Shown: one piece after another, positions 1 through 64,000 of the stretch
Numbering within the stretch: the stretch's first letter is position 1
Layout of the letters: the number at the start of each line of letters is the position of its first letter
Source of the DNA: Flagellimonas abyssi
Lineage (GTDB): Bacteria; Bacteroidota; Bacteroidia; Flavobacteriales; Flavobacteriaceae
NCBI RefSeq assembly: GCF_019457905.1
Contig: NZ_JAHZSV010000015.1
Coordinates: forward strand, 62,001 to 126,000
Reading direction: 5' to 3'
DNA: 64,000 nucleotides
Program-made: the position numbers and the translations under genes
Notes under the pieces: model-generated
What the model was told of the DNA's origin: nothing
Seen by the model: the letters and a program-made list of their open reading frames with translations, nothing else
The model's database searches: none

Positions 1-2
1 TG

Positions 3-2084
3 AAGCGTCACAGTATCAGGACCAACCTTGAGCATGATGTGTTTGATTGGTTGACCGTTGGTGGCAACCTTGCCATCACTAGAACTGAATTAAATGGATT
101 GAATACGGGAGGAAACTCACTTTCAGGAAACATTTTCAATGCCACCAGACAGCTTCCCAATATTCCTATTTACGACCCAAGCAACCCTACTGGTTTTAAC
201 CTATCCGCAGATGGAAGCGTAGTAGGTCAATGGGACAACACAGACCCTGTTGGCGACAATATTTCCAATATTGGCTACGTACTTGCCAATAATAAATTCC
301 AGTCCATCTCAAACAATACTTTGGCCAGCGCTTTTGGAGAGGTGAAACTATTGGAAGGTCTTACCTACAGATTTCAGGCCAGTGCCAACAATACCATTAC
401 CAATGGATTTTTGTATTACAGCCCCATCCATGGTGACGGTAGAGGATCCAATGGTAGGTTACAAAACAACAATCAGGATTATCTACGTTGGAATACTCAG
501 AACATCATCAACTACAACACTAGTATTGCCGATGCTCACAACATTGGTGTTACTGCTGTTATGGAATTTCAAAAAGATAAGTTCAAAAGTTTCTTTGGAA
601 CTGGTACCGATCTTTTGGATGAGTTCTACAACAAAAACTTAGTTACCGGAGCTTATGGTACACAAACTTCCGGTGGTAGTGTAACAGAAAACGGTATCAG
701 CTCCTATGTAGGTCGTTTAAGCTATAACTTTAAACAACGTTATTTTCTTCAAGGATCTATACGAAGGGATGGTATTTCAAAATTGAGCGAAGCTACCCGT
801 TGGAATAACTTTACCGGGTATTCTGCAGGTTGGAACATTGCCAACGAGGAATTTTTCAGTGGTTTGAACCCTGCTATTTCCCTCTTCAAGCTCAGGGGTT
901 CATACTCTGAAGTAGGAAACACTGATATTGGAGACTATCCCTATTTAGGATTGACCTCGGCTTCACAATACGGCACCCTAAACGGTATAGCATTCACCCA
1001 ATTTGGAAACGACCTATTGATTTGGGAAACCAGCAAAAAGACAGATTATGGTGTAGATTTAGGCTTCATGTCAGACAAATTGACCATCAGTTTTGACTAC
1101 TATAAAAATGATATTGATGGTTTGATTCTTGATGTACCTGTTCCTCAATCATTGGGTGTGCCGGACAGTAGAATCAAGAAAAATATTGGTAATATGGTAA
1201 ACGAAGGCCTTGAATTTGCCGTAAATTACACTCCTTTCAACACAGCGGATTTCAGCTGGAATGTTTCCGCTAACTTGACATTGGACAAAAACAAGATAAC
1301 CAACCTTCCCGAAGGCCAAGATATTATTGGAGGTACTTCTACCAACACTAACATCGCTCCCAACTTGATTATTAGAGAGGGAGAATCCATCAACTCTATT
1401 TATGGACACAGATATTGGGGCGTTAACCCTGCTAACGGTAACCCAGTGTACTATAAAGCTGATGGTTCTTTGGTACAGGGCAACCTGGACACACAGACCT
1501 ATTTTGTATTCAACCCCAGCAATCCTGGAGACCTATCAGAAGCTTCTTCTTTAAGTGCTGCGGACGACAAGTTTATTCTTGGAAACTCCTTGCCAACTTA
1601 TTACGGCTCCGTAATCAACAGGTTCACATACAAAGGCTTCGATTTTAGCTTTATGTTCCGTTATAGTGGTGGCAACGAGGTATTCAATGCAACTCGTAGA
1701 GATTTGGTGACCCAAAACTTCAATAACAACTCTACTGAGATTTTGGGAAGATGGCAAAGTGCTTCCAATCCTGGAGATGGAATTACACCTAGGCTTTACG
1801 CAAGTAGCAACACCTTTACCAACCTAACAGGACATGCTACAACTAGATTCTTGGAAAAAGGTGATTTTATCAGCTTGGACAATATCACTTTGGGCTATAA
1901 ACTCCCATCACTAGTAACTGATAAGTTGAATGTGGACATGGTAAGGTTCTTTATCCAAGGACAAAACCTATTGACCATTACAGACTATAAGGGCTTGAAC
2001 CCGGAAATGGAGTCCAGCGGTGTAGACATTAATGGTACACCAAGATCAAAAGTATTATCCATAGGTCTAAATGTTAATCTATAA
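3..2084 (+). CDS. SusC/RagA-like TonB-dependent outer-membrane receptor, C-terminal part
   Basis: This is the C-terminal part, about 690 residues, of a SusC-type TonB-dependent transporter that imports oligosaccharides across the outer membrane. The reading frame is open to the left edge of the window: KRHSIRTNLEHD precedes the GTG at 39, so the gene starts outside the window and 39 is not a real start. The sequence is a typical barrel, with alternating aromatic strands, a motif of the type FFIQGQNLLT near the end and a terminal strand SIGLNVNL. The signal peptide, carboxypeptidase-like domain and plug are missing because of the window edge. A susD gene follows after 9 bases, which confirms the SusC assignment. 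The substrate cannot be told from this fragment. Confidence 0.93.
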   Translation, partial: KRHSIRTNLEHDVFDWLTVGGNLAITRTELNGLNTGGNSLSGNIFNATRQLPNIPIYDPSNPTGFNLSADGSVVGQWDNTDPVGDNISNIGYVLANNKFQSISNNTLASAFGEVKLLEGLTYRFQASANNTITNGFLYYSPIHGDGRGSNGRLQNNNQDYLRWNTQNIINYNTSIADAHNIGVTAVMEFQKDKFKSFFGTGTDLLDEFYNKNLVTGAYGTQTSGGSVTENGISSYVGRLSYNFKQRYFLQGSIRRDGISKLSEATRWNNFTGYSAGWNIANEEFFSGLNPAISLFKLRGSYSEVGNTDIGDYPYLGLTSASQYGTLNGIAFTQFGNDLLIWETSKKTDYGVDLGFMSDKLTISFDYYKNDIDGLILDVPVPQSLGVPDSRIKKNIGNMVNEGLEFAVNYTPFNTADFSWNVSANLTLDKNKITNLPEGQDIIGGTSTNTNIAPNLIIREGESINSIYGHRYWGVNPANGNPVYYKADGSLVQGNLDTQTYFVFNPSNPGDLSEASSLSAADDKFILGNSLPTYYGSVINRFTYKGFDFSFMFRYSGGNEVFNATRRDLVTQNFNNNSTEILGRWQSASNPGDGITPRLYASSNTFTNLTGHATTRFLEKGDFISLDNITLGYKLPSLVTDKLNVDMVRFFIQGQNLLTITDYKGLNPEMESSGVDINGTPRSKVLSIGLNVNL

Positions 2085-2093
2085 TTCTTTAAA

Positions 2094-3662
2094 ATGAAAA
2101 AGATATTCAAATACATCACCCTTTCCTTTTTCGGGATTAGTGTGATCTCATGTTCCGACGAAACTCTTTTGGACCTGAGTCCTATCAATAACATTTCGTT
2201 GAGTGACTCATATTCATCCGCCTCGTTGATCGAGAGTTCGGTTAACGGGATGTACAATGCTGCCGCAATTGGTCAGTATAACTCAACTAACCCCAATGCT
2301 GGGCGTGGATATATCTGGGGTGCTGCTTTCGTACAACAAGGGGACAACCGAGGAGAAGATGTAGTTAATACCGCTACCTTCTATCAGTTGACCTATACGG
2401 CCACCTACGACCCGACAACTGCGAACAACGTTTATTATTGGGTAGATGGCTACCGTTTGATCAACAGGGCCAACTTGGTGATTGAAGGAGTTACCACAGC
2501 AGCTGAAGCAGGTATCATTACCCAAGCTGTTGCCGATGATTATATTGGACAAGCGAAATTTTTGCGTGCCATTACACACTTTGAGTTATTGAACTTCTTT
2601 GCAAGACCCTATAACTTTTCTGCAGGCGCTTCACACCCTGGAGTTCCTTACAGGGAGGTAGGTATTGACACTCAGGCTGAAATCGATTCTGAAATCGTAC
2701 TAGGCAGAAACACCGTAGCAGAGGTTTACGAAAAAGTATTGCAAGACTTGGACGATGCAGAGAGTCTGATCACCAACACATCATTGACCAAGGCGTCTGC
2801 AAACGCAGCCATCGCGTTTAAAACAAGGGTATATCTTCATATGAGAGATTGGGACGGGGTTATCGCCGAAGGCAACAAGCTTACTGGTGAATACACTTTG
2901 GAAGATTCTCCAAATGGCCCCTTTCTTGACAGTTATGGAAATTCCGAGTCAATTTTCTCATTGACACAAGCCGCAACCATGAACCCAGGTGTGAACGCTG
3001 CTTTGGCCTCACAGTACAACAGAAGAAGATTGGTGGCCATTAGTCCTATCATCTGGAGGGATCCTAGCTGGTTGGCGGACGATTTGCGTCGCGAGGACAA
3101 TTCAACCGAAACGGAAGTAGGTACCGGAATGGTATTTACGGCTGGAGGAGCAAAATTCACCCTAAAATATAAAGATGGGGTAAACTATACCGATGCTTCT
3201 CCTGTTATCCGTTACGCTGAAGTATTGTTGAACATGGCCGAAGCACAAGCTAGAAGAGCAGCTGCCGATCTAGGAGCTTCCTTGTCTTTATTAAACCAAG
3301 TTAGAAACAGATCTCTTGCTGATCCAGCTACCCAAGCTTATGTAGCCGGTGATTTTGCCAATGCTGGAGAACTTGTTGGTGCAATCCTAAAAGAGAGAAG
3401 AATCGAGTTTTTAATGGAGGGCAGAAGATGGTCCGACATTCACAGACTTCAAGGAGATGATCTTCAACCCATCAACGGAATACCACAAAAGGTAGCCAAT
3501 GGAACTCCTGCTGCAGAATTGTACACTTTGGGGACTCCATACGATGGTCCTTATGGTGTTCCTGCTGTGCCTTATGCAGACTTCAAGTTTCTCTGGCCAA
3601 TTCCTCAGATAGAGGTCAATGCCAATCCAACTCTGGCCGAACAACAAAACCCAGGCTGGTAA
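2094..3662 (+). CDS. SusD/RagB-like glycan-binding lipoprotein
   Basis: This 522-residue surface lipoprotein is the partner of the SusC receptor just upstream and would sit as a lid over it. The N-terminus is a lipoprotein signal (basic MKKIFK, hydrophobic core, then VISC with Cys20). The body shows SusD features: a helical TPR-like region with AKFLRAITHFELLNFF around residues 150-170, and the C-terminal segment LKERRIEFLMEGRRWSDIHR around 430-450. It ends in NPGW, a common SusD ending. It is the second gene of the susCD pair and is followed at once by a strong terminator. No catabolic genes lie next to it, so its glycan is unknown. Confidence 0.95.
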   Translation: MKKIFKYITLSFFGISVISCSDETLLDLSPINNISLSDSYSSASLIESSVNGMYNAAAIGQYNSTNPNAGRGYIWGAAFVQQGDNRGEDVVNTATFYQLTYTATYDPTTANNVYYWVDGYRLINRANLVIEGVTTAAEAGIITQAVADDYIGQAKFLRAITHFELLNFFARPYNFSAGASHPGVPYREVGIDTQAEIDSEIVLGRNTVAEVYEKVLQDLDDAESLITNTSLTKASANAAIAFKTRVYLHMRDWDGVIAEGNKLTGEYTLEDSPNGPFLDSYGNSESIFSLTQAATMNPGVNAALASQYNRRRLVAISPIIWRDPSWLADDLRREDNSTETEVGTGMVFTAGGAKFTLKYKDGVNYTDASPVIRYAEVLLNMAEAQARRAAADLGASLSLLNQVRNRSLADPATQAYVAGDFANAGELVGAILKERRIEFLMEGRRWSDIHRLQGDDLQPINGIPQKVANGTPAAELYTLGTPYDGPYGVPAVPYADFKFLWPIPQIEVNANPTLAEQQNPGW

Positions 3663-3690
3663 TACTCCAGACTATAAAAAGTATATCAAC

Positions 3691-3721
3691 AAAAAACCCG
3701 TGGGCTCTCCCACGGGTTTTT
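3691..3721. terminator. Bidirectional intrinsic terminator
   Basis: A perfect 8-bp stem CCCGTGGG / CCCACGGG (3697-3704 and 3709-3716) with loop CTCT is flanked by A6 on the left and T5 on the right. It can therefore stop transcription from susD (+) and from the convergent barrel gene (-). Confidence 0.9.
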
Positions 3722-3772
3722 AATTTTATACTATCATCAACTCTGTTTTCCGGAGCTCATAGTTCATCTTCT

Positions 3773-5518
3773 TTAAAAATCAAACTTATAGGACACTCCT
3801 GCCAAGGCTTGGAAACCTTGAACCCTAAAGTTGGCCCAACGCTGGTAACTATTGTTGGCAATATTTGATGCCTTTACAAAAATAGATAGTTGCTCATTGA
3901 ATCGATATCCTACGTGTGCATTGGCATCAAAAAAACCATCTAAGGTTACCTGTTGGAATTGCAACTCGGAATCAAGCGGATTAATTTGGGATAACAAATC
4001 ATCTCTTTCACCTACATAAAACAAGTTGGCACCCATATACCATTGGTCGGAGATTTGATAATCCATGAAAACCGACCCCTTAATGGAGGGTAGGTTCCAC
4101 GCTGGATTGTCGGTTTCGGTATCATAATCGTAGAATTCCGCATTGACACCAAGGGAGAAATTACGGTTGACGTCCACATTGATTTCCCCGAAAACACCTA
4201 ACGTTTTCACATCATCATAAAACACCTGAAAAGAGTTGCCGTAGTAATAGCTTTTTTCATCATCCCGAGAAGTATTAATAGGATTATGAAAGAACAATGG
4301 CTTTCTATTCTCGGCCATATAGGAGCCTTTGATGTTGTATCCCACATTGGAGGTCAACTGCCCTTTCAAACCTAAATAGCCTTCATATTGTTGGTCCGTT
4401 GGAATAATATCCAAAGTCGGTGAAACAAAGGGATTCTCATTTACAAAATCGTAATAAGAGTTTTGCTTCAACTCCCCTTCTACTCCACCATAGGCGATTA
4501 CATTTTCGTCCATCACACGGTACGATGCCGTTACAGCGGGATAGATATAAAAATTGTTCTCACTGTTTTCCATATCAAGACCATAAACAATATTGGCCCC
4601 CAAGTTAATGGTCAAGTCATCACGCAGGATCAATAAACTCGGCGTTACCCCTGCCTGAAGATTGCTATACTTTTTCTCTCCTGAATTCACTCCTTCCGTA
4701 ATAGAGCCATTTTCAAAGCTACCCCCTACATAATCGACTTTAGCTGAAATCGTAATCAACTCCTCGGTTATGGGAAGTTCAAATGTTGGATTGATCACCG
4801 CGCGGTTCTCCGCAGATTCAGTAGCATCCCAAAAGCGTCTCAACAAAAGATTTCCGCTCTTAAAATAAGAATCTTCCATATTAAAATGCGCTTTGGCCTC
4901 GGCATTGAAATAGTTTTGTGTTTCATCCATGGCATTGATCTCACCCTCACTGAACAGTTCGCTCTGAATTCCGTACCAATTGTAAAGTTGATGTTGCAAC
5001 CCTATGGCCGCACCCCAATCCATATAACGGTCCTTTTTGGCATAGGAAGCATTCAACTTGGTGTCATAGAAATCGGTCTCCAAAGGGGTGGAATCCAAAT
5101 CACCACGGGACGAGTTATGGGTCAGACCAAAATCCAACAAATCTTCTCCCCTGTTGAATTCCCGACTGGTATAAAAATCCACCAAGGCATTATTGTAATT
5201 GCCCAAACCGATTGATGCATAGGAATTGTACAAGGTGGGTGGTGGAGTTTTTTCCACTCCCGAAGCTTTTCCCTTTGCCGGGGTAAAGGTGGATGCCACG
5301 GGCACCGAAAATATACTGTAATTGATTTTCTTTTTTTGAAGCACAATGGAATCGTTCAAGCTGGGGGACGATTTGATCTTAAAGGCATCCGAAACGGTCG
5401 GGGAATACGGCTTTACCACCGTTACCGTTTCCGTACCAATGTTATCCTCTTCTTGGGCGATAACCATTCCGCAAAGGCTCAAAAAAAGTAATGAAAATAT
5501 ATAGGTTCTCTTTTGCAT
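3773..5518 (-). CDS. Outer-membrane beta-barrel protein (TonB-receptor-like), partner of the TPR protein
   Basis: This 581-residue exported protein has a signal peptide (MQKRTYIFSLLFLSLCGMVIA, cleaved before QEED). A short conserved segment TVTVVKPYSPTVSDAFKIK follows at residues 31-49, then a Pro-rich linker. From about residue 95 it is barrel-like, rich in alternating aromatic and polar residues, and it ends in an outer-membrane signature (ALAGVSYKFDF). It resembles the barrel of TonB receptors but has no obvious full plug domain. It lies 12 bases downstream of the large TPR gene, so the two are probably co-transcribed and may work together at the envelope. Its function is not known to me; annotation as a TonB-dependent receptor would rest on the barrel alone. 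Confidence 0.75.
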   Translation of the reverse strand: MQKRTYIFSLLFLSLCGMVIAQEEDNIGTETVTVVKPYSPTVSDAFKIKSSPSLNDSIVLQKKKINYSIFSVPVASTFTPAKGKASGVEKTPPPTLYNSYASIGLGNYNNALVDFYTSREFNRGEDLLDFGLTHNSSRGDLDSTPLETDFYDTKLNASYAKKDRYMDWGAAIGLQHQLYNWYGIQSELFSEGEINAMDETQNYFNAEAKAHFNMEDSYFKSGNLLLRRFWDATESAENRAVINPTFELPITEELITISAKVDYVGGSFENGSITEGVNSGEKKYSNLQAGVTPSLLILRDDLTINLGANIVYGLDMENSENNFYIYPAVTASYRVMDENVIAYGGVEGELKQNSYYDFVNENPFVSPTLDIIPTDQQYEGYLGLKGQLTSNVGYNIKGSYMAENRKPLFFHNPINTSRDDEKSYYYGNSFQVFYDDVKTLGVFGEINVDVNRNFSLGVNAEFYDYDTETDNPAWNLPSIKGSVFMDYQISDQWYMGANLFYVGERDDLLSQINPLDSELQFQQVTLDGFFDANAHVGYRFNEQLSIFVKASNIANNSYQRWANFRVQGFQALAGVSYKFDF

Positions 5519-5530
5519 GTTGTGTCTCGT

Positions 5531-8500
5531 TTAGTTTTCGTTGAGGTCTACGGATGAATTGCTCTCTGCTTCCTTGGCCTTAATGGTGGCCAGTTCACTT
5601 TTGGCATCCGAAACGATTTCATCAAATTCGGAAAAGTTGGAGATGACACTTTCCAAAATATAGGTAGCCTGAAAGGCATCTCCCAGATTGTAGAAGTTCT
5701 TCGCCATGATTACCAACCCTTTTCCTGCCCATTCCTTGTATGCAGCATAGTCCTTTGCCAATTTTTGAACCGACTCGTTAGAAGCTTCATAATTCTGCTC
5801 CTGATTCTTAAAATAGGCATCGTAGTACCAAGCTTCGGCCGCCAATTCTCCAGATGCTATCTGCTTCACATCCTGGTAAGCAGTTTTAGCTAAGTTCTCA
5901 TTGTTCGTAGCAATGGCCGAACGAGCAATCATGATCTGCGCATCACTTTTAATACGGTCATCAATTTTAGGGGCCTTCAGCACTTTCTCGGCATAAGCAA
6001 TGGTCTGCGAATAATCCTTTTGGCCATAATATCCTTTCATCAAATTGGATTGGGCAAAGGTTTTGTTCTCCGAAATATCCGCAGTGTTCTCCAATCTTTT
6101 CAAATACGGAATAGCGTTATTATAATCTTTCCTATCCACATAGATTTCACAAACACGCGTTAAAGCTTGTTCCGTGTACTCGCCATTGCCGTCATCGGCA
6201 ACAGCTTTGTATTTAGGTAATGCCTTATCTTTTTCTCCATTGGCAAAATACAATTGCGCTAATGCGAAATTAGCACTTTGGGCATGCAATCCTCTTGGGA
6301 ATTGCTTCAGGTAATCCTCATATCCTCGGATAGCCGCAGGTGTTTTGCCTTCGATTTGTTTTCTTTCGGCGGATTCGAAACTTGCATTATCCAGCTCGGA
6401 ATCGGTCACCTCTACAAAATCCAAGTTTCTGGCCCATGCAGCGTACTCACTTACCCGGCCTTCGTCCACGTAGACCAATTTGGCCGTGGCCACCGCTTGT
6501 TTGGCCTCTTGGGTGTTCGGATATTTTTGGACCACTTCCTTAAGTTTGCTCAACGCCTGTTCATTTCGGCTGGAATTGTAATACACCAATCCAGAACGCA
6601 ACAGTCCACGAGGCGCAAATTTGCTCGTAGCGTATTCTGCGACGATACGGTCGTAGGTTTGCAGCCCCAAACTTTCTTGGTTATTGTTGATATAGGAATT
6701 GCCCAGTTCGAAGAGGGCATCATCTCGAAGGGATGAGGAAGGATAATTGGTCAAAAACTCGTTCAGGCCATCGATTTTCGCGGAATTATTCCCCAAAAAG
6801 CCATCACATAGTGTTTTCTGGAACGCCGCATAATCCCGCTCAGGACCATTCATACTGGATGCCGTATCGTACGCCTTCTTTGCCAATTGATATTTACTGT
6901 TCACAAAATAGCTGTCGCCCAAACGCAAATAACCATCGTTCTTTCTTTGGTTATCGATAGCATTGGAGCCCACAACATTTTGAAAATATGAAATGGCACT
7001 ATTATAGTCTTTTAATTTGAAGTAAGAATAGCCCAGGTTATAATCCAAATGTTCGTACTCTGGAAGCGATTTGGCAACTGGTGAGTTCTGGAAACGCACA
7101 AAATCAACCAAAGCTTCCTCAAAACGGTTCAATCTGTAAGCTGATTCCGCTTTCCAATAAAGTGTCCGGGCCTCAAAATTGGCGTTCGATGCACTTTTCA
7201 AGGATTTATCAAATCGTTCCCAAGCACCTTCGTAATCACCATCGATAAATAATTCAATTCCTCGGTAGTACGCCACTTTTTGATAGGTTTCCTTGCTTGC
7301 GTAGTTTTGGTTCTCTTCCAACAGCTGCATGGCCCCCTCAAAATTTCGTGAAGTGATATACGAGTCCACCAATAGCTCTTGAACCTCCATTTGATGCTCA
7401 TCCTTTGGATATTTATCCAAATATGAGGTCAAAACTTGCGGAACCGGTTCGTAGGCGTTTCCGATTTCGTAGCTCAAACGGGCATAGTTCAACCAAGCAT
7501 CCTTTTGGATTTCTGGACTGAACTCCATTTGCGAAGCATTTCGGAACGCGTTCAATGCTTCGGATTTTTTATCCAATTTTAAATAGCACTCGGCCAAATG
7601 GTAGTATGCATTTTGGGAAACTGCATTGCTACCCCCAATGATTTTATTGAACTGTTGAATGGCCTGATCGTAGTTGCTCAATTTATAATGGCTGTAGCCC
7701 AAGAGGTAATAATCAGTATTGTTCCATTTGCCGCGCTTGCCCCTATATGCTTCCAAATAGGGAACGGCCTCGGCATATTGTTCCAAATTGAAATAGCTTT
7801 CCCCGATAATTTTGTTGAGTTCAGAAATTTCTTCCCTATTTGATTTAGGCAATTGTTTTTTGGCCAACTCAATGGCCTCTTGGAACTTACCAAGCTTAAA
7901 ATTCAGGTCCGCTTGATAATAGGTCAATTTTTCATCCAGCAACTCTGGGTCTCGGATTTGGTCGAACCGAGCACTTGCCGAGTTGTAATCGTCCTGTTCG
8001 TAGGCAATATATCCCAAATAATATTTGGCCTGTGAACCATATTTTTGGGAAGTCGTTACCTTGTTCAGATAGCGTTCTGCCTCTTGCGGACGTTTGGACG
8101 CATAAAGCGCATAACCATTATTGAAGTTAAAACGTTCCCGCTCCGAATAGGGCATGGTACTCTCATCCACTTTTTTGTACCATTTTAAAGCGTAGGGATA
8201 TTTTCCCGTTTCAAAATAGTAGTCGGCCACGTCCAAAAATGCTGAATTTCGCTTGGTAGATGTTGGGTAACGCTCTACAAAGTCTTTCATCATTTTATCC
8301 GCTCCGCGCTGATTCAAACGTATAGCGGCGTTCGCGGCATAATAAGCGCTATTGGCTTCGGTCTCCCCATCCTTGGTGGATGCCTTTACGGACTCAAAAA
8401 TGTTCTGAGCGGCCTGGTATTGCTCGTTGTTGTAGAGCGCCAAGGCATCTTGATAGGCTTTGTTTTCGTGGGTATATATCTTGGTTTCCTGTGCGGATAG

Positions 8501-8554
8501 CACAAAAAAAGTTCCCATAAAAATGGGAATTAAAAGGAGGTTTTTTCGATTCAT
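5531..8554 (-). CDS. Large periplasmic tetratricopeptide-repeat protein
   Basis: This 1007-residue protein has a signal peptide (MNRKNLLLIPIFMGTFFVLSA, then QET). Tetratricopeptide repeats cover nearly the whole length; examples are ALALYNNEQYQAAQNIFESV near residue 37, AIQQFNKIIGGSNAVSQNAY near 310 and ALSKLKEVVQKYPNTQEAKQ near 680. The spacing of Tyr/Ala/Pro positions resembles the YbgF/CpoB and BamD type of TPR, as in annotations 'tol-pal system protein YbgF'. It is most likely a periplasmic scaffold. It is the first gene of a two-gene operon with the barrel protein downstream, which suggests a common envelope role. Enzymatic function is unlikely because no catalytic domain is visible. Confidence 0.85.
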   Translation of the reverse strand: MNRKNLLLIPIFMGTFFVLSAQETKIYTHENKAYQDALALYNNEQYQAAQNIFESVKASTKDGETEANSAYYAANAAIRLNQRGADKMMKDFVERYPTSTKRNSAFLDVADYYFETGKYPYALKWYKKVDESTMPYSERERFNFNNGYALYASKRPQEAERYLNKVTTSQKYGSQAKYYLGYIAYEQDDYNSASARFDQIRDPELLDEKLTYYQADLNFKLGKFQEAIELAKKQLPKSNREEISELNKIIGESYFNLEQYAEAVPYLEAYRGKRGKWNNTDYYLLGYSHYKLSNYDQAIQQFNKIIGGSNAVSQNAYYHLAECYLKLDKKSEALNAFRNASQMEFSPEIQKDAWLNYARLSYEIGNAYEPVPQVLTSYLDKYPKDEHQMEVQELLVDSYITSRNFEGAMQLLEENQNYASKETYQKVAYYRGIELFIDGDYEGAWERFDKSLKSASNANFEARTLYWKAESAYRLNRFEEALVDFVRFQNSPVAKSLPEYEHLDYNLGYSYFKLKDYNSAISYFQNVVGSNAIDNQRKNDGYLRLGDSYFVNSKYQLAKKAYDTASSMNGPERDYAAFQKTLCDGFLGNNSAKIDGLNEFLTNYPSSSLRDDALFELGNSYINNNQESLGLQTYDRIVAEYATSKFAPRGLLRSGLVYYNSSRNEQALSKLKEVVQKYPNTQEAKQAVATAKLVYVDEGRVSEYAAWARNLDFVEVTDSELDNASFESAERKQIEGKTPAAIRGYEDYLKQFPRGLHAQSANFALAQLYFANGEKDKALPKYKAVADDGNGEYTEQALTRVCEIYVDRKDYNNAIPYLKRLENTADISENKTFAQSNLMKGYYGQKDYSQTIAYAEKVLKAPKIDDRIKSDAQIMIARSAIATNNENLAKTAYQDVKQIASGELAAEAWYYDAYFKNQEQNYEASNESVQKLAKDYAAYKEWAGKGLVIMAKNFYNLGDAFQATYILESVISNFSEFDEIVSDAKSELATIKAKEAESNSSVDLNEN

Positions 8555-8817
8555 AGTGTTCTACGCTCTTCTCGATTGACTTTACACATAACGTCAAATT
8601 TAAGGCCAAAGTATATTTTAATCTGTCATTTACCGAAATTTACGAAGCCGAACTTGATTTATTGGCACGAAATAGTATTTTTAAGTCCTCTATTGAAAAC
8701 CCCTTCAATAGTTAGAATTCCAAACCTCAACATATAAAGCCCATTTGGGCTTTACGATTACAAGAAAGGGACAATCCTTTTGTTTGTGTTCCATTGTCTA
8801 ATTTATACCATGTTGAG

Positions 8818-9369
8818 ATGTCTTATTTTATTTTGATTATTGTCCTTATCCTATTGTTTTGTGTTTTCCTATACAACAACCTAATCAGTAAAAAAAACAA
8901 GGTCGAAGAATCTTATAGCACCATTGATGTGATGCTAAAAAAGAGAACTGACCTCATTCCCCAACTCGTAACAACGGTAAAAGGCTCCATTCAGCACGAG
9001 CGGGAAACCTTGACCGAGCTCACCCGACTCCGAGAAAAAATATTGGACAAAGAAGTGGGAACTGAGGAACGGTTTCAGTTAGAAAGTCAGTTGGGAATCA
9101 TGTTGGGGAAATTGCAGGTGCGCGCCGAAGCATATCCGGATTTAAAGGCCAATCAGAATTTTTTATTGTTGCAATCCAGCCTTAACGAAGTGGAGGAACA
9201 ACTCTCCGCAGCACGAAGAGCATACAATGCCGCCGTAAACTCCTTCAACAATGCCATTGAAATGTTCCCCTCGAACCTTATGGGTAAAATGATGGGATAC
9301 CAGCAAAGAACACTCTTCATCATTAAGGAAGAAGAGAGAAGCGTACCAAAGATTTCATTCAACTCGTAG
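8818..9369 (+). CDS. lemA: LemA family membrane protein
   Basis: This 183-residue LemA-family protein has one N-terminal membrane segment (about residues 3-24, IIVLILLFCVFLYNNLI). The family signature follows (KNKVEESYSTIDVMLKKRTDLIPQLV at 27-52, with the conserved Asn, Asp and Pro), then long helices with NQNFLLLQSSLNEVEEQL and a C-terminal AYNAAVNSFNNAIEMFPSN. I chose the ATG at 8818. An upstream TTG at 8794 would add only eight residues and would spoil the short N-terminal tail usual for LemA. The next gene, DUF3137, starts 3 bases after the stop; the lemA-DUF3137 pair is common. The role is unknown in general, but the family is membrane bound with a large soluble coiled domain. Confidence 0.92.
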   Translation: MSYFILIIVLILLFCVFLYNNLISKKNKVEESYSTIDVMLKKRTDLIPQLVTTVKGSIQHERETLTELTRLREKILDKEVGTEERFQLESQLGIMLGKLQVRAEAYPDLKANQNFLLLQSSLNEVEEQLSAARRAYNAAVNSFNNAIEMFPSNLMGKMMGYQQRTLFIIKEEERSVPKISFNS

Positions 9370-9372
9370 CAA

Positions 9373-10401
9373 ATGGTAGATTTAAATAAAATCAGGGACG
9401 AGCTGCATCCGCTTCTATTGAAAGCAGAACAAATACGAAGGAAACATATTGTTTATCAAAGTGTATTTTCAATTTTAATGTCACTAATGATTTTTGGATT
9501 TTTGCTTTTGCCCATCATTACATATTTCAACAATGCCGGCTTTAGCAAATGGATTGCCAATGTGACCGAAGGAAGTTCGTGGAACCCCATTCAAGTGATA
9601 GCAACGTTATATTGGGTGCCTTTTTTCATTACGATGATTGCCTCCTATACCACCAAAAATAAATACAAGGCAATGGAAAGGGAAATAATAACGATTGCCC
9701 TGAATAAAATGGTGCCCGAACTGAAATTTGACCCCAAAAGACAGATTACCCCAAAACTGATTGAAGAAAGTAAACTGCTCCCCTCCTATGCCCAAATCAA
9801 AAAAAGCCAAAACAAGCAGGGTGGTTATAACCTCCATTTTGGGACTTTAAAAGGAACAGTAGGAAACACATCAATAACCATGGGAGATGTCAACATCATC
9901 AACCAGGGGGTTTATGGTTCCTTTTTGATGTACATTCCTTTGTTCCCCTACCTCAATTTTGCCTATAATTATATGAGGCCTTATTTTTCCAAACATCATT
10001 CCACAGAGAATTTAGGAAGTAGTTTTGTTGGAATGTTTGCCGTGGTCGATTTTAATAAAAAGTTTAAGGGATACACCATTGTTTTGCCCGATGCAATGGA
10101 AAAAAGGGTCGGATATCTGGCAAAAAATCTACAAACTTTGAATGCTGCAAGAGGTGAACTTGTACATCTGGAAGATATGGAGTTTGAAAACGATTTTATG
10201 GTGTACAGTACCGATCAAGTTGAGGCCCGATATATTCTATCCACCTCCCTAATGGAAAAAATCACCCGATTAAAAAGAAAAATTGACAAACCCATTATGC
10301 TGTCGTTCAATAAGAACAAATTGTATCTGGGCATACAGCATCCACATGGTTTTTTGTGTTTTGACAAGAAGAAAAACTTATTGACCTCCAATGTTTTTTG
10401 A
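9373..10401 (+). CDS. DUF3137 family membrane protein (apparent C-terminal frameshift)
   Basis: This 342-residue protein of the DUF3137 family has two membrane segments, near residues 27-50 and 74-93, followed by a soluble domain. It is co-transcribed with lemA. The frame stops at a TGA (10399-10401) that lies directly after a run of six T (10394-10399). If one T is removed, the frame runs on for 33 codons to a TAA at 10499-10501 and gives a continuation beginning EKIHDDVYAAIGIVEDLNLN and then TRIW. As I remember the family, this is its usual C-terminal end. The gene is therefore either frameshifted in this strain or the base is a sequencing error in the homopolymer. Function is not known. 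Confidence 0.85.
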   Translation: MVDLNKIRDELHPLLLKAEQIRRKHIVYQSVFSILMSLMIFGFLLLPIITYFNNAGFSKWIANVTEGSSWNPIQVIATLYWVPFFITMIASYTTKNKYKAMEREIITIALNKMVPELKFDPKRQITPKLIEESKLLPSYAQIKKSQNKQGGYNLHFGTLKGTVGNTSITMGDVNIINQGVYGSFLMYIPLFPYLNFAYNYMRPYFSKHHSTENLGSSFVGMFAVVDFNKKFKGYTIVLPDAMEKRVGYLAKNLQTLNAARGELVHLEDMEFENDFMVYSTDQVEARYILSTSLMEKITRLKRKIDKPIMLSFNKNKLYLGIQHPHGFLCFDKKKNLLTSNVF

Positions 10402-10522
10402 AAAGATACACGATGATGTTTATGCTGCCATAGGCATTGTGGAAGATTTAAACCTGAACACCAGAATCTGGAAAAACGAATCTGTGGAAGTTTCAAAATA
10501 AATTTGGGATTAACCTTTTATT

Positions 10523-10556
10523 TTGATGTCGCTTAGCATATTTTCAAATACTTTTG
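10523..10556 (+). promoter_or_regulatory. Promoter of ftsE
   Basis: TTG at 10523-10525 and TACTTTTG at 10549-10556 match the Bacteroidota -33 (TTG) and -7 (TAnnTTTG) elements, with 23 bases between them, at the long end of the usual range. The ftsE ATG is at 10579. Confidence 0.5.
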
Positions 10557-10578
10557 TGTAAGAAGCTGAAATAAAATT

Positions 10579-11262
10579 ATGTCCGAAACCATTCTAAAAT
10601 TAAAAGACGTAGCGGTATTCCAAAACGAGAACATGGTTCTCAACGATGTTGACCTCGAGGTCAAAAAGGGAGAATTCGTCTATGTAATCGGAAAAACAGG
10701 TAGCGGAAAAAGTAGTTTTATGAAAACCCTTTACGCCGACCTTCCCTTAAAACAAGGTGAAGGACAGGTAGTGGATTTTGACCTAAAGACCTTGAAAGAA
10801 AAGGATATTCCATTTTTACGCAGAAAGCTGGGCATTGTTTTTCAGGATTTTAAATTGCTGCCCGACAGGAACATCAACAATAATCTCAATTTTGTTCTCA
10901 AAGCGACCGGTTGGACAGACCCCAAGAAAATGAACGATAAAATCGAGGAGGTTTTGGACAAGGTTGGCATGAAAACCAAAGGTTTTAAGTTTCCCCACGA
11001 ACTATCAGGTGGTGAACAACAACGGATTGCCATTGCAAGGGCCCTGCTCAACGACCCTGAGCTGATTTTGGCGGACGAGCCTACAGGTAACCTTGACCCG
11101 CAAACCAGTGTCGAGGTGATGAAAGTTCTTCAGGACATCAACCAAAATGGGCGCACCATTATTATGGCGACCCACGATTACGCCCTAATCCTAAAATATC
11201 CGCATAAAACGTTAAAATGTGATGGCAGCAAAGTGTTCGAGGTAATCCAAAAAGCGATATAA
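10579..11262 (+). CDS. ftsE: FtsE-like ABC ATPase (cell division)
   Basis: This 227-residue ABC ATPase is of the FtsE/LolD class. It has Walker A GKTGSGKS at residues 38-45, Q-loop Q89 in FQDFKLLPD (88-96), the signature LSGGEQQR at 142-149, and Walker B with the catalytic pair D166-E167 followed by PTGNLD. The FQDFKLL wording and the overall length fit FtsE, which with FtsX regulates cell-wall hydrolysis at the division site. No ftsX lies beside it; separated ftsE and ftsX genes are common in Flavobacteriia. A LolD-like role is the main alternative. The gene stands alone between DUF3137 and ppgK. Confidence 0.88.
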
Positions 11263-11306
11263 CACCCAAAACACCTTTTTAGTGGATTGATTTCCACTGA
11301 AATTAC

Positions 11307-11334
11307 TTGGTCATCAAAAGTTTTTGTTACTTTG
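11307..11334 (+). promoter_or_regulatory. Possible promoter of the glucokinase gene
   Basis: TTG (11307-11309) is followed after 17 bases by TTACTTTG (11327-11334), one base off the -7 consensus TAnnTTTG. The ATG follows at 11360. Confidence 0.35.
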
Positions 11335-11359
11335 TTCAAACTAACATTGATTCCTTTCT

Positions 11360-12118
11360 ATGGAGATTCTTGGTATTGATATTGGCGGGTCGGGCATTAA
11401 AGGTGCCCTAGTAAACGCCGAAACTGGAGAGATGTTGACAGAACGCTTCCGAATTCCAACCCCAAAATCAAAAAAACCCAAAGATATGGCCAAAGTGGTG
11501 GCCGAAATCGTGGAACACTTCAATTATGAAGGACCTGTGGGCTGTGGATTCCCATCCATAGTAAAAAACGGGGTTTGCAAATCGCCAGGAAACCTTCATC
11601 CAAGTTGGGTGGGTGTTAATATCGATGAATTATTCACCGAATATACCGGACATGAATTTACCGTACTCAACGATGCAGATGCCGCTGGCTATGCCTCAAT
11701 GAACTATGGTATTGGAAAAGGTAAAAATGGTCTTGTAATAATGATTACCATCGGAACAGGACTAGGTAGTGGTGCCTTCTATAACGGTGTGCTCATCCCA
11801 AATTTTGAGCTGGGCCAGATTCCATACAAAAAGCACAAAAAGATTGAAAAATGGGCGGCCGCTTCGGCAAAAGAACGAGAAGAGCTCAGTTTTAAAAAGT
11901 GGGGCAAACGCTTCAATAAATTTCTAAAACTGGTGGAGCTTATCGTTTGCCCCGACCTTATCATTGTTGGCGGGGGAACCTCAAAAAATTGGGAGGAATT
12001 CAGTCATCATATAGATATTGAGACCGAGGTAATCAAGGCTGAATTAATGAACCATGCAGGTATCATTGGAGCTGCCGTAGCGTGTTTGCGAGAACAGCAC
12101 CACGGACATTTGCAGTAA
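11360..12118 (+). CDS. ppgK: Polyphosphate glucokinase-like ROK family kinase
   Basis: This 252-residue ROK-family sugar kinase is closest in pattern to polyphosphate glucokinase, which phosphorylates glucose at O6 from polyphosphate and/or ATP. The N-terminal phosphate loop is DIGGSGIKG (7-15). The sugar-binding and catalytic segment is LNDADAAG (103-110, catalytic Asp expected at D105), and IGTGLGSG (131-138) is the second phosphate motif. [10 protein letters not shown] corresponds to the ELGH-type segment of the family, but the zinc-binding cysteine cluster of many ROK sugar kinases is absent, as in PpgK. It is a monocistronic gene convergent with typA. Use of ATP rather than polyphosphate cannot be excluded from sequence. 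Confidence 0.85.
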
Positions 12119-12144
12119 ATTTTAAGATTAAAGAACTTGGGCCT

Positions 12145-12175
12145 CTTCGCTTGTTTTAAAAAGAAAAGCGAATGA
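12145..12175. terminator. Weak candidate hairpin between ppgK and typA
   Basis: TTCGCTT (12146-12152) and AAGCGAA (12166-12172) can form a 7-bp stem in the gap between two convergent genes. There is no long T-run, so terminator function is uncertain. Confidence 0.3.
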
Positions 12176-12221
12176 AGTATATCACTCCATCCGCTTTATT
12201 CAAATGTCAAATTGAATTATC

Positions 12222-14021
12222 TTAAACTACTTTATTTCTTTTTCTATCTACCTCTTTTAGGTATATTTTCCTAAGTCTCAAGTGGTTTGGAGTCACCTCT
12301 ACGTATTCATCCTTTTGAATGTATTCCAATGCTTCTTCCAGAGAGAATTTGATAGCAGGAACAATCTTTGCCTTATCATCAGCTCCAGAAGAACGAACGT
12401 TAGATAGTTTTTTGGTCTTGGTCACGTTCACTGTCATATCATCCTGACGGGAGTTTTCGCCGATTACCTGCCCTTCATAGATATCCTCTCCCGGGTCAAT
12501 AAAGAACTTACCTCTTTCCTGAAGTTTATCGATGGAATAAGGAATCGCTGTTCCGTTTTCCATGGAAACCAAAGAACCGTTCAATCGCTGGGCGATATCC
12601 CCTTTCAATGGTTGATATTCAAAAAATCTATGCGCCATAATGGCCTCACCTGCGGTAGCCGTCAACAATTGGTTTCTAAGACCGATGATTCCTCTGGATG
12701 GAATTACAAATTCACAAACCATTCGGGAACCTCTTGCCTCCATACTGGTCATTTCCCCTTTTCTGATGGATACCATCTCAACAGCTTTTCCTGATACTTC
12801 TTCTGGCAAATCAATGGTCAAGTGTTCCACCGGTTCACATTTAACTCCATCAATCTCCTTGATGATAACCTGTGGCTGACCAATTTGAAGCTCGTAACCT
12901 TCCCTACGCATGGTTTCGATCAAAACAGAAAGGTGCAATACCCCACGGCCATAGACCAAGAATTTATCGGCACTATCGGTTTGTTGTACACGAAGCGCCA
13001 AGTTTTTCTCCAATTCTTTTTCCAAACGCTCCTTGATGTGACGGGAAGTAACAAACTTTCCATCCTTACCAAAAAACGGACTATCGTTGATCGTGAAAAG
13101 CATACTCATGGTAGGCTCATCAATAGCGATAGTCTTCAATTTTTCTGGGTTTTCAATGTCGGCAACGGTATCCCCGATCTCGAATCCTTCCATACCCACA
13201 ATGGCACAAATATCACCAGCAACCACTTCTTCTACTCTTAAACGGCCCAAGCCTTCAAAAGTGTAAAGTTCCTTGATCCTAGTTTTTACGATGGAACCAT
13301 CTCTTTTCACCAAAGAAACCTGTTGTCCTTCTCGAAGTTTACCACGTTGCAATCTACCAATCGCGATTCGCCCTGTAAACGATGAGTAATCCAACGAAGT
13401 GATCAACATTTGAGTGGTACCTTCTTGAGGTTTGAACTCAGGCACGTGTTCGATCACCATATCCAACAACGGCTCAATGTTCTCGGTCTGTACTTTCCAA
13501 TCCTCGCCCATCCAGTTGTTCTTTGCAGAACCGTAAACGGTTGGGAAATCCAACTGCCATTCTTCGGCACCCAGTTCAAACATCAAATCGAATACTTTCT
13601 CGTGCACTTCTTCCGGCGTACAGTTTTCTTTATCCACTTTGTTAATCACCACGCAAGGCTTCAAACCAAGGTCAATTGCCTTTTGAAGCACAAAACGGGT
13701 CTGTGGCATTGGCCCTTCGAAGGCATCCACCAACAACAAAACCCCATCGGCCATGTTCAAAACACGCTCTACCTCACCACCGAAATCGGCGTGACCAGGG
13801 GTATCTATAATATTAATTTTTGTGTCTTTGTAAACAACGGAAACGTTTTTGGAAACAATGGTGATTCCACGCTCCCTTTCCAGGTCGTTGTTATCCAATA
13901 TCAGGTCGCCCTTGTTCTCGTTTTCGCGGAACAACTGGCAATGGTACATGATTTTATCGACCAAGGTAGTTTTACCGTGGTCTACGTGTGCAATGATTGC
14001 AATATTTTTGATTTTGGACAT
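12222..14021 (-). CDS. typA: Translational GTPase TypA/BipA
   Basis: This 599-residue TypA/BipA ribosome-associated GTPase acts in 50S assembly and stress adaptation. It has the G1 loop AHVDHGKT (11-18), the switch region RERGITI (about 48-54), DTPGHADF (about 74-81) and NKVD (about 127-130). The EF-G-like domains and the BipA-specific C-terminal region follow ([18 protein letters not shown]). The length equals the family norm. A good promoter lies just upstream, leaving a leader of only about 13 bases. Confidence 0.98.
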
Positions 14022-14040
14022 AACCTATTTTTTAAGCCCG

Positions 14041-14069
14041 CAAAGATACTGCTATTTTTTCTTGTGCAA
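14041..14069 (-). promoter_or_regulatory. Promoter of typA
   Basis: On the minus strand, TTG (14069-14067), 18 bases, then TATCTTTG (14048-14041). This is an exact match to the TTG / TAnnTTTG pattern of Bacteroidota, 20 bases upstream of the typA ATG. Confidence 0.75.
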
Positions 14070-14118
14070 CACTCCTAAATATTATTTTTATCTTATTGAT
14101 TTTGTGATAGTTCCAAAT

Positions 14119-14676
14119 CTAAAGACCAACACACCAGCGTTTTTCGCTGATAATCCAACCAATACTCAAGTTTACAACGGGTTGAATGGTTCCTTTGAAC
14201 GGCCCTACATAGTAGCCGGCACCGGCATCAATAGAGAAACTGAAGCCTGAATCAAAACTGCGTTGAATGCCATAAACCAGACCACCATAACCGTGAATAC
14301 CATCTACCAGTTGCCCCTCGACCACACGGTCTCCGGGAGAAAAGATAGCTGCTGATGGTGCGATGTAGTTGCCCGAATTCCCATAAATGGACCTCCTGCG
14401 TCTTTCCCGACTGTTCAAGTTGTGGTAATATCGGTTTTGAACGGTAATGGCAGGAAAAAAATCAAAATCTTCCAAAGGTTGGGAACTAGCTGGTTCCAGA
14501 GCGACCTGATATGCTACGCGAATATCCAGCGTACTGTTCACGCCCAAAGCCATCTCATACTCAATACCGGGATTAAAAGCATTGAGCTTAAACTGGCGGA
14601 TTTCGCAGTTTGTCCCATATTGGGCTTGGGTCAGAAATCCAATCAAAAGGAAAGCCAAAAATAATAAGCGACGCAT
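14119..14676 (-). CDS. Small outer-membrane barrel-like protein (paralogue A)
   Basis: This 185-residue exported protein of unknown function has the signal peptide MRRLLFLAFLLIGFLTQAQ. The mature part looks like a small outer-membrane barrel with QFKLNAFNPGIEYEMALG, RYYHNLNSRERRRR, SGNYIAPSAAIFS and GLVYGIQRSFDSGFSF. It is clearly paralogous to the next gene upstream on the same strand (14740-15321): both share the order QFKLN-PG-YE, YYHN-RRER, GNSGNYIA, YGIQR and a GAGYY-GP end. The pair points to a tandem duplication. Confidence 0.7.
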   Translation of the reverse strand: MRRLLFLAFLLIGFLTQAQYGTNCEIRQFKLNAFNPGIEYEMALGVNSTLDIRVAYQVALEPASSQPLEDFDFFPAITVQNRYYHNLNSRERRRRSIYGNSGNYIAPSAAIFSPGDRVVEGQLVDGIHGYGGLVYGIQRSFDSGFSFSIDAGAGYYVGPFKGTIQPVVNLSIGWIISEKRWCVGL

Positions 14677-14739
14677 GTAGGTTAATTTGGTAGTACTATA
14701 ACCCTAAGTTGAGCAAAATAGTATGCTTTAATGTGCTTT

Positions 14740-15321
14740 TTAGTCAAAATACGGGTCTTTTTTCTTCCGTTTGGTCGCCACCCAACCAAAGGTAAAGTTT
14801 ATCAAAGGTCCATAACCATCGGGCACACCATCCCCTTTGTAATATCCTGCCCCAAGTTCCAAATTAAAATTGAAGCCTTTCTCATACGTACGCTGTATAC
14901 CGTAAGCCAGTCCGTAAAAACCTAGATTGAAATCGTCCGGACCTTCAACGTTTGTGGAAATCCGAAGTTGTGAAAAGAAAATAGCTTGAGCGGCGGCGAT
15001 ATAATTCCCAGAGTTACCAGAGGTATTTTTGTCCAACCGCTCCCTCCTATCAAAATTATGGTAATAGCGGTAACGGTTGTTCATTGCCAAACCGAGTACA
15101 TAGCCCTCTTCGTATGTAGCATTGGCCAAACCAAGGTTGGTGGACACACTCTGGTTTTTAAACAGACCCAGTTCATAGGTAAATCCAGGGCTCAATAAAT
15201 TCAATTTAAATTGATGTCGCTCCAAATGGGCCAAATCAAAAGTACCTCCCCGCTCTTGCCATTGAGCGTTTGCGAAAGTTGAAACAAAACAAACTAAAAT
15301 AAGAACGTATGTATTTTTCAT
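14740..15321 (-). CDS. Small outer-membrane barrel-like protein (paralogue B)
   Basis: This 193-residue protein has the signal peptide MKNTYVLILVCFVSTFANA, then QWQERGG. It has the same segment order as its tandem paralogue at 14119-14676: HQFKLNLLSPGFTYELGL, RYYHNFDRRERLD, SGNSGNYIAAAQAIFFS, GLAYGIQRTYEKGFNFNLEL and GAGYY. It differs at the ends, with a basic tail TKRKKKDPYFD. It is likely an outer-membrane or envelope protein of unknown function. A gap of 63 bases separates the pair, so they are probably co-transcribed from upstream of this gene. Confidence 0.7.
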   Translation of the reverse strand: MKNTYVLILVCFVSTFANAQWQERGGTFDLAHLERHQFKLNLLSPGFTYELGLFKNQSVSTNLGLANATYEEGYVLGLAMNNRYRYYHNFDRRERLDKNTSGNSGNYIAAAQAIFFSQLRISTNVEGPDDFNLGFYGLAYGIQRTYEKGFNFNLELGAGYYKGDGVPDGYGPLINFTFGWVATKRKKKDPYFD

Positions 15322-15394
15322 GGTCGATGGTTTGTATCGATAAATCTAAAAAGGATACCATGGTTTAATAGTATATTTGTGCAAACTTTAAGAA

Positions 15395-16213
15395 ATGGAC
15401 ATCACCAAAATTCCACAGATAAAACACACGGAGAGCGATAATTTTTTCTTATTGGCAGGCCCTTGCGCCATTGAAGGCGAGGAGATGGCCATGCGAATTG
15501 CAGAAAAGGCGGTTGCCATTACCGATAAGCTTAACATTCCTTATATTTTCAAGGGTAGTTTTAAAAAAGCGAACCGGAGCCGCATGGATTCCTTCACCGG
15601 AATTGGAGATGAAAAAGCTTTAAAAATTCTTCGAAAAGTTTCGGAGACTTTTGGTGTTCCGACCGTAACCGACATTCATGAAATTTCTGATGCCGCCATG
15701 GCTGCTGAATATGTGGACGTTCTTCAGATTCCTGCCTTTTTGGTTAGGCAGACCGATTTGGTCGTAGCTGCCGCAGAAACAGGCAAGGTCGTCAACTTGA
15801 AGAAAGGGCAATTTATGAGCCCTGAAAGCATGAAGCATGCCGTTACCAAGGTAACGGAAACTGGAAATGAGCAGGCCATTATCACCGATCGTGGAACCAT
15901 GTTCGGATACCAAGACATGATCGTAGATTTCCGTGGCATTCCTACCATGAAGCAATATGCCCCAGTTGTACTGGATGTTACACACTCCCTTCAACAGCCC
16001 AACCAATCCTCTGGAGTTACCGGCGGAAGACCCGCGCTGATAGGAACAATGTCCCGAGCAGGAATCGCAGCTGGTGTAGATGGACTTTTTATGGAAACCC
16101 ATTTTGATCCTGCAAATGCCAAAAGTGATGGCGCCAATATGCTGGATTTAAGTTTATTGGAAAAACTTTTGACGGATTTGACTGCAATTAGAAAAACTAT
16201 CAATTCACTGTAA
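15395..16213 (+). CDS. kdsA: 3-deoxy-8-phosphooctulonate synthase (KDO-8-P synthase)
   Basis: This 272-residue KdsA condenses phosphoenolpyruvate and arabinose-5-phosphate to KDO-8-phosphate for lipopolysaccharide. It contains LAGPCAIEGEE (20-30), the loop KGSFKKANRSR (53-63) and VTDIHE (91-96). Four residues match the metal site of the Aquifex-type metal-dependent class: Cys24, His197, Glu234 and Asp245, with the same His-Glu-Asp spacing. In metal-independent enzymes such as that of E. coli the Cys is replaced by Asn, so I infer a metal-dependent enzyme. A -7 element TATATTTG lies at 15372-15379, 15 bases before the ATG. Confidence 0.96.
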   Translation: MDITKIPQIKHTESDNFFLLAGPCAIEGEEMAMRIAEKAVAITDKLNIPYIFKGSFKKANRSRMDSFTGIGDEKALKILRKVSETFGVPTVTDIHEISDAAMAAEYVDVLQIPAFLVRQTDLVVAAAETGKVVNLKKGQFMSPESMKHAVTKVTETGNEQAIITDRGTMFGYQDMIVDFRGIPTMKQYAPVVLDVTHSLQQPNQSSGVTGGRPALIGTMSRAGIAAGVDGLFMETHFDPANAKSDGANMLDLSLLEKLLTDLTAIRKTINSL

Positions 16214-16292
16214 ACTCTTCCGAGACTACAATTTTAACAAAATCAACAAACTGATTTTAAGATAATTATATTTAATTTTTAAGTTTATTTAT

Positions 16293-16366
16293 AATTAGTC
16301 TAAATATTTTTTGCCTGATTAAATGTTGGGACATACATTTGCATTCGAAATTTATTTAGACCAATT
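16293..16366. promoter_or_regulatory. Promoter and flanking inverted repeat of the siderophore-receptor operon
   Basis: TTG (16311-16313) and TACATTTG (16334-16341), 20 bases apart, form a Bacteroidota promoter 36 bases before the receptor ATG. It is enclosed by an inverted repeat, AATTAGTCTAAATA (16293-16306) and TATTTAGACCAATT (16353-16366), with 13 of 14 positions complementary. Each arm contains TTAGNCTAA or a near match, itself palindromic. The likely reader is a metal-responsive repressor of the Fur or DtxR type; this is inference from the iron-uptake context. Confidence 0.55.
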
Positions 16367-16377
16367 ACAAATAACTA

Positions 16378-18714
16378 ATGAAGAATATATTACTCATCCT
16401 CAGCCTAGCTGTCTTCTCTTTTTCACAAGCCCAAACAGGAAGTTTGGAAGGAAAAGTGACCGATCAAAGAAACAACGCCCTATCAGATGTAAACATTATG
16501 CTGTCCAACACCAGTTTGGGCGCCACATCCGATAGTTCGGGTTCTTACAAAATTGAAAATCTTGCTCCTGGCGCCTACACGCTTACCTTTTCTATGGTAG
16601 GTTTTGGAATGCAAACTAAGACCATCACGATCAATGCTGGACAAACCACACAAGTTCCAACGGTTAAAATGGTGGAGAAACAAGAGCAGCTCAACGAAGT
16701 TATTGTTGAGGGACATCAAAACAAATACTTGGAAAGGGAGCCTTCAACTTCGCTTCGGCTAAAAACCGAATTGGTGAAACTGCCACAAAATGTACAGGTC
16801 ATCAGCGACGAGCTCTTAAAAGATCAGCAAGTAACCACCATAATGGACGGACTTACCCGAAATGTGAGTGGTGTTACCATGTTGGAACATTGGGGACAAT
16901 TTGCCCGGATCAACATGCGTGGTTTCCGTTTACCAGCTTTCAGGAACGGAGTAAACGTCCAAGACAGCTGGGGACCATTGGCCGAAGACATGAACACGGT
17001 GGAACGCATTGAATTTGTAAAAGGCCCGGCCGGATTTATGATGTCCGCAGGTGAGCCCGGTGGTTTTTATAATGTAGTTACCAAAAAACCTACAGAAGAG
17101 TTTGTTGCCAACGCATCTTTTACAGCAGGTAGCTTTGACTTTTATCGTGGTACTGTTGATGTGGGTGGCAAAGCCTCCGAAAATGGAAAGTTGCTCTATC
17201 GTTTCAACGCCATGTACCAAACTACTGACAGCCATAGAGGAAATGAGCAAACCGATAGATTTGGCATCGCTCCTGCCCTAACCTATAAGTTTAGCGACAA
17301 AACCTCAATTACTGCTGAAATGAACTTGCAGGATGCTGAATCCTTCTTGGGGTCTGCCTATATTTTTGCGCCTGTGGAAGATGGATACGCGAGCCTGCCC
17401 CGTGACTTCAACTTTGTTGACACCAATTATCCAAAAACCGACATTCAAGAAGTTACTTTCTTTTTGAATGCCAAACACGAATTTTCAGATAATTGGAGCG
17501 TTGAAGGTCAAATGGCATATTTAAGATATGATCAAATTGGAAATTCTGCATGGATAGCAGGACTTGATAGCGATACCGGAGATGTTGTTAGGACCATATC
17601 CCAGTGGGATGCACTATCCGTAGGTAAATATGCTCAGTTATATATTAATGGTGCTTTCAATACTGGTGCTGTTTCACATAAAATATTGGGAGGTTTCGAC
17701 TTTAGCGATAAATCCTATTGGGCTGATTTCTCGGTAACACTTCCTGTAGATACTGCAACACCCTTTAATATTTACAATCCCCAATATGGTGTTACTATTC
17801 CAGAGTTCGACCGTTCAGTAAATGTTCAATACAGAAACGGAGGTGCCCCATATAGTGCAAATACGTTAAGAGGATACTACTTGCAAGATGAGGTTGGTTT
17901 CTTGGATGATAAAATTCGATTGACCTTGGCCGGACGGTACACGAACTTGTACACGCAAGGAAAAACGGAAAACGATGACGTATTTACACCACGTGTTGGT
18001 TTGAGCGTTGATATTTTGCCCGATTTGACCGTTTACGGACTCTACGACCAATCTTTTTTGCCTCAAGCAGGAATGAGTGTTGATATGGAACCTTTGAACG
18101 ACCCTGTTGATGCCAACGATATTGAAGGTGGTATTAAGAAAAGTTTCTTCGATGGACGATTAAGGACTTCTTTAGGGGTCTATCAAATCACCAAAGAGAA
18201 CATCTTGACCACAGACCCTTCCAATCCTAACTTCTCCATGTATTTGGGCGAAGTACAGTCAAAGGGAGTAGAATTCGACCTACAAGGACAAATTACTCCA
18301 GAACTAAATATAATCTTGAACTATGCCAATACCAAGGTAGAAGTAACCGAAGACCCCAATCCTGACATTGTAGGCACCAGAGTGGCCGGTCATGCCAAAC
18401 ATGTAACCAATGGGTGGTTAAATTACAACTTCGCCCAGACATCATCGTTGAACGGATTCGGTGTTTCTTTAGGCTACCAATACCAAGTAGATAGATCTAC
18501 ATGGGCCTGGGCCGCTGATAACCAGTCCGACCTTCCAGATTATTTTAGGATGGATGGTGCCCTATCATGGAGAAACAGCAACTTCAGGGTTCAGTTGAAC
18601 ATCAACAATATTTTGGACGAATATCTATATTCCGGTGCCAATTATGGCTCTTACCTCTATTGGCAATCGGAACCGGGAATCAATGGAAGACTTACCGTTG
18701 CTTATAGTTTTTAA
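16378..18714 (+). CDS. TonB-dependent siderophore receptor
   Basis: This 778-residue outer-membrane receptor would take up ferric siderophores. A signal peptide (MKNILLILSLAVFSFSQA) is followed by a carboxypeptidase-regulatory-like domain (about 20-110). The plug has LPQNVQVISDELLKDQQ, the FhuA/FepA-type segment DGLTRNVSGVTMLEHWGQFA and VERIEFVKGPAGFM. A full barrel follows, ending in a terminal Phe (LTVAYSF). The plug wording (NVQVIS, GPAGFMMSAGEPGG) is that of the siderophore subclass rather than SusC. Its operon partners are a DUF4198 protein, two small membrane proteins and a PepSY protein, all typical of iron acquisition. The siderophore itself cannot be named. Confidence 0.93.
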   Translation: MKNILLILSLAVFSFSQAQTGSLEGKVTDQRNNALSDVNIMLSNTSLGATSDSSGSYKIENLAPGAYTLTFSMVGFGMQTKTITINAGQTTQVPTVKMVEKQEQLNEVIVEGHQNKYLEREPSTSLRLKTELVKLPQNVQVISDELLKDQQVTTIMDGLTRNVSGVTMLEHWGQFARINMRGFRLPAFRNGVNVQDSWGPLAEDMNTVERIEFVKGPAGFMMSAGEPGGFYNVVTKKPTEEFVANASFTAGSFDFYRGTVDVGGKASENGKLLYRFNAMYQTTDSHRGNEQTDRFGIAPALTYKFSDKTSITAEMNLQDAESFLGSAYIFAPVEDGYASLPRDFNFVDTNYPKTDIQEVTFFLNAKHEFSDNWSVEGQMAYLRYDQIGNSAWIAGLDSDTGDVVRTISQWDALSVGKYAQLYINGAFNTGAVSHKILGGFDFSDKSYWADFSVTLPVDTATPFNIYNPQYGVTIPEFDRSVNVQYRNGGAPYSANTLRGYYLQDEVGFLDDKIRLTLAGRYTNLYTQGKTENDDVFTPRVGLSVDILPDLTVYGLYDQSFLPQAGMSVDMEPLNDPVDANDIEGGIKKSFFDGRLRTSLGVYQITKENILTTDPSNPNFSMYLGEVQSKGVEFDLQGQITPELNIILNYANTKVEVTEDPNPDIVGTRVAGHAKHVTNGWLNYNFAQTSSLNGFGVSLGYQYQVDRSTWAWAADNQSDLPDYFRMDGALSWRNSNFRVQLNINNILDEYLYSGANYGSYLYWQSEPGINGRLTVAYSF

Positions 18715-18772
18715 ACCGAAACAATTTAATCAGGGCCCATGCAACATCATGGACCTTTAAATGCAAATGATC

Positions 18773-19489
18773 ATGAAAACAAAATTCATTCTTTTTTTAA
18801 CTTGTCTCTTTGGGACCCTTACCGCCCAGGCCCACTACTTGTGGATAGAGACCAATGGAACTGGAAAACTTGGTAAAGCACAGGAAGTACGTGTACACTA
18901 TGGTGAGTACACTTATGGAGTTATTGAAAAAGTAGAAGGTGAAGCCTTTCCTGCAGTTTCTAAATTTACCCTTTGGGTAATAGCTCCCGATGGCACAAAG
19001 ACCCAATTGAGCACAAAAGCTAAAGAAGACCATTACTTGTCGAGTTTTACCCCATCACAAAACGGTGTTTATACCATTGCCCTGAACAATAATGAAATCG
19101 ATGTGATCGATTATACCCAATACGATTTCGGGATTTTTAAGACACATTATCATTCTACCGCAAAAGTAAAAGTGGGAACCGATGGCGATACCAAAGCGGA
19201 AAATCCAGAAGGAATAGTGGTAAAACAATTGGAAAATGACGGGAAGGAAATCAAACTCCAAGTTTTGTACAAGGGAGAGCCCATAGCCAAAAACGAACTT
19301 AAGGTCTATGTCTCCGACCTATGGTCGAAAACATTGTACACCGATGACAACGGCGAAGTTTCCTTTGCTTTGCCTTGGAATACAAAATACATTGTGGAGA
19401 CCACGACCAAAGAGGAGATTCCAGGCACCTACAATGGCGAAGAGTATGAGTTTATCTGGCATTGTGCCACCTACTGTATAAAACAATAA
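18773..19489 (+). CDS. DUF4198 domain periplasmic protein
   Basis: This 238-residue exported protein has the signal peptide MKTKFILFLTCLFGTLTAQA; the mature chain starts at HYLWIET. A histidine right after the signal cleavage site, followed by LW, is the hallmark of DUF4198/NikM-like proteins, which are linked to metal uptake and often lie beside TonB receptors. Two beta-sandwich-like parts are apparent (to about residue 130, then KQLENDGKEIKLQVLYKGEP onward). Of three close ATG codons (18761, 18767, 18773) I chose 18773 because it gives a regular signal peptide. It is the second gene of the iron operon. Confidence 0.85.
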   Translation: MKTKFILFLTCLFGTLTAQAHYLWIETNGTGKLGKAQEVRVHYGEYTYGVIEKVEGEAFPAVSKFTLWVIAPDGTKTQLSTKAKEDHYLSSFTPSQNGVYTIALNNNEIDVIDYTQYDFGIFKTHYHSTAKVKVGTDGDTKAENPEGIVVKQLENDGKEIKLQVLYKGEPIAKNELKVYVSDLWSKTLYTDDNGEVSFALPWNTKYIVETTTKEEIPGTYNGEEYEFIWHCATYCIKQ

Positions 19490-19491
19490 CA

Positions 19492-19824
19492 ATGTTCACG
19501 GGAATTTCCCTTCTAACCTCAATTTCCTTTTACCTGCTGTACAGTACATCAAAAAAAATGTCGGCCGTTGGGAATCTGGGCTTTGAAAAATCGATTGGAG
19601 AACACGGAAGAGCATCCAAGTACATTGGCTTGGCCTTAATGATTTTATCATTGGGGCTGAGCTGCTTTTATTGGGGCATAGGTGCAGGAACATTTACCTT
19701 TTTTATCATTTTAATGACGATTGCCAGTTTAGTTATACTCTTGGCTCCCTTGCGATTGCTGAACTATACTTTTTTACTATTGACTTTTACCTGTTCATTT
19801 ATTTTTGAAGTTCTTCTGTTTTAA
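19492..19824 (+). CDS. Small membrane protein of the iron operon (DUF3325-like?)
   Basis: This 110-residue protein has about three to four membrane segments (near 2-17, 45-63, 65-82 and 87-108). The ATG at 19492 is right after the DUF4198 stop; the TTG further upstream would overlap that gene and is not needed. In proteobacterial iron operons a DUF3325 protein of this size and topology occurs with DUF3649 and PepSY proteins, so a distant DUF3325 relationship is likely. I base this on size, topology and position, not on a motif. Confidence 0.75.
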   Translation: MFTGISLLTSISFYLLYSTSKKMSAVGNLGFEKSIGEHGRASKYIGLALMILSLGLSCFYWGIGAGTFTFFIILMTIASLVILLAPLRLLNYTFLLLTFTCSFIFEVLLF

Positions 19825-19827
19825 ACT

Positions 19828-20127
19828 ATGCCCGCCAACAAAAAATACCTGACCCCATCTACCTCGCAACGTTTTGCCAAGATATCCGCTGCCATTTTGG
19901 GCGGTTTGATCGTTGCCGTAACTTTTCATATGGCACTGGCCAGCTGGTTTAATCACGTTACCGTGATCATCACCAGTACCTTTTCCGCTTTTATCCTATG
20001 GGCCATTTTAATGGTTGTTGCTTTTTTGGGCAAAAATGGCTGGAAAATCTGGGGCATCTATCTTTTGGCAAGCCTTGTGCTCTTTGTGATCTTTTATTTC
20101 GGAAACCAAACCAACCCACTTGTTTAA
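19828..20127 (+). CDS. Small membrane protein of the iron operon (DUF3649-like)
   Basis: This 99-residue protein has three membrane segments (about 17-38, 44-66, 75-93). The N-terminal arrangement, a basic stretch and then FAKISAAILGGLIVAVTFHMALA, resembles DUF3649 proteins (RxxAAxLGGYxxA), a family found in siderophore-uptake operons. It starts 3 bases after the previous gene and ends 3 bases before the PepSY gene, so the three are tightly coupled. The biochemical role is unknown. Confidence 0.78.
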   Translation: MPANKKYLTPSTSQRFAKISAAILGGLIVAVTFHMALASWFNHVTVIITSTFSAFILWAILMVVAFLGKNGWKIWGIYLLASLVLFVIFYFGNQTNPLV

Positions 20128-20130
20128 ACC

Positions 20131-21693
20131 ATGGGAAACCGCATCTACAATATATTGTTCCACACGCATACCGTAAGCGGTATCGTAATCAGCGTTGCAC
20201 TTTACGTTATTTTCTTTACAGGTTCGTTCTCCTTCTTCAGGGATGAGATTACCAATTGGCAACGCGGGCATACCGTGACCCAGGAAGATGCAATATCCGG
20301 AAGCGTGGACCAATATCTTGACGAACTCTCCAAAGAACACAATCTTTATGGTCGTGATGTGGAGCTGCGCCATTATTATAATGAAAGAAATATTTCCGTA
20401 AGCATTGGGGCTTCTCAAGACTCTCTAGCCACTGAAAAAGACAAAGCCCGCGTCTTTTTTTATTTGGATACGGTGGACAATACCAAAGGAAGCTACGAGG
20501 GCAATTACCATTTGGGCGAGTTTTTGTACCGCCTTCACTTTTTGGACCAAATCCCATATCCCTACGGCAGATATTTATCGGGATTGGTGGCCTTCTTCTT
20601 CTTATTTGCAATTATCACGGGAATCTTGGTGCATTGGAACAAGATTGTCTCCAACTTTTACACCTTCAGGCCGTGGGCCAAGATCAAAACTATTTGGACG
20701 GATGCCCATACTGCTTTAGGGGTAATCGGTTTCCCTTTTCAATTTGTGTATGCCGTTACCGGAGCCTTCTTTTTGCTCAAGGGCGTTTTGATTCTTCCTG
20801 TGGTGATGGGAATGTACGATGGTGACCAAAACAAACTATTTGAAGACCTGGAGTACAATCATCCTGTATATGAATTTCAGAACGAGAAACTGAACAAAGA
20901 GATTCATCTTGATCAACTTGTGGGCCAAATGAAGGAGGAATGGCCCAATTTTAGAATGACCGAAACCCACATCTTTAATTACGGGGACAAAAATATGCAT
21001 GCCGCCATCAGCGGATACCTTGGTTACGAAACTAAATTAAATGGTCTTGGATACCGAATCTACAATATGGCCGATGGTTCCATCGTGGACGAAAAAGTTC
21101 CTGCGAAAAACAATTCATATTTGGATGCAGTTAAAAACATGATGTTCCGTCTTCACTTTGGTGATTATGCGGGCATCGGGCTTCGTTTAATATCTTTTAT
21201 TCTTGGACTGATCTCCTGTTTTGTTATCCTATCCGGGATCATGATCTGGCTTGTAGCTCGTGATAAAAAGAATATCCCAGAAAAACGCAGAAAATTTAAC
21301 GCACAAGTAGCCAATTGGTATATGGCCATCTGCCTTACCCTACTTCCCATTACTGCTCTAGAGTTTATCCTTGTAAAGTTTGCAACAGAAGTCAACCGCA
21401 CCTTTTTGTACCAGACCTATTTTCTTGTTTGGTTAGCTGCATCTGTTTTCTTTATCCTTAAAAAGGATATTGCCTTTACCAATAAATGGACATTGATCTC
21501 TGGTGGTATTTTGGGATTGTTGGTTCCGATTGCCAACGGGATTGCATCGGGCAATTGGATTTGGATAGCCTATCAAAATGGATACCAGCACATTCTTTTG
21601 GTGGATTTGCTCTGGTTAATTTTGGGAATTGTATCGCTCTGGATAGCTTTCTTTAAACTGAATACCCCTAAAAAAGAACTCGCACCTTCCTAA
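20131..21693 (+). CDS. PepSY domain iron-regulated membrane protein
   Basis: This 520-residue inner-membrane protein is of the PepSY-associated TM family, which occurs with siderophore receptors and has been linked to ferric-siderophore reduction in the periplasm. The first membrane segment lies near residues 10-32 (HTHTVSGIVISVALYVIFFTG). A large extracytoplasmic part follows, then further segments around 147-168, 195-222, 345-372 and four more towards the C-terminus. His residues lie in and near the segments (FHTHTVSG, FRLHFGDYAG), as in heme- or iron-handling proteins. It is the last gene of the iron operon and ends 2 bases from the convergent DUF1801 gene. Confidence 0.88.
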   Translation: MGNRIYNILFHTHTVSGIVISVALYVIFFTGSFSFFRDEITNWQRGHTVTQEDAISGSVDQYLDELSKEHNLYGRDVELRHYYNERNISVSIGASQDSLATEKDKARVFFYLDTVDNTKGSYEGNYHLGEFLYRLHFLDQIPYPYGRYLSGLVAFFFLFAIITGILVHWNKIVSNFYTFRPWAKIKTIWTDAHTALGVIGFPFQFVYAVTGAFFLLKGVLILPVVMGMYDGDQNKLFEDLEYNHPVYEFQNEKLNKEIHLDQLVGQMKEEWPNFRMTETHIFNYGDKNMHAAISGYLGYETKLNGLGYRIYNMADGSIVDEKVPAKNNSYLDAVKNMMFRLHFGDYAGIGLRLISFILGLISCFVILSGIMIWLVARDKKNIPEKRRKFNAQVANWYMAICLTLLPITALEFILVKFATEVNRTFLYQTYFLVWLAASVFFILKKDIAFTNKWTLISGGILGLLVPIANGIASGNWIWIAYQNGYQHILLVDLLWLILGIVSLWIAFFKLNTPKKELAPS

Positions 21694-21695
21694 AC

Positions 21696-22064
21696 CTACT
21701 TCTTGTAAAATCCTTTATGTTTAAGCGAATAGCATTCCTGTAAAACCTCCTCCAACACCTCTTGGTCGATTTCTTCCAACGAAAAATAGCGAAGCGATTT
21801 GACCACCTTTCGGTTTTCATTGACCATTTTATCCAAATGCAATGTGAGATGGGCCGAATTCCAAAAGGCTATGTCCACATACTTCTTTTTTTGGGAAACA
21901 TTTAAATAGCAGATGGGCTGTTTGCCCGCATAAAAGCAAGGGATGCTCCATTTATATTTCATGTCAACATCAGGAACAACAGACTCTATCACCGCTTTTA
22001 GGTGCAACAAAATGCTTCTGTAAGGTTCTGCCTGGTTGATGATATACTCTTCTGCTGGATTCAT
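21696..22064 (-). CDS. DUF1801 domain protein
   Basis: This 122-residue cytoplasmic protein of the DUF1801 (YdhG-like) fold family has NPAEEYIINQAEPYRSILLHL, a typical start, then MKYKWSIPCFYAGKQPICYLNV and VDIAFWNSAHL. The tail is basic (KHKGFYKK). Function is unknown. It overlaps nothing and ends 2 bases from the PepSY gene on the other strand. The next gene upstream on its own strand (DUF808) lies 13 bases away, so they may be co-transcribed. Confidence 0.85.
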   Translation of the reverse strand: MNPAEEYIINQAEPYRSILLHLKAVIESVVPDVDMKYKWSIPCFYAGKQPICYLNVSQKKKYVDIAFWNSAHLTLHLDKMVNENRKVVKSLRYFSLEEIDQEVLEEVLQECYSLKHKGFYKK

Positions 22065-22077
22065 AAAAATGACTTGC

Positions 22078-22950
22078 TTACGACCTACTTTTGAACAGCT
22101 TTTTCACCAACTTCAATATTAGAAGCGCAACAAATCCGATGACCAGCCCAAAAATAAAATCCTTTAACAAGGAGGGCAGGCTTGGGAACAAATGATGGAA
22201 AAATTCAATATTATGGGTAAAAATACCCCCTGAAACCAACAATAGGGCCAAGGTTCCAACAATTGACAAGCCTTTGATGATTTTTGGAAGTGCATTCACC
22301 AAAACTTTACCCACCTTATCGGAGAAGCTATCCGTTTGTTCGTTCAGGTTAATGAGCTTGTAACCGTAATCGTCCATACGAACAATTAAAGCAACAATAC
22401 CATAAACCCCAACAGTGGCCAATAACGCCACGACGGACACAGTGGCAATACGAATGGTCAATGGTTCATTGACCACGGTACTCAATGCAATAATGACAAT
22501 CTCAATAGAAAGTATGAAATCCGTGATGATGGCCTGCTTTATTTTTTGTTTCTCAAGCTCCGGCAAATCTTCTTTAGGTATTTCGGTGGGGGCGGCGTCA
22601 TGGGCTTCCTCTCCTCTATGAAAAATGTACTCGTATACCTTTTCCGCCCCTTCATAAGCCAGATAGACCCCACCTAAAATTAAGATAACAGTAATAGCAA
22701 CGGGCAGATAGGCACTCAACAAAAATGCTATGGGCAGAATAATCAATTTGTTCAAGAATGAACCTTTGGTAATGGCCCATAGTACGGGAATTTCCCGGCT
22801 GGATAAAAATCCCGTTGCCTTTTCGGCATTCACCGCCAAGTCATCCCCCAAAATACCTGCTGTTTTTTTTGTGGCGACCTTGCTCATCGTTGCCACATCA
22901 TCCATAAGTGCGGAAATATCATCTAAAACAGCAAAAAAACCTGATGCCAT
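22078..22950 (-). CDS. DUF808 (YedI-like) inner-membrane protein
   Basis: This 290-residue membrane protein of the DUF808/YedI family starts with MASGFFAVLDDISALMDDVA, the family hallmark. KVATKKTAGILGDDLAVNAE and several membrane segments follow (near 75-105, 155-200, 225-250 and 255-282). The role is unknown; the length is normal for the family. Transcription would run on into the DUF1801 gene. Confidence 0.93.
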   Translation of the reverse strand: MASGFFAVLDDISALMDDVATMSKVATKKTAGILGDDLAVNAEKATGFLSSREIPVLWAITKGSFLNKLIILPIAFLLSAYLPVAITVILILGGVYLAYEGAEKVYEYIFHRGEEAHDAAPTEIPKEDLPELEKQKIKQAIITDFILSIEIVIIALSTVVNEPLTIRIATVSVVALLATVGVYGIVALIVRMDDYGYKLINLNEQTDSFSDKVGKVLVNALPKIIKGLSIVGTLALLLVSGGIFTHNIEFFHHLFPSLPSLLKDFIFGLVIGFVALLILKLVKKLFKSRS

Positions 22951-23041
22951 AAGCTTTGTTTAAGGTTAGTGATTTAAGTTGGAGACAAAATAAATAAATC
23001 CAACCTTAAGAATAATGGTCAAAATCGAAAAAACTATTGTC

Positions 23042-23497
23042 TTAAATGCCTTCCATGGACATTAAGGTGGCCGCCCAAATAATTACAGAGGAGAAAAAGA
23101 TTCCGATTGTATTTGCCGCAAAAGCTTCACGTTTTTTCATTTTGAATAGGTATGCTGCTATGCTACCGGCATAAACCCCTGTACCTGGCAGGGGAATCAT
23201 AACAAACAATACAATCCCCAAGAATCCGAAACGCTGTATTTTGTTTCCCGAACCCTTTTTGGCTCTTTGACCTACGAAGACAGCGGACTTTTTATAAAAA
23301 CGCCATTTGATCAAATGACGGTTGATGTATTCCAAAAAGAACATCATTAAAGGAAATACCATTACATTGGCCAAAAAACACACAATAAATACAACATACT
23401 CATTAACCCCTTGGTACATCCCGTAGGGAATACCGACCTTGGCCTCTCCAAAAGGCGATATACTCCAAAGTGCCGCTATAATCAAATCTTTGTGCAA
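23042..23497 (-). CDS. Small multidrug-export family membrane protein
   Basis: This 151-residue protein resembles the COG2426 'small multi-drug export' family. It has ISPFGEAKVGIPYGMYQG near the N-terminus, membrane segments around 30-55, 95-120 and 128-148, and the conserved PLPGTGVYAG loop near 102-111. The start is a TTG at 23497: no ATG or GTG exists between it and the in-frame stop upstream, and the next Met is after the conserved GEAKxGIP motif. Export of drugs by this family is a database label rather than something the sequence proves. Confidence 0.82.
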   Translation of the reverse strand: MHKDLIIAALWSISPFGEAKVGIPYGMYQGVNEYVVFIVCFLANVMVFPLMMFFLEYINRHLIKWRFYKKSAVFVGQRAKKGSGNKIQRFGFLGIVLFVMIPLPGTGVYAGSIAAYLFKMKKREAFAANTIGIFFSSVIIWAATLMSMEGI

Positions 23498-23608
23498 CGT
23501 AGTTATAATTTAAGCTGACAAAATTAATCAGGAATTTACATTTTGCGTCTTTGGCAACCCTTAAAAGTTTATTAATTGTGATTTATGTAGATTAAGTTCT
23601 AAATAACT

Positions 23609-23902
23609 TTAAGCCAGGGAAGAAAATGATGAGCCATTTATAGCCTGATCAAAACCAGACAGAATTTGATTAGTATACTCCTTTGGAGTTCTATCCGATA
23701 TAGAAACCCGTTTATTGTCCACATCCACATTGAAATGAAAGCTGGAAAAGTCGGTATCGACATCCAGTCTAGACAACAGGAATCGCATAATTCTTGGTCT
23801 GAGGCTGTACTCTAAATCAATACAAGTCCTTTGCATTGCTGGATTGTCATCTCCAGAAAACACCCAATTGAATTTCACTGGCTTACGGAAATTAGGACAC
23901 AC
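23609..23902 (-). CDS. Hypothetical small protein
   Basis: This 97-codon frame opens with a GTG at 23902 and gives a soluble, acidic, protein-like sequence (CIDLEYSLRPRIMRFLLSRL, FHFNVDVDNKRVSISDRTP). No family is recognised. There is no ATG upstream before a stop. A later start at a second GTG (VKFNWVF) is possible. Confidence 0.4.
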   Translation of the reverse strand: MCPNFRKPVKFNWVFSGDDNPAMQRTCIDLEYSLRPRIMRFLLSRLDVDTDFSSFHFNVDVDNKRVSISDRTPKEYTNQILSGFDQAINGSSFSSLA

Positions 23903-23958
23903 AATATACTAAAAAACAGTCCACAGTCAACCTATAAGCATGTTTTTTGGACGAAGAG

Positions 23959-25164
23959 TTATTCTTTACCGTCCACGTAATCTTGTAGGTATGCATAACG
24001 TTCGGTCAGCTTCCCATTTTGGGTCATACGGGCCCTTTCAAGAACTCCGTCTTTGTCGTTATTGAAAAACGAGGGGATTACATACTTAGAGAATGCTTCG
24101 CCAAAACCAACACTGGCATCCCTGGGCAATTCACAGGGCAAGTTGTCCACGGCCATTACGGCAATGGCATTTTCCGACATAAAATCGGTTTCTTTTTCAG
24201 AATACGGGTCATAGCCATAAATGGGGTCCGCAATGGTAGACGGACGAATGGTGGTTGCCACCGGGCCATCAATATCACAACTGATATCGGCCACTACTTT
24301 TATTTTGAATTCCGGTTGTTTGGCATCTTCCCGGGTATACAGGTATGGTGCGCCGTCACCATAAAAATGTCCCGCAATATAAAAATCTGTCACTTCGGCA
24401 AATCGGAAAAAATTTGATTTGTATTCCCCAGGGTTCTTGAAAAAATCCAATTTGTTGCCACGGACACCATCCTTACGCTTGTTATAATCAGAGGCATCTA
24501 TCTGGCAATATACTGGCTCTTTGAAGGTGTCGCTCAGGTATTCGGAGACACTTACTTTTTTTAAACCCATACCATCCAACATTTCCTTTGCCCCATTGCC
24601 CACTCTACCTTTGCCGGTAAGCAATATTTTGATGTTGGGCAGCTTTATTTTTTTAAGCTCGTTAATCAAGGCCTTCTGATCCAGAAGAGACTCGGCTTTG
24701 GGCAATTGATACAGGTTATATTTTAATCCGTAAGTTCTGAACCCGTTGTAGGCTCCAACAATTCCCGCATAGCGCCCGAATGCCACCAATCTGGCCCCTT
24801 TAGCGTTGGTAATTACCTCATGATCGTACAACTCGATGTTTTTGTCCAATATGGCTCGGAGCAGTTCCCTATTGTAAGGTTGCTTTTTTATGGTATGGGA
24901 AAAAAAGAAATATTTTTTATTGGGAATCAACGCATCAATGGGAACTTCCTTTACGCCAAGTAGCACTTCGCAAACTTCCATATCATTGACCACTGATAGG
25001 CCTTTATCGGTATATTCTTGGTCTGAAAACACTCGAATTGGTGAGGATTCGACCAAAATATCGGCCTTTGGGAATTTGGACAAGACATTTTGACATTCTT
25101 CTGGGGATAGCACTACCCTGCGGTCTGGTGGATTTTTACGTTCCCTGATAATTCCGAACTTCAT
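23959..25164 (-). CDS. Saccharopine dehydrogenase / alanine dehydrogenase-like NAD(P) oxidoreductase
   Basis: This 401-residue protein has the two-part AlaDH/PNT architecture. The N-terminal domain (MKFGIIRERKNPPDRRVVLSPEE, 1-23) is followed by KGARLVAFGRYAGIVGAYNG near 140-160, typical of LYS1-type saccharopine dehydrogenases. A dinucleotide-binding loop lies at about 205-215 (LLTGKGRVGNGAKEML), and VVADISCDIDGPVATTIRPS near 310 is a strong family marker. The reaction is probably NAD(P)-dependent oxidation or reduction of a saccharopine-like or other amino acid. Flavobacteria normally make lysine by the diaminopimelate route, so a biosynthetic LYS1 role is doubtful. It is monocistronic, with ssrA next to it on the other strand. 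Confidence 0.85.
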   Translation of the reverse strand: MKFGIIRERKNPPDRRVVLSPEECQNVLSKFPKADILVESSPIRVFSDQEYTDKGLSVVNDMEVCEVLLGVKEVPIDALIPNKKYFFFSHTIKKQPYNRELLRAILDKNIELYDHEVITNAKGARLVAFGRYAGIVGAYNGFRTYGLKYNLYQLPKAESLLDQKALINELKKIKLPNIKILLTGKGRVGNGAKEMLDGMGLKKVSVSEYLSDTFKEPVYCQIDASDYNKRKDGVRGNKLDFFKNPGEYKSNFFRFAEVTDFYIAGHFYGDGAPYLYTREDAKQPEFKIKVVADISCDIDGPVATTIRPSTIADPIYGYDPYSEKETDFMSENAIAVMAVDNLPCELPRDASVGFGEAFSKYVIPSFFNNDKDGVLERARMTQNGKLTERYAYLQDYVDGKE

Positions 25165-25227
25165 ATAACATTTTGGTATAATTGTTGACCAAAATAAGAG
25201 GAAAAGGCAGGGTAAGCAAACTTTTTA

Positions 25228-25254
25228 TTGTTTGATGGATATGCGTTACCTTTG
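25228..25254 (+). promoter_or_regulatory. Promoter of the structured RNA at 25261
   Basis: TTG (25228-25230), 16 bases, then TACCTTTG (25247-25254), an exact -7 match. The predicted start falls at about 25261, the first base of the GCGTTAGGG structured element, so the RNA seems to be transcribed from its own promoter. Confidence 0.55.
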
Positions 25255-25260
25255 CCGACC

Positions 25261-25356
25261 GCGTTAGGGATAGAGGCAAGTACCCTGCCTGCGGCAAGCA
25301 GGCTTGTACGGCCGATAGCCCGACCGAAATGTTGCGAAGCGATATTTGGGTAACGC
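25261..25356 (+). ncRNA. Structured non-coding RNA element (Flavo-1-like?)
   Basis: This 96-base element is closed by GCGTTA (25261-25266) and TAACGC (25351-25356). Inside, GGG (25267-25269) can pair with CCC (25319-25321). A long hairpin has GTAC-CCT-GCCTGC, loop GGCAA, then GCAGGC-TT-GTAC. A second hairpin is AAATGTTGC-GAA-GCGATATTT (25327-25347). No open frame of interest covers it. Sequences of the form GCGTTAGGGAT ... GATAGCCCGACC ... TAACGC recur in Flavobacteriaceae, and I think this may be the Rfam Flavo-1 motif, but I cannot verify the name. It lies just upstream of ssrA and has its own promoter. Confidence 0.6.
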
Positions 25357-25394
25357 TCTAAAAAGAGTTCTTTGATAAAAAAGTGAGAGATGTT

Positions 25395-25422
25395 TATGCC
25401 CTTCGACTTCGCTCAGGGCATA
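25395..25422. repeat. REP-like palindromic element
   Basis: TATGCCCT (25395-25402) and AGGGCATA (25415-25422) are perfect inverted arms around TCGACTTCGCTC. The core CCCTTCGACTTCGCTCAGGG is a short extragenic palindrome that I have seen scattered through many bacterial genomes. It lies between the structured RNA and ssrA. Confidence 0.55.
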
Positions 25423-25460
25423 ATTCGTTTACGGTAAGCTAAGCTCACCTAACTCATTAT

Positions 25461-25857
25461 GGGGCCGACCGGTTTTGACAGCAAGACCAATGGCGATGTA
25501 AGCATGCCGAGCGCTGGGATATAGCTCGTTAATCTCATGTTTCACACTTTTAATTGGCGAAAATAATTACGCTCTTGCCGCATAATCTGAATTATAGTAA
25601 GATTTGCCTCGTCCCTACAAGGTAGGGAAGCGAGATGTTCCTGAATAGCCCTTGTTGACGGCGATTCGTTTAGGAGCACCAAAAAAGTCAACACAAGGGT
25701 GTCCGCTCGCTTTGGCGACACCTCTAAAACCTAAAGAAGATAAGTGTATGTTAGGCCGTATCTGGTCAGGCATACATCGAAAATTAAGCAGATACTAAGC
25801 ATGTAGAAAGCATGGTTATTGCTTGTTTGGACGAGGGTTCGAATCCCTCCGGCTCCA
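25461..25857 (+). ncRNA. ssrA: tmRNA (ssrA)
   Basis: This is a one-piece transfer-messenger RNA, which rescues stalled ribosomes. The 5' end GGGGCCG (25461-25467) pairs with CGGCTCC (25850-25856) to form the acceptor stem; A25857 is the discriminator base. The genome continues CTA rather than CCA, so CCA is added after transcription. The TPsiC part is GAGGGTTCGAATCCCTC. The tag reading frame at 25556-25585 (GGC resume codon to TAA) encodes GENNYALAA, a flavobacterial tag ending in the protease signal ALAA. Pseudoknot-like pairings are present between the tag and the 3' part. A tyrosine recombinase gene lies directly downstream. Confidence 0.95.
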
Positions 25858-25883
25858 CTAAAACACCATCAAAACAACACATT

Positions 25884-25919
25884 AAACCTGTAAATTACTG
25901 ATTTACAGGTTTTTTTATT
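25884..25919 (+). terminator. Terminator of ssrA
   Basis: A perfect 12-bp stem AAACCTGTAAAT / ATTTACAGGTTT (25884-25895 and 25901-25912) with loop TACTG is followed by a T-rich tract. It lies 27 bases after the tmRNA. Confidence 0.9.
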
Positions 25920-25966
25920 TTATTTGGTTTCGTTTAATCTCAATTAAAATCAGTTTGAAAGGCACC

Positions 25967-26091
25967 AAATCGATACCCATTTTAAAAATTAAAAAAAGGT
26001 ATCGATATCCTTGTAATATTCTCTTTTATAATATTTTACAAAACTCCAATAAGTTATTTTTCATACCTTTATTGACATAAATCGATACCCA
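25967..26091. repeat. ATCGATACC repeats before the integrase gene
   Basis: AAATCGATACCCA occurs twice as an exact 13-base direct repeat (25967-25979 and 26079-26091), and its core occurs once inverted as GGTATCGAT (25998-26006). The second direct copy ends 4 bases before the integrase ATG. The intervening sequence is A/T rich and has no gene. The layout suggests arm-type binding sites for the recombinase and/or an autoregulatory operator. Confidence 0.55.
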
Positions 26092-26095
26092 AAAT

Positions 26096-27322
26096 ATGTC
26101 AAATTCCTTTGCAGTCTTATTTTACCTTAAAGACAAACGTCTCGACAAGAACGGGAAAGCCGGACTATACCTAAGATTAACAGTAAATGGCCAACGATCA
26201 GTAATAAGCCTTCATAGAAAAATCGATCCTGAAAAATGGGACTCCAGAATGAACAGATTGAAAGGAAAAGGAGTTGAAGCGGAAGAACTAAATCGATTCA
26301 TGTCCACTGTTCGTCATAAGGTAAATAAGATTCACCATGAATTAGTAGAAGAAGGAGAATTTTTCACTGTACATGATGTAAAGGATAAGTTTTTAGGCAA
26401 TGACAAAAGGGTTAAGATGTTATTGGAACTCTTTGATCAACACAACCAGCAAATGAAGAAGCTAATTGATATTGAATTTGCTCTGGGTACCTATAAAAGA
26501 TATAATACCACAAGAAATCACATCGCTGAATTTATAAAGTCTGAATTCGGAAAGTCAGATATCCCTGTTCGAGATGTGGATTTGAAATTCATTAAAGGAT
26601 TTGAGTACTTCCTAAAAACTGCCAAAGAATGTAACCATAACTCGGCTTTGAAATACATCAACAACTTCAAGAAAATCATCCGTATGGCAGTAGCACATGA
26701 GTGGATCAGCAAAGATCCATTTTACAACTATAAAGTGCACTTCAAAACCGTAGAGCGTGAATTTCTATCCAAGGAAGAGTTGCAGATTTTGGTGAGCAAA
26801 GAAATAGAAGGGCAACGTTTGAATGTTGTGCGCGATATGTTTGTTTTCTGCTGCTATACCGGGCTTTCCTATATAGATGTCCAAAAACTACAGCCAAACC
26901 ATATTGTCAAACATATAGACGGAACCCTTTGGATAAAATCCAAACGGACCAAAACAAAATCCAGATTGGGAATTCCACTACTCCCAACAGCCTTGGCCAT
27001 CATTGAAAAATATGAAGATCATCCCAAAGTAGCCAATGGAGATTGCGTTCTTCCAGTATTAAGCAACCAGAAATCCAACGCATATCTTAAAGAGATTGCC
27101 GACCTCTGTGCCATTAAAAAGAATTTGACGACCCATTTGGCCAGACATACTTTTGCTACAACCGTGACCCTATCCAATGGCGTACCCATTGAAACTGTTG
27201 GGCAAATGCTTGGTCACAAAAATCTTCGTACGACCCAACATTATGCCAAAATCATTGATAGAAAAGTTAGCGAAGATATGGCTGTATTGAAAGAGGTTTT
27301 AGGTAAACAAAATACAATGTGA
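26096..27322 (+). CDS. Tyrosine recombinase / integrase (Bacteroidota mobile-element type)
   Basis: This 408-residue site-specific recombinase has an arm-binding domain (about 1-95), a SAM-like core-binding domain (about 105-205) and a tyrosine-recombinase catalytic domain (about 215-400). Visible catalytic residues are the Lys in KSKRTKTKSR, HxxR in HLARHTF, the His in GHKNLRTTQHY, and the nucleophile Tyr of HYAKI. The first catalytic Arg, expected in a TGLR-type motif, is replaced by Ser (CYTGLSYIDVQKL), as in integrases of Bacteroides conjugative transposons. Its place just after the 3' end of ssrA, a classic integration site, suggests that it inserted an element there. No excisionase or transfer genes are seen nearby. 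Confidence 0.93.
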   Translation: MSNSFAVLFYLKDKRLDKNGKAGLYLRLTVNGQRSVISLHRKIDPEKWDSRMNRLKGKGVEAEELNRFMSTVRHKVNKIHHELVEEGEFFTVHDVKDKFLGNDKRVKMLLELFDQHNQQMKKLIDIEFALGTYKRYNTTRNHIAEFIKSEFGKSDIPVRDVDLKFIKGFEYFLKTAKECNHNSALKYINNFKKIIRMAVAHEWISKDPFYNYKVHFKTVEREFLSKEELQILVSKEIEGQRLNVVRDMFVFCCYTGLSYIDVQKLQPNHIVKHIDGTLWIKSKRTKTKSRLGIPLLPTALAIIEKYEDHPKVANGDCVLPVLSNQKSNAYLKEIADLCAIKKNLTTHLARHTFATTVTLSNGVPIETVGQMLGHKNLRTTQHYAKIIDRKVSEDMAVLKEVLGKQNTM

Positions 27323-27379
27323 ATTGAAAAGGTCCATATCCCTAGCTAACATAGCTCAAGGAAATAGCAATAAATCAAC

Positions 27380-27401
27380 CATTGTTGAACAATCAACAAT
27401 G
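27380..27401. repeat. Inverted repeat after the integrase gene
   Basis: CATTGTTGA and TCAACAATG form perfect 9-base arms around ACAA. There is no T-run, so this is either a weak RNA hairpin or a protein site. The rest of the 277-base gap 27323-27599 shows no gene apart from the candidate sulfatase leader. Confidence 0.35.
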
Positions 27402-27526
27402 CATACGCTTGGATTCAGATTTACCCTTTATTTATTTACCTAAGAAATTTAGAAGAAATGACGGTGTATCCAATATAAGTATCATCTAGAATTGGGTGAT
27501 TTAAGCAAGCAACTTGATTTTTATAT

Positions 27527-27534
27527 TAGTTTTG
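27527..27534 (+). promoter_or_regulatory. -7 promoter element for the sulfatase gene
   Basis: TAGTTTTG matches TAnnTTTG and would start transcription near 27541, which favours the ATG at 27558 or 27600 over the ORF-opening start at 27492. No well-spaced -33 TTG is seen. Confidence 0.35.
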
Positions 27535-27599
27535 TAAAACCAGGGTTCACCAAAAAAATGAAACAAGACCATCCGTATCCAAACTTCCAACTATACACC

Positions 27600-29003
27600 A
27601 TGTTTTTTAAGAAAATATCCAAGATTGCAATTACGCAATCAAAAATCAGTTATTTAGGCGCAATTGGTTTCGCTATACTCGTTATTTCCTGTAAGGAAGA
27701 AGCTAAAAATACTATCGCCGGCAAACCAAATATAATTTATATTTTAGCCGATGACCTTGGCTATGGAGACCTAGGTATATATGGTCAGGAAAAGTTTTCT
27801 ACACCTAATATTGATCGACTGGCATCACAGGGCATGGTCTTTACCCAACACTATTCCGGGAGTACCGTATGTGCACCCTCTCGTTCGGCCTTGATGACAG
27901 GTATGCATACAGGACATACGGTTGTGAGAGGAAACAAGGAAATTCAACCAGAAGGGCAATATCCAATTCCAGATAATACATACACCATTGCCGAGGCCTT
28001 GAAAAATGCCGGTTACATTACAGGTGCTTTCGGGAAATGGGGATTGGGCTTTCCAGGGTCACAAGGTGACCCGATAAATCAGGGATTTGATGTTTTTTAC
28101 GGATACAATTGTCAACGAATGGGGCATAACTATTACCCTTATCATCTTTGGTCGAATAAGGACTCTATCATTTTGTCCGAGAATTCAAATAAGCGTGATG
28201 GGATATATGCCCCGGAACTAATACACGCCCAAACGCTCAAATTCTTGGAGGATAACCAAGAGAACCCCTTTTTCCTATATGTGCCCAGTATTATTCCGCA
28301 TGCGGAACTGGCAGCTCCAGAAGCCTATATGGAGAAACATAAGGGAAATTATCCACCTGAAGAAATGTATAAAGGCATCGATGATGGGTCAAAATTCAAT
28401 CAAGGGGCCTATCGTTCCCAGAAAAATCCACATGCCGCTTTTGCTGCAATGATCAATGTACTGGACGATCAGGTGGGGGATATTATGGCCAAGGTAGAAG
28501 AATTGGGGCTCTCCAAGAATACCATAATTATTTTTACATCCGATAATGGGCCACATAGGGAAGGTGGAGCCGACCCGGAATATTTTGACAGCAATGGACC
28601 TTTAAAGGGGTTGAAAAGAGATTTGTATGAAGGGGGTATCAGAGTCCCTATGATTGTGAGGTGGCCCGGGAAAGTAACCCCCAACAGCAAAACAGATCAC
28701 ATATCAGCTTTTTGGGATGTTTTTCCAACCTTTTCCGAAATTGCGGGAATAGCCGCTCCAAACGACCTTGATGGTATTTCATTTCTTCCTACACTTTTGC
28801 AAAAAGAAAACCAGGAACAACATGATTATCTGTATTGGGAATTTCATGAAAAAGGGGGGCGACAAGCCATAAGAAAAGGTGACTGGAAGGCCGTTAAATA
28901 TGATGTTCTAAACAATCCAGAAGCTCCTATTGAGCTCTATAATTTAAAAGATGACTTGGGTGAAGAGAACAATATTGCTCCATTGCATACGGAAGTAGTG
29001 TAG
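27600..29003 (+). CDS. S1-type sulfatase lipoprotein, cut short by an amber codon
   Basis: This 467-residue S1 sulfatase is an exported lipoprotein (start MFFKKISK, hydrophobic core, VISC with Cys31). Metal-site residues are D51-D52 (YILADDLGYGDLG). The formylglycine motif is C91-A-P-S-R95, so the cysteine would be converted by an anaerobic-type maturase encoded elsewhere. TSDNGPHREGG carries the second metal-binding Asp-Asn. I chose the ATG at 27600 because it gives a regular signal; 27558 is an alternative. The frame ends HTEVV at a TAG (29001-29003), yet the same frame continues for 29 sensible codons (EMQSIFDTARTESKVFTF and on) to 29091-29093. The last strand and helix of the fold may therefore be lost. 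Confidence 0.88.
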   Translation: MFFKKISKIAITQSKISYLGAIGFAILVISCKEEAKNTIAGKPNIIYILADDLGYGDLGIYGQEKFSTPNIDRLASQGMVFTQHYSGSTVCAPSRSALMTGMHTGHTVVRGNKEIQPEGQYPIPDNTYTIAEALKNAGYITGAFGKWGLGFPGSQGDPINQGFDVFYGYNCQRMGHNYYPYHLWSNKDSIILSENSNKRDGIYAPELIHAQTLKFLEDNQENPFFLYVPSIIPHAELAAPEAYMEKHKGNYPPEEMYKGIDDGSKFNQGAYRSQKNPHAAFAAMINVLDDQVGDIMAKVEELGLSKNTIIIFTSDNGPHREGGADPEYFDSNGPLKGLKRDLYEGGIRVPMIVRWPGKVTPNSKTDHISAFWDVFPTFSEIAGIAAPNDLDGISFLPTLLQKENQEQHDYLYWEFHEKGGRQAIRKGDWKAVKYDVLNNPEAPIELYNLKDDLGEENNIAPLHTEVV

Positions 29004-29380
29004 GAAATGCAATCAATTTTTGATACGGCACGCACAGAATCTAAGGTTTTCACCTTTTCTTCGGATACGGATTTGACCAAAGATCTGGAATAGGTCTTAA
29101 CTTGATCAAATGAAAGGAGTCAAGCGAATCGTTCTAATGCGGATATACCAAACAACCTAGACCATATAACAAATAACGCTTGCACCTTGACTATTTCTTT
29201 TTGCCACATGTTGTCATGTTGTCATGTCAAATGATTGCAATTTAGCTGTAAAATACAGCCACTTTCTTTAGAGCGATGATATTTTTCCATGATTTCCTCT
29301 ACGGATAGATACTTTGGAACCTTGACCGGCACTTGACTTTTAATCCTTATAAATGTAATGATTATGATAGGCCCAATTCA
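29004..29380. other. Degraded region between sulfatase and transporter pseudogene
   Basis: Bases 29004-29093 are the lost C-terminal codons of the sulfatase. From 29094 to 29380 no complete gene is seen. On the minus strand, about 29380 to 29225, there is a short open stretch without ATG that reads like the end of a protein (ITFIRIKSQVPVKVPKYL, then SVEEIMEKYHRSKESG). It is possibly the remnant of a deleted gene. A tandem TTGTCATG duplication lies near 29213-29229. Confidence 0.35.
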
Positions 29381-31192
29381 CTATTTGACCGTACGTTTTA
29401 TTTTATTCCATATCATGAATAAGCTAATTCCGGATGCCAGGACAACGATTGTCAGAACAATGGCCCATGTCCAATTACCATAAATCCAGTAACCTACTGA
29501 AAATAGGGCGCTATAAATAAAAACAGTACCCAATAACATAGCCAATATTCCATCGGGGACAGTCCATCTTTCCTCCACGTCAATATTGATTCCCGCCATA
29601 GGCCCACGCTGAACGATTTTCCTCCAACCTGGCCCTCCCGGTCTTATTTTTTTGCAAAATTCCAACAACACCTCATCTGTCTCTGGAGAACTTATATAGG
29701 TAACGGTCAGCCAAGCCGTTGTGGTGACGAGCACAACCATTGGATATTCCGTCCAATTGGGCAACAATCCAGTGTCTACAGCGAACAAATAAGATCCCAA
29801 GGGAGTCAGCTTTAATAAAAGGGACAGTATTCCAGAGGCGAACATTGCGGTAATTTCACTCCATGCATTGATTCTCCACCAAAACCATCTCAAAATAAAA
29901 ATCAGTCCGGTACCAGCTCCAAACACCAACAAAATTTCAAAAAGCTGCAGTGCATTTTGAAGCAATAGAGCCAAGGCAGCACTTAAGATCATTAATACGA
30001 CCGTCGATATCCGTCCGACCAATACCAATCTTTTTTCAGAGCCATCCGGCCGAATCCGTTCCTTGTAAAAGTCATAAACAATATAGGAAGAACCCCAATT
30101 CAATTGGGTTGATATCGTGGACATATAGGCAGCAACCAAAGAGGTCAAAACCAGACCCAGAAGACCAGCCGGTAATTTGGTAAGCATGGCGGAAAAAGCT
30201 AGATCATGTCCGAGCTTGTCATCCGCCACTATGGGAAATGCTTCCTGAAGACTTGCCAGGTCGGGAAATACAACGATGGAGGCCAAGGCCACTAAAATCC
30301 AGGGCCATGGTCTTACGGCGTAATGCATGAGGTTAAAGAAAAAAGTGGCCATAATGGCGTGCTTTTCATTTTTGGCCGAGAGCATCCTTTGGGCAATATA
30401 CCCTCCTCCACCTGGTTCCGCTCCCGGGTACCATGAACTCCACCACTGTACCGACAATGGGATAATATTCAGCGTAATCATGGCATCCGCATTGTCGAGT
30501 TCAGGAAGAATATCCATTTTCATTTGGACATTGGGATTGGCCAATAGGGCCTCCATCCCACCAACCTCAGGTATATTGACCAAATAATATGCTGCACCTA
30601 TGGTTCCCCCCATAGCTACGAAAAAGAGGACGAAATCAGTATATACCACCCCTTTAAATCCCCCAATAGCACTAAAGACCACGGTTATTAGACCAGCATA
30701 TAGAACAGTTTGCCAAGGCTCCAAACCAAGCATGATCCCTCCTATCTTGATGGCTGCAAGAGTAACAGCCGACATAGTGATCACATTGAAGAGCACACCA
30801 AGGTAAACGGCCCTAAAACCACGCAAAAAGCGAGCAGGGGCACCTCCGTATCTAAGCTCATAAAACTCAAGATCTGTTTTAACATTGGACCTTCTCCATA
30901 ACTTAGCATATACAAAAACGGTCAGAAGACCTGTCAACAAGAATGCCCACCATACCCAATTACCTGCAACACCATTGGCACGAACAATATCAGTGACCAA
31001 ATTGGGCGTATCCGTTGAAAAAGTAGTCGCCACCATGGAAATGCCCAAAAGCCACCAGGGCATGGATCGACCGGATAGAAAATATTCGGTACTATTCCTT
31101 CCTGAACTTTTGGATACCTATAATCCTATCCCGAGTGTAACAGCAAAAAAGGTAATTATTATCACATAATCCAATGGCTGCAATGTTATCAT
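29381..31192 (-). pseudogene. SSS-family sodium:solute symporter with amber codon 25
   Basis: The full frame begins at the ATG 31192-31190: MITLQPLDYVIIITFF, a normal SSS first helix, continuing GIGL, then TAG (31120-31118), then VSKSSGRNSTEYFLSGRSMP. At the TAG position Trp would be natural (TGG to TAG). The part after the stop is a complete, well-conserved symporter with FSTDTPNLVTD (sodium-site region), 12-14 helices and AAYMSTISTQLNWGSS. The only later Met (31063) would delete the first helix and the SGR loop, so translation from it should not give a working transporter. The substrate is unknown; SSS proteins in such loci carry sugars or sugar acids. The gene ends the region downstream of the SGNH hydrolase gene. 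Confidence 0.85.
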
Positions 31193-31355
31193 AATTCAAT
31201 TTTTAAAATGATTGGAGATATTACAGGGCTCTACGTTTTTAAGTTTTTGAGGAAGGCAGGGAACAACCCTGCCCCCCTCTACCAACTAACCTGCTAAAAA
31301 AGCGCTTTCATCTAACTTTGATGGTCAATATTCTGTAGTATTCGTTCATAAATCA

Positions 31356-32051
31356 TTATAAGTAAGGCCTTAACAACCTAGCCCATAGGGCGTAGCCCTG
31401 TGCTGTTAAATGCAGTCCATCATTGGTATATTGAACATCCAATCGTCCCTTATCATCCAAAAAATGTGGATATAGATCGATCAGCTCGACATTTTTTTGT
31501 TTAGCAATTTTTCGCAGGACCCTATTGATGTTTAGAATATTGGAAGCCTTATCGTAATGATTTACAAACCGGTTGAACGTATCGTTTACAGGCAATAGGG
31601 TCTGCACATAAATTTCCGTTGAAGGAGACTCCTGAACTATTCGATCGATTATTTTCCGGTAGTTTCGTAGGATAATGCTATCAGGGATATTCCGAGACAA
31701 ATCATTTATTCCGATCAAGATGAATACCTTGGCCGGTCTGCCTTCTGTAACCTCATCCAATCGTTCCAGGACACCAAAAGTCATGTCCCCTGAAATACCT
31801 CGATTGACGGCATTGTCCACATTCAACAATTCGTTCCATTCTGTCCCCGCCGTTATACTGTTTCCTAAAAAAACAATATCATCCGTACTGTTTGGGAACA
31901 TCTTGAATTGAGCGACCTTATCGTAGAAGTTACTTGGCCTGTCAAGACTATCGACCTTTCTACTATGCTGAGCCTGTAAAGAGACAATCGCATAAACAAA
32001 ACAAATTATGAATATCAAACCACGTTTATATATCTCCTTGTTCTTTATCAT
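31356..32051 (-). CDS. SGNH/GDSL-family esterase, exported
   Basis: This 231-residue exported SGNH hydrolase has a signal peptide (basic start, core IFIICFVYAIVSLQA, then QHS). Block I is FLGNSITAG with nucleophile Ser65. The Gly block is NRGISGD, the Asn block is IGINDLS, and the catalytic Asp-His are in DGLHLTAQGY near the C-terminus. The family removes acetyl or similar esters; with a sialate O-acetylesterase and sulfatases nearby, deacetylation of a host-type glycan is the likely job. It follows the sulfatase gene by 71 bases on the same strand. Confidence 0.87.
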   Translation of the reverse strand: MIKNKEIYKRGLIFIICFVYAIVSLQAQHSRKVDSLDRPSNFYDKVAQFKMFPNSTDDIVFLGNSITAGTEWNELLNVDNAVNRGISGDMTFGVLERLDEVTEGRPAKVFILIGINDLSRNIPDSIILRNYRKIIDRIVQESPSTEIYVQTLLPVNDTFNRFVNHYDKASNILNINRVLRKIAKQKNVELIDLYPHFLDDKGRLDVQYTNDGLHLTAQGYALWARLLRPYL

Positions 32052-32122
32052 AAATCAAATTCTTTTAGTATTCCTGTTTTTGTACGGACATCACCAATTG
32101 CTTCCCTCCGTAAAAGGATTGA

Positions 32123-33754
32123 TCAATTCTGTTGGTTATCGTTATAAGTTTGGATAAATTTTTGATCAAGATCTTCTGAGTCCTTATATGTTTTTCGAAG
32201 CTGAGACAAATCCTTCTTAAGTTGTGCTTGTATTTTCGAGTATTCGGCATCATTATAAACATTTATCATCTCGTTGGGGTCTTCGACAAGGTCGTAAAGT
32301 TCCCATTCATCCACATCATGATAAAAATGGATCAGTTTATGTGTTTTAGTTGAAATTCCATAATGGCGTTTCACAGCATGTTCCGCAGGATATTCATAAT
32401 AATGGTAATAGACGCTTTCCCGGTTCCATTGTCGATCATTGCCTGTCAATAACGGTATTAAGCTTTCCCCCTGCATATCATTGGGTACCTTAATCCCCGC
32501 AGCATCCAAAAAGGTTTGTGCAAAATCCAAGTTTTGGACCAGCTCATCATTGGAACTGCCTGGTTCGATTTTGTTCGGCCAACGAACCAACAATGGGGTC
32601 TTAAAGGATTGTTGATACATAAATCGTTTATCGAACCAGCCATGTTCCCCCAGATAAAACCCTTGGTCGGAGGTGTATACCACCAAGGTATTCTTCGATA
32701 GCCCATTTTTCTCCAGATAATCCAAAACCCGGCCGACATTGTCGTCCACCGATTCAATACTGGCCAAGTAATCCTGCATATACCTTTGGTATTTCCACTG
32801 TATCTTTTGTTCTTCTGTCAAATGGGGCCATTGTTTTATAAAGTTTTCGGCGATGGAATCCAAAATCGGGGCATAAGCTTGGAGTTGTTCTTGCGTAAGT
32901 CGGTTTAACTCACCATTTATAAAAAGGTTTCGGTTTCTAGGATCCATTTCAATGCCCATATCTTCCAAAACGTCTGGGTAGACCTTACAGTCATAGCTCA
33001 TCAACATATGTTCTAAAATGTTCATTTCCGCGGTTTTGGCAGCTGTTCCCCTATGGACGTAATCGTCAAATAGCGTAGTAGGCTCCGGAACCTTGATTTT
33101 GGACCATTTTTGCAGTTTTTCCGCTTTAGGCCACCATGGCCGGTGTGGGGCTTTATGCAGGTACATCATCATAAAGGGTTTGGAGGTATCTCTTTTTTGA
33201 TCAAGCCATTCCAAGGTAAGATCGGTAATTATATCGGTGGCATAGCCCATTTTTTGGACGGTATCCCCAGCTTCAGTAATGAAATCTGGATTAATGTAAC
33301 GTCCTTGCCCTGGAACGATCATAAACTCGTCCACGCCCTTGGGACGATTGCCAAAATGAAGTTTACCGAACATGGCGGTCTGGTATCCAGCCTCTTGGAA
33401 CAATTGTGGAAAAGTTACCTGTGTGGTATCAAAGGGAGTAAGGTTATCTATTTTCCCATTAATATGTGCATGCTTTCCGGTCAAAATGGTAGCCCTTGAT
33501 GGGGCACATATCGAGTTTGTGACCGAAGCATTTGTAAACAGCATTCCTTCCTTTGCAATCCTGTCAATATTCGGTGTTCGAATTAGGGTATCGTATGCAC
33601 TTATCGCCTGATAGGCATGATCATCGGACATGATGAACAGGATATTCGGTCTTTTTTGGCGATTTGCATCATCTTGCCCTTTTGCCCTATTGGGGTTATC
33701 GCAGGAAAATAAACAAAGAATGGCTATCAAATAAATCAACGGTTGCTTTGACAT
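32123..33754 (-). CDS. S1-type sulfatase lipoprotein (GlcNAc-6-sulfatase-like)
   Basis: This 543-residue sulfatase has a lipoprotein signal (MSKQPLIYLIAILCLFSC, Cys18). The metal pair is D44-D45 (FIMSDDHAYQ) and the formylglycine motif is C83-A-P-S-R87. GKHAHINGKIDNLTPFD, FGKLHFGNRPKG and YTSDQGFYLGEHGWFDKRFM follow. The SDQGFYLGEHGWFDKR segment is typical of the S1 branch that includes N-acetylglucosamine-6-sulfatases and iduronate/glycan sulfatases. With the amino-sugar genes beside it, a GlcNAc-6-O-sulfatase is the best guess. The C-terminus is complete (the NMINVYND region is present), unlike the sulfatase at 27.6 kb. It lies 18 bases after the kinase gene. Confidence 0.92.
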   Translation of the reverse strand: MSKQPLIYLIAILCLFSCDNPNRAKGQDDANRQKRPNILFIMSDDHAYQAISAYDTLIRTPNIDRIAKEGMLFTNASVTNSICAPSRATILTGKHAHINGKIDNLTPFDTTQVTFPQLFQEAGYQTAMFGKLHFGNRPKGVDEFMIVPGQGRYINPDFITEAGDTVQKMGYATDIITDLTLEWLDQKRDTSKPFMMMYLHKAPHRPWWPKAEKLQKWSKIKVPEPTTLFDDYVHRGTAAKTAEMNILEHMLMSYDCKVYPDVLEDMGIEMDPRNRNLFINGELNRLTQEQLQAYAPILDSIAENFIKQWPHLTEEQKIQWKYQRYMQDYLASIESVDDNVGRVLDYLEKNGLSKNTLVVYTSDQGFYLGEHGWFDKRFMYQQSFKTPLLVRWPNKIEPGSSNDELVQNLDFAQTFLDAAGIKVPNDMQGESLIPLLTGNDRQWNRESVYYHYYEYPAEHAVKRHYGISTKTHKLIHFYHDVDEWELYDLVEDPNEMINVYNDAEYSKIQAQLKKDLSQLRKTYKDSEDLDQKFIQTYNDNQQN

Positions 33755-33772
33755 CTTTATGGAAATTTAAGG

Positions 33773-34621
33773 TTACCCTAGGTTTAGTTGATGATGCACA
33801 TCCCCTTTTTCCATAGGACTCTGGGTAAAAAATACGGTTCCATATCCACGCTTATACGCTTCCACTTTTATTGAATCCTTTAGAGAATAGGCCAGGTCCC
33901 CTATGAAATGTAAGGGCAGGGCCTTTAATTCCTTATCATAAGGCTCCAAGATATGGTCAAACACCTTGCAGATCCCTATTTGAATCATTGCCTTGATAAA
34001 AGGATGTTCTTGGTTCTGTATGAGGAACCAACCAAAATTTGCCAAGTAACCACTTGGGTTTGTTCCATGGTAAATTTCTTGCAGAATTTCTGAGTCATCC
34101 AATCCATAACAATCCTCCAAGTTTCTTCTCAATGATTCGGGCATTACCCCAAAGACATAATTTCTAAGGAGTTCTCTTCCAAAATAAACACTACTGCCAT
34201 CATCCATGATGGGACATCCAAAATCCGGTAATCGTTTATGGAGTTCCAGACCATCATAGAAACAGCTCTTGGTGTTTCCATCAAGAATGCAGACCACTGC
34301 AGGAGACCCTCCCTTGCACTTCACCGCTAGGTCCAGGTCCTCCTCGACAACAACTTTTATATCAGGCGCATACTCCTGAAAAAAACCGAGCAATATATTT
34401 TGGGGGACCGCTTGTTTTCCTCCAGTGCAATAAAATTCAACCCGGGAAATCCTATGAAGACGAAAGCTTCCATTCAATTCCTGGACAAGGGACCTGATTT
34501 CCATTTCCGAAGCAATCATAGGATTGAGTCCCATCGTTCTTTTTTCGCACAATCCAATCCTGTTGGCATCCAACAGGTGCCAATCACATTTTGAAGCTGT
34601 GCAATCTGCGACCAATATCAT
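33773..34621 (-). CDS. BadF/BadG-type (N-acetylglucosamine kinase-like) ATPase
   Basis: This 282-residue member of the BadF/BadG/BcrA ASKHA fold includes N-acetylglucosamine kinases. The N-terminal phosphate loop is ILVADCTASKCDWHLL (2-17), the sugar-binding region is around FYCTGGKQ, and LPDFGCPIMDDGSSVYFGREL (about 131-151) corresponds to the family's GWGxxLGDEGSGYWIGR region. The second phosphate motif, normally GTGSNSC-like, reads DGNTKSC here, a notable deviation. In context it would phosphorylate GlcNAc from the epimerase to GlcNAc-6-phosphate for the NagB fusion 8 bases upstream. Reduced or altered activity is possible. Confidence 0.8.
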   Translation of the reverse strand: MILVADCTASKCDWHLLDANRIGLCEKRTMGLNPMIASEMEIRSLVQELNGSFRLHRISRVEFYCTGGKQAVPQNILLGFFQEYAPDIKVVVEEDLDLAVKCKGGSPAVVCILDGNTKSCFYDGLELHKRLPDFGCPIMDDGSSVYFGRELLRNYVFGVMPESLRRNLEDCYGLDDSEILQEIYHGTNPSGYLANFGWFLIQNQEHPFIKAMIQIGICKVFDHILEPYDKELKALPLHFIGDLAYSLKDSIKVEAYKRGYGTVFFTQSPMEKGDVHHQLNLG

Positions 34622-34629
34622 GTCAAAAA

Positions 34630-36561
34630 CTACAACTGTTGAAAATTATAACGCACAAATGCTTCCATTGCTGCATAACTTGCCAATCCTAGGGACTGAT
34701 ACCTTTGTGCGGTTTCCTTGTTCCTATCCTCGGCCCTCACCCAAAATTCACGGAGATCCTCTCCTTGGAACATCACCCCGTCCTTTTGTGTTTGATGGAA
34801 AAATATAGCTTTTCGTTTTCGTAGAACCTGTGCCGGACTCATCGGAACGGCCATCTCGATCTCATGGGTCTCCCACTCGTGCCATGCGCCTCTATACAAC
34901 CAGACCCAACAATCTTCCATAAAGGCATTGCTCTTTAGTTCCTCCAAGGAAGCAAACAACGCTTCCAAGCATACCCGATGGGTTCCATGGGGGTCGGCCA
35001 AGTCCCCGGCCGCATAAATTTGATGCGGTTTGATCTCTTCAATAATACGGTTCATAATACGGATATCATCAACGCCCAACGGTTTTTTCCTTATAGCCCC
35101 GGTTTCATAAAAGGGAAGGTCCAAAAAGTGAACTTGACTATCTGGAATTCCCATATAGCGAGTAGCGGCCAAGCTTTCCGCCCTTCTGATATTCCCTTTG
35201 AGTTTTCTTACCAATTTCGAATCGTATTCTTCCTCCGTTTTGTCGGATATATTTTGCACGACCTCTGTAAACAGTTCCGATTTTTCCAAACTATTGGCCA
35301 CCTCCGCTATTTTGAGCGCTTCATGATCGGGCACCGCAATATTTCCGGAGGTCTGATACGCCACATGTACTTCGTGCCCTTGGGCGACCAAACGATCAAA
35401 GGTCCCTCCCATTGAAATAACATCATCATCCGGATGGGGACTGAAAATAATGACCCGCTTCCTTTCAGGTTGTGCACGTTCTGGACGATTGGAATCATCT
35501 GCATGGGGCTTACCTCCCGGCCATCCTGTAATGGTATGCTGAAGCCTATTGAACGTCTTGATGTTCAGTTCATATGAGGATTGCTCAGAACTTAAAAGAT
35601 CCGACATCCCCGAATCATTATAGTCCTTATCTGTCAATTGCAGGATTGGTTTGTTTTTTTGCATACTCAACCAAACTACGGCTTTATGAGTGAGATCCTT
35701 GGTCCAATCACAGGTCCTTACCAACCATGGGGTATCTATTCGGGTAAGGTGCGAAGCCGCTTCCTTGTCCAGCACAAATGTAGTGTTTGCATGTTCTTGG
35801 AGATAGGTTGCAGGTACATGGGCACTGATCTCCCCTTCTATGGTATCCCGTACAATTTCTGACTTGTTCTGTCCCCATGCGAGCAATACAATCCTTTTGG
35901 CTTTACTAATGGTTCCGATTCCCATGGTCACCGCCTTCCTCGGTACATTTTCCAATCCTTTGAAGGCTGGTGCGGCATCAACACGGGTGATATGGTCCAA
36001 GGTGATGTCCCTGGTCACGGAATTGAAATGGGACCCCGGCTCGTTAAAACCAATGTGTCCGGAACGGCCGATACCCAACAATTGAAAGTCCAGACCTCCT
36101 GCATCTTGAATAGCCTGCTCATACCTTTTACAGTACTCCTGTAACTCTTCCCTTGGAACCGTTCCATCTGGAATATTGATGTTCTCCGGTGCAATATCTA
36201 TATGGTCGAAGAGATGTTGGTGCATGAAATAATGGTAACTCTGAACATTATTGCGTTCCATGGGGTAATATTCATCCAGGTTAAAGGTGACCACATTACC
36301 AAAGCTCAGGCCCTCCTCCCTGTGCATTCGCACAAGCTCCTCATATACTTTGATAGGTGAGGATCCTGTTGCCAACCCAAGCACACAGGACTGCCTTTTA
36401 TTTTGTTTTTCCTTGATCAGATGTGCTATTTCCTCGGCCACTATTTTGGAACCTTCTTTGGAATCCTGAAAAATAACGTTGTGGATCTTTTCGAAGCGTG
36501 TATCTTCAAATTGACCCGCCGGTTTGTAACCGATAGAACTGTGATTAGTGATTGTTTCCAT
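34630..36561 (-). CDS. nagB: Glucosamine-6-phosphate deaminase fused to a PIG-L/LmbE deacetylase-like domain
   Basis: This 643-residue protein has two domains. Residues about 25-290 are NagB, which converts GlcN-6-P to fructose-6-P and ammonia: LGLATGSSPIKVYEEL, FNLDEYYPM with the catalytic Asp region, and LLGIGRSGHIGFNEPGS (usually LGIGxNGHIGFNEP, so Asn to Ser here). Residues about 375-620 are a PIG-L/LmbE zinc-dependent deacetylase fold with IIFSPHPDDDVISMGG and DLADPHGTHR. NagB-PIG-L fusions of this size occur in many Bacteroidota. Since no nagA gene is visible, the second domain could supply deacetylation of GlcNAc-6-P; this is inference. Confidence 0.93.
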   Translation of the reverse strand: METITNHSSIGYKPAGQFEDTRFEKIHNVIFQDSKEGSKIVAEEIAHLIKEKQNKRQSCVLGLATGSSPIKVYEELVRMHREEGLSFGNVVTFNLDEYYPMERNNVQSYHYFMHQHLFDHIDIAPENINIPDGTVPREELQEYCKRYEQAIQDAGGLDFQLLGIGRSGHIGFNEPGSHFNSVTRDITLDHITRVDAAPAFKGLENVPRKAVTMGIGTISKAKRIVLLAWGQNKSEIVRDTIEGEISAHVPATYLQEHANTTFVLDKEAASHLTRIDTPWLVRTCDWTKDLTHKAVVWLSMQKNKPILQLTDKDYNDSGMSDLLSSEQSSYELNIKTFNRLQHTITGWPGGKPHADDSNRPERAQPERKRVIIFSPHPDDDVISMGGTFDRLVAQGHEVHVAYQTSGNIAVPDHEALKIAEVANSLEKSELFTEVVQNISDKTEEEYDSKLVRKLKGNIRRAESLAATRYMGIPDSQVHFLDLPFYETGAIRKKPLGVDDIRIMNRIIEEIKPHQIYAAGDLADPHGTHRVCLEALFASLEELKSNAFMEDCWVWLYRGAWHEWETHEIEMAVPMSPAQVLRKRKAIFFHQTQKDGVMFQGEDLREFWVRAEDRNKETAQRYQSLGLASYAAMEAFVRYNFQQL

Positions 36562-36653
36562 TGTATTTATAGATTGAATATCATAGATTTTTGTAATTCA
36601 TCATTCTTATTGGCCTTGATATCATGGCCTCCATCGAAGGATATTATTTGGAA

Positions 36654-37523
36654 CTACCATTCCAATGTCGAATAATGCTCCTTCAGGTACTTTTTCACCT
36701 CCACAATGTCATTTTTGGCCGTAAGGTCAGGGACATGTTCGGCCATGGGTATCCCTTTCATGTCACCAGAAAACTTCCCGAGCATGCCCAATAAGGCGGT
36801 CGAAAGTTCCTTTTCCAGTCGTACTGGATGTACCGGACAGTGCTTTAGGTAAGGAAAAAGTTTTTTCCCATCAAAGGTGAATATGTTCATACTGACCCTA
36901 AGTTTACCTTTGGTATCCCTATATTTTCCTACCTCATCCAACTTGGGCTTTTCAATAATATCGATCAGATTGTTCCAATCATCCATTTTGACCAGGGCAA
37001 AGCGTGAAATTCTTTCTGAATCGAATTCCAGGGCATCACGATCATATGTAATCAAGGCCTGCGGTGATTCCGTGTTGCGCAAAAGGTCAAACGCTTCCAC
37101 AGAATAGAGATTGTCGCTATTGCATACAGTGAAACGCTTTTCCTGTAGTTCAGGATATTGTTCCATGGCCTGACAGAGTGCATCTGCGGTCCCGAAGGGC
37201 TTTTCCCTTTCTGATGGCACACGTTGGATGGCAAAGACCACCTCCAACCCATGAAACCCATTGCTTCCACCATAAAAATCACGAAACAATTCCCCTTGCT
37301 CCCCTATAACAATATAAATTTTTTCATAACCGGCACGTTTGGCATTATAAAGGACATAATCCAACATGGGACGTCCATTCCCTCCCAATCCTATCAAACC
37401 TTTGCTTCTTTCATTGGCCTGCTGGATTTCTTCAGCACTCAATATGGACTGGTTCGAGGCATTTTTCTTCATTCTGGATGAAGCTCCTCCGGCCAATACC
37501 ACCAAACTATTCAGTGAACTCAT
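36654..37523 (-). CDS. Sugar-1-phosphate nucleotidyltransferase-like protein
   Basis: This 289-residue NTP-transferase fold protein has an N-terminal signature LVVLAGGASSRMKK (7-20). The usual GxGTRL is altered to GGASSRM, a form closer to MobA/IspD-like loops. IGLGGNGRPMLDYVLYNAKRAG and CNSDNLYSV, the metal-binding Asp region, follow. It ends 9 bases after the GHMP kinase gene, so the two enzymes probably act in sequence: sugar to sugar-1-phosphate to NDP-sugar. The sugar is unknown; N-acetylhexosamines or fucose are possible from the context. Confidence 0.8.
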   Translation of the reverse strand: MSSLNSLVVLAGGASSRMKKNASNQSILSAEEIQQANERSKGLIGLGGNGRPMLDYVLYNAKRAGYEKIYIVIGEQGELFRDFYGGSNGFHGLEVVFAIQRVPSEREKPFGTADALCQAMEQYPELQEKRFTVCNSDNLYSVEAFDLLRNTESPQALITYDRDALEFDSERISRFALVKMDDWNNLIDIIEKPKLDEVGKYRDTKGKLRVSMNIFTFDGKKLFPYLKHCPVHPVRLEKELSTALLGMLGKFSGDMKGIPMAEHVPDLTAKNDIVEVKKYLKEHYSTLEW

Positions 37524-37532
37524 ATGTTATTT

Positions 37533-38648
37533 TTAATGGTACATTTCAATTATTCTGGATCCTGGGTCCACTTGGACCTGAAAAGCATCCTTGGCGCCTG
37601 CCGCTTTGATGGCGGCAATAACTTTGGCTTGTACAGTCTCGGGCGATAGGACAACAATGCTACCACCCCTCCCGGATCCCACAATCTTGGCCCCGTAAGC
37701 ACCCGCTTCAAGGGCGCTTTCTATCATATTGTCAATAAGGGGCAGGCTAATATTTAAAAAATCCCGTAGCACCAGATGATGCTCCAGCATCAAATCACCT
37801 ATTTTTTTTAAATCAAGCTCTGGTCTTCTAAACTCCAGTAGCGCACGTTGTGTAATACTATGGTTACGGATTGCGGCTACAAAATATACCTGCAATTCCT
37901 TCGGAACATAGGGCAAGTAAGTATCAATATCTTTTACATCCGCATTTCCCAAGTCGAAGTTCTTGACATATTTTTTCAGTGTCTTTACCGCCAATAGGGA
38001 CTTATCCTTTAATTCTCGGAGTACCCCGGAGGTATCCTTAGGAATGCCAGACTCCCCAACGATCAGACCAGGAATCAACCTTTCAAACGTTTCATGGTAT
38101 GGTTCCTTTCCTGTTTCAAGGTAAATGATATTACCCATAGCTATACTGAACTGATCCATTCTCCCCCCAGGTCTACCGTGATAGACCACCTCGGATTCAT
38201 AGGCCAACTGTGCAACCAAAGACCTGGTAACGGGAACATTGCAACCAAAGGCGGACAACAAAAATTCCACCCAAGCCACGACTAGGGCGCTGGAGCTTGA
38301 AGTTCCCGCATTAATGGGAATATTGCCTTTGATGACAATATCATATCCATAATCGGGGCAACAACCATAATCCTTCAGCAGATCGATGGCTGCCATAAAG
38401 AAATCCCCTTGTTCAATGACCGTGAGCTTCCTTTTAGGGTCTATGGTCCGTGTTTGGCGCATGTCTGGTTGATCAATAACCAAAAAACCAGTGGTATTCT
38501 TCCTAGCGACCAATGTAATATGCCTATCAATGGCACAGCTTATCACAGGAAGTTCCAAGTAATCTTGGTGGTCACCGAACAAACAAGTCCTCCCTGGGGT
38601 CTTGACCACAACTGTCTCCCTACCTGATAGGTTAGGCTTGCTATCCAT
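37533..38648 (-). CDS. GHMP-family sugar kinase (galactokinase-like)
   Basis: This 371-residue GHMP kinase has an N-terminal signature TPGRTCLFGDHQDYLELPVI (18-37); galactokinases read GRVNLIGEHTDY here. The phosphate loop is INAGTSSSSALVVAW near 111-125, HGRPGGRMDQF provides the expected active-site Asp, and the C-terminal Gly-rich motif is AYGAKIVGSGRGGSIVVL near 328-345. It probably phosphorylates a sugar at C1. It is the first gene of an operon whose promoter region holds a 30-bp palindrome shared with the divergent LacI-type regulator, so it is probably controlled by that regulator and its inducer. Confidence 0.85.
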   Translation of the reverse strand: MDSKPNLSGRETVVVKTPGRTCLFGDHQDYLELPVISCAIDRHITLVARKNTTGFLVIDQPDMRQTRTIDPKRKLTVIEQGDFFMAAIDLLKDYGCCPDYGYDIVIKGNIPINAGTSSSSALVVAWVEFLLSAFGCNVPVTRSLVAQLAYESEVVYHGRPGGRMDQFSIAMGNIIYLETGKEPYHETFERLIPGLIVGESGIPKDTSGVLRELKDKSLLAVKTLKKYVKNFDLGNADVKDIDTYLPYVPKELQVYFVAAIRNHSITQRALLEFRRPELDLKKIGDLMLEHHLVLRDFLNISLPLIDNMIESALEAGAYGAKIVGSGRGGSIVVLSPETVQAKVIAAIKAAGAKDAFQVQVDPGSRIIEMYH

Positions 38649-38732
38649 TATATCCCTTTGTTTTTAAAACTGTCACACATGGATTTGCTCGACATAATCC
38701 GTCGCAATATAATAAAAAATGTGTACGAACAC

Positions 38733-38762
38733 ACTATTAATGTTAACGTTAACATTAATAGT
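38733..38762. promoter_or_regulatory. Perfect 30-bp palindrome, operator for the LacI-type regulator
   Basis: ACTATTAATGTTAAC (38733-38747) is followed directly by its exact reverse complement (38748-38762). The centre AACGTT with flanking TGTTAACGTTAACA is a normal LacI-family operator with a central CG. It lies between the divergent GHMP kinase operon and the regulator gene, so it can control both. Confidence 0.8.
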
Positions 38763-38774
38763 ATTTATTTTAAA

Positions 38775-38782
38775 TATATTTG
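38775..38782 (+). promoter_or_regulatory. -7 element of the LacI-type regulator gene
   Basis: TATATTTG matches TAnnTTTG. The palindrome lies just upstream, over the -33 region. The element is only 5 bases from the GTG start at 38787, so the message may be almost leaderless. Confidence 0.45.
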
Positions 38783-38786
38783 TCTG

Positions 38787-39812
38787 GTGAAGAAAAAAAT
38801 TACCATTAAAGATATCGCTCGCCTAGCCGATGTTTCCATTGGAACAGTGGACAGGGTCATCCACAACCGGGGCAAAGTTTCACAAAAAGCTCATGATCGT
38901 GTTCATCAGGTCATGGAAGAACTGCAATATAAGCCCAACCCTTTGGCCAGAATACTAAAGAACAATACTGTATTCCGTATACAGATCTTAATACCCGATC
39001 CATCCTTAGACCCCTACTGGACCTCTTGCTCCGAGGGAATTGATGAAATTATTCAAGAGTTCGAGGCCTTTGACATCGACTTCAATGTTCACTACTTTGA
39101 CCCGTCCTTGCCGGAACAGTTTCTCAACAAGGGGTTCGAGGTCATGGCGAATAGCCCGGATGCCTTGCTATTTGTTCCGCTTTTCGAAACGGAAAGCACT
39201 ACCCTACTTAAGGAATTGAAAGATAGGGACATTGTGACGGGTACCTTCAACAGTCCCTTAAACAATGAAATGGGACAACATGTTGGACAGGATTTATTTG
39301 TCAGCGGGAGGGTAGCCGCCAAACTCATGTCAATTTTGCTCCCTGAATCCGCCTCGATTTTAATCGTTCATATCGATGAATCCCACAATGCGATACATAT
39401 CAAACAGAAAGAGGAAGGGTTCAGGTCATTTTTCAGGGAAAAGCGCCCATACCAAAAACTGACTGCTCTTTCCTTACGCTCAAATGAAGTACATAGCCGT
39501 TTGACATCGTTCATTAAGGAATCCGAGCCTTCGGGTTTTTTCGTCACCACATCCAAAACCTACCAAGTTGCAGAAGTCTTGGACCAAGAAGAGTGGAACT
39601 CAGCGCTTATAGGGTATGATCTTATCGAACGGAATATCGATTACCTGAAGAAGGACCAAATCAACTTCCTGATCCATCAAGCCCCAAAGCAACAGGCGTC
39701 ACTTTCCCTTCGATATATCATTGAAAGATTGCTTTTTGACAAAAAATTCCCCAACTCACAGTTGCTACCCATTGATATCATCAATTCGGAAAATGTGAAC
39801 AGCTATCTTTGA
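38787..39812 (+). CDS. LacI-family transcriptional regulator
   Basis: This 341-residue regulator has a LacI helix-turn-helix (ITIKDIARLADVSIGTVDRV, about 5-24) and the hinge helix region NPLARILKNN. A periplasmic-binding-protein-like effector domain (about 60-340) of the class that binds sugars follows (TGTFNSPLNNEMGQHVGQDL, SALIGYDLIERNIDYL). I chose the GTG at 38787: the frame is open further upstream, but that part covers the palindromic operator and reads as non-protein. The regulator is divergent from the GHMP kinase operon and convergent with the CBM9-like gene, overlapping its end by 10 bases. Its ligand is probably the sugar handled by the kinase operon. Confidence 0.9.
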   Translation: MKKKITIKDIARLADVSIGTVDRVIHNRGKVSQKAHDRVHQVMEELQYKPNPLARILKNNTVFRIQILIPDPSLDPYWTSCSEGIDEIIQEFEAFDIDFNVHYFDPSLPEQFLNKGFEVMANSPDALLFVPLFETESTTLLKELKDRDIVTGTFNSPLNNEMGQHVGQDLFVSGRVAAKLMSILLPESASILIVHIDESHNAIHIKQKEEGFRSFFREKRPYQKLTALSLRSNEVHSRLTSFIKESEPSGFFVTTSKTYQVAEVLDQEEWNSALIGYDLIERNIDYLKKDQINFLIHQAPKQQASLSLRYIIERLLFDKKFPNSQLLPIDIINSENVNSYL

Positions 39813-40450
39813 GCAGGCATTGCATCCAAAAATTGCAACCGACCAAAAGCACTGGGTACATGAAAGTCCGGCTCCCTGGTACCTGGATCGACCCAACTGA
39901 TCCAATCAAATATCTTAGGACCTTTACCCTTTTGTCCTCCTCCTTTGCAGTCGGCCCTGAATATTCCCATATAAATTCCGTTGTCATGGATTAGGTCCAA
40001 TGCATTCAAAGATGCTTTTCCGACCGACACCTCTATTTGATAACCATCCCCTGTCAATCTCGAATTCACTTCTAATTGATTCGACGGCCATCTCCAATCG
40101 TAATCAAAATTTCGATAGTGGGAAGCGGCATAATCAAGGACACGACCATAGGGGTCGAGTTCAAGACAATAATAGTTTTTCAAATCCAGATTGGCGGTAA
40201 AAAACAATTCCACCCGGTCAGAGTTGACAACTTCCAACTTATGATCGCGCAATCGTTCAACGTTCAAGGAAGTTTCCGAAACCTCAAAACGCGCATAAAG
40301 GCAATGGGAATCATGTTGTGCCATGAACCGTGTTTTCTGTATCGTACCTTGGCTCCATGGATTGATGAATGCTTCCAAGCGGGGAATAAGCTCCCAATTG
40401 ACTCTCCCTTCACCTTGATGGACGGTTTGATATACGGGATATTGTTTCAT
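39803..40450 (-). CDS. CBM9-like carbohydrate-binding family protein
   Basis: This 215-residue protein resembles the CBM9/DOMON-like beta-sandwich group (carbohydrate-binding family 9-like). It has WSQGTIQKTRFMAQHDSHCL, YARFEVSE, NSDRVELFFTANLDLKNYYCLELDPYGRVLDY, and a late DWISWVDPGTREPDFHVPSAFG, a motif common to this group. No signal peptide is apparent, which is unusual for a carbohydrate-binding protein; either it acts in the cytoplasm or the annotated start is not the whole story. It is the last gene of the long operon, 29 bases after the GH109 gene. Confidence 0.75.
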   Translation of the reverse strand: MKQYPVYQTVHQGEGRVNWELIPRLEAFINPWSQGTIQKTRFMAQHDSHCLYARFEVSETSLNVERLRDHKLEVVNSDRVELFFTANLDLKNYYCLELDPYGRVLDYAASHYRNFDYDWRWPSNQLEVNSRLTGDGYQIEVSVGKASLNALDLIHDNGIYMGIFRADCKGGGQKGKGPKIFDWISWVDPGTREPDFHVPSAFGRLQFLDAMPAQR

Positions 40451-40479
40451 CCTACCTTTTCAAAAGCATGTGATATGTT

Positions 40480-41838
40480 TCAATAGCTACCATTGTCCCA
40501 GTCAAATGGTTCTCGTTTAATCCATTGCCCTCTTGTGAAATCAGGAAAATCCTGGGGCTCTCCATTATTGGCTATGGATCTTTCGGACAAAGGTGTTACT
40601 GCGCTCCAGGCAGCGGCATCATAAACATCCAAAGGTGGAGCGATATTGGCCTTGGCACTTTCGACAAAGGCATTCATTACAAAAAAGTCCATACCACCAT
40701 GGCCTGCACCTAAGGCATATTCACCATACTTTTTCCAAAGGGGGTGATCGTACTGTTCCAGCCAAGGAGTTGCCTCATCCCATTGATGGGGTTCCGATTG
40801 TCCCTCAATATACATCCGATTACCATCCACTTCCCAAAGCCCTTTGGAGCCCTGCACCCTAAAGCCCAAAGAATATGGTCTAGGCAAATTACAGTCATGG
40901 GTAACGATTATTGTTTCGCCATTTGCCGTTTCCAAGGTAGAGGTGATTACATCCCCCTGTTTGAACTTGACCTTGGCATTGGGGTGGTCCGCCCCTCCAA
41001 CTTCCAGTATATAATTGTGCAAACCTATTCCTTTGGTGGCATGGGAGGTCATGGAAACCAATCTATTGCCACGATTGACATCGGCCATTGTGGCTATGGG
41101 ACCAAGTCCATGGGTTGGGTATACATCGGCATTTCTTTTTACCGAATGCGCCGTACGCCATTTGGATTCTGAAATTCCCCTATCTCCAAACTCAGCTCCC
41201 TTTCCGTAGGCAGTTTTTCCGTCATTGAACTTCACATGTCTAAGGTCATGCTGATAACCGCAGCGAAAGTGAACCAATTCACCAAAGACATCCTGCTTTA
41301 CCATATGTAGCACCGCCATGATATCACGACGATAATTCACATTTTCCAGAATCATCATATGGGTTCCCGTACGCTCGTGTGTATTTACCAAATCCCAACA
41401 CTCTTCAAGGGTATTGGCCGCAGAAACCTCGACTCCTGCATATTTTCCGGCCTCCATGGCATCAACGGTCATTCGGGTGTGCCAGAGCCATGGCGTTGAA
41501 ATGACCACAGCATCCAGGTCTTTTAATTCCAATAGATTGCGATAATCATATGGGTCCTTTCCAAACGATTTTGGTTTTTGTCTATTGGCCTTGGATATCA
41601 AATCCATCGCAACGCCGATTCGATTTTCATCGATATCACAAATAGCAGCAATATGGACATCGTCTCGCCTTAAAAGATTGGAAAGGTGATTGGTACCCCG
41701 AAGTCCAACACCGATCAAACCAATGTTGAGCTTATTTCCAATCGACCTATACATGGTACCATGGGCCAGTCCGGGGGCCAGCGCCACTGCTGTTCCAAAT
41801 ATGGAAGTGTTTTTTACAAATTTTCTTCTTGAGCTCAT
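40480..41838 (-). CDS. GH109-type (NAD-dependent) alpha-N-acetylgalactosaminidase-like protein, Tat-exported
   Basis: This 452-residue Gfo/Idh/MocA-fold protein has a twin-arginine signal (SSRRKFVKN at 2-10). The NAD-binding loop is LIGVGLRGTNHL (about 40-51). The GH109 signature YPTHGLGP (about 240) contains the Tyr and His of the family's catalytic site, and NRGNRLVSMTSHATKG and GHGGMDFFVM follow. GH109 enzymes use a tightly bound NAD to oxidise the sugar at C3 transiently, eliminate the aglycone, and reduce again; known members cleave alpha-GalNAc. This fits release of alpha-GalNAc from mucin-type glycans. It lies next to a second, non-GH109 Gfo/Idh/MocA gene with the same type of signal. 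Confidence 0.88.
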   Translation of the reverse strand: MSSRRKFVKNTSIFGTAVALAPGLAHGTMYRSIGNKLNIGLIGVGLRGTNHLSNLLRRDDVHIAAICDIDENRIGVAMDLISKANRQKPKSFGKDPYDYRNLLELKDLDAVVISTPWLWHTRMTVDAMEAGKYAGVEVSAANTLEECWDLVNTHERTGTHMMILENVNYRRDIMAVLHMVKQDVFGELVHFRCGYQHDLRHVKFNDGKTAYGKGAEFGDRGISESKWRTAHSVKRNADVYPTHGLGPIATMADVNRGNRLVSMTSHATKGIGLHNYILEVGGADHPNAKVKFKQGDVITSTLETANGETIIVTHDCNLPRPYSLGFRVQGSKGLWEVDGNRMYIEGQSEPHQWDEATPWLEQYDHPLWKKYGEYALGAGHGGMDFFVMNAFVESAKANIAPPLDVYDAAAWSAVTPLSERSIANNGEPQDFPDFTRGQWIKREPFDWDNGSY

Positions 41839-41875
41839 ATTAACTAAATTTTATATCAGTAAATCCTTGTCAGTA

Positions 41876-43216
41876 CTATAGCACTTTGGTCTGGCCTGGC
41901 ACCGGGACAGGGTAGTTGCCATTTTCATCTGGGCTTGTCGGTGTCGGAGAATCCCAGCTAAGTTCTTCTGGCATAAGTTGTAGATCGGATGCTAGGGCCT
42001 CGTCCCATCCGATGACTTTTCCACTGTAGGTGGCCATACGTCCCATTATCGCCGTCATAGTGCTTTTGGCTCCATTGTAAGCATCGTTGATCACCGTATT
42101 GTTCCGTATAGAAGCAAACAGTTCATTATGTTCCTGTTGGTAGGGGTTATGCCCTTTGGAGTTTCCTATGGACTGTATTTCCTCACCGTCAAGGTTATAG
42201 ATCTTTGCGACCCCTGCGTCATGGGTGTCCACCCTGCCATTGGTCAGCTGGAACGCCTCGCCCACTCGGTACATGGTGTTGGGCTGGTGCCTACATTGGC
42301 TTGCGATGACCGCTCCGCTGGGATAAGTGAACTCCACAAAATGATGGTCGAATATTTCTCCGTGATCGGGTCCTTTCCGTACCATGCGGCCGCCCATGCC
42401 CTGGGCAGATACAGGGTATTCCCCTATAAACCAGTTGGCTATATCGATATTGTGGATATGCTGCTCAAGAATATGATCACCGCAGACCCAATTGAAATAA
42501 TACCAATTTCTCATCTGATACTCCAGTTCGGACTGTCCCGGTTGTCGTTGACGCACCCATACACCGGAAGAGTTCCAATAGACCTGCCCCGACAGGATTT
42601 TGCCAAGGTCACCGCCTTTGATAAGTGAATTCACTTTGATGTAATTTTCCTGGTAATGGCGCTGTAGCCCGACAACGACATTCAATTTCTTTTGATCGGC
42701 CAACTTAGCAGTCTCAAATACCTTACGTATTCCGGGCGCGTCGGTGGCCACCGGTTTTTCCATAAAGACGTGTTTGTCATTTTCAATGGCATAGGCAAAG
42801 TGGTAGGGCCTAAAACCTGGGGGTGTGGTAAGAATTACAACATCGGCAAGGTCTATCGCCTCTTTAAAACCTTCAAAGCCAACAAATTTATGTTTATCCT
42901 TAACATTGATTTTTCCGGTATCCTTGTATTTGTCGTACAAATGGCCATAACTGGAGTTCAACTGGTCCTCAAAAAGATCTGCCATGGCGACCAATTGTAC
43001 ATGGTCATCGGCCTCAAGGGCTTGGTTGGCAGCACCTGTTCCACGACCTCCACAGCCCACTAGGGCGATCTTTAGCTTTTTCTCGTTGAACACATTGACC
43101 ATTCCATGGCCTCCCAGCGAGGGCAAGATCATCGCCCCTGATGCCATGGATGCATTTTTTATAAACTTTCTTCTCGACTTGTTATTTGTCCCATCCATAT
43201 TTTTCATGTTACGCAT
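41876..43216 (-). CDS. Gfo/Idh/MocA family oxidoreductase, Tat-exported
   Basis: This 446-residue NAD(P)-dependent oxidoreductase has a twin-arginine signal (KSRRKFIKN near 14-22). The Rossmann loop is LVGCGGRGTGAANQAL (about 53-68). The catalytic motif has the expected Lys (HVFMEKPVATDA), and the sugar-binding region has DHILEQHIHNIDIANW with the usual His. It differs from GH109 in having EKP, so it is a dehydrogenase-like member. Export by Tat means it is folded with its cofactor and works in the periplasm. With GH109 and a TIM-barrel protein in the same operon it may belong to an oxidative glycoside-cleaving pathway. Confidence 0.85.
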   Translation of the reverse strand: MRNMKNMDGTNNKSRRKFIKNASMASGAMILPSLGGHGMVNVFNEKKLKIALVGCGGRGTGAANQALEADDHVQLVAMADLFEDQLNSSYGHLYDKYKDTGKINVKDKHKFVGFEGFKEAIDLADVVILTTPPGFRPYHFAYAIENDKHVFMEKPVATDAPGIRKVFETAKLADQKKLNVVVGLQRHYQENYIKVNSLIKGGDLGKILSGQVYWNSSGVWVRQRQPGQSELEYQMRNWYYFNWVCGDHILEQHIHNIDIANWFIGEYPVSAQGMGGRMVRKGPDHGEIFDHHFVEFTYPSGAVIASQCRHQPNTMYRVGEAFQLTNGRVDTHDAGVAKIYNLDGEEIQSIGNSKGHNPYQQEHNELFASIRNNTVINDAYNGAKSTMTAIMGRMATYSGKVIGWDEALASDLQLMPEELSWDSPTPTSPDENGNYPVPVPGQTKVL

Positions 43217-43231
43217 ATGTTTTATTCTTAT

Positions 43232-44200
43232 TTAATTTTCCACCCAATACTCCTTGAGCTCATTCGGGTCCGGCAATTTTTTTGGACGCACCACCCTAAA
43301 CCCTACAAAACCGGCATCGGTGAACCACCATTTACTCCTTGGAAATTGTGGATCTCGTTGTTTCCAAATGGGATCGGAAGCCATTCTGGAGGCACTTCGC
43401 ATTCCTTCCGACCCATCCTTGAACGAACCTCCCCTCACGACCACTGGATACTCCTTGACCACTGGCTCAAAGGGAAGTCGGGTATCTTCATACCCATTTT
43501 CATGGTATTGGTCCAAGGTCCATTCCGCCACATTTCCGTACATGTCATATAACCCCCAAGGGTTGGGCTTCTTTCCCCCTACAGCATGGTAAGAACCTTC
43601 ACTGTTTTGCTTAAACCATGCATATGCTCCCAATTTTGCAGGGTCCGAACCAAAATGATAAGGTCCTTCGCTCCCTGCCCGTGCAGCATACTCCCATTCG
43701 GCCTCGGTCGGCAATCGATAAAACCGCCCAGTTACCGCAGACAGCCATTGACAAAAAGACGAAGCGGCCAGCTGAGTGACATTAACGGCTGGATAATTTG
43801 CATCCCGGCCCATTCCCAGGCTCATGTCCACATAAGGGGTCGTTGCTCCAGACACTGCGTCGGCCTTCAGTTGTATTTCGTTTGCCTTTGACCTATTTTC
43901 AAGATCGTCAATGGCTCTTTCGATAAACAGGTTATAAAGTTCCCAGGTTACTTCAAATTTTGACATCCAGAATCCTTCGACCTTAATTTCACGTATGGGC
44001 CCCTCGTCTGTATTTCTCCCTGGTTCTCCCTCTTCACTGCCCATATCAAATGTTCCTGAGGGAATCGTGATCATGTCCAATGAGACATCCACCCCGGGTA
44101 AATCTTGGGTATAGTCGGATTCCTGTTGCGCATGGGTATTACCAAATGTTACCATTAAGGCTAACAAAATATGGATCGTTCTAATTTTCATTAAGTTCAC
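43232..44200 (-). CDS. SUMF1/FGE-like domain protein, exported, without catalytic cysteines
   Basis: This 322-residue protein has a signal peptide (MNLMKIRTIHILLALMVTFGNTHA, then QQE) and a formylglycine-generating-enzyme (SUMF1) fold: IPSGTFDMGSEEGE, EVTWELYNLFI, YPAVNVTQLAASSFCQWLSA, YRLPTEAEWEYAARAG, NPWGLYDMYGNVAEWT, VVRGGSFKD and GFRVVR. True FGE enzymes carry catalytic cysteines after the RGGSW region. Here that stretch reads RGGSFKDGSEGMRSASRM with no Cys. It is therefore unlikely to mature the two sulfatases and is probably a structural or binding relative. It ends 15 bases before the Gfo/Idh/MocA gene. Confidence 0.88.
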   Translation of the reverse strand: MNLMKIRTIHILLALMVTFGNTHAQQESDYTQDLPGVDVSLDMITIPSGTFDMGSEEGEPGRNTDEGPIREIKVEGFWMSKFEVTWELYNLFIERAIDDLENRSKANEIQLKADAVSGATTPYVDMSLGMGRDANYPAVNVTQLAASSFCQWLSAVTGRFYRLPTEAEWEYAARAGSEGPYHFGSDPAKLGAYAWFKQNSEGSYHAVGGKKPNPWGLYDMYGNVAEWTLDQYHENGYEDTRLPFEPVVKEYPVVVRGGSFKDGSEGMRSASRMASDPIWKQRDPQFPRSKWWFTDAGFVGFRVVRPKKLPDPNELKEYWVEN

Positions 44201-44205
44201 AGTAT

Positions 44206-45141
44206 TTAAAATGAATCACTTGCTTTATAAGCGTCGATAACCGCCTGTTCACCGGCTTTGCCTTGTTCGGAATTGCCATGTTCCATTCCTACGATACCTT
44301 GATAGCCCTTGGAATGAATGTGCTTAAATACATTTAGATAATTAATCTCACCTGTTGTAGGCTCTTTTCGCCCTGGATTATCGCCTACCTGGAAATAGGC
44401 AATCTCTTCCCATGAAGCATCTATATTTGGGATTAAATTCCCTTCTTGGATCTGTTGATGATAGATGTCGAAAAGGATTTTGCATGATGGGCTGCCCACC
44501 GCTTTACATATTTCATAGGCTTGAGGGCTATCCGTAAGAAAAAGTCCTGGGTGGTCCCTAAAGTTTAGAGGCTCCAATACCATGGTTAAACCATGAGGTT
44601 CCAAAAGAGCGCTGGCCTGTTTAAGCGACTCTACAACATTGGCTGTTTGGTAGCCTTTTCTTAATCGAAGATCCACATGACCGGGCACTACGGTCATCCA
44701 TTTGGCATTCACCCGCTTGGCAACTTCGATAGATTCCCTGATTTCCTTCAGGAATTTTTCGCGGAGTGAAGTATCACCATTGGTTAGGTTGGGTTTGCTC
44801 CAAGAAATTTCGTGGGCAACAAAGACACCCATTTCCAAGCCACGTTTTTCCATAGTTGCGGCCATTTGTTTCTGAAGATCTAAGGAGCGGCCCTTCATAC
44901 CGTTGTCTTCAAAAGCGGTAAATCCCATGTCCGCCATAAAATTTAGTTGGTCGATGGGGTCGTCTCCTGCCAAAGCTTTGAACATGCCCAAATGAGGGGC
45001 ATATTTCAAATGGAATTGGCCCGGGACAACAGGCTCGCCGTTACCCGATTTTCCCGACTGGGCGAATATTCCTGTTACCCCTAGGCCCAAGGCCCCTGAG
45101 AACATTACATTATCCTTTACAAAATTTCTTCGATTCATCAT
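44206..45141 (-). CDS. Hydroxypyruvate isomerase-like TIM-barrel protein, Tat-exported
   Basis: This 311-residue xylose-isomerase-like TIM barrel (AP endonuclease 2 superfamily) begins with a twin-arginine signal (MMNRRNFVKDN). Conserved parts are MGFTAFEDNGMKGR near 71-84, the metal ligands MVLEPLNFRDHPG with Glu, KILFDIYHQQI with Asp/His, FQVGDNPGRKEPTTGEIN, and the last Glu in GIVGMEHGNS. Hyi enzymes isomerise small sugars, but periplasmic members beside Gfo/Idh/MocA proteins have been tied to 3-keto-glycoside chemistry, which fits this operon. It ends 5 bases before the SUMF1-like gene. Confidence 0.85.
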   Translation of the reverse strand: MMNRRNFVKDNVMFSGALGLGVTGIFAQSGKSGNGEPVVPGQFHLKYAPHLGMFKALAGDDPIDQLNFMADMGFTAFEDNGMKGRSLDLQKQMAATMEKRGLEMGVFVAHEISWSKPNLTNGDTSLREKFLKEIRESIEVAKRVNAKWMTVVPGHVDLRLRKGYQTANVVESLKQASALLEPHGLTMVLEPLNFRDHPGLFLTDSPQAYEICKAVGSPSCKILFDIYHQQIQEGNLIPNIDASWEEIAYFQVGDNPGRKEPTTGEINYLNVFKHIHSKGYQGIVGMEHGNSEQGKAGEQAVIDAYKASDSF

Positions 45142-45214
45142 ATCCTAGTTTTTTTTATTCTTTAATTGGGACCCATTTGAACTTCTGTTTACTTGAGTTA
45201 AGTTTACCGACCGG

Positions 45215-46735
45215 TCAACGATCGTAACTGACAGATGTCTTAAAGGTGGATGCGGGCAGTTCCTCTGAATTCACCAGATTGCCCCTTGTCCATGCTTTCC
45301 AACCATAGTATAAATATTCAGGTTGTTCGGTTATGGGAATAATTACCCGCCTCTTTTGGATATATGCCTTTACCTCCCTCCTACCATCCAAGGAAAACCC
45401 TCGTAATGCCATTCCATCACTGGTGGTGAGTCCACTGCTGTGCTCAAAGGAAACCATGAGATGATCACCTTTAAACTTTACCTTTTTGACCAAAGGCCCC
45501 GAAGGTACAATGGCATGACCATAGGTCTTATGTAAGGCCCATCGGGCCAATCGATCGCCCACGGCTTTTTTATTCGTAGGGTGCACGTCATTTTTTGCTC
45601 CTATATCGGAGGTAACAGCCATTCCACCATAGGGAACCATGTACAAAAGTTTTCTTTGTTCATCCCGAAATTGCGGCCATAAATGAGCGTTATAGTTCTT
45701 GGTATCAATCGCGGAAAGTTGTGCCCAGTAAAAGGGCATTTGCAGGTCGCCCCATTTTACCCTGTAATCCCGAACCATCATTGCTTGTAATTCGGCATAT
45801 TCATCTACCCGAGGCTGTTCTTGCGCATTGCTCTCTCCCTGATACCATATTATTCCCTTAATAGGCATTTTCAAAAGTGGATGCACACCTGCCCGATAGG
45901 CAAACCCAGGCTTGTAGGCGTGATTTGGTCCCAAACTGTCCACAAGAACATCTTTTGCCCGACCTAGGTTCTGAACGCCCCTTTCCCTGATCCACTTCGG
46001 CAATGCATCGTTATAAAGCCAATTCTTGGTCACTTTTCCTCGATAATCCCGTGAAGCATACAATGTTTCGGCGCTTATAAATGTCTCTATTGGGGCACCT
46101 CCAATGGCTAGATGTATCAATCCTATGGGAACAGAGGTTTCCTCAAGAATTTTTTTTCCAAAATAATATCCTACTGCACTCATGGAACTTGAAGTAGTTT
46201 GATTGCTCGACTCCCAATGTCCTAAGTAAAACTCTTCCCTATTCAACCTTTTTACAATGGAATCACCAAAGGCCTTGTTGTATATGTTTTCACCCGCATA
46301 GGTGGGATTATAGAGACGTAACAATCCTTGGTCTGTTTTGGACACCTCAGAGGGGTAATGCATTTCCTTATCCAATGGCCATTCCATGTTAGATTGACCC
46401 GAACAAAGCCATATATCACCAATTAGAATATTTTTCAATCTAATTTCCTGGCCTTGATGACGAACATATAGTACGTGTGGTGTCGTGTCCGCTTTCCGTG
46501 AACGTAGCCATATACTCCAAGAGTGATTGCCTTCTACCGTCACCTCCTTGACCTCCCCATCAAACATAACCTCCACGATCTCATTAGGGCGACCCCATCC
46601 CCATATATGGATGGGCTTATTACGCTGTATGACCATGTTATCCGTAAAAATCGAAGGTAGCTTAACCTGACCAAATATGGTATAGGTTCCCAATAAGAAC
46701 AGGCAACCCAGCATGTATGTAGCGACTTTTTTCAT
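45215..46735 (-). CDS. Sialate O-acetylesterase (SASA family)
   Basis: This 506-residue SGNH-type esterase of the sialate 9-O-acetylesterase family has a signal peptide (MKKVATYMLGCLFLLGTYTIFG, then QVK). An N-terminal beta domain (IFTDNMVIQRNKPIHIWGWG) is followed by the nucleophile block WLCSGQSNMEWPL, with Ser near 113, then AIGGAPIETF, the Asn block IWYQGESNAQ, and the Asp-His in DVHPTNKKA. It removes O-acetyl groups from sialic acids so that sialidase and lyase can work. I chose the ATG at 46735 (MKKVA), four codons inside the longest frame. It belongs to the sialic-acid operon, downstream of the mutarotase-transporter fusion. Confidence 0.92.
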   Translation of the reverse strand: MKKVATYMLGCLFLLGTYTIFGQVKLPSIFTDNMVIQRNKPIHIWGWGRPNEIVEVMFDGEVKEVTVEGNHSWSIWLRSRKADTTPHVLYVRHQGQEIRLKNILIGDIWLCSGQSNMEWPLDKEMHYPSEVSKTDQGLLRLYNPTYAGENIYNKAFGDSIVKRLNREEFYLGHWESSNQTTSSSMSAVGYYFGKKILEETSVPIGLIHLAIGGAPIETFISAETLYASRDYRGKVTKNWLYNDALPKWIRERGVQNLGRAKDVLVDSLGPNHAYKPGFAYRAGVHPLLKMPIKGIIWYQGESNAQEQPRVDEYAELQAMMVRDYRVKWGDLQMPFYWAQLSAIDTKNYNAHLWPQFRDEQRKLLYMVPYGGMAVTSDIGAKNDVHPTNKKAVGDRLARWALHKTYGHAIVPSGPLVKKVKFKGDHLMVSFEHSSGLTTSDGMALRGFSLDGRREVKAYIQKRRVIIPITEQPEYLYYGWKAWTRGNLVNSEELPASTFKTSVSYDR

Positions 46736-46845
46736 ATTTATTATCATTCATTGGCACGGTTTACCCCCAAATTCAATCCTTTTCAAAATATCCCTGGGTG
46801 CCATCATTGAATTAAACCTGTCCTTTTTATTTGAACCAGAAGACA

Positions 46846-49461
46846 TCATTTGCCTGGCATATCTTTTTGGTCGGATTCAGGGAACATCAAGCTAAAAGCG
46901 TATCCAAATCCATAACAGGAGACAACACCAAAAAAGGCGTACATCAAAAAGCTTATTTCGGTATGGACACTGATATACCATATCAAGACCGCACTGGCAA
47001 AAAGTCCCATAAGGGTCCCCTTGGCATTCGCCCTTTTTGTGAGCATTCCCAATAGGAACATACCCCCTAGACCTCCGGTGAACAATCCGAGATATCTGTA
47101 AAATTCGTCCCAAAGGGATTTTATATTGGAATTGGCCATCCAAAGGGCCAGCACCATCCCGATCAGTCCGGTTAGCACGGTCGCTATTCTAGCTATCCGC
47201 AATAACCGTTTATCCGGAACACCCATTTTAAATCGTTTGTAGAAATCATTGCAAAAAGCAGTGGAAACTGAATTGAGGCTGCTACTGATGCTGCTCATGG
47301 CCGCAGAAAAAATACCGGCCACCAGAAGGCCCGACACCCCTACGGGCAGTTCCTTTACGATGTACATTGGAAAAATGGAGTCATTGTTTGAAATCGTAGG
47401 GGACAAACGCGCCGGAAATTCGGAATAAAAAATGAACAGCAAGGTCCCAAGACCAAAGAAAATAATACTGGCCGGAAGGGTCAACACAGCATTGGTATAC
47501 AGGGTTTTTTGGGAGTTTTTCATATCCGTACTGGTCAGATATCTCTGAACGATCGTCTGGTCCGTTCCCTGGGTTACCATGGCCGAGGCGAGCCCTCCAA
47601 TGGCAACCACCCAAAATGTGGCCTTGGTAAAATCAAAATCCATATTGGCTACGTTGAATTTCTGATGTTCCGAAGCATAGGTGATCATATCGCCAAAAGA
47701 ACTCTCCGTATGCAGCATGATCCACACAACAGCAAGCACACTCCCTCCCAGCAGTACAATGACCTGCATGACATCGGTCCATATAACGGCCTCAATTCCC
47801 CCAAAAGCGGTGTAGGCGATACAAAGTACGCTCATGATAAGAATACTGGTTTCCACCGGAATTCCGGTAACAATGGATATAGCCAACGAGGGCAACAACA
47901 AAACAATACCAATACGCCCTAATTGAAACAGAATAAAGGACAGGCTACCAAAGGCCCGTGCGGTATAATTAAAACGGTCCTCCAAGAATTCATAGGCGGT
48001 AGTAATCTTCAAGCGATTGAAAAAAGGAATGAACACGAGTGAAATCAAAGGAGTAATGGCTATCGCGGCCATATTCAACATAAAGAAGGACCAATCGGTT
48101 ACAAATGCTTTTGCCGGAATGGCCATAAAGGTAATGGCGCTGAGCAACGTCCCAAAAACGCTCAATCCACTGGCCCACCAGGGAATCCGTCCACCACCGA
48201 CAAAGTAATCGTTGGTTGACTTTTGCTTATAGGAGAAATAGACCCCAATAAGCAAAGAAAGCATAAGATAACCGAACAGCACCATATAATTAATGGTGCC
48301 AAATGGCTGCATTGCCTCCCCTTCCGTAATTTTTTGAACCGTTGTAGTTCGAATACCCGGGGATGCTTCTCCAGAGACCATAAACACATCCTGTCCATCA
48401 GCAAAGGAAAGAGCCGTGACCGGCAAGGGTCTTGGCAGCGTATCGTATACAAACCATCGGTCCGTTATGCTATTATAGGATAGTACTTGCTTTGAAAATC
48501 CAGGATGGTGATTCAAGATTTCATCGCGCCGTGACCTTAAGTCTTTCAAAAGAGAATCATTGGATTCCGATGATATCCGCAAGGCGATTTCCTCCAACTT
48601 GTTGAAAAGCACCTCGTCCGACCCGCCATAGACCATAATATGCATCGATCCCGTGGGGCGCCCATAGGCACCCATCAGTACCCTAGGCCGATCATCGATT
48701 GTTAACCTTCCCTGCTCTTGCCATTCCCCTGTATTGAGGTCATAGGATAAATAAGTGGTCAATGGCACCGATTTTTGTCCCTTTATTTGATTCCTTCCCC
48801 CAATGACAAACAATTTTCTGGAATGTTGTGTATCCTGTATCGCCGCCACATGCAGGGCCCTTGGTTCACCGGGGAAATCCGGTAGTTTTTCCCAAGACTC
48901 TTTGGTCAATGACAGCCGATATAAGGAATTGGTGCTCCTTTGCGCATTCTTCCCACCAACAACGTAGACATAATCGTTATCCACCACGGCAGCTGAATAT
49001 GCCAGGGGTTCCGGCAGGCTTGGAAGTTCAGTAATGTCAATGGAATTGTCGTTGGAATTGAATTGTAACAGCAGTACTTGGTCGATGCTCCCTTGGGAAT
49101 TCTCCCCTCCAATCAAAAGTATGCCTTCCTCCAGGATAACGGAAGACCCATAGGCCAATGGGCTTGGCAGTGTCTTTGAGGCGAGTTGCCACTGCTCCCC
49201 TTTGAGAAAATATATGGCGTCGCTCCAGACTTTTGCCCCACCATCCCAAGGAAGTCCCTCGGGAAAATTGGCACCGCCAGCAGCAATTATCACGCCATCC
49301 TGCCGACCTCCCATCATTCCTGCAAAGCCATTGAAAGTATCCAGTCCCTTTCCCGAAAGGCTGGGCAGTTTTTGCACTATAAGTTTTTGTCGATCCTGTC
49401 CCATGCACAGGGCTGAGATACAACACAGGGCTGCAACTGCAATAAACCGTTTAATCATCAT
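46846..49461 (-). CDS. N-acetylneuraminate mutarotase (kelch, NanM-like) fused to an SSS sialic-acid transporter
   Basis: This 871-residue fusion has a signal peptide (MMIKRFIAVAALCCISALCMG, then QDR). A six-bladed kelch propeller like NanM (about 25-375) shows GVIIAAGGANFPEG, ILLIGGENSQGS, YVYVVGGKNAQ, KLFVIGGRNQIKG and DVFMVSGEASPG. From about 385 to 865 there is a sodium:solute symporter with 13 or so helices (DYFVGGGRIPWWASGLSVFG, FNRLKITTAYEFLEDRF, SSISSSLNSVSTAF). The propeller would convert alpha-Neu5Ac released by sialidase to the beta form on the periplasmic face and pass it to the symporter. It overlaps the GH20 gene upstream by 11 bases. Confidence 0.93.
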   Translation of the reverse strand: MMIKRFIAVAALCCISALCMGQDRQKLIVQKLPSLSGKGLDTFNGFAGMMGGRQDGVIIAAGGANFPEGLPWDGGAKVWSDAIYFLKGEQWQLASKTLPSPLAYGSSVILEEGILLIGGENSQGSIDQVLLLQFNSNDNSIDITELPSLPEPLAYSAAVVDNDYVYVVGGKNAQRSTNSLYRLSLTKESWEKLPDFPGEPRALHVAAIQDTQHSRKLFVIGGRNQIKGQKSVPLTTYLSYDLNTGEWQEQGRLTIDDRPRVLMGAYGRPTGSMHIMVYGGSDEVLFNKLEEIALRISSESNDSLLKDLRSRRDEILNHHPGFSKQVLSYNSITDRWFVYDTLPRPLPVTALSFADGQDVFMVSGEASPGIRTTTVQKITEGEAMQPFGTINYMVLFGYLMLSLLIGVYFSYKQKSTNDYFVGGGRIPWWASGLSVFGTLLSAITFMAIPAKAFVTDWSFFMLNMAAIAITPLISLVFIPFFNRLKITTAYEFLEDRFNYTARAFGSLSFILFQLGRIGIVLLLPSLAISIVTGIPVETSILIMSVLCIAYTAFGGIEAVIWTDVMQVIVLLGGSVLAVVWIMLHTESSFGDMITYASEHQKFNVANMDFDFTKATFWVVAIGGLASAMVTQGTDQTIVQRYLTSTDMKNSQKTLYTNAVLTLPASIIFFGLGTLLFIFYSEFPARLSPTISNNDSIFPMYIVKELPVGVSGLLVAGIFSAAMSSISSSLNSVSTAFCNDFYKRFKMGVPDKRLLRIARIATVLTGLIGMVLALWMANSNIKSLWDEFYRYLGLFTGGLGGMFLLGMLTKRANAKGTLMGLFASAVLIWYISVHTEISFLMYAFFGVVSCYGFGYAFSLMFPESDQKDMPGK

Positions 49462-51532
49462 ACTGCTCCATTTTGATTGCCGTTCTATATTTCAATCCTT
49501 TGGCCTCGCGGATACCTTCTGCCGTCCTTTTAATAGGTATGCACGTAAACATCCACTTCCAGGAGGGCTCACCAAAGGGTACCTTCAAAACTACATCGTT
49601 CCACCCCTTTTTCAATGGAATCTTTGTGGGTTCGCGATAAAAGTAATCTTCATCAAGAAAGGGAATTTCTTCTGAATCGGCCCTTATCCCAGGTTGTTTC
49701 CATTCAGGAGGAGCTATTATGCTTCCATTCACCCATATTTTAGGTTGGGTATGGTGCCATTGGCCCAATTGTGGAAAAGGGCCGCCACGCCTTCCTCCCG
49801 ATCGTGACCAACCATGGAAACCGACCCAAAAATCCTGTATACGGTCTTCAGGGGAATATACCTGGGTCGTAGCATAAAAGGTTCCACGCTTGGCATCTGT
49901 AATCGATGGGAATCCAAAAAAGTGCTTTAAATGTATGGTCCCTCCATAATAAGGCCCTTTCCAGCTCAATACCCCAGCATCCGTAATGTAGCTTTTTTTG
50001 ATTTCCTTTTCCACCGGAAAAGATTTTGAAAAATCCCCTCCATGATCGAACGGACCGATGAGCTGCCATGGTATCCGGGATTGGGAAACATAGGGAAACT
50101 CTTTATTGGCAAAAAACAGGTCCCGATGCCGCACCACCTTTTCCTCCAACTCCTGAAAGGTATTGTAGCCCTCAGAACCTGCATCAGGAAGAGTGCTCCA
50201 AAACCTTTCGTCGTATTGGGGTCTACCGTTCCAAATAGCATCCGAATAAAATAAGATGGAAGGGTAGATGGGATTCTGACGTAAAATATCACGTTCCTCG
50301 TTCACGTCGTTATCGGGCCATGCACATAAGATACCCCCTAGAGCCAAATCATCTCCTTCTTTTTGACGACCTGGCTGTTGGAAAAATAGTCTTACCATCC
50401 CTGCAAATGGATCTAAATGATTGATATAATTCGCTCTGGAATCAATAAACTGTTTGCCCTTTGAAGGTGGATGTTGTGCCCATAATTGTTGTATGGTCAC
50501 AATATCATTGTTGAGTTCGATACCTTCCTTCCACGTAATGACCTTGCGATTGTTTTCTTGAATATGCAAGGCAATGGTCTCGATAAACTCTTTTGGGACC
50601 TCTTCGGCTCTATTTCTCACTTCATCCGTACCCATATGAATGTAGGGCATCTCATTGGCATCGGCCAACGACATAAGTTCATCGAATAAATCCAATAATA
50701 TGGACAATACCTGTGGATGGTTCATTTTATCGAAACCAAAGGCCCGGCGGAAGGCTTCCGTATGACCAGGTATGTCAAATTCGGGAACAACTGTTATATT
50801 TCGCGCTTTGCAAAAGGCCAGTATCTCCTTAAAATCTTCCTGTGTATAATATTGTCCAACATCTCTGGAAAAAGCCTTATCAGATTGCAATTGTGGGTAT
50901 TTGCGACTTTCCAACCGCCATCCTGGATTATCCGTTAAATGCCAATGGAAAATATTGTACTTGTAATTGGAAAGTACCTCGATCTGTTCTTTTAATTGCG
51001 CTACAGACTGAAAGTTTCGTCCAGTATCGTGCATGAAGCCCCTAATCCTAAACGATGGCCAATCCTTGATTTCAACCATACGGAAACGTCCGTTTCCACC
51101 AACTTTTCGAAACAGCTGTTTTAAGGTTGCAATGGCGTAATAAATTCCTTGTTGTGAACCTGTGGAAATCGTCACAGCACTATCAATCTTGAGTTCGTAT
51201 GACTCGTCATTGGGCTCAATGGATATATCCCTTTGCAGTTTTACCACCAACCCCCGCTTACGGTCCGGAATTCCTTTTCCCTCCAAAAAATCATGAAGCA
51301 ACCTGGAAGTTTCCGTAGAAAAATCATTGGATTGTATGTGGAACCCATCAAAGTCAACGGTCCCGTTCCCATATTCGATATGTTTTGGAACGGGTATAAT
51401 GGGATATGCTTTTTCTTGACCCCTTTGGGCTAAAGCTTCAGCAGTCGTAGCAAAAATGATTCCTATCCCACAGACCGCCAGTTGAAGTTTTGTCAATAGC
51501 TGTATGGGATAAATTAAAAGTGCCTTCATCAA
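49451..51532 (-). CDS. GH20 beta-N-acetylhexosaminidase
   Basis: This 693-residue exported GH20 enzyme has a signal peptide over about the first 35 residues (ending ATTAEALA). The GH20b domain runs to about 150. The barrel has RIRGFMHDTGRNFQS, FHWHLTDNPGWRLESRKYP, ITVVPEFDIPGHTEA and the catalytic Asp-Glu pair in HMGTDEVR (near residue 300). It removes terminal beta-GlcNAc or beta-GalNAc. A C-terminal beta-sandwich region (from about 500) with FFGFPSITDAKRGTFYATT is extra relative to a minimal GH20. It lies 6 bases after the sialidase stop and overlaps the transporter fusion, so it is part of the same operon. Confidence 0.94.
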   Translation of the reverse strand: MMKALLIYPIQLLTKLQLAVCGIGIIFATTAEALAQRGQEKAYPIIPVPKHIEYGNGTVDFDGFHIQSNDFSTETSRLLHDFLEGKGIPDRKRGLVVKLQRDISIEPNDESYELKIDSAVTISTGSQQGIYYAIATLKQLFRKVGGNGRFRMVEIKDWPSFRIRGFMHDTGRNFQSVAQLKEQIEVLSNYKYNIFHWHLTDNPGWRLESRKYPQLQSDKAFSRDVGQYYTQEDFKEILAFCKARNITVVPEFDIPGHTEAFRRAFGFDKMNHPQVLSILLDLFDELMSLADANEMPYIHMGTDEVRNRAEEVPKEFIETIALHIQENNRKVITWKEGIELNNDIVTIQQLWAQHPPSKGKQFIDSRANYINHLDPFAGMVRLFFQQPGRQKEGDDLALGGILCAWPDNDVNEERDILRQNPIYPSILFYSDAIWNGRPQYDERFWSTLPDAGSEGYNTFQELEEKVVRHRDLFFANKEFPYVSQSRIPWQLIGPFDHGGDFSKSFPVEKEIKKSYITDAGVLSWKGPYYGGTIHLKHFFGFPSITDAKRGTFYATTQVYSPEDRIQDFWVGFHGWSRSGGRRGGPFPQLGQWHHTQPKIWVNGSIIAPPEWKQPGIRADSEEIPFLDEDYFYREPTKIPLKKGWNDVVLKVPFGEPSWKWMFTCIPIKRTAEGIREAKGLKYRTAIKMEQYDD

Positions 51533-51538
51533 TATATC

Positions 51539-53137
51539 TTAGGATCCGATCAACTCGCTCAATGGGATTTTTTGAAAATACAGTTCCTTCTTCCCCTCAT
51601 AGAGAATGCCCAAATGATTTTCATCAATAATAGAAAGACAAGAGTACCCATAGGTATCATCGGCATAAAGTTCAATTTGATTTTCCTCTGGCCAGGACAT
51701 CCCCAGATCAAAACTTGTCTTTATCGTAATATGGTTACGACGGGTTTTTGAATCAGGATTTGAAAAAAATAAAATTTTCCCACGTTGTGGATGGTCATAG
51801 GCAACTATGCTCGCCATACAATTGGGCTCGATCAAGGCCTTTCGCGATGTCGGGTGTTCTTCCCAAGTTTCTCCCATATCGCCACTGACAGCTACCGATC
51901 GACCGTTCAGACTGTCCTTTCTATTGGCCCTATTGCGGTCGTCACGCATATTCAGCATAAGCGTTCCTTCGGATATCTGTACCACCTGCGCTTCAGTGGT
52001 TTCCGATTTTGCCCCGGTTCCCACATCCCAGGATTCGCCCCCATCTTCACTATAAATGATGGTTGAATGAGGTATTCGATTCTTATCCTTGTACTGTGCC
52101 GGAAAGACCAAAGTCCCATTTTCCATAGTAATACCGGCCCCTGGCCCATTGAAGAACAACTGCCATTCCCGTTTTTTGGTGGATGTAGTAATATTTATGG
52201 GAGATGACCAGGTCAGACCATCATCCTTACTGTTCACTAGAATCAATTGCCCCGTTTTGTCTGGAGACAATCCGGGTTCAGAGGCATTCCAAGCTCGTTT
52301 GCCAGGATATCCATGCAGCCAAAGGGCCGCAACCCAAATGGTGTTCGTCTTATGATCAACAAGCACTGCTGGGTCCCCAATACCGTTCTGATCTTCTGGC
52401 AGTCCACCGTACTCACCCATATCCATGATTACTTTCATCGGCTCCCAGGTCTCTCCTCCGTCTGTACTTCGGCTCATGCCAACGTCGATATCCTCCTGAA
52501 GATCCACTGGGTCATTGTATCGGTTATCGTAAACTGCGATCAAGGTACCCTTATTTGTTGTGGCCATTCCTGGTATGCGATAGGTATCTATACCATCTTG
52601 TCCTTGCTGCCTTAGAGCATTACCCAATCGCTGTGCACTGGATACATCATCCATCCGGGGCGTTACATTTGACCCATCGGATAGAATAGCCCCCAAGAGG
52701 TTGACACCAATTTTACCAGTCAAATCAGGGTTGCTGCTCAAGCTTGTGGACAACCAAAAATAATGTGTTCCTGCGGAAAGGGACCGATTCTCTTTTAGGG
52801 AGAACTCCGGTGCAAGATTTGAAGTTTTTGTCACAATCGAAGCACTTTCAAAATCGTCCTTAGTACTGTAATGAAGCGTTACCTCCGATAGATCATTGAT
52901 ATCCGATGTCCCCTCCAAAGAAAACTTGAGCTCCGCTATGCTTATCGCCTGGGAGGAATCGGGCACTTGAATTTGAATTTTTAGAATTTGGTTTTGATCT
53001 TTACCTATCAAAACCGGCAGTACAGGTTGTTGCGCCTTGATATCAACAACATTGTTCTGTTTGCTGCCACAGGAAAGGGCCAACATTAAAATGAGCCCCA
53101 AAATGGACGTTCCAAACCTACGATCGATCATATTCAT
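51539..53137 (-). CDS. nanH: GH33 exo-alpha-sialidase, lipoprotein
   Basis: This 532-residue sialidase has a lipoprotein signal ([20 protein letters not shown], then LSC, Cys23). An N-terminal beta-sandwich runs to about 170 ([20 protein letters not shown]). The six-bladed propeller has the Arg motif [21 protein letters not shown], five Asp boxes ([40 protein letters not shown]) and the nucleophile Tyr region [10 protein letters not shown]. It releases terminal sialic acid at the cell surface. The ATG at 53137 overlaps the epimerase stop as ATGA, which fixes this start against the longer frame. The gene is the second of the operon. Confidence 0.95.
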
Positions 53138-54303
53138 TGCACTGTTTTTTTGTTTTCTATTTTTTCGAATGTCTTCCAACATTGATAAAGGGCACGAGGT
53201 ACATGGAAACAACCTTTCCACTTCCCTCCCTTCAATGTTAAATGAGGGTGTCCCTGTCGGTTCAAGTACCCATACCACTCCCCATGGACAGGGTCCGGAA
53301 AATGGGTCCAAGTATACTGGTGGACCCTATCATACCAATCCCATATTTTGGGGCATTCGGTAAGTTCGTACATTTTTGCCAGTGCCACCAAGGCCTCTAA
53401 ATGTACCCACCATAATTTTTGATCGTGTTCCAACTGCTGTGGCGGATATCCCTTGGCATCCATAAAGTAAAAAATTCCACCATACGTATCATCCCAGCCA
53501 TAATCCAAAAGTCGCAAAACAGTATTCTTTGCTTTTTGAATCAGCTTGTCATCATTTCTACGGGTTCCGATGTCAGCAATGAACCACATAGCTTCGAGAC
53601 CGTGGCCCGGATTGATCAAGCGCCCATCAAAAGAATCGTTCAACGTCCCATCTTTATCGACATTTTCATAGATAAGCCCTGATTCCTTCCTCAAAAACAC
53701 CTCCATAACTTCCTCGACACAGTGATCCAAGGTGCTCTCCACCTGTTCAGAGGGCAAGACATGTTCCAACTCCAATACAAGGTTGGACAAAATCATGGGC
53801 AATGCAAAATTCTTCAATGCCCTTGTACCGGTACTTTTTTCGTAGATTCCTTTGGGAGCCGTTCGTCTATCCAAGATATTCCGATAGGTCATTTTGGCGA
53901 TATCCGCGGCATACGCATCATCGGCAGCCTTAGCATATTGTGCAAAGGCCATAGCTGCAAAACAATCTGAAAAAATATTATAGGGTTGTACCAAAGGCCG
54001 TCCATCCGAAGTCAAGGAGAAATAAAAATTCCCCTGGTCGTCCCTACCATATTTTCGCAAGAATTTCATCCCAGATCGAGCCACGTCCAGCCAATAATCC
54101 TTTTTTTCCAATTCATTATACAGCATGGAATACAACCAAACCTGCCTCCCCTGTAGCCAAACGAATTTGTCCGTGTCGTAAACTTTTCCTTTTTGATCAA
54201 GACAGGTAAAATACCCACCATTTTCGTTATCAAGGGAATATTTCCCCCAAAAAGGGAGCACATCATCCAACAGTGCACTTTTATATATTGTAGAATATTT
54301 CAT
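53134..54303 (-). CDS. AGE-family N-acylglucosamine 2-epimerase
   Basis: This 389-residue alpha/alpha-barrel of the AGE family interconverts ManNAc and GlcNAc. Conserved parts are [18 protein letters not shown] near 47-64, [18 protein letters not shown] near 245 (catalytic His), [18 protein letters not shown] near 305-322 (second His), and [12 protein letters not shown] near 350. It would link the lyase product ManNAc to GlcNAc. I chose MKYSTIYKS at 54303; the seven codons before it lie over the operator and promoter. It is the first gene of a roughly 14.5-kb operon running to the CBM9-like gene, and it is controlled by the divergent GntR-type regulator. Confidence 0.93.
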
Positions 54304-54321
54304 ATTATGTATGACATAATA
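54303..54321. promoter_or_regulatory. GntR operator 1, over the epimerase start
   Basis: TATTATGTATGACATAATA is a 19-base palindrome with a 3-base centre (core TTATGT-ATG-ACATAA, 54305-54319). It sits between the -7 element and the ATG of the epimerase gene and touches the start codon. The same core occurs at 60371-60385 and 61337-61351. Confidence 0.8.
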
Positions 54322-54329
54322 CAAATATA
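54322..54329 (-). promoter_or_regulatory. -7 element of the sialic-acid operon
   Basis: On the minus strand this reads TATATTTG, an exact TAnnTTTG match, directly upstream of the GntR operator and about 20 bases before the epimerase ATG. Confidence 0.6.
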
Positions 54330-54343
54330 CAATATATTTTGAA

Positions 54344-54351
54344 TATATTTG
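54344..54351 (+). promoter_or_regulatory. -7 element of the GntR regulator gene
   Basis: TATATTTG on the plus strand matches TAnnTTTG and gives a leader of about 75 bases. It is divergent from the epimerase promoter, and the operator lies on its upstream side. Confidence 0.5.
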
Positions 54352-54431
54352 TACTGCTCCTTAAAAGGATTTATGTTTATTTTGCCACCAATGATTGAAA
54401 ACATGCACTGAGGGCATTAATTCATTTGTAT

Positions 54432-55160
54432 ATGAAGCAGCTAAAGAAATTAAAGCCGGTCGATACCCTTTCCCTGGTCGATAAGGTCGAATTGAGCTTA
54501 TTGGAATTTTTCAAAGAAAATGAACTGGGACCCGGCGATGCCATACCCAAGGAATTGGATTTTGCCAAAAGTCTTGGTGTCAGCAGAACCGTAGTAAGGG
54601 AGGCCCTTTTGAGATTGCGGACCCTTGGACTTATCGAGTCCAAAAAGCATAGGGGCATGATCTTAAAGCAACCGGATATCATCAATAATTTCGAGCGCAT
54701 CATGGATCCTACCCTTTTAGGAACCGAAACTTTAAAAAATCTCTTTGAGCTTCGTTTGATTCTGGAAATGGGGATGGCCGACTTTCTCTTTGAACATAAA
54801 ACCGATAAGGAACTGGATGAGCTGGAAGCAATAGTGGAGGAAGAAGAAGCCACCAGTACGGGCAAAGTTCGTTTTTCCTTGGACAAGGAGGTTGCCTTCC
54901 ACGGTAAACTTTACCAAATATCAAAAAACGATACCCTTCAACGTTTCCAAGGTCTCTTACTCCCCGTATTTGAATACGTTTACCTAAAGGATACGGAGAA
55001 CCGTGACCTGGACGAATACCATTACACCAAGGGCACCTTTGTGACGCACAGAATGCTCTTGGACAATCTGAAGATAGGCACTCCAGAAACTTTTCGCAAT
55101 GCGATGCGTCGCCACCTTGAACCTCATTTCGACCACATTTTCAAATACGAAAAGAAATAA
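54432..55160 (+). CDS. GntR-family (FadR/FCD type) transcriptional regulator
   Basis: This 242-residue regulator has an N-terminal winged helix (LGPGDAIPKELDFAKSLGVS and RTVVREALLRLRTLGL, about 32-67; REALLRL is the GntR hallmark). A helical FCD effector domain (about 95-235) has the metal and ligand residues spread as in FadR (FELRLILEMGMADFLFEHK, DKEVAFHGKLY with the conserved Asp and His, HRMLLDNL, MRRHLEPHF). I chose the ATG at 54432 over the TTG at 54426. It is divergent from the epimerase/sialidase operon. Three matching palindromes in the window make it the probable repressor of sialic-acid use, analogous to NanR; the effector could be a sialic acid or ManNAc derivative. Confidence 0.92.
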   Translation: MKQLKKLKPVDTLSLVDKVELSLLEFFKENELGPGDAIPKELDFAKSLGVSRTVVREALLRLRTLGLIESKKHRGMILKQPDIINNFERIMDPTLLGTETLKNLFELRLILEMGMADFLFEHKTDKELDELEAIVEEEEATSTGKVRFSLDKEVAFHGKLYQISKNDTLQRFQGLLLPVFEYVYLKDTENRDLDEYHYTKGTFVTHRMLLDNLKIGTPETFRNAMRRHLEPHFDHIFKYEKK

Positions 55161-55490
55161 TTCTTTCTGCCTTCATTGCCTAAACATCAAAGGCGTTGAC
55201 CTCCACGTTTTCAAGCTACAGTAGACCACGGAACAGGAGCTATTACCCTTACCTGAGGATTCCTTTAAGAACTATTCCCCAATACAAAATTGGCGCACCC
55301 TGGTTTCAAAACGCACCATGGAATGTATCACAATAAGCTGAACCTTATTCCAACCAGACTTGGTTTCCCCCTATGTGCCAAAAATAAAAAAAGGGCCCGA
55401 ACATGGCGGACCCCTTTTCTTGAATTAAATAACTAGCCACTAAACTTAATAACTAACTCACTAACTAACTCAAATCAATTAACTAACTCT
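55161..55490. other. Intergenic region between GntR gene and susD, with hairpin and short repeats
   Basis: There is no gene in these 330 bases. At about 55387-55418, AAAAGGG and CCCTTTT enclose a short CCG/CGG stem, a likely bidirectional terminator for the convergent regulator and susD genes. AACTAACTC occurs three times (55451, 55463, 55481) in the susD 3' leader. The part 55161-55380 shows nothing recognisable. Confidence 0.5.
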
Positions 55491-56999
55491 TTATTCCCAT
55501 CCTGGAGTTTGATCCAATAATGGGTTTCTTCCAATCATGTCGTTCGTTATCGGTAACAACAACTTGTATTCATCGCCAGGGTTAAGAAAATCGATGTTTT
55601 CGATGACATAACTGTCCCCTGCACGTCTTAGATCCCACCAACGTTTTCCTTCGGCAATAAATTCTTTATATCGCTCGGTCAAAATTGCATTTGCATTATC
55701 GCTTTGGGTACTGTTCACATAGGCATGGATGGCAGGGTCGTAATCTTCCCCGTAAGCTCTTTGACGTATTTGATTGATTTCACCGGAAGGGTCTTCCCCC
55801 AAATGATTTTTTACCTCAGCCAAAAGCAATAGTACGTCGGCATATCGATACAACGGAACATCGTTCTCAAATATACGTTCGGTGCCATCCACTCTTCCCA
55901 AAAATTTGTTCAAGATGGAGCCAAAATAAGTCGGTTCGTTATAGGTCGGATAACCAGAACCACCATTGTCATCGGTGTACAACCTGATAAAGGTTGCATC
56001 TTTTCGATCATCGGCATTATCGTCCAAAAGCAGAATGGTCTTTTCGGACTGTCCGTACCTGTTGGCACCGGCAATAATAAAATCGCTCATGGATTCACCT
56101 GCGGCATTGAACTGGGGATTGATTTCCGTAGTTCGTCCAGTGAAACTATTATAGATATTCGAGGCCTCGTCCCTTTGGTATTGCAGTGCAAAAATAAATT
56201 CACTGTTTCCTTCGTTGGGAACACCCCATAGTTCGTCGATATTAGGTGCCAAACCAACTCCAAGGGATGCAATTTGCTCCAAGGCATTTTTTGCCTCGGT
56301 AAAATCCGCATTGCCACCACCCATTAAGTGCCCGGACCAGATATACACATCACCTTTTAGGGCCAAAGTTGCTGCTTTGCTCCAAAAGTTCCTGTTGCCC
56401 TCCCAGAATGAACTGTCAGAACCGAAAGCGGACAACGAAGCTTCGATATCCGATTTGATCTGATCCATCACTTCTGCCTGGGAAGCCCTTTCCTTGCTCA
56501 GCCCATCAGGGTCAACTGTGGACAAAGGTTCCAAAATAATAGGCACGTCGCCCCAGCTTTTCAACAAAGTGTAATAGTACAAGGCTCTTAATCCATAGGC
56601 CTGCCCCATTAAGTGTTGTTTATCGTTCTCATTGACGAATTCAACGTTGGGAACGTTGGTCAAAAAATCATTCACCCTGTGAATCTCTGTATAAAATCCG
56701 GCCCATCCTCCAAAAGGAGCTGTTGAGGCGGTAAAACTCGATTCTATCAAGGCAAGGTTCGAGGGCGACTCATAGGTTCGTCCGCCCCATACATCACTAC
56801 GTATCTCACCGAGCAACCATAGGTCACCGGCTTCTCCACGCAAACTGGCAAATAGTCCAGTATGAGCAGTCCTGGCACCTTCCTCAGAATCCCAAAACCC
56901 TCCTGTGGTCAGTTCACTTGGAGCATCCAGCTCCAATTCGCTTTCGCAAGCAAAGAAGCTTAATATTGCTGTTATAATATAGATATACTTTTTCATCAC
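55491..56999 (-). CDS. SusD/RagB-like glycan-binding lipoprotein of the sialoglycan locus
   Basis: This 502-residue SusD has a lipoprotein signal (MMKKYIYIITAILSFFAC, Cys18). The SusD pattern follows: EIHRVNDFLTNVPNVEFVNE, GQAYGLRALYYYTLLKSWGDV near 130-150, RYADVLLLLAEVKNHLGE near 385-400, and RYKEFIAEGKRWWDLRR near 440. It ends QTPGWE. It is the surface partner of the SusC 7 bases upstream. It probably binds sialylated or amino-sugar glycans, since the pair is under the same predicted GntR operator as the lyase and sialidase genes. Confidence 0.95.
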   Translation of the reverse strand: MMKKYIYIITAILSFFACESELELDAPSELTTGGFWDSEEGARTAHTGLFASLRGEAGDLWLLGEIRSDVWGGRTYESPSNLALIESSFTASTAPFGGWAGFYTEIHRVNDFLTNVPNVEFVNENDKQHLMGQAYGLRALYYYTLLKSWGDVPIILEPLSTVDPDGLSKERASQAEVMDQIKSDIEASLSAFGSDSSFWEGNRNFWSKAATLALKGDVYIWSGHLMGGGNADFTEAKNALEQIASLGVGLAPNIDELWGVPNEGNSEFIFALQYQRDEASNIYNSFTGRTTEINPQFNAAGESMSDFIIAGANRYGQSEKTILLLDDNADDRKDATFIRLYTDDNGGSGYPTYNEPTYFGSILNKFLGRVDGTERIFENDVPLYRYADVLLLLAEVKNHLGEDPSGEINQIRQRAYGEDYDPAIHAYVNSTQSDNANAILTERYKEFIAEGKRWWDLRRAGDSYVIENIDFLNPGDEYKLLLPITNDMIGRNPLLDQTPGWE

Positions 57000-57006
57000 T
57001 TTAATT

Positions 57007-60000
57007 TTAAAATGTTACGTTAAGTCCGATGGTAATCGTCTTGGGAACCGGAAATTCTCCGTACTGTACACCTCCAACTTCGGGCGTATCCCCGCTCATG
57101 CTCTTAAAATAATGCAAGTTTGACCCAGTAACATTGATACTCAATCTTTTGATTACATCATTAAAATATTCCGATGGGAAACTATAACGAAGCGTCACTT
57201 CCCTTAAGGCAAGGTAATCGCCCTTCTCCCAGAATTGTTCGTTCCCCTCCGTTTGCAGACTGGCAACACTTTCGTTACCCCTCCAAACGTTCTTGGTTCC
57301 GTTCACAAACACAAAACGCGGCCAATCGGTATCCGTGTTGTCAGGTGTCCATGAGTCACCGACCTCGATCGGTTGAGCCAAATTACCCTGTGTTTGCGCA
57401 TACCCTTTGTTTCTAATGTGGTTCCACACCAAATGCCCCGTGGCGAAATCGGTTTGGACGAACAAGCTGAAGTTTTTGTAAGTAAGACTGGTATTCAATC
57501 CCCCTACAAAGTCAGGCGTTGTACGGCCGATTACTTTTCTATCGAGATTATTGATAACCCCGTCTCCGTTTTGATCGACCCATTTGACATCACCGGCCCA
57601 TCTTTGGTTCCTACTTGCCGCAGGTGCATATTCATCCGTAATGGCATTGTCCGCATCCGCTTCTGCCTGATTGGCATAGATTTTCTCTTGCTCAAAGGCT
57701 ACGACCAGGTCGCCTCCGTAACGCTGTCCTTCCTGTAAGCCACCGACCCACTCTTCCTGACCGGTTTCTGGATTCCAAATCAAGCTTCCGCCCTGTCTGT
57801 TCAGGTCATTATCGTTTTCAGGCAGCGAAATAACATAGTTTCTGTTCCTCGTAAAGGTGGCGCCCATACTCCATGTGAAATCCTCCTTTCTGATGATATC
57901 CCCATTGACTTGAATTTCAACACCTTTGTTCCTGTAGGTACCATTATTGGTCAAGATACCACTAAACCCAGTGTAATAGGGCAATGTCAAACTAGCCAAT
58001 TTATCCTTGATGTCCCTGGAATAAACATCGGCGATCAAGGATAGCCTGTTATCAAATAGGGAGACATCCAGACCAACGTTGAATGTCGTGGCCTTTTCCC
58101 ATTTTAGATCAAGGGTTGCCAAACTTGTATTGGCATATCCGGTCTGACCGTTGTAAATCCCTTGGGAACCATAAGATCCATATACCCCGTAATTGCTCAA
58201 TACATCTTGGTTACCATTAACACCGTAACTCAATCTTGGTTTGAACTTGGTTATGGTTTCACCCAATCCTGAATCCTGGAAGAAGCTTTCATTGTGTGCG
58301 TTCCAACCAAGGGAAACTCCCGGGAAGAAACCGTACTTATTGTTTCCCAATCTTGAGGATCCGTCATTTCTAAAGGTAAAACCGACCAAATATCTATTGT
58401 CGTAATCATACAACAACCTTCCAAAGGTCGAGGTTATAACATATTCCGTTTCGAAACTGTAAGGTATCCCATCGGCCTCGGCCCCTGCATTGAGGGTCTC
58501 TATCAAATCCGTCGGGGAGTTTCTGGTAGCCGCACTGGTCTCAAAAAAATTATCCTTAAAGTATTCCGCACCAATCAAGGCATTTACATTATGATCGCCA
58601 AATCTTTTTGTATAATTCAGTGTTCCCGTCAATTGGTTCCTTAGGGTCCTGTCCAAGCTGACGCCTGCCTCCCTTGCGGTACGCAAAGGTCCCGTGGTAC
58701 TGCCCGTCCTATAGGCCCTGTTAAAACTTTCATTGTGATTATTGATGGCAAAATGACTTCCCTTAAGGGAGAAAGTCAGTTCATCCATGATGTCCCAATC
58801 GATTCCTGCCGAAAACTGTAGGCGTTGTTCCAAATTTTTTCTGACAAATTTGTCCTGATAATAAAGTGGATTACCAAATCCTTGGTTTTGCCCTACAGCG
58901 TACTGATCGGACCACGTTCCATCGGGATTACTGTCATAGGTCCTTGCAGTCGGTGCCTGGCCTTGAAATCTCCTAAATACGGTATCCTCACTCCCCAAGG
59001 GGCTAAGATTTAAATTGGAGTGCGAATAGAGGATATTGGAATTTACCTTAACATTGTCCGCAACCTTGTATGAACCGCTAAATTTACCGGAATATCTTTT
59101 AAATCCTGAACCAAGGATAAGCCCTTCATTATCCAAAAGTCCAAGACCCAAGTAATAGGTCCCTTTTTCATTACCCCCATCAAAGGAAAGGTAATGATCC
59201 TTGGATACACTGTTTTGATAAATACGGTCACCTACATCTTTGTTATCATAAAACAAAATCTGTTGGCTCGGGTTTAAAATATCAGGAATGGAGGTCCAAC
59301 CTGGCTGATCTAGCAAATACTGGTTATCCGCGGTCAACAATTGTGTGGTGAACGGATCATTCGTTGTATTGTTCCCCGTACCAGCACTTTGGTTACCATC
59401 CAAGAAGGCACCGAAAGCACCAGGACTGTTCGTAGCCTCCCTGAACCAGGCAATGGACTGTCTATTATAATTGATATGATCGGCAGCCCCAAGATATTGC
59501 TGGTCGTTTCGTTCATTATTGATACTGTACCGATACTTATAGTTGATGGAAGACCTTCCAGCCTTTCCCTTTTTAGTGGTGATCAAAATAACACCATTGG
59601 CCGAACGTGCGCCATAAATAGCTGTTGCAGCCGCATCCTTCAACACCTCCATGGATTCAATATCATCCGAGTTCAAGGCATAAAAAGAGCTGGGAACCCC
59701 ATCAACCAAGATTAGAGGTGCGTCGTTACCACTAAAATTGGTACCTCCACGCAAAATCACTTGTGGCGTAGCACCTGGCTGACCAGAGGTATTGGTCACC
59801 CTAAGTCCGGCAACGGTACCCTGCAGTGCCGTGGCCGGGTTCGACCTAGTGGCACTTTCCAACACCTTGGTATCCAATTTTGCGACGGATGAAGTAAGTG
59901 TTGACCTTGACTGGCTTCCATAACCGGTAACAACGACCTCATCGAGCATGGCCGTGCTTTGGACCAGCATCACATCAATGGTCGTCTGATTGGAGACCAC

Positions 60001-60312
60001 CACCTCCTGGGCTGTAAATCCGATATAGCTAAACACTAAGGTATCACCTGTATTGGCCTCAATGGAATAATTTCCATCGAAATCGGATTGTGCACCATTG
60101 GTAGTGCCCTTGACCAAAACGGTCGCTCCTGGGAGAGGCACACCTTCTTCATCGGTAATGGTCCCGGTAATCTGGGTTGCCTGTGCATACACCGTTACCG
60201 TAAATACATTCAACAGCACGAAGAGCACGAATAAGATAGATGTCCTACTCATACCCAAGATCCGAACCGGACCAGGCGCTGCATTTTTTTCAGCATACTT
60301 TGAGAGTTTCAT
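57007..60312 (-). CDS. SusC/RagA-like TonB-linked outer-membrane transporter of the sialoglycan locus
   Basis: This 1101-residue full-length SusC has a signal peptide with a long N-region (core SILFVLFVLLNVFTVTVYAQ, about 25-44). A carboxypeptidase-like domain (ITGTITDEEGVPLPGATVLV, about 48-125) precedes the TonB box and plug (LDEVVVTGYGSQSRSTLTSS; LILVDGVPSSFYALNSDDIE; VLKDAAATAIYGARSANGVI), then the barrel to the C-terminal IGLNVTF. It imports the oligosaccharides captured by SusD. The start could also be the internal Met at MSRTSILF. The promoter lies at 60347-60354 and a GntR operator just upstream. SusC is the first gene of the susCD operon. Confidence 0.96.
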   Translation of the reverse strand: MKLSKYAEKNAAPGPVRILGMSRTSILFVLFVLLNVFTVTVYAQATQITGTITDEEGVPLPGATVLVKGTTNGAQSDFDGNYSIEANTGDTLVFSYIGFTAQEVVVSNQTTIDVMLVQSTAMLDEVVVTGYGSQSRSTLTSSVAKLDTKVLESATRSNPATALQGTVAGLRVTNTSGQPGATPQVILRGGTNFSGNDAPLILVDGVPSSFYALNSDDIESMEVLKDAAATAIYGARSANGVILITTKKGKAGRSSINYKYRYSINNERNDQQYLGAADHINYNRQSIAWFREATNSPGAFGAFLDGNQSAGTGNNTTNDPFTTQLLTADNQYLLDQPGWTSIPDILNPSQQILFYDNKDVGDRIYQNSVSKDHYLSFDGGNEKGTYYLGLGLLDNEGLILGSGFKRYSGKFSGSYKVADNVKVNSNILYSHSNLNLSPLGSEDTVFRRFQGQAPTARTYDSNPDGTWSDQYAVGQNQGFGNPLYYQDKFVRKNLEQRLQFSAGIDWDIMDELTFSLKGSHFAINNHNESFNRAYRTGSTTGPLRTAREAGVSLDRTLRNQLTGTLNYTKRFGDHNVNALIGAEYFKDNFFETSAATRNSPTDLIETLNAGAEADGIPYSFETEYVITSTFGRLLYDYDNRYLVGFTFRNDGSSRLGNNKYGFFPGVSLGWNAHNESFFQDSGLGETITKFKPRLSYGVNGNQDVLSNYGVYGSYGSQGIYNGQTGYANTSLATLDLKWEKATTFNVGLDVSLFDNRLSLIADVYSRDIKDKLASLTLPYYTGFSGILTNNGTYRNKGVEIQVNGDIIRKEDFTWSMGATFTRNRNYVISLPENDNDLNRQGGSLIWNPETGQEEWVGGLQEGQRYGGDLVVAFEQEKIYANQAEADADNAITDEYAPAASRNQRWAGDVKWVDQNGDGVINNLDRKVIGRTTPDFVGGLNTSLTYKNFSLFVQTDFATGHLVWNHIRNKGYAQTQGNLAQPIEVGDSWTPDNTDTDWPRFVFVNGTKNVWRGNESVASLQTEGNEQFWEKGDYLALREVTLRYSFPSEYFNDVIKRLSINVTGSNLHYFKSMSGDTPEVGGVQYGEFPVPKTITIGLNVTF

Positions 60313-60346
60313 AGATTTAATAGTTTGATTAATTAAGTCTTATGGG

Positions 60347-60354
60347 CAAATATA
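60347..60354 (-). promoter_or_regulatory. -7 element of the susCD operon
   Basis: On the minus strand this reads TATATTTG, an exact TAnnTTTG match, 34 bases before the susC ATG. The GntR operator 2 covers the region where the -33 element would be. Confidence 0.55.
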
Positions 60355-60368
60355 TATATATTTATTTG

Positions 60369-60387
60369 TATTATGTATTACATAATA
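60369..60387. promoter_or_regulatory. GntR operator 2, upstream of susC
   Basis: TATTATGTATTACATAATA is a 19-base palindrome with centre ATT. It has the same arms as operator 1, in the 92-base gap between the lyase stop and the susC start. Confidence 0.8.
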
Positions 60388-60404
60388 ATTAAAAATTTTA
60401 ATGA

Positions 60405-61328
60405 TTATCTCCCTGAATCCCTGCGACATGGGTTTGAGAGGTATACGGAAAGACCTTCCTTTTCAAACGATTGCAAGGCTTGGTTCAATAAGTTCTCATT
60501 AAAAGTTCGATGCGGAAAGCGGCTCGGGCCCATATCCAATCCGAGATGTCGCATAAAACCTTTACCGCCCCCATGATAGCCCCCCAAGGCCTCCAACACC
60601 TGCACAAAGCGTATGGCCTTACCTTGAAGGTGTCTGGCTGCATCCAAATCCCCCTGGGCCACATGTCGTGAAATCCCCTGATAAAGTGGCGCCAAATGGT
60701 TATAGGTACTACCCACCCATCCTTTGGCATCCACCGATAAACTGTCAATATATTTTTCATCGATGCCAAAAAACATGTCCAAGGTGTCCCCGTCTTTCTG
60801 AGCACACTTTTTGAAATCGGACAGGTTATCTTCCGTATACTTTATTCCAGCAAAGTTTGGTATCTGTTCCTGAGCTTTCTCAATGAACCCCAACATGGAT
60901 AAATTAACTTTGGTCAGCACCGGAATGTGGTAATAATAAAAGGGAATATCAGGGGCTGCCTGAGCGATTTCCTTACAGTAGAATACAAGGTCATCCAAGG
61001 TTTTGGGACGAAAATAAAATGGAGGCAGCGCAGCGGTTGCATCCACCATATTGGCCCCGTGCCCGGCAAGCTCACAGGCTTCCCGAACGTTTGTATGCCC
61101 TACATGGTTGATCAAATAAAATCCTTCAGGTCTATACTTCGACCAGGCTTCGATCAATTCCTTTCTTTCTTCTGTGCAAAGGGATGTAAAATCACCAGTG
61201 GAACCGTTTACAAAAGCCCCTGCAACCTTATTGTCAACCAAAAAATTTCCATAGTCCCCGATAATATCCGTATTGAGCAACCCGTTCTTGTGCATTGGCG
61301 CATAAGTTGCCGCTATCATTCCTTTCAT
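60405..61328 (-). CDS. nanA: N-acetylneuraminate lyase (DapA superfamily)
   Basis: This 307-residue class I aldolase of the DHDPS/NAL family has the carboxylate-binding loop NGSTGDFTSL (41-50; GSTGE in most members), FYYYHIP (130-136) with the active-site Tyr, and the Schiff-base Lys163 in GIKYTEDNLSDFKKC. The GIK-[YF]-x-x-x-[DN]-L-x-DF-x-x-C pattern is that of animal and Bacteroides NanL-type lyases rather than DapA. It splits Neu5Ac to ManNAc and pyruvate. Its own promoter region carries GntR operator 3. It is followed on the same strand by the susCD operon. Confidence 0.93.
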   Translation of the reverse strand: MKGMIAATYAPMHKNGLLNTDIIGDYGNFLVDNKVAGAFVNGSTGDFTSLCTEERKELIEAWSKYRPEGFYLINHVGHTNVREACELAGHGANMVDATAALPPFYFRPKTLDDLVFYCKEIAQAAPDIPFYYYHIPVLTKVNLSMLGFIEKAQEQIPNFAGIKYTEDNLSDFKKCAQKDGDTLDMFFGIDEKYIDSLSVDAKGWVGSTYNHLAPLYQGISRHVAQGDLDAARHLQGKAIRFVQVLEALGGYHGGGKGFMRHLGLDMGPSRFPHRTFNENLLNQALQSFEKEGLSVYLSNPCRRDSGR

Positions 61329-61336
61329 AAAATGTA

Positions 61337-61351
61337 TTATGTATTACATAA
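61337..61351. promoter_or_regulatory. GntR operator 3, upstream of the lyase gene
   Basis: TTATGTATTACATAA, a 15-base palindrome with centre ATT, lies 9 bases upstream of the lyase ATG. On the minus strand the -7-like element TTACTTTG (61361-61354) ends two bases before it, so a bound repressor would cover the transcription start. Confidence 0.78.
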
Positions 61352-61470
61352 CAAAGTAATTGTTTTTTTTACAATTATTCAAATGTTTAGTTGTTTTATC
61401 TACAACTTTTTTTTCCGCCCTCCTAAAAATCAATTGTTTCCATCCAACAATGACTCCCAAAGCCTCGGAA

Positions 61471-63000
61471 TCATTCCACGATCAATTCATCCAAAAAGAC
61501 AAAACAGCTACCACCTGTTGGTGGGTGTGAAAGGTTTGTTACCTCGACTTTTATCCATCGGGCCTGTTGGGGAGTGAACGAAACCAGGAAGTTGGCCAGC
61601 GCTACATTCCCGTTTGGCCGATGTTCCCTTCGCCACTCTGCCACTTTTTTAAAGTCTCTGCCATCCTTTGACAATAGCACCTCCACCTTTGTGGGAAAAT
61701 AAATTCCAGACCCCTGATTTTCCATGCTGCCGACGGTCACCGAGGAAATTTCACTTAAGTTTTCCAAGTCAATTGTAACCGTAGGATTCTTCTCTAGCCA
61801 CGCCAACCATTGTCCATCATGAAAATTCTTGCTTCCTCGCAGTACATTGGTCAATGTACCTTGCCCATTACCCTGATAACGGTCATTGTATATGGGACTG
61901 TATTCGACTGTTTTTCCGACCGCTTTGTGAAATCGAAACTCTTTCACCAAGGTATCACCAACCATCTTACCCAGCTTAAAGACCCCAGCACGGACCGTTG
62001 CTGTCTCCTCTAGGGGAATGGGATTGGTATATTGTGGGGATTCGGTGCTCAAAGCTCCGTCATCAAGGACATATCGAATTTCACTGCCATAAAGTTCATT
62101 ATGAAGGGACACCCGGATCTTCCTGTCCTGTTCCAGTTCACTCTGGGCCGTCACGGCGTAGGCACTTTTCGCATAGTTGACCCCCATAGCGTCCAAACGT
62201 TCGAAAAGCCTTGGGACAATATTGGAAAAACGCTTCCAGTCCTTTTGTTCCCTTGGCGACCATAAGGCCTCTGAAAGAGCCACTAGTCTAGGAAACAACA
62301 TATACTCGGACTCTTTCCCATCAGTGATATATTCAGACCAAAGATTGGCCTGGCTTCCCAAAATATGTTGCTTTTGGTTTACCGACATTGAGTCAACCAC
62401 AGGATCAAACGCATAGACCTGGTTCAATGGAACATAGCCGCCAAAAGCGAGAGGCTCATGGTCAGGATCCCCTTGATATTGGTTCAAGTAAACCGTTCCC
62501 GGGGTCATGATTACATCATGGCCGCGTTCTGAGGCTTCCCATCCTCCTTGGATACCCCTCCAGCTCATTACCGTTGCACCCGACGGGAGGCCGCCTTCCA
62601 AAATCTCATCCCAGCCGATCAAGGTCCGACCATGGTCACTTAAAAAACGTTCCATCCGCTGAATGAAATAGGATTGCAGCGCTGCAGTTCCCTTAAGACC
62701 TTCTTTTTTGATACGGTGCTGACAATCCTCACATTTTTCCCAATTCGTCCGGGTGGCCTCATCACCCCCAACATGGATATATGGCGATGGAAAAACCTCC
62801 ATCACCTCCAAGAGTACGTTTTCCAAAAACTCAAAGGTTGATTCCTTGCCAGCACAATAGATGTCGGTAATGGGCCATACCCCGCCAGAAGGAACCCCTA
62901 TAGGTTCTCCAAAACAAGAGAGTTCGGGATAAGCTGCGACCGCACTGGATACATGGGCCGGCATTTCAATCTCGGGAACAACAAGGTCATTATGTCCCAT
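61471..63000 (-). pseudogene. GH20 beta-hexosaminidase, N-terminally truncated
   Basis: This 509-codon frame begins abruptly inside the catalytic barrel. MGHNDL precedes VVPEIEMPAHVSSAVAAYPE, so the GH20b domain and the first barrel strands with the HWHLTDD-type motif (about 260 residues) are missing. What remains is otherwise intact: catalytic Asp-Glu in YIHVGGDEATR, VMSWRGIQGGWEA, a chitobiase C-terminal-like domain (about 345-400) and an F5/8-type discoidin domain (about 400-505). No signal peptide is left. The cut lies at about 62985-63000, where a divergent unrelated operon starts. The product cannot be an active hexosaminidase. Confidence 0.88.
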
Positions 63001-63257
63001 TGGTCATTTGGAGCAACTTCTTATGTGGCTGGCTCTATACGCTAACAATCATTGGATTGTTTGGCTCTAAAAAATGGTCGATTGTTCCTATGGCACTGGC
63101 ATTGTTTGTCCTAGTAGGTGCATTTTTTGGCCTCTACATCCATATTATGGACGGCGGTCTCTATGAGGACAGAACCATTATGGCGCTGTTCTTTAGAATC
63201 ACCCTGACCCTTTTCTTTGCCTTGGGCACCTATGTTTCAACAAAACCCCAATTATGA
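63000..63257 (+). CDS. Small membrane protein, probably N-terminally truncated
   Basis: This frame of up to 85 codons opens with a TTG right at the breakpoint of the GH20 pseudogene. It encodes about three membrane segments (near 7-18, 28-48 and 60-78) with IHIMDGGLYEDRTIMALFFR between. The first ATG inside (63090) would drop the first segment. The stop overlaps the next ATG as ATGA, so it is translationally coupled with the DUF2141 gene and is a genuine gene. Its 5' part has probably been removed by the same event that cut the GH20 gene. The family is not recognised. Confidence 0.6.
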   Translation: MVIWSNFLCGWLYTLTIIGLFGSKKWSIVPMALALFVLVGAFFGLYIHIMDGGLYEDRTIMALFFRITLTLFFALGTYVSTKPQL

Positions 63258-63706
63258 AAAACATACTTATCATCAGTTTTACATCATTTGTGCTGTTCAT
63301 ATCCATTTACTCTGGTCGAACAACTAACCTAGCCAACCCTTCCCTGACCGTGAAAGTGGAAGGTTTGCGAAATTCAAAGGGCCTGGTCCAATATGCATTG
63401 TATGATCAAGAAGGGTCCCTTCCCGATCAAAAGTTCAAAAAATACCATCAAATAAGGACCTCCGACATATCCGGGGGAAGATCCTCAACAACCTTTTCAA
63501 ACCTTACAGCAGGCACCTATGCCATCAGTGTGCTCCATGATGAAAATAAGGATGGTGAGATTAAAATGGGCTTGTTATTGCCCAAGGAGGGTATTGGTTT
63601 TTCCAATTTCAAAACGATTGGCCTTTCCAATCGCCCCAACTTCAGGAAAGCCAGTTTTATGCTGGACAAGGACAGCACCATTGTAGTGAACATGATCTAT
63701 AAATAG
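63254..63706 (+). CDS. DUF2141 domain exported protein
   Basis: This 150-residue exported protein has a signal peptide (MKNILIISFTSFVLFISIYS). A DUF2141 beta-sandwich follows, with LTVKVEGLRNSKGLVQYALY, STTFSNLTAGTYAISVLHDEN, and KDGEIKMGLLLPKEGIGFSN, the family's most conserved segment. The function is unknown; DUF2141 proteins in Flavobacteriia are periplasmic or surface proteins. It is coupled to the small membrane protein before it by an ATGA overlap and is followed without a gap by the next gene. Confidence 0.9.
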   Translation: MKNILIISFTSFVLFISIYSGRTTNLANPSLTVKVEGLRNSKGLVQYALYDQEGSLPDQKFKKYHQIRTSDISGGRSSTTFSNLTAGTYAISVLHDENKDGEIKMGLLLPKEGIGFSNFKTIGLSNRPNFRKASFMLDKDSTIVVNMIYK

Positions 63707-64000
63707 ATGCGTCTTTCTTATTCAATATCGGTATTGTTTTGTTGCTTCTTTTTGATCATACATGGACAGGACAGGGTTTGGCCCGATATGGATTTGAGTA
63801 AAATCGCCTTGGTCAACCAACGGGAAAGTTACATCACATGTCCCATGGACATTGGCAATCTGGAACCTTTGATGTTCGAGGCCAATGTCAGCCCCAACTT
63901 TATTATACGGGAACGTAAGGACTCCAAATTGATGGGGGTGTTGACCCCTCAGATCATTATTCGAATGTACAATGAGGTTTCCTACCCGGTAAAGACCCCG
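63707..64000 (+). CDS. Exported protein of unknown function, 5' part only
   Basis: The first 98 codons are in the window; the gene runs off the right edge. The ATG follows the DUF2141 stop directly. The signal peptide is MRLSYSISVLFCCFFLIIHG, then QDRVWPDMD. The mature part (LEPLMFEANVSPNFIIRERK, LTPQIIIRMYNEVSYPVKTP) has the look of an outer-membrane barrel protein, but I do not recognise the family. Confidence 0.65.
   Translation, partial: MRLSYSISVLFCCFFLIIHGQDRVWPDMDLSKIALVNQRESYITCPMDIGNLEPLMFEANVSPNFIIRERKDSKLMGVLTPQIIIRMYNEVSYPVKTP

Follow-up and report, generated by a model that had tools for sequence, protein, structure and literature searches.

A GH109 gene adjoins a conserved gene trio of probable 3-keto-sugar chemistry in the sialic-acid locus of Flagellimonas abyssi

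Four adjacent genes in a 64,000-nucleotide stretch of the Flagellimonas abyssi genome (the window) raise the question whether they encode one functional unit for the stepwise oxidation and cleavage of glycans in the periplasm, as an earlier note on this DNA had proposed. The four minus-strand ORFs encode a TIM-barrel protein (TIM), a SUMF1-like protein, a Gfo/Idh/MocA oxidoreductase, for which the working name GfoB is used here, and a GH109 enzyme, with gaps of 5, 15 and 37 bases between them (Table 1). Their adjacency and the families named for them in that note agree with the ORF positions and the Pfam matches, i.e. AP_endonuc_2 in TIM (119 bits), FGE-sulfatase in the SUMF1-like protein (154 bits) and GFO_IDH_MocA in both dehydrogenases (42 and 41 bits). 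The CBM9-like gene said to follow the block is likewise present; no signal peptide is visible by eye in its product, and homologues adjoin LacI/GHMP genes in G047, G048, G058 and G007. The surrounding locus is a Flagellimonas/Allomuricauda (Muricauda) locus for sialic-acid utilisation, and the assignment of the operon to a sialic-acid/hexosaminidase locus holds, with sialidase, GH20 and NanM-SSS genes nearby.

Table 1. Position and strand of the block and its neighbours in the window
Feature	Position	Strand	Remarks
Glucosamine-6-phosphate deaminase-like/PIG-L fusion	34630..36561	-	NF002557, 1054 bits
Nucleotidyltransferase (PF00483)	36654..37523	-	After GHMP kinase
GHMP kinase, galactokinase-like	37533..38648	-	Candidate GalNAc-1-kinase
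LacI-type regulator	38658..39812	+	Named by eye; divergent from GHMP kinase operon, convergent with CBM9-like ORF
CBM9-like protein	39803..40450	-	CBM9_1, 34 bits; final minus-strand gene ahead of LacI
GH109 NAD-dependent alpha-N-acetylgalactosaminidase (by homology)	40480..41838	-	Y195, H243 and H380 kept; twin-arginine leader
GfoB, Gfo/Idh/MocA oxidoreductase	41876..43216	-	EKP and CGDHIxEQHIHNxD motifs; twin-arginine leader; trio member
SUMF1/FGE-fold protein (PF03781)	43232..44200	-	GTG start; Sec-type leader by eye; trio member
TIM-barrel protein (PF01261)	44206..45141	-	Hydroxypyruvate-isomerase/YcjR-type active site; twin-arginine leader; trio member
SASA-family (sialate O-acetylesterase-like) protein	45215..46747	-	Upstream of TIM
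NanM-type Kelch mutarotase fused to SSS symporter	46846..49461	-	
GH20 hexosaminidase-like protein	49451..51532	-	
BNR-repeat sialidase	51539..53311	-	Listed start TTG; true start probably downstream
N-acylglucosamine 2-epimerase	53134..54324	-	655 bits, above NCBIfam cut-off
SusD-like protein of sialic-acid locus	55491..56999	-	By eye; kept in sialic loci of G005, G031
SusC-like TonB-dependent receptor of sialic-acid locus	57007..60312	-	By eye
N-acetylneuraminate lyase-like aldolase (DHDPS family)	60405..61328	-	142 bits, below NCBIfam cut-off of 281

TIM, the SUMF1-like protein and GfoB are a conserved trio separate from GH109. The trio is found in 16 of the 22 sources compared, the window included, so that the arrangement is not due to chance; one of the 16 (G042) carries an in-frame stop in GfoB. 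In a family sample of 249 genomes, TIM occurs in 81, GfoB in 47 and both in 45 (p about 1e-24), and when the 18 cases of adjacency are subtracted TIM still accompanies GfoB in 27 of 29 genomes. These counts uphold a functional link between GfoB and TIM and suggest that many marine Flavobacteriaceae carry the predicted exported redox/isomerase module. Among 80 named loci, GfoB lies near TIM in 41, with the SUMF1-like gene directly adjoining GfoB in 38 of these and the remaining three cut by contig ends; TIM stands with neither GfoB nor a GMC oxidase in 16, counting only the sequence available for each locus, some being short contigs. Within the genus this strong link has exceptions in both directions, five genomes having TIM but no GfoB and five a GfoB orthologue but no TIM. 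In four of the latter (G009, G020, G023 and G025) SUMF1-GfoB pairs occur without TIM, the pair in G009 lying near a PF06439 gene. The complete block is seen in one other species, Muricauda sp. ARW1Y1 (L058), where all four genes stand in identical order, and thus is conserved beyond this strain; the L058 assembly has a break in the GH109 reading frame, however, and the CBM9-like and LacI genes are unmatched there. Only 1 of the 80 named loci has GH109 close to the trio. Since GH109 is also complete by itself, judged by homology, and keeps other partners, the reading of the four genes as a single functional unit is unsupported. We give about an even chance to a composite, in which a self-contained GH109 stands beside an independent, exported 3-keto-sugar epimerase/isomerase trio.

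The GH109 half is the more readily assigned by homology, with matches to GH109_C (PF21252, 283 bits), the NAD-binding family PF01408 (42 bits) and the solved alpha-N-acetylgalactosaminidase 2ixa (507 bits); its scores against the BT2158 and BT2159 NCBIfam families (55.7 and 28.6 bits) are under the cut-offs of 750 and 650. Alignment with 6t2b equates Y195, H243 and H380 with Tyr226, His259 and His404 of AmGH109A, to which the available portion of PMC10755693 assigns catalytic roles. By homology, GH109 would complete the whole NAD-dependent cycle by itself, i.e. C3 oxidation, elimination, hydration and reduction, and would alone take terminal alpha-GalNAc off desialylated O-glycan fragments, after which the adjacent GHMP kinase and nucleotidyltransferase may channel the GalNAc. 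GH109 often travels with the GHMP kinase and LacI regulator: among 12 orthologue loci in relatives (69-77% identity), the GHMP kinase gene is present in 7 and the nucleotidyltransferase in addition in 2, counts that refer to the stretch read and include one 5 kb contig. LacI stays near GHMP and GH109 in relatives, and in L058 the GHMP gene comes after GH109. Family, C-terminal domain and the catalytic Tyr/His/His are common to the known alpha-N-acetylgalactosaminidases (2ixa/2ixb; AmGH109A, 6t2b; BT4243). According to the part of PMC11992087 available, the Bacteroides thetaiotaomicron PUL BT4240-50, which encodes BT4243, has a similar link to desialylated O-glycans and a kinase gene, but that kinase (BT4240) is of APH type whereas the present one is a galactokinase-like GHMP kinase. 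Unlike in known GH109 systems, the present enzyme adjoins the trio and belongs to a marine sialic-acid locus, where it suggests that marine bacteria have a GalNAc-1-phosphate route.

Export through the Tat system, as the note had held, is plausible for GH109, GfoB and TIM, which carry the twin-arginine motifs SRRKF, SRRKF and NRRNF, respectively. Among homologues, 79 of 80 TIM and 39 of 41 GfoB sequences have an RRxF motif in their first 70 residues, and the genome encodes TatC (222 bits).

The active site of TIM bears directly on the reaction of the trio. Residues E190, D225, Q251 and E287 match the metal-site residues of Hyi in alignment, and the hydroxypyruvate isomerase-type site (E-P-[LI]-N, D, Q, RxEP, E) is complete; all four site motifs are found in 79 of 80 homologues and VLEPLN in all 80. 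The catalytic His of the beta-eliminase E/H-x-H site, located at beta-5, is absent from TIM, which has E190-P-L-N at this place; AtOGE is inactive once this His is removed and PuCGE has it too, both being compared here by their published motif. A second TIM family in trio-related clusters does carry E-x-H, as E-N-H-G-G in 30 of 31 members. E-P-L-N is shared with YcjR, while Hyi has E-P-I-N; at position 251, TIM has Gln as in Hyi and YcjR has His, which leaves a small-acid isomerase as compatible as a glycoside epimerase. TIM is 33.5% identical to Hyi over 179 residues, and its model, of moderate quality (mean pLDDT 69.8), superimposes on 3ngf (Z 23.0, rmsd 3.2, 242 aligned), 1k77 (Z 22.6, rmsd 3.4, 240 aligned) and YcjR (Z 21.4, rmsd 3.1, 237 residues), the last tied with D-tagatose 3-epimerases. 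Given this Hyi/YcjR-type site, oxidation with isomerisation or epimerisation is likelier than elimination of an aglycone by TIM, which had been the original proposal.

GfoB is distant from all solved structures (best match 3cea, 45 bits, in a PDB search), and its model is poor (mean pLDDT 61.9). EKP is present in GfoB and in all 41 homologues of the named loci. Against BT_2158_fam, which comprises glycoside 3-dehydrogenases, GfoB scores 47.9 bits with an NCBIfam cut-off of 750, and BT_2159_fam (cut-off 650) is not among the matches listed. The SUMF1-like protein of the window lacks the active-site Cys pair of FGE, as had been noticed. The last 120 residues of its homologues hold no Cys in 29 of 39, one in 2 and two mutually adjacent ones (CC) in 8, an arrangement that we take to differ from the FGE cysteine spacing.

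Orthologous loci tie GfoB and TIM to 3-keto-glycoside enzymes. In 33 of 80 loci a GMC oxidase gene is no more than 8 ORFs away from TIM, and GMC and Gluconate_2-dh3 genes are directly upstream of TIM in 21. Eight loci show the order GMC, Gluconate_2-dh3, 3-keto-disaccharide hydrolase, SUMF1-like, GfoB, TIM and BT2158-like, neighbours being named from one scanned member per family, and seven of these eight also contain the E-x-H TIM. SusC-like genes are among the recurrent neighbours. This company makes 3-keto-sugar chemistry likely for the trio, probably as a variant of the known kind. In F. abyssi itself, contig C38 carries a GMC/Gluconate_2-dh3/E-x-H-TIM cluster without the trio's TIM; of the genome's 11 matches to the PF06439 3-keto-disaccharide hydrolase, 10 exceed the cut-off and none is on the window's contig, C22.

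The trio probably oxidises and rearranges sugars outside the cytoplasm, and may serve the Bacteroidota extracytoplasmic 3-keto-sugar pathway as an independent and mobile accessory module. GfoB, whose NAD(P) is probably bound tightly, would oxidise or reduce a hydroxyl of a sugar or glycoside, most likely at C3; TIM would act as a divalent-metal keto-isomerase/epimerase like Hyi and YcjR and shift or invert the carbon beside the keto group; and the SUMF1-like protein would be a constant, non-FGE partner of GfoB. Sugars or glycosides would thereby be epimerised or isomerised, feeding the GMC-oxidase/E-x-H-TIM cluster elsewhere in the genome. Gene order, co-occurrence, motifs and export signals of the trio are directly seen in sequence, and we infer each of its reactions, its substrate and any action on glycans freed by the locus. 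In a bolder version, which we consider rather unlikely, the trio would be an undescribed three-part extracytoplasmic sugar epimerase/isomerase, working at this locus on amino-sugar or sialylated O-glycan fragments not degraded by ordinary glycosidases. GfoB would oxidise and then re-reduce with bound NAD(P), TIM would invert or shift the neighbouring carbon, and the FGE-fold protein would be essential, e.g. for substrate presentation or cofactor retention.

A stepwise system, with oxidation of the glycoside at C3 by GfoB in the periplasm, elimination of the aglycone by TIM and GH109 as a third part, shares its superfamilies with the levoglucosan, C-glycoside and BT2158 systems and would suit both the genome-wide GfoB-TIM linkage and the linked PF06439 and BT2158-like genes. 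We judge it improbable, as TIM has the invariant LEPLN in place of the catalytic His, E-x-H belongs to the other TIM family of the same clusters, and GH109 by homology acts alone and rarely near the trio. A hydratase role for TIM as in LgdB2 or AtHYD, converting 2-hydroxy-3-keto-glycals from the E-x-H TIM to 3-keto-sugars that GfoB then reduces, is a similarly long shot. The immediate order GMC, Gluconate_2-dh3, TIM with a divergent E-x-H TIM in Maribacter/Eudoraea-type loci speaks for it, and AtHYD appears in the excerpt available as a putative sugar phosphate isomerase. LgdB2-type hydratases also belong to PF01261 (PMC10066097, in the part available), so that hydration is compatible with the site class of TIM. 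However, the site residues fit isomerases and epimerases in a comparison with Hyi and YcjR, and the PF06439 gene beside the trio in 8 of 80 loci could perform the hydration step.

Small molecules such as inositols or hydroxypyruvate- and tetronate-like acids, with no glycan role for the trio, are suggested by the top family matches, i.e. hydroxypyruvate and 2-oxo-tetronate isomerases for TIM (138 and 128 bits) and inositol 2-dehydrogenase for GfoB (67 bits). These scores are far under the NCBIfam equivalog cut-offs (353, 325 and 355), the conserved twin-arginine leaders indicate an extracytoplasmic site, and the genes that recur alongside encode GMC oxidases, 3-keto-disaccharide hydrolases and SusC-like proteins; we hold this explanation to be quite improbable. 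Very unlikely is a sialic-acid function with GfoB as an exported RgNanOx/NanY relative converting 2,7-anhydro-Neu5Ac or Neu5Ac2en. It draws on the setting in a sialic-acid locus and on sequence, NanY being the closest of three E. coli oxidoreductases (65 bits, 27.6% over 181 residues; YcjS 35, YcjQ 21 bits) and 6o15 (YjhC/NanY) second in the PDB search; yet myo-inositol dehydrogenase scores the same there (45.5 vs 44.9 bits). Of the 22 congeneric genomes that have a GfoB orthologue, 3 carry the NanM-SSS fusion and 19 lack it. Conversely, three of the five congeneric NanM-SSS genomes have a GfoB orthologue and two do not, one of which (G044) has a 43% homologue, and in G005 and G031 the 20 kb stretches read of the sialic-acid loci contain no trio.

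If the composite reading is true, it would extend extracytoplasmic 3-keto-sugar chemistry by an isomerase step and a partner of FGE fold; the trio offers a concrete, assayable gene set. The claim that such chemistry on amino-sugar or sialyl glycans is undescribed was too wide: as far as the available parts of these papers go, GH109 action on desialylated mucin (PMC11992087) and RgNanOx/NanY oxidoreductases on 2,7-anhydro-Neu5Ac (PMC10017367) are published. RgNanOx/NanY are likewise Gfo/Idh/MocA oxidoreductases in a sialic-acid context, but GfoB has a twin-arginine leader and low identity to them, and most genomes that carry it lack the sialic transporter fusion. Hyi and OtnI/YgbM are the nearest relatives of TIM by sequence and model, the metal-site residues being those of Hyi, although TIM falls below the equivalog cut-offs and bears a twin-arginine leader. 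E. coli annotation gives YcjS as D-glucoside 3-dehydrogenase, YcjR as 3-dehydro-D-guloside 4-epimerase and YcjQ as D-guloside 3-dehydrogenase. YcjS and YcjR pair a Gfo oxidoreductase with an E-P-L-N TIM barrel like GfoB and TIM, but identity is low (TIM to YcjR 22.5%, GfoB to YcjS 23.6%), the three E. coli enzymes are cytoplasmic and, unlike in the trio, no SUMF1-like gene is annotated in the ycj stretch. The BT2158 pathway reportedly includes PF01261 and PF06439 partners. BT2158 itself is the periplasmic glycoside 3-dehydrogenase of B. thetaiotaomicron (PMC11300592, in the part available). Compared with this pathway, GfoB is outside the BT_2158 family by score, TIM is without the eliminase His, the partner is SUMF1-like and PF06439 is unmatched on the window's contig; an exported Gfo/Idh/MocA oxidoreductase is common to both, and the trio stands beside BT2158-like and PF06439 genes in 8 of 80 orthologous loci.

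The sialic-acid locus consists of minus-strand genes running from 61328 down to 39803, in which the SASA esterase gene is followed by genes for a PF01261 TIM-barrel protein (TIM), an FGE-fold protein (SUMF1-like), a Gfo/Idh/MocA oxidoreductase (GfoB) and a GH109 enzyme. These four genes lie where the earlier note had located them, with intergenic gaps of 5 to 37 bases, whereas their interpretation as one module for stepwise redox cleavage of a glycan is only partly supported. As judged from sequence, the block combines GH109, a known enzyme, with an accessory trio (TIM, SUMF1-like and GfoB) that would represent a variant of known 3-keto-sugar systems. It is of interest for a TIM of predicted isomerase type and for an FGE-fold protein that constantly accompanies a putatively exported oxidoreductase. 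A Bacteroidota promoter pattern gave no signal, with 4 matches compared to 2.9 expected and none inside the block.

Location of the features discussed (window positions unless a genome or locus is named)
Feature	Location	Strand	Genes in order, or remark
Sialic-acid part		minus	NanA-like aldolase, SusC, SusD, N-acylglucosamine 2-epimerase, sialidase, GH20, NanM-Kelch/SSS fusion, SASA esterase
NanM-SSS fusion	46846-49461	minus	single ORF of 871 residues joining a NanM-type Kelch mutarotase to an SSS symporter
Block after SASA esterase	44206-45141, 43232-44200, 41876-43216, 40480-41838, 39803-40450	minus	TIM, SUMF1-like, GfoB, GH109, CBM9-like
GntR-type regulator in sialic-acid locus		plus	named by eye
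LacI-type regulator		plus	divides sialic-acid/trio/GH109 genes from further minus-strand genes
Genes beyond LacI	34630-38648 (first three)	minus	GHMP kinase, nucleotidyltransferase, deaminase-like/PIG-L fusion, BadF-like (by eye), sulfatase
tmRNA gene, then integrase-like ORF	25461-27322		integrase-like ORF named by eye
TIM/PIG-L pairs, examples	L052:17824-18642, L054:10402-11220, L051:215-1075		Pfam run on one PIG-L
Interrupted GfoB of G042	C19:13463-14584
Split GH109 frame of L058	L058:11200-12700
GH109 locus of G010	L146:12929-19000

By homology, GH109 is predicted to be an ordinary, complete enzyme: its score is 507 bits with 2ixa, an alpha-N-acetylgalactosaminidase of solved structure, and 266 bits with AmGH109A. 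Its Y195, H243 and H380 align with Tyr226, His259 and His404 of AmGH109A (with a hand-derived numbering shift of 25 that is the same along the whole chain), to which catalytic roles are assigned (excerpt of PMC10755693). In this family, oxidation, elimination, hydration and reduction are held to share one active site (excerpts of PMC10755693 and PMC10066097), and therefore GH109 requires no TIM barrel. Its place within a sialidase-containing operon fits the behavior of BT4243, a GH109 enzyme of Bacteroides thetaiotaomicron that frees GalNAc from the Tn antigen and releases more of it from mucin after sialidase treatment (excerpt of PMC11992087).

A galactokinase-like GHMP kinase, a nucleotidyltransferase and a deaminase/PIG-L fusion are encoded near GH109 in the window. 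Among 12 relatives' loci with a GH109 orthologue, a GHMP kinase gene is found in seven (genomes G007, G009, G021, G023, G047, G048 and G058), two of which (G009 and G023) also carry the nucleotidyltransferase, while neither gene occurs in the other five stretches (G025, G010, G030 and second copies of G009 and G021). GH109 is followed by the GHMP kinase in L058, the locus of Muricauda sp. ARW1Y1; in another locus, L142, GH109 is present and the kinase was not found. A Leloir-like GalNAc-1-phosphate route is possible for this kinase/transferase/deaminase set. The GH109 locus of G010 also encodes a GalE-like epimerase, together with a GlmM-type mutase whose 477 bits exceed the cut-off.

The four genes as a single unit were rejected, since GH109 lies near the trio in only one of 80 named loci (the top-scoring 80 among 561 confirmed relatives). 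This sole repeat of the full block is L058, with the order sialidase, GH20, NanM-SSS, SASA, TIM, SUMF1-like, GfoB, GH109, GHMP kinase and nucleotidyltransferase. There the GH109 frame is split across two reading frames in the public assembly, reflecting either decay or sequencing error. In the G009 and G023 loci GH109 is two ORFs away from SUMF1-GfoB, yet convergent and with TIM absent. In G005 and G031, the 20 kb read at the sialic locus contain neither trio nor GH109, the trio being located elsewhere in both genomes. G048, a genome in which no orthologue of GfoB was found, has TIM by itself, flanked by a GH109 locus on one side and a sialic locus on the other. The complete block is thus rare.

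The trio, on the other hand, is a separate conserved unit. In a synteny set of 22 sources (the window plus 21 relatives that have a TIM orthologue, of which 20 belong to the same genus and one to the same order), SUMF1-like and GfoB lie beside TIM in 16, in two gene orders and varied surroundings: by eye, a beta-galactosidase-like gene with a SusC/D pair, dehydrogenase/amidohydrolase-type sugar catabolism, or housekeeping genes. GfoB of one of these 16, G042, has an in-frame TAG stop; the count does not include G030, where TIM matches at the edge of a contig, although GfoB adjoins TIM there by coordinates. Across the best 80 of 561 loci, among which close relatives are over-represented, GfoB is near TIM in 41, and SUMF1-like is its immediate neighbor in 38 of the 41, the other three ending at contig edges; the SUMF1-like pairing was scored in these 41 loci. 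A sample of 249 family genomes is more even and less biased, spanning 235 genera; 81 of its genomes have TIM and 47 have GfoB, while 45 have the two together, as neighbors in 18 and unlinked in 27. The TIM excess persists among unlinked genomes (27 of 29 with GfoB; p about 1e-15, Fisher's test ignoring kinship, with shared descent inflating p-values). Within the genus (60 genomes including the own), 22 have GfoB orthologues (at least 60% identity), 22 have TIM and 17 have both (p about 1e-6, inflated by relatedness). Four relatives with a SUMF1-GfoB pair and no TIM (G009, G020, G023 and G025) count against a strict dependence of GfoB on TIM. In G033, a distant GfoB copy (40% identical) is likewise paired with a SUMF1-like gene, with GMC and Gluconate_2-dh3-like genes a few ORFs away. 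In five congeneric genomes that have TIM without adjacent GfoB, a PIG-L deacetylase gene with a leader visible by eye is divergent from TIM.

As for the metabolism served, 8 of the best 80 of 561 loci show the order GMC oxidase, Gluconate_2-dh3, PF06439 3-keto-disaccharide hydrolase, SUMF1-like, GfoB, TIM and BT2158-like dehydrogenase, the last scoring 498 bits against a cut-off of 750 in the single member scanned (gene families being clusters at 40% identity, each named from a single scanned member). BT2158 itself is described as a periplasmic glycoside 3-dehydrogenase (excerpt of PMC11300592). Seven of these eight also contain a divergently placed second TIM barrel of a different family, and GMC plus Gluconate_2-dh3 are immediately upstream of TIM in 21 of the same 80. 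In G009, a PF06439 gene lies near SUMF1-GfoB in the absence of TIM. The own genome holds a GMC/Gluconate_2-dh3/second-TIM cluster on contig C38, without a trio-type TIM. It also has 11 matches to PF06439, four GMC relatives of full length, and BT2158-like genes, which all score below their family cut-off. Given these neighborhoods and the own-genome cluster, a place in 3-keto-sugar metabolism is most likely for the trio. Among the titles and opening abstract lines of the papers listed for the trio or for 3-keto/GMC clusters, drawn mostly from non-subscription literature, none describes the trio.

The earlier note likened the set to known Gfo/Idh/MocA and TIM-barrel pairs that oxidize C3 and then eliminate the aglycone. 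In the eliminases AtOGE and PuCGE, a catalytic His stands two positions after a strand-5 metal ligand, which is His or Glu (134 and 132 in AtOGE; the PuCGE spacing is inferred from a stated superposition), and AtOGE is inactive once this His is removed (excerpt of PMC10628242). The window TIM has E190-P191-L192-N193 at this site in place of E/H-x-H, with D225, Q251 and E287 at the other ligand places, and is thus probably not an eliminase. It resembles E. coli Hyi (E-P-I-N) and YcjR (E-P-L-N) here. LEPLN is found in all of the best 80 of 561 TIM homologues and all four tested motifs in 79, while in those loci the second TIM family has V/I-E-N-H-G-G, an E-x-H pattern, in 30 of 31. The TIM model (mean pLDDT 69.8, moderate) was compared with known structures, the GfoB model being too poor for this; 3ngf (Z 23.0) and YgbM (1k77, 22.6) rank top. 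Next comes YcjR (6wn6) at 21.4, level with D-tagatose 3-epimerases among others, and scores near 20 are common for TIM barrels. No eliminase is among the 50 matches listed, an absence given no evidential weight. TIM could also be a hydratase, because LgdB2-type enzymes likewise belong to PF01261 (excerpt of PMC10066097), LgdB2 being compared here at the level of family. For an isomerase-type TIM, E. coli ycjS-ycjR, annotated as D-glucoside 3-dehydrogenase and 3-dehydro-D-guloside 4-epimerase, offers a precedent of a Gfo protein and such a TIM acting on 3-keto-glycosides.

As regards sialic acid, GfoB is closer to NanY (65 bits) than to YcjS (35 bits), but its PDB search gives NanY and an inositol dehydrogenase equal scores. 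A GfoB orthologue is present in three of five congeneric genomes carrying the NanM-SSS gene; conversely, of the 22 genomes of the genus that have a GfoB orthologue, 19 lack NanM-SSS. The inositol dehydrogenase tie and these 19 genomes therefore make a sialic-acid role for GfoB unlikely. The earlier note's remark that it knew of no description of such redox chemistry for amino-sugar or sialyl glycans proved too broad: GH109 is one described case, and RgNanOx/NanY, which act on 2,7-anhydro-Neu5Ac (excerpt of PMC10017367), are another. An active sulfatase maturase was ruled out for SUMF1-like, as its Cys pair is absent. Elsewhere in the window, an integrase-like ORF coming after the tmRNA gene suggests an integrated element adjoining ssrA.
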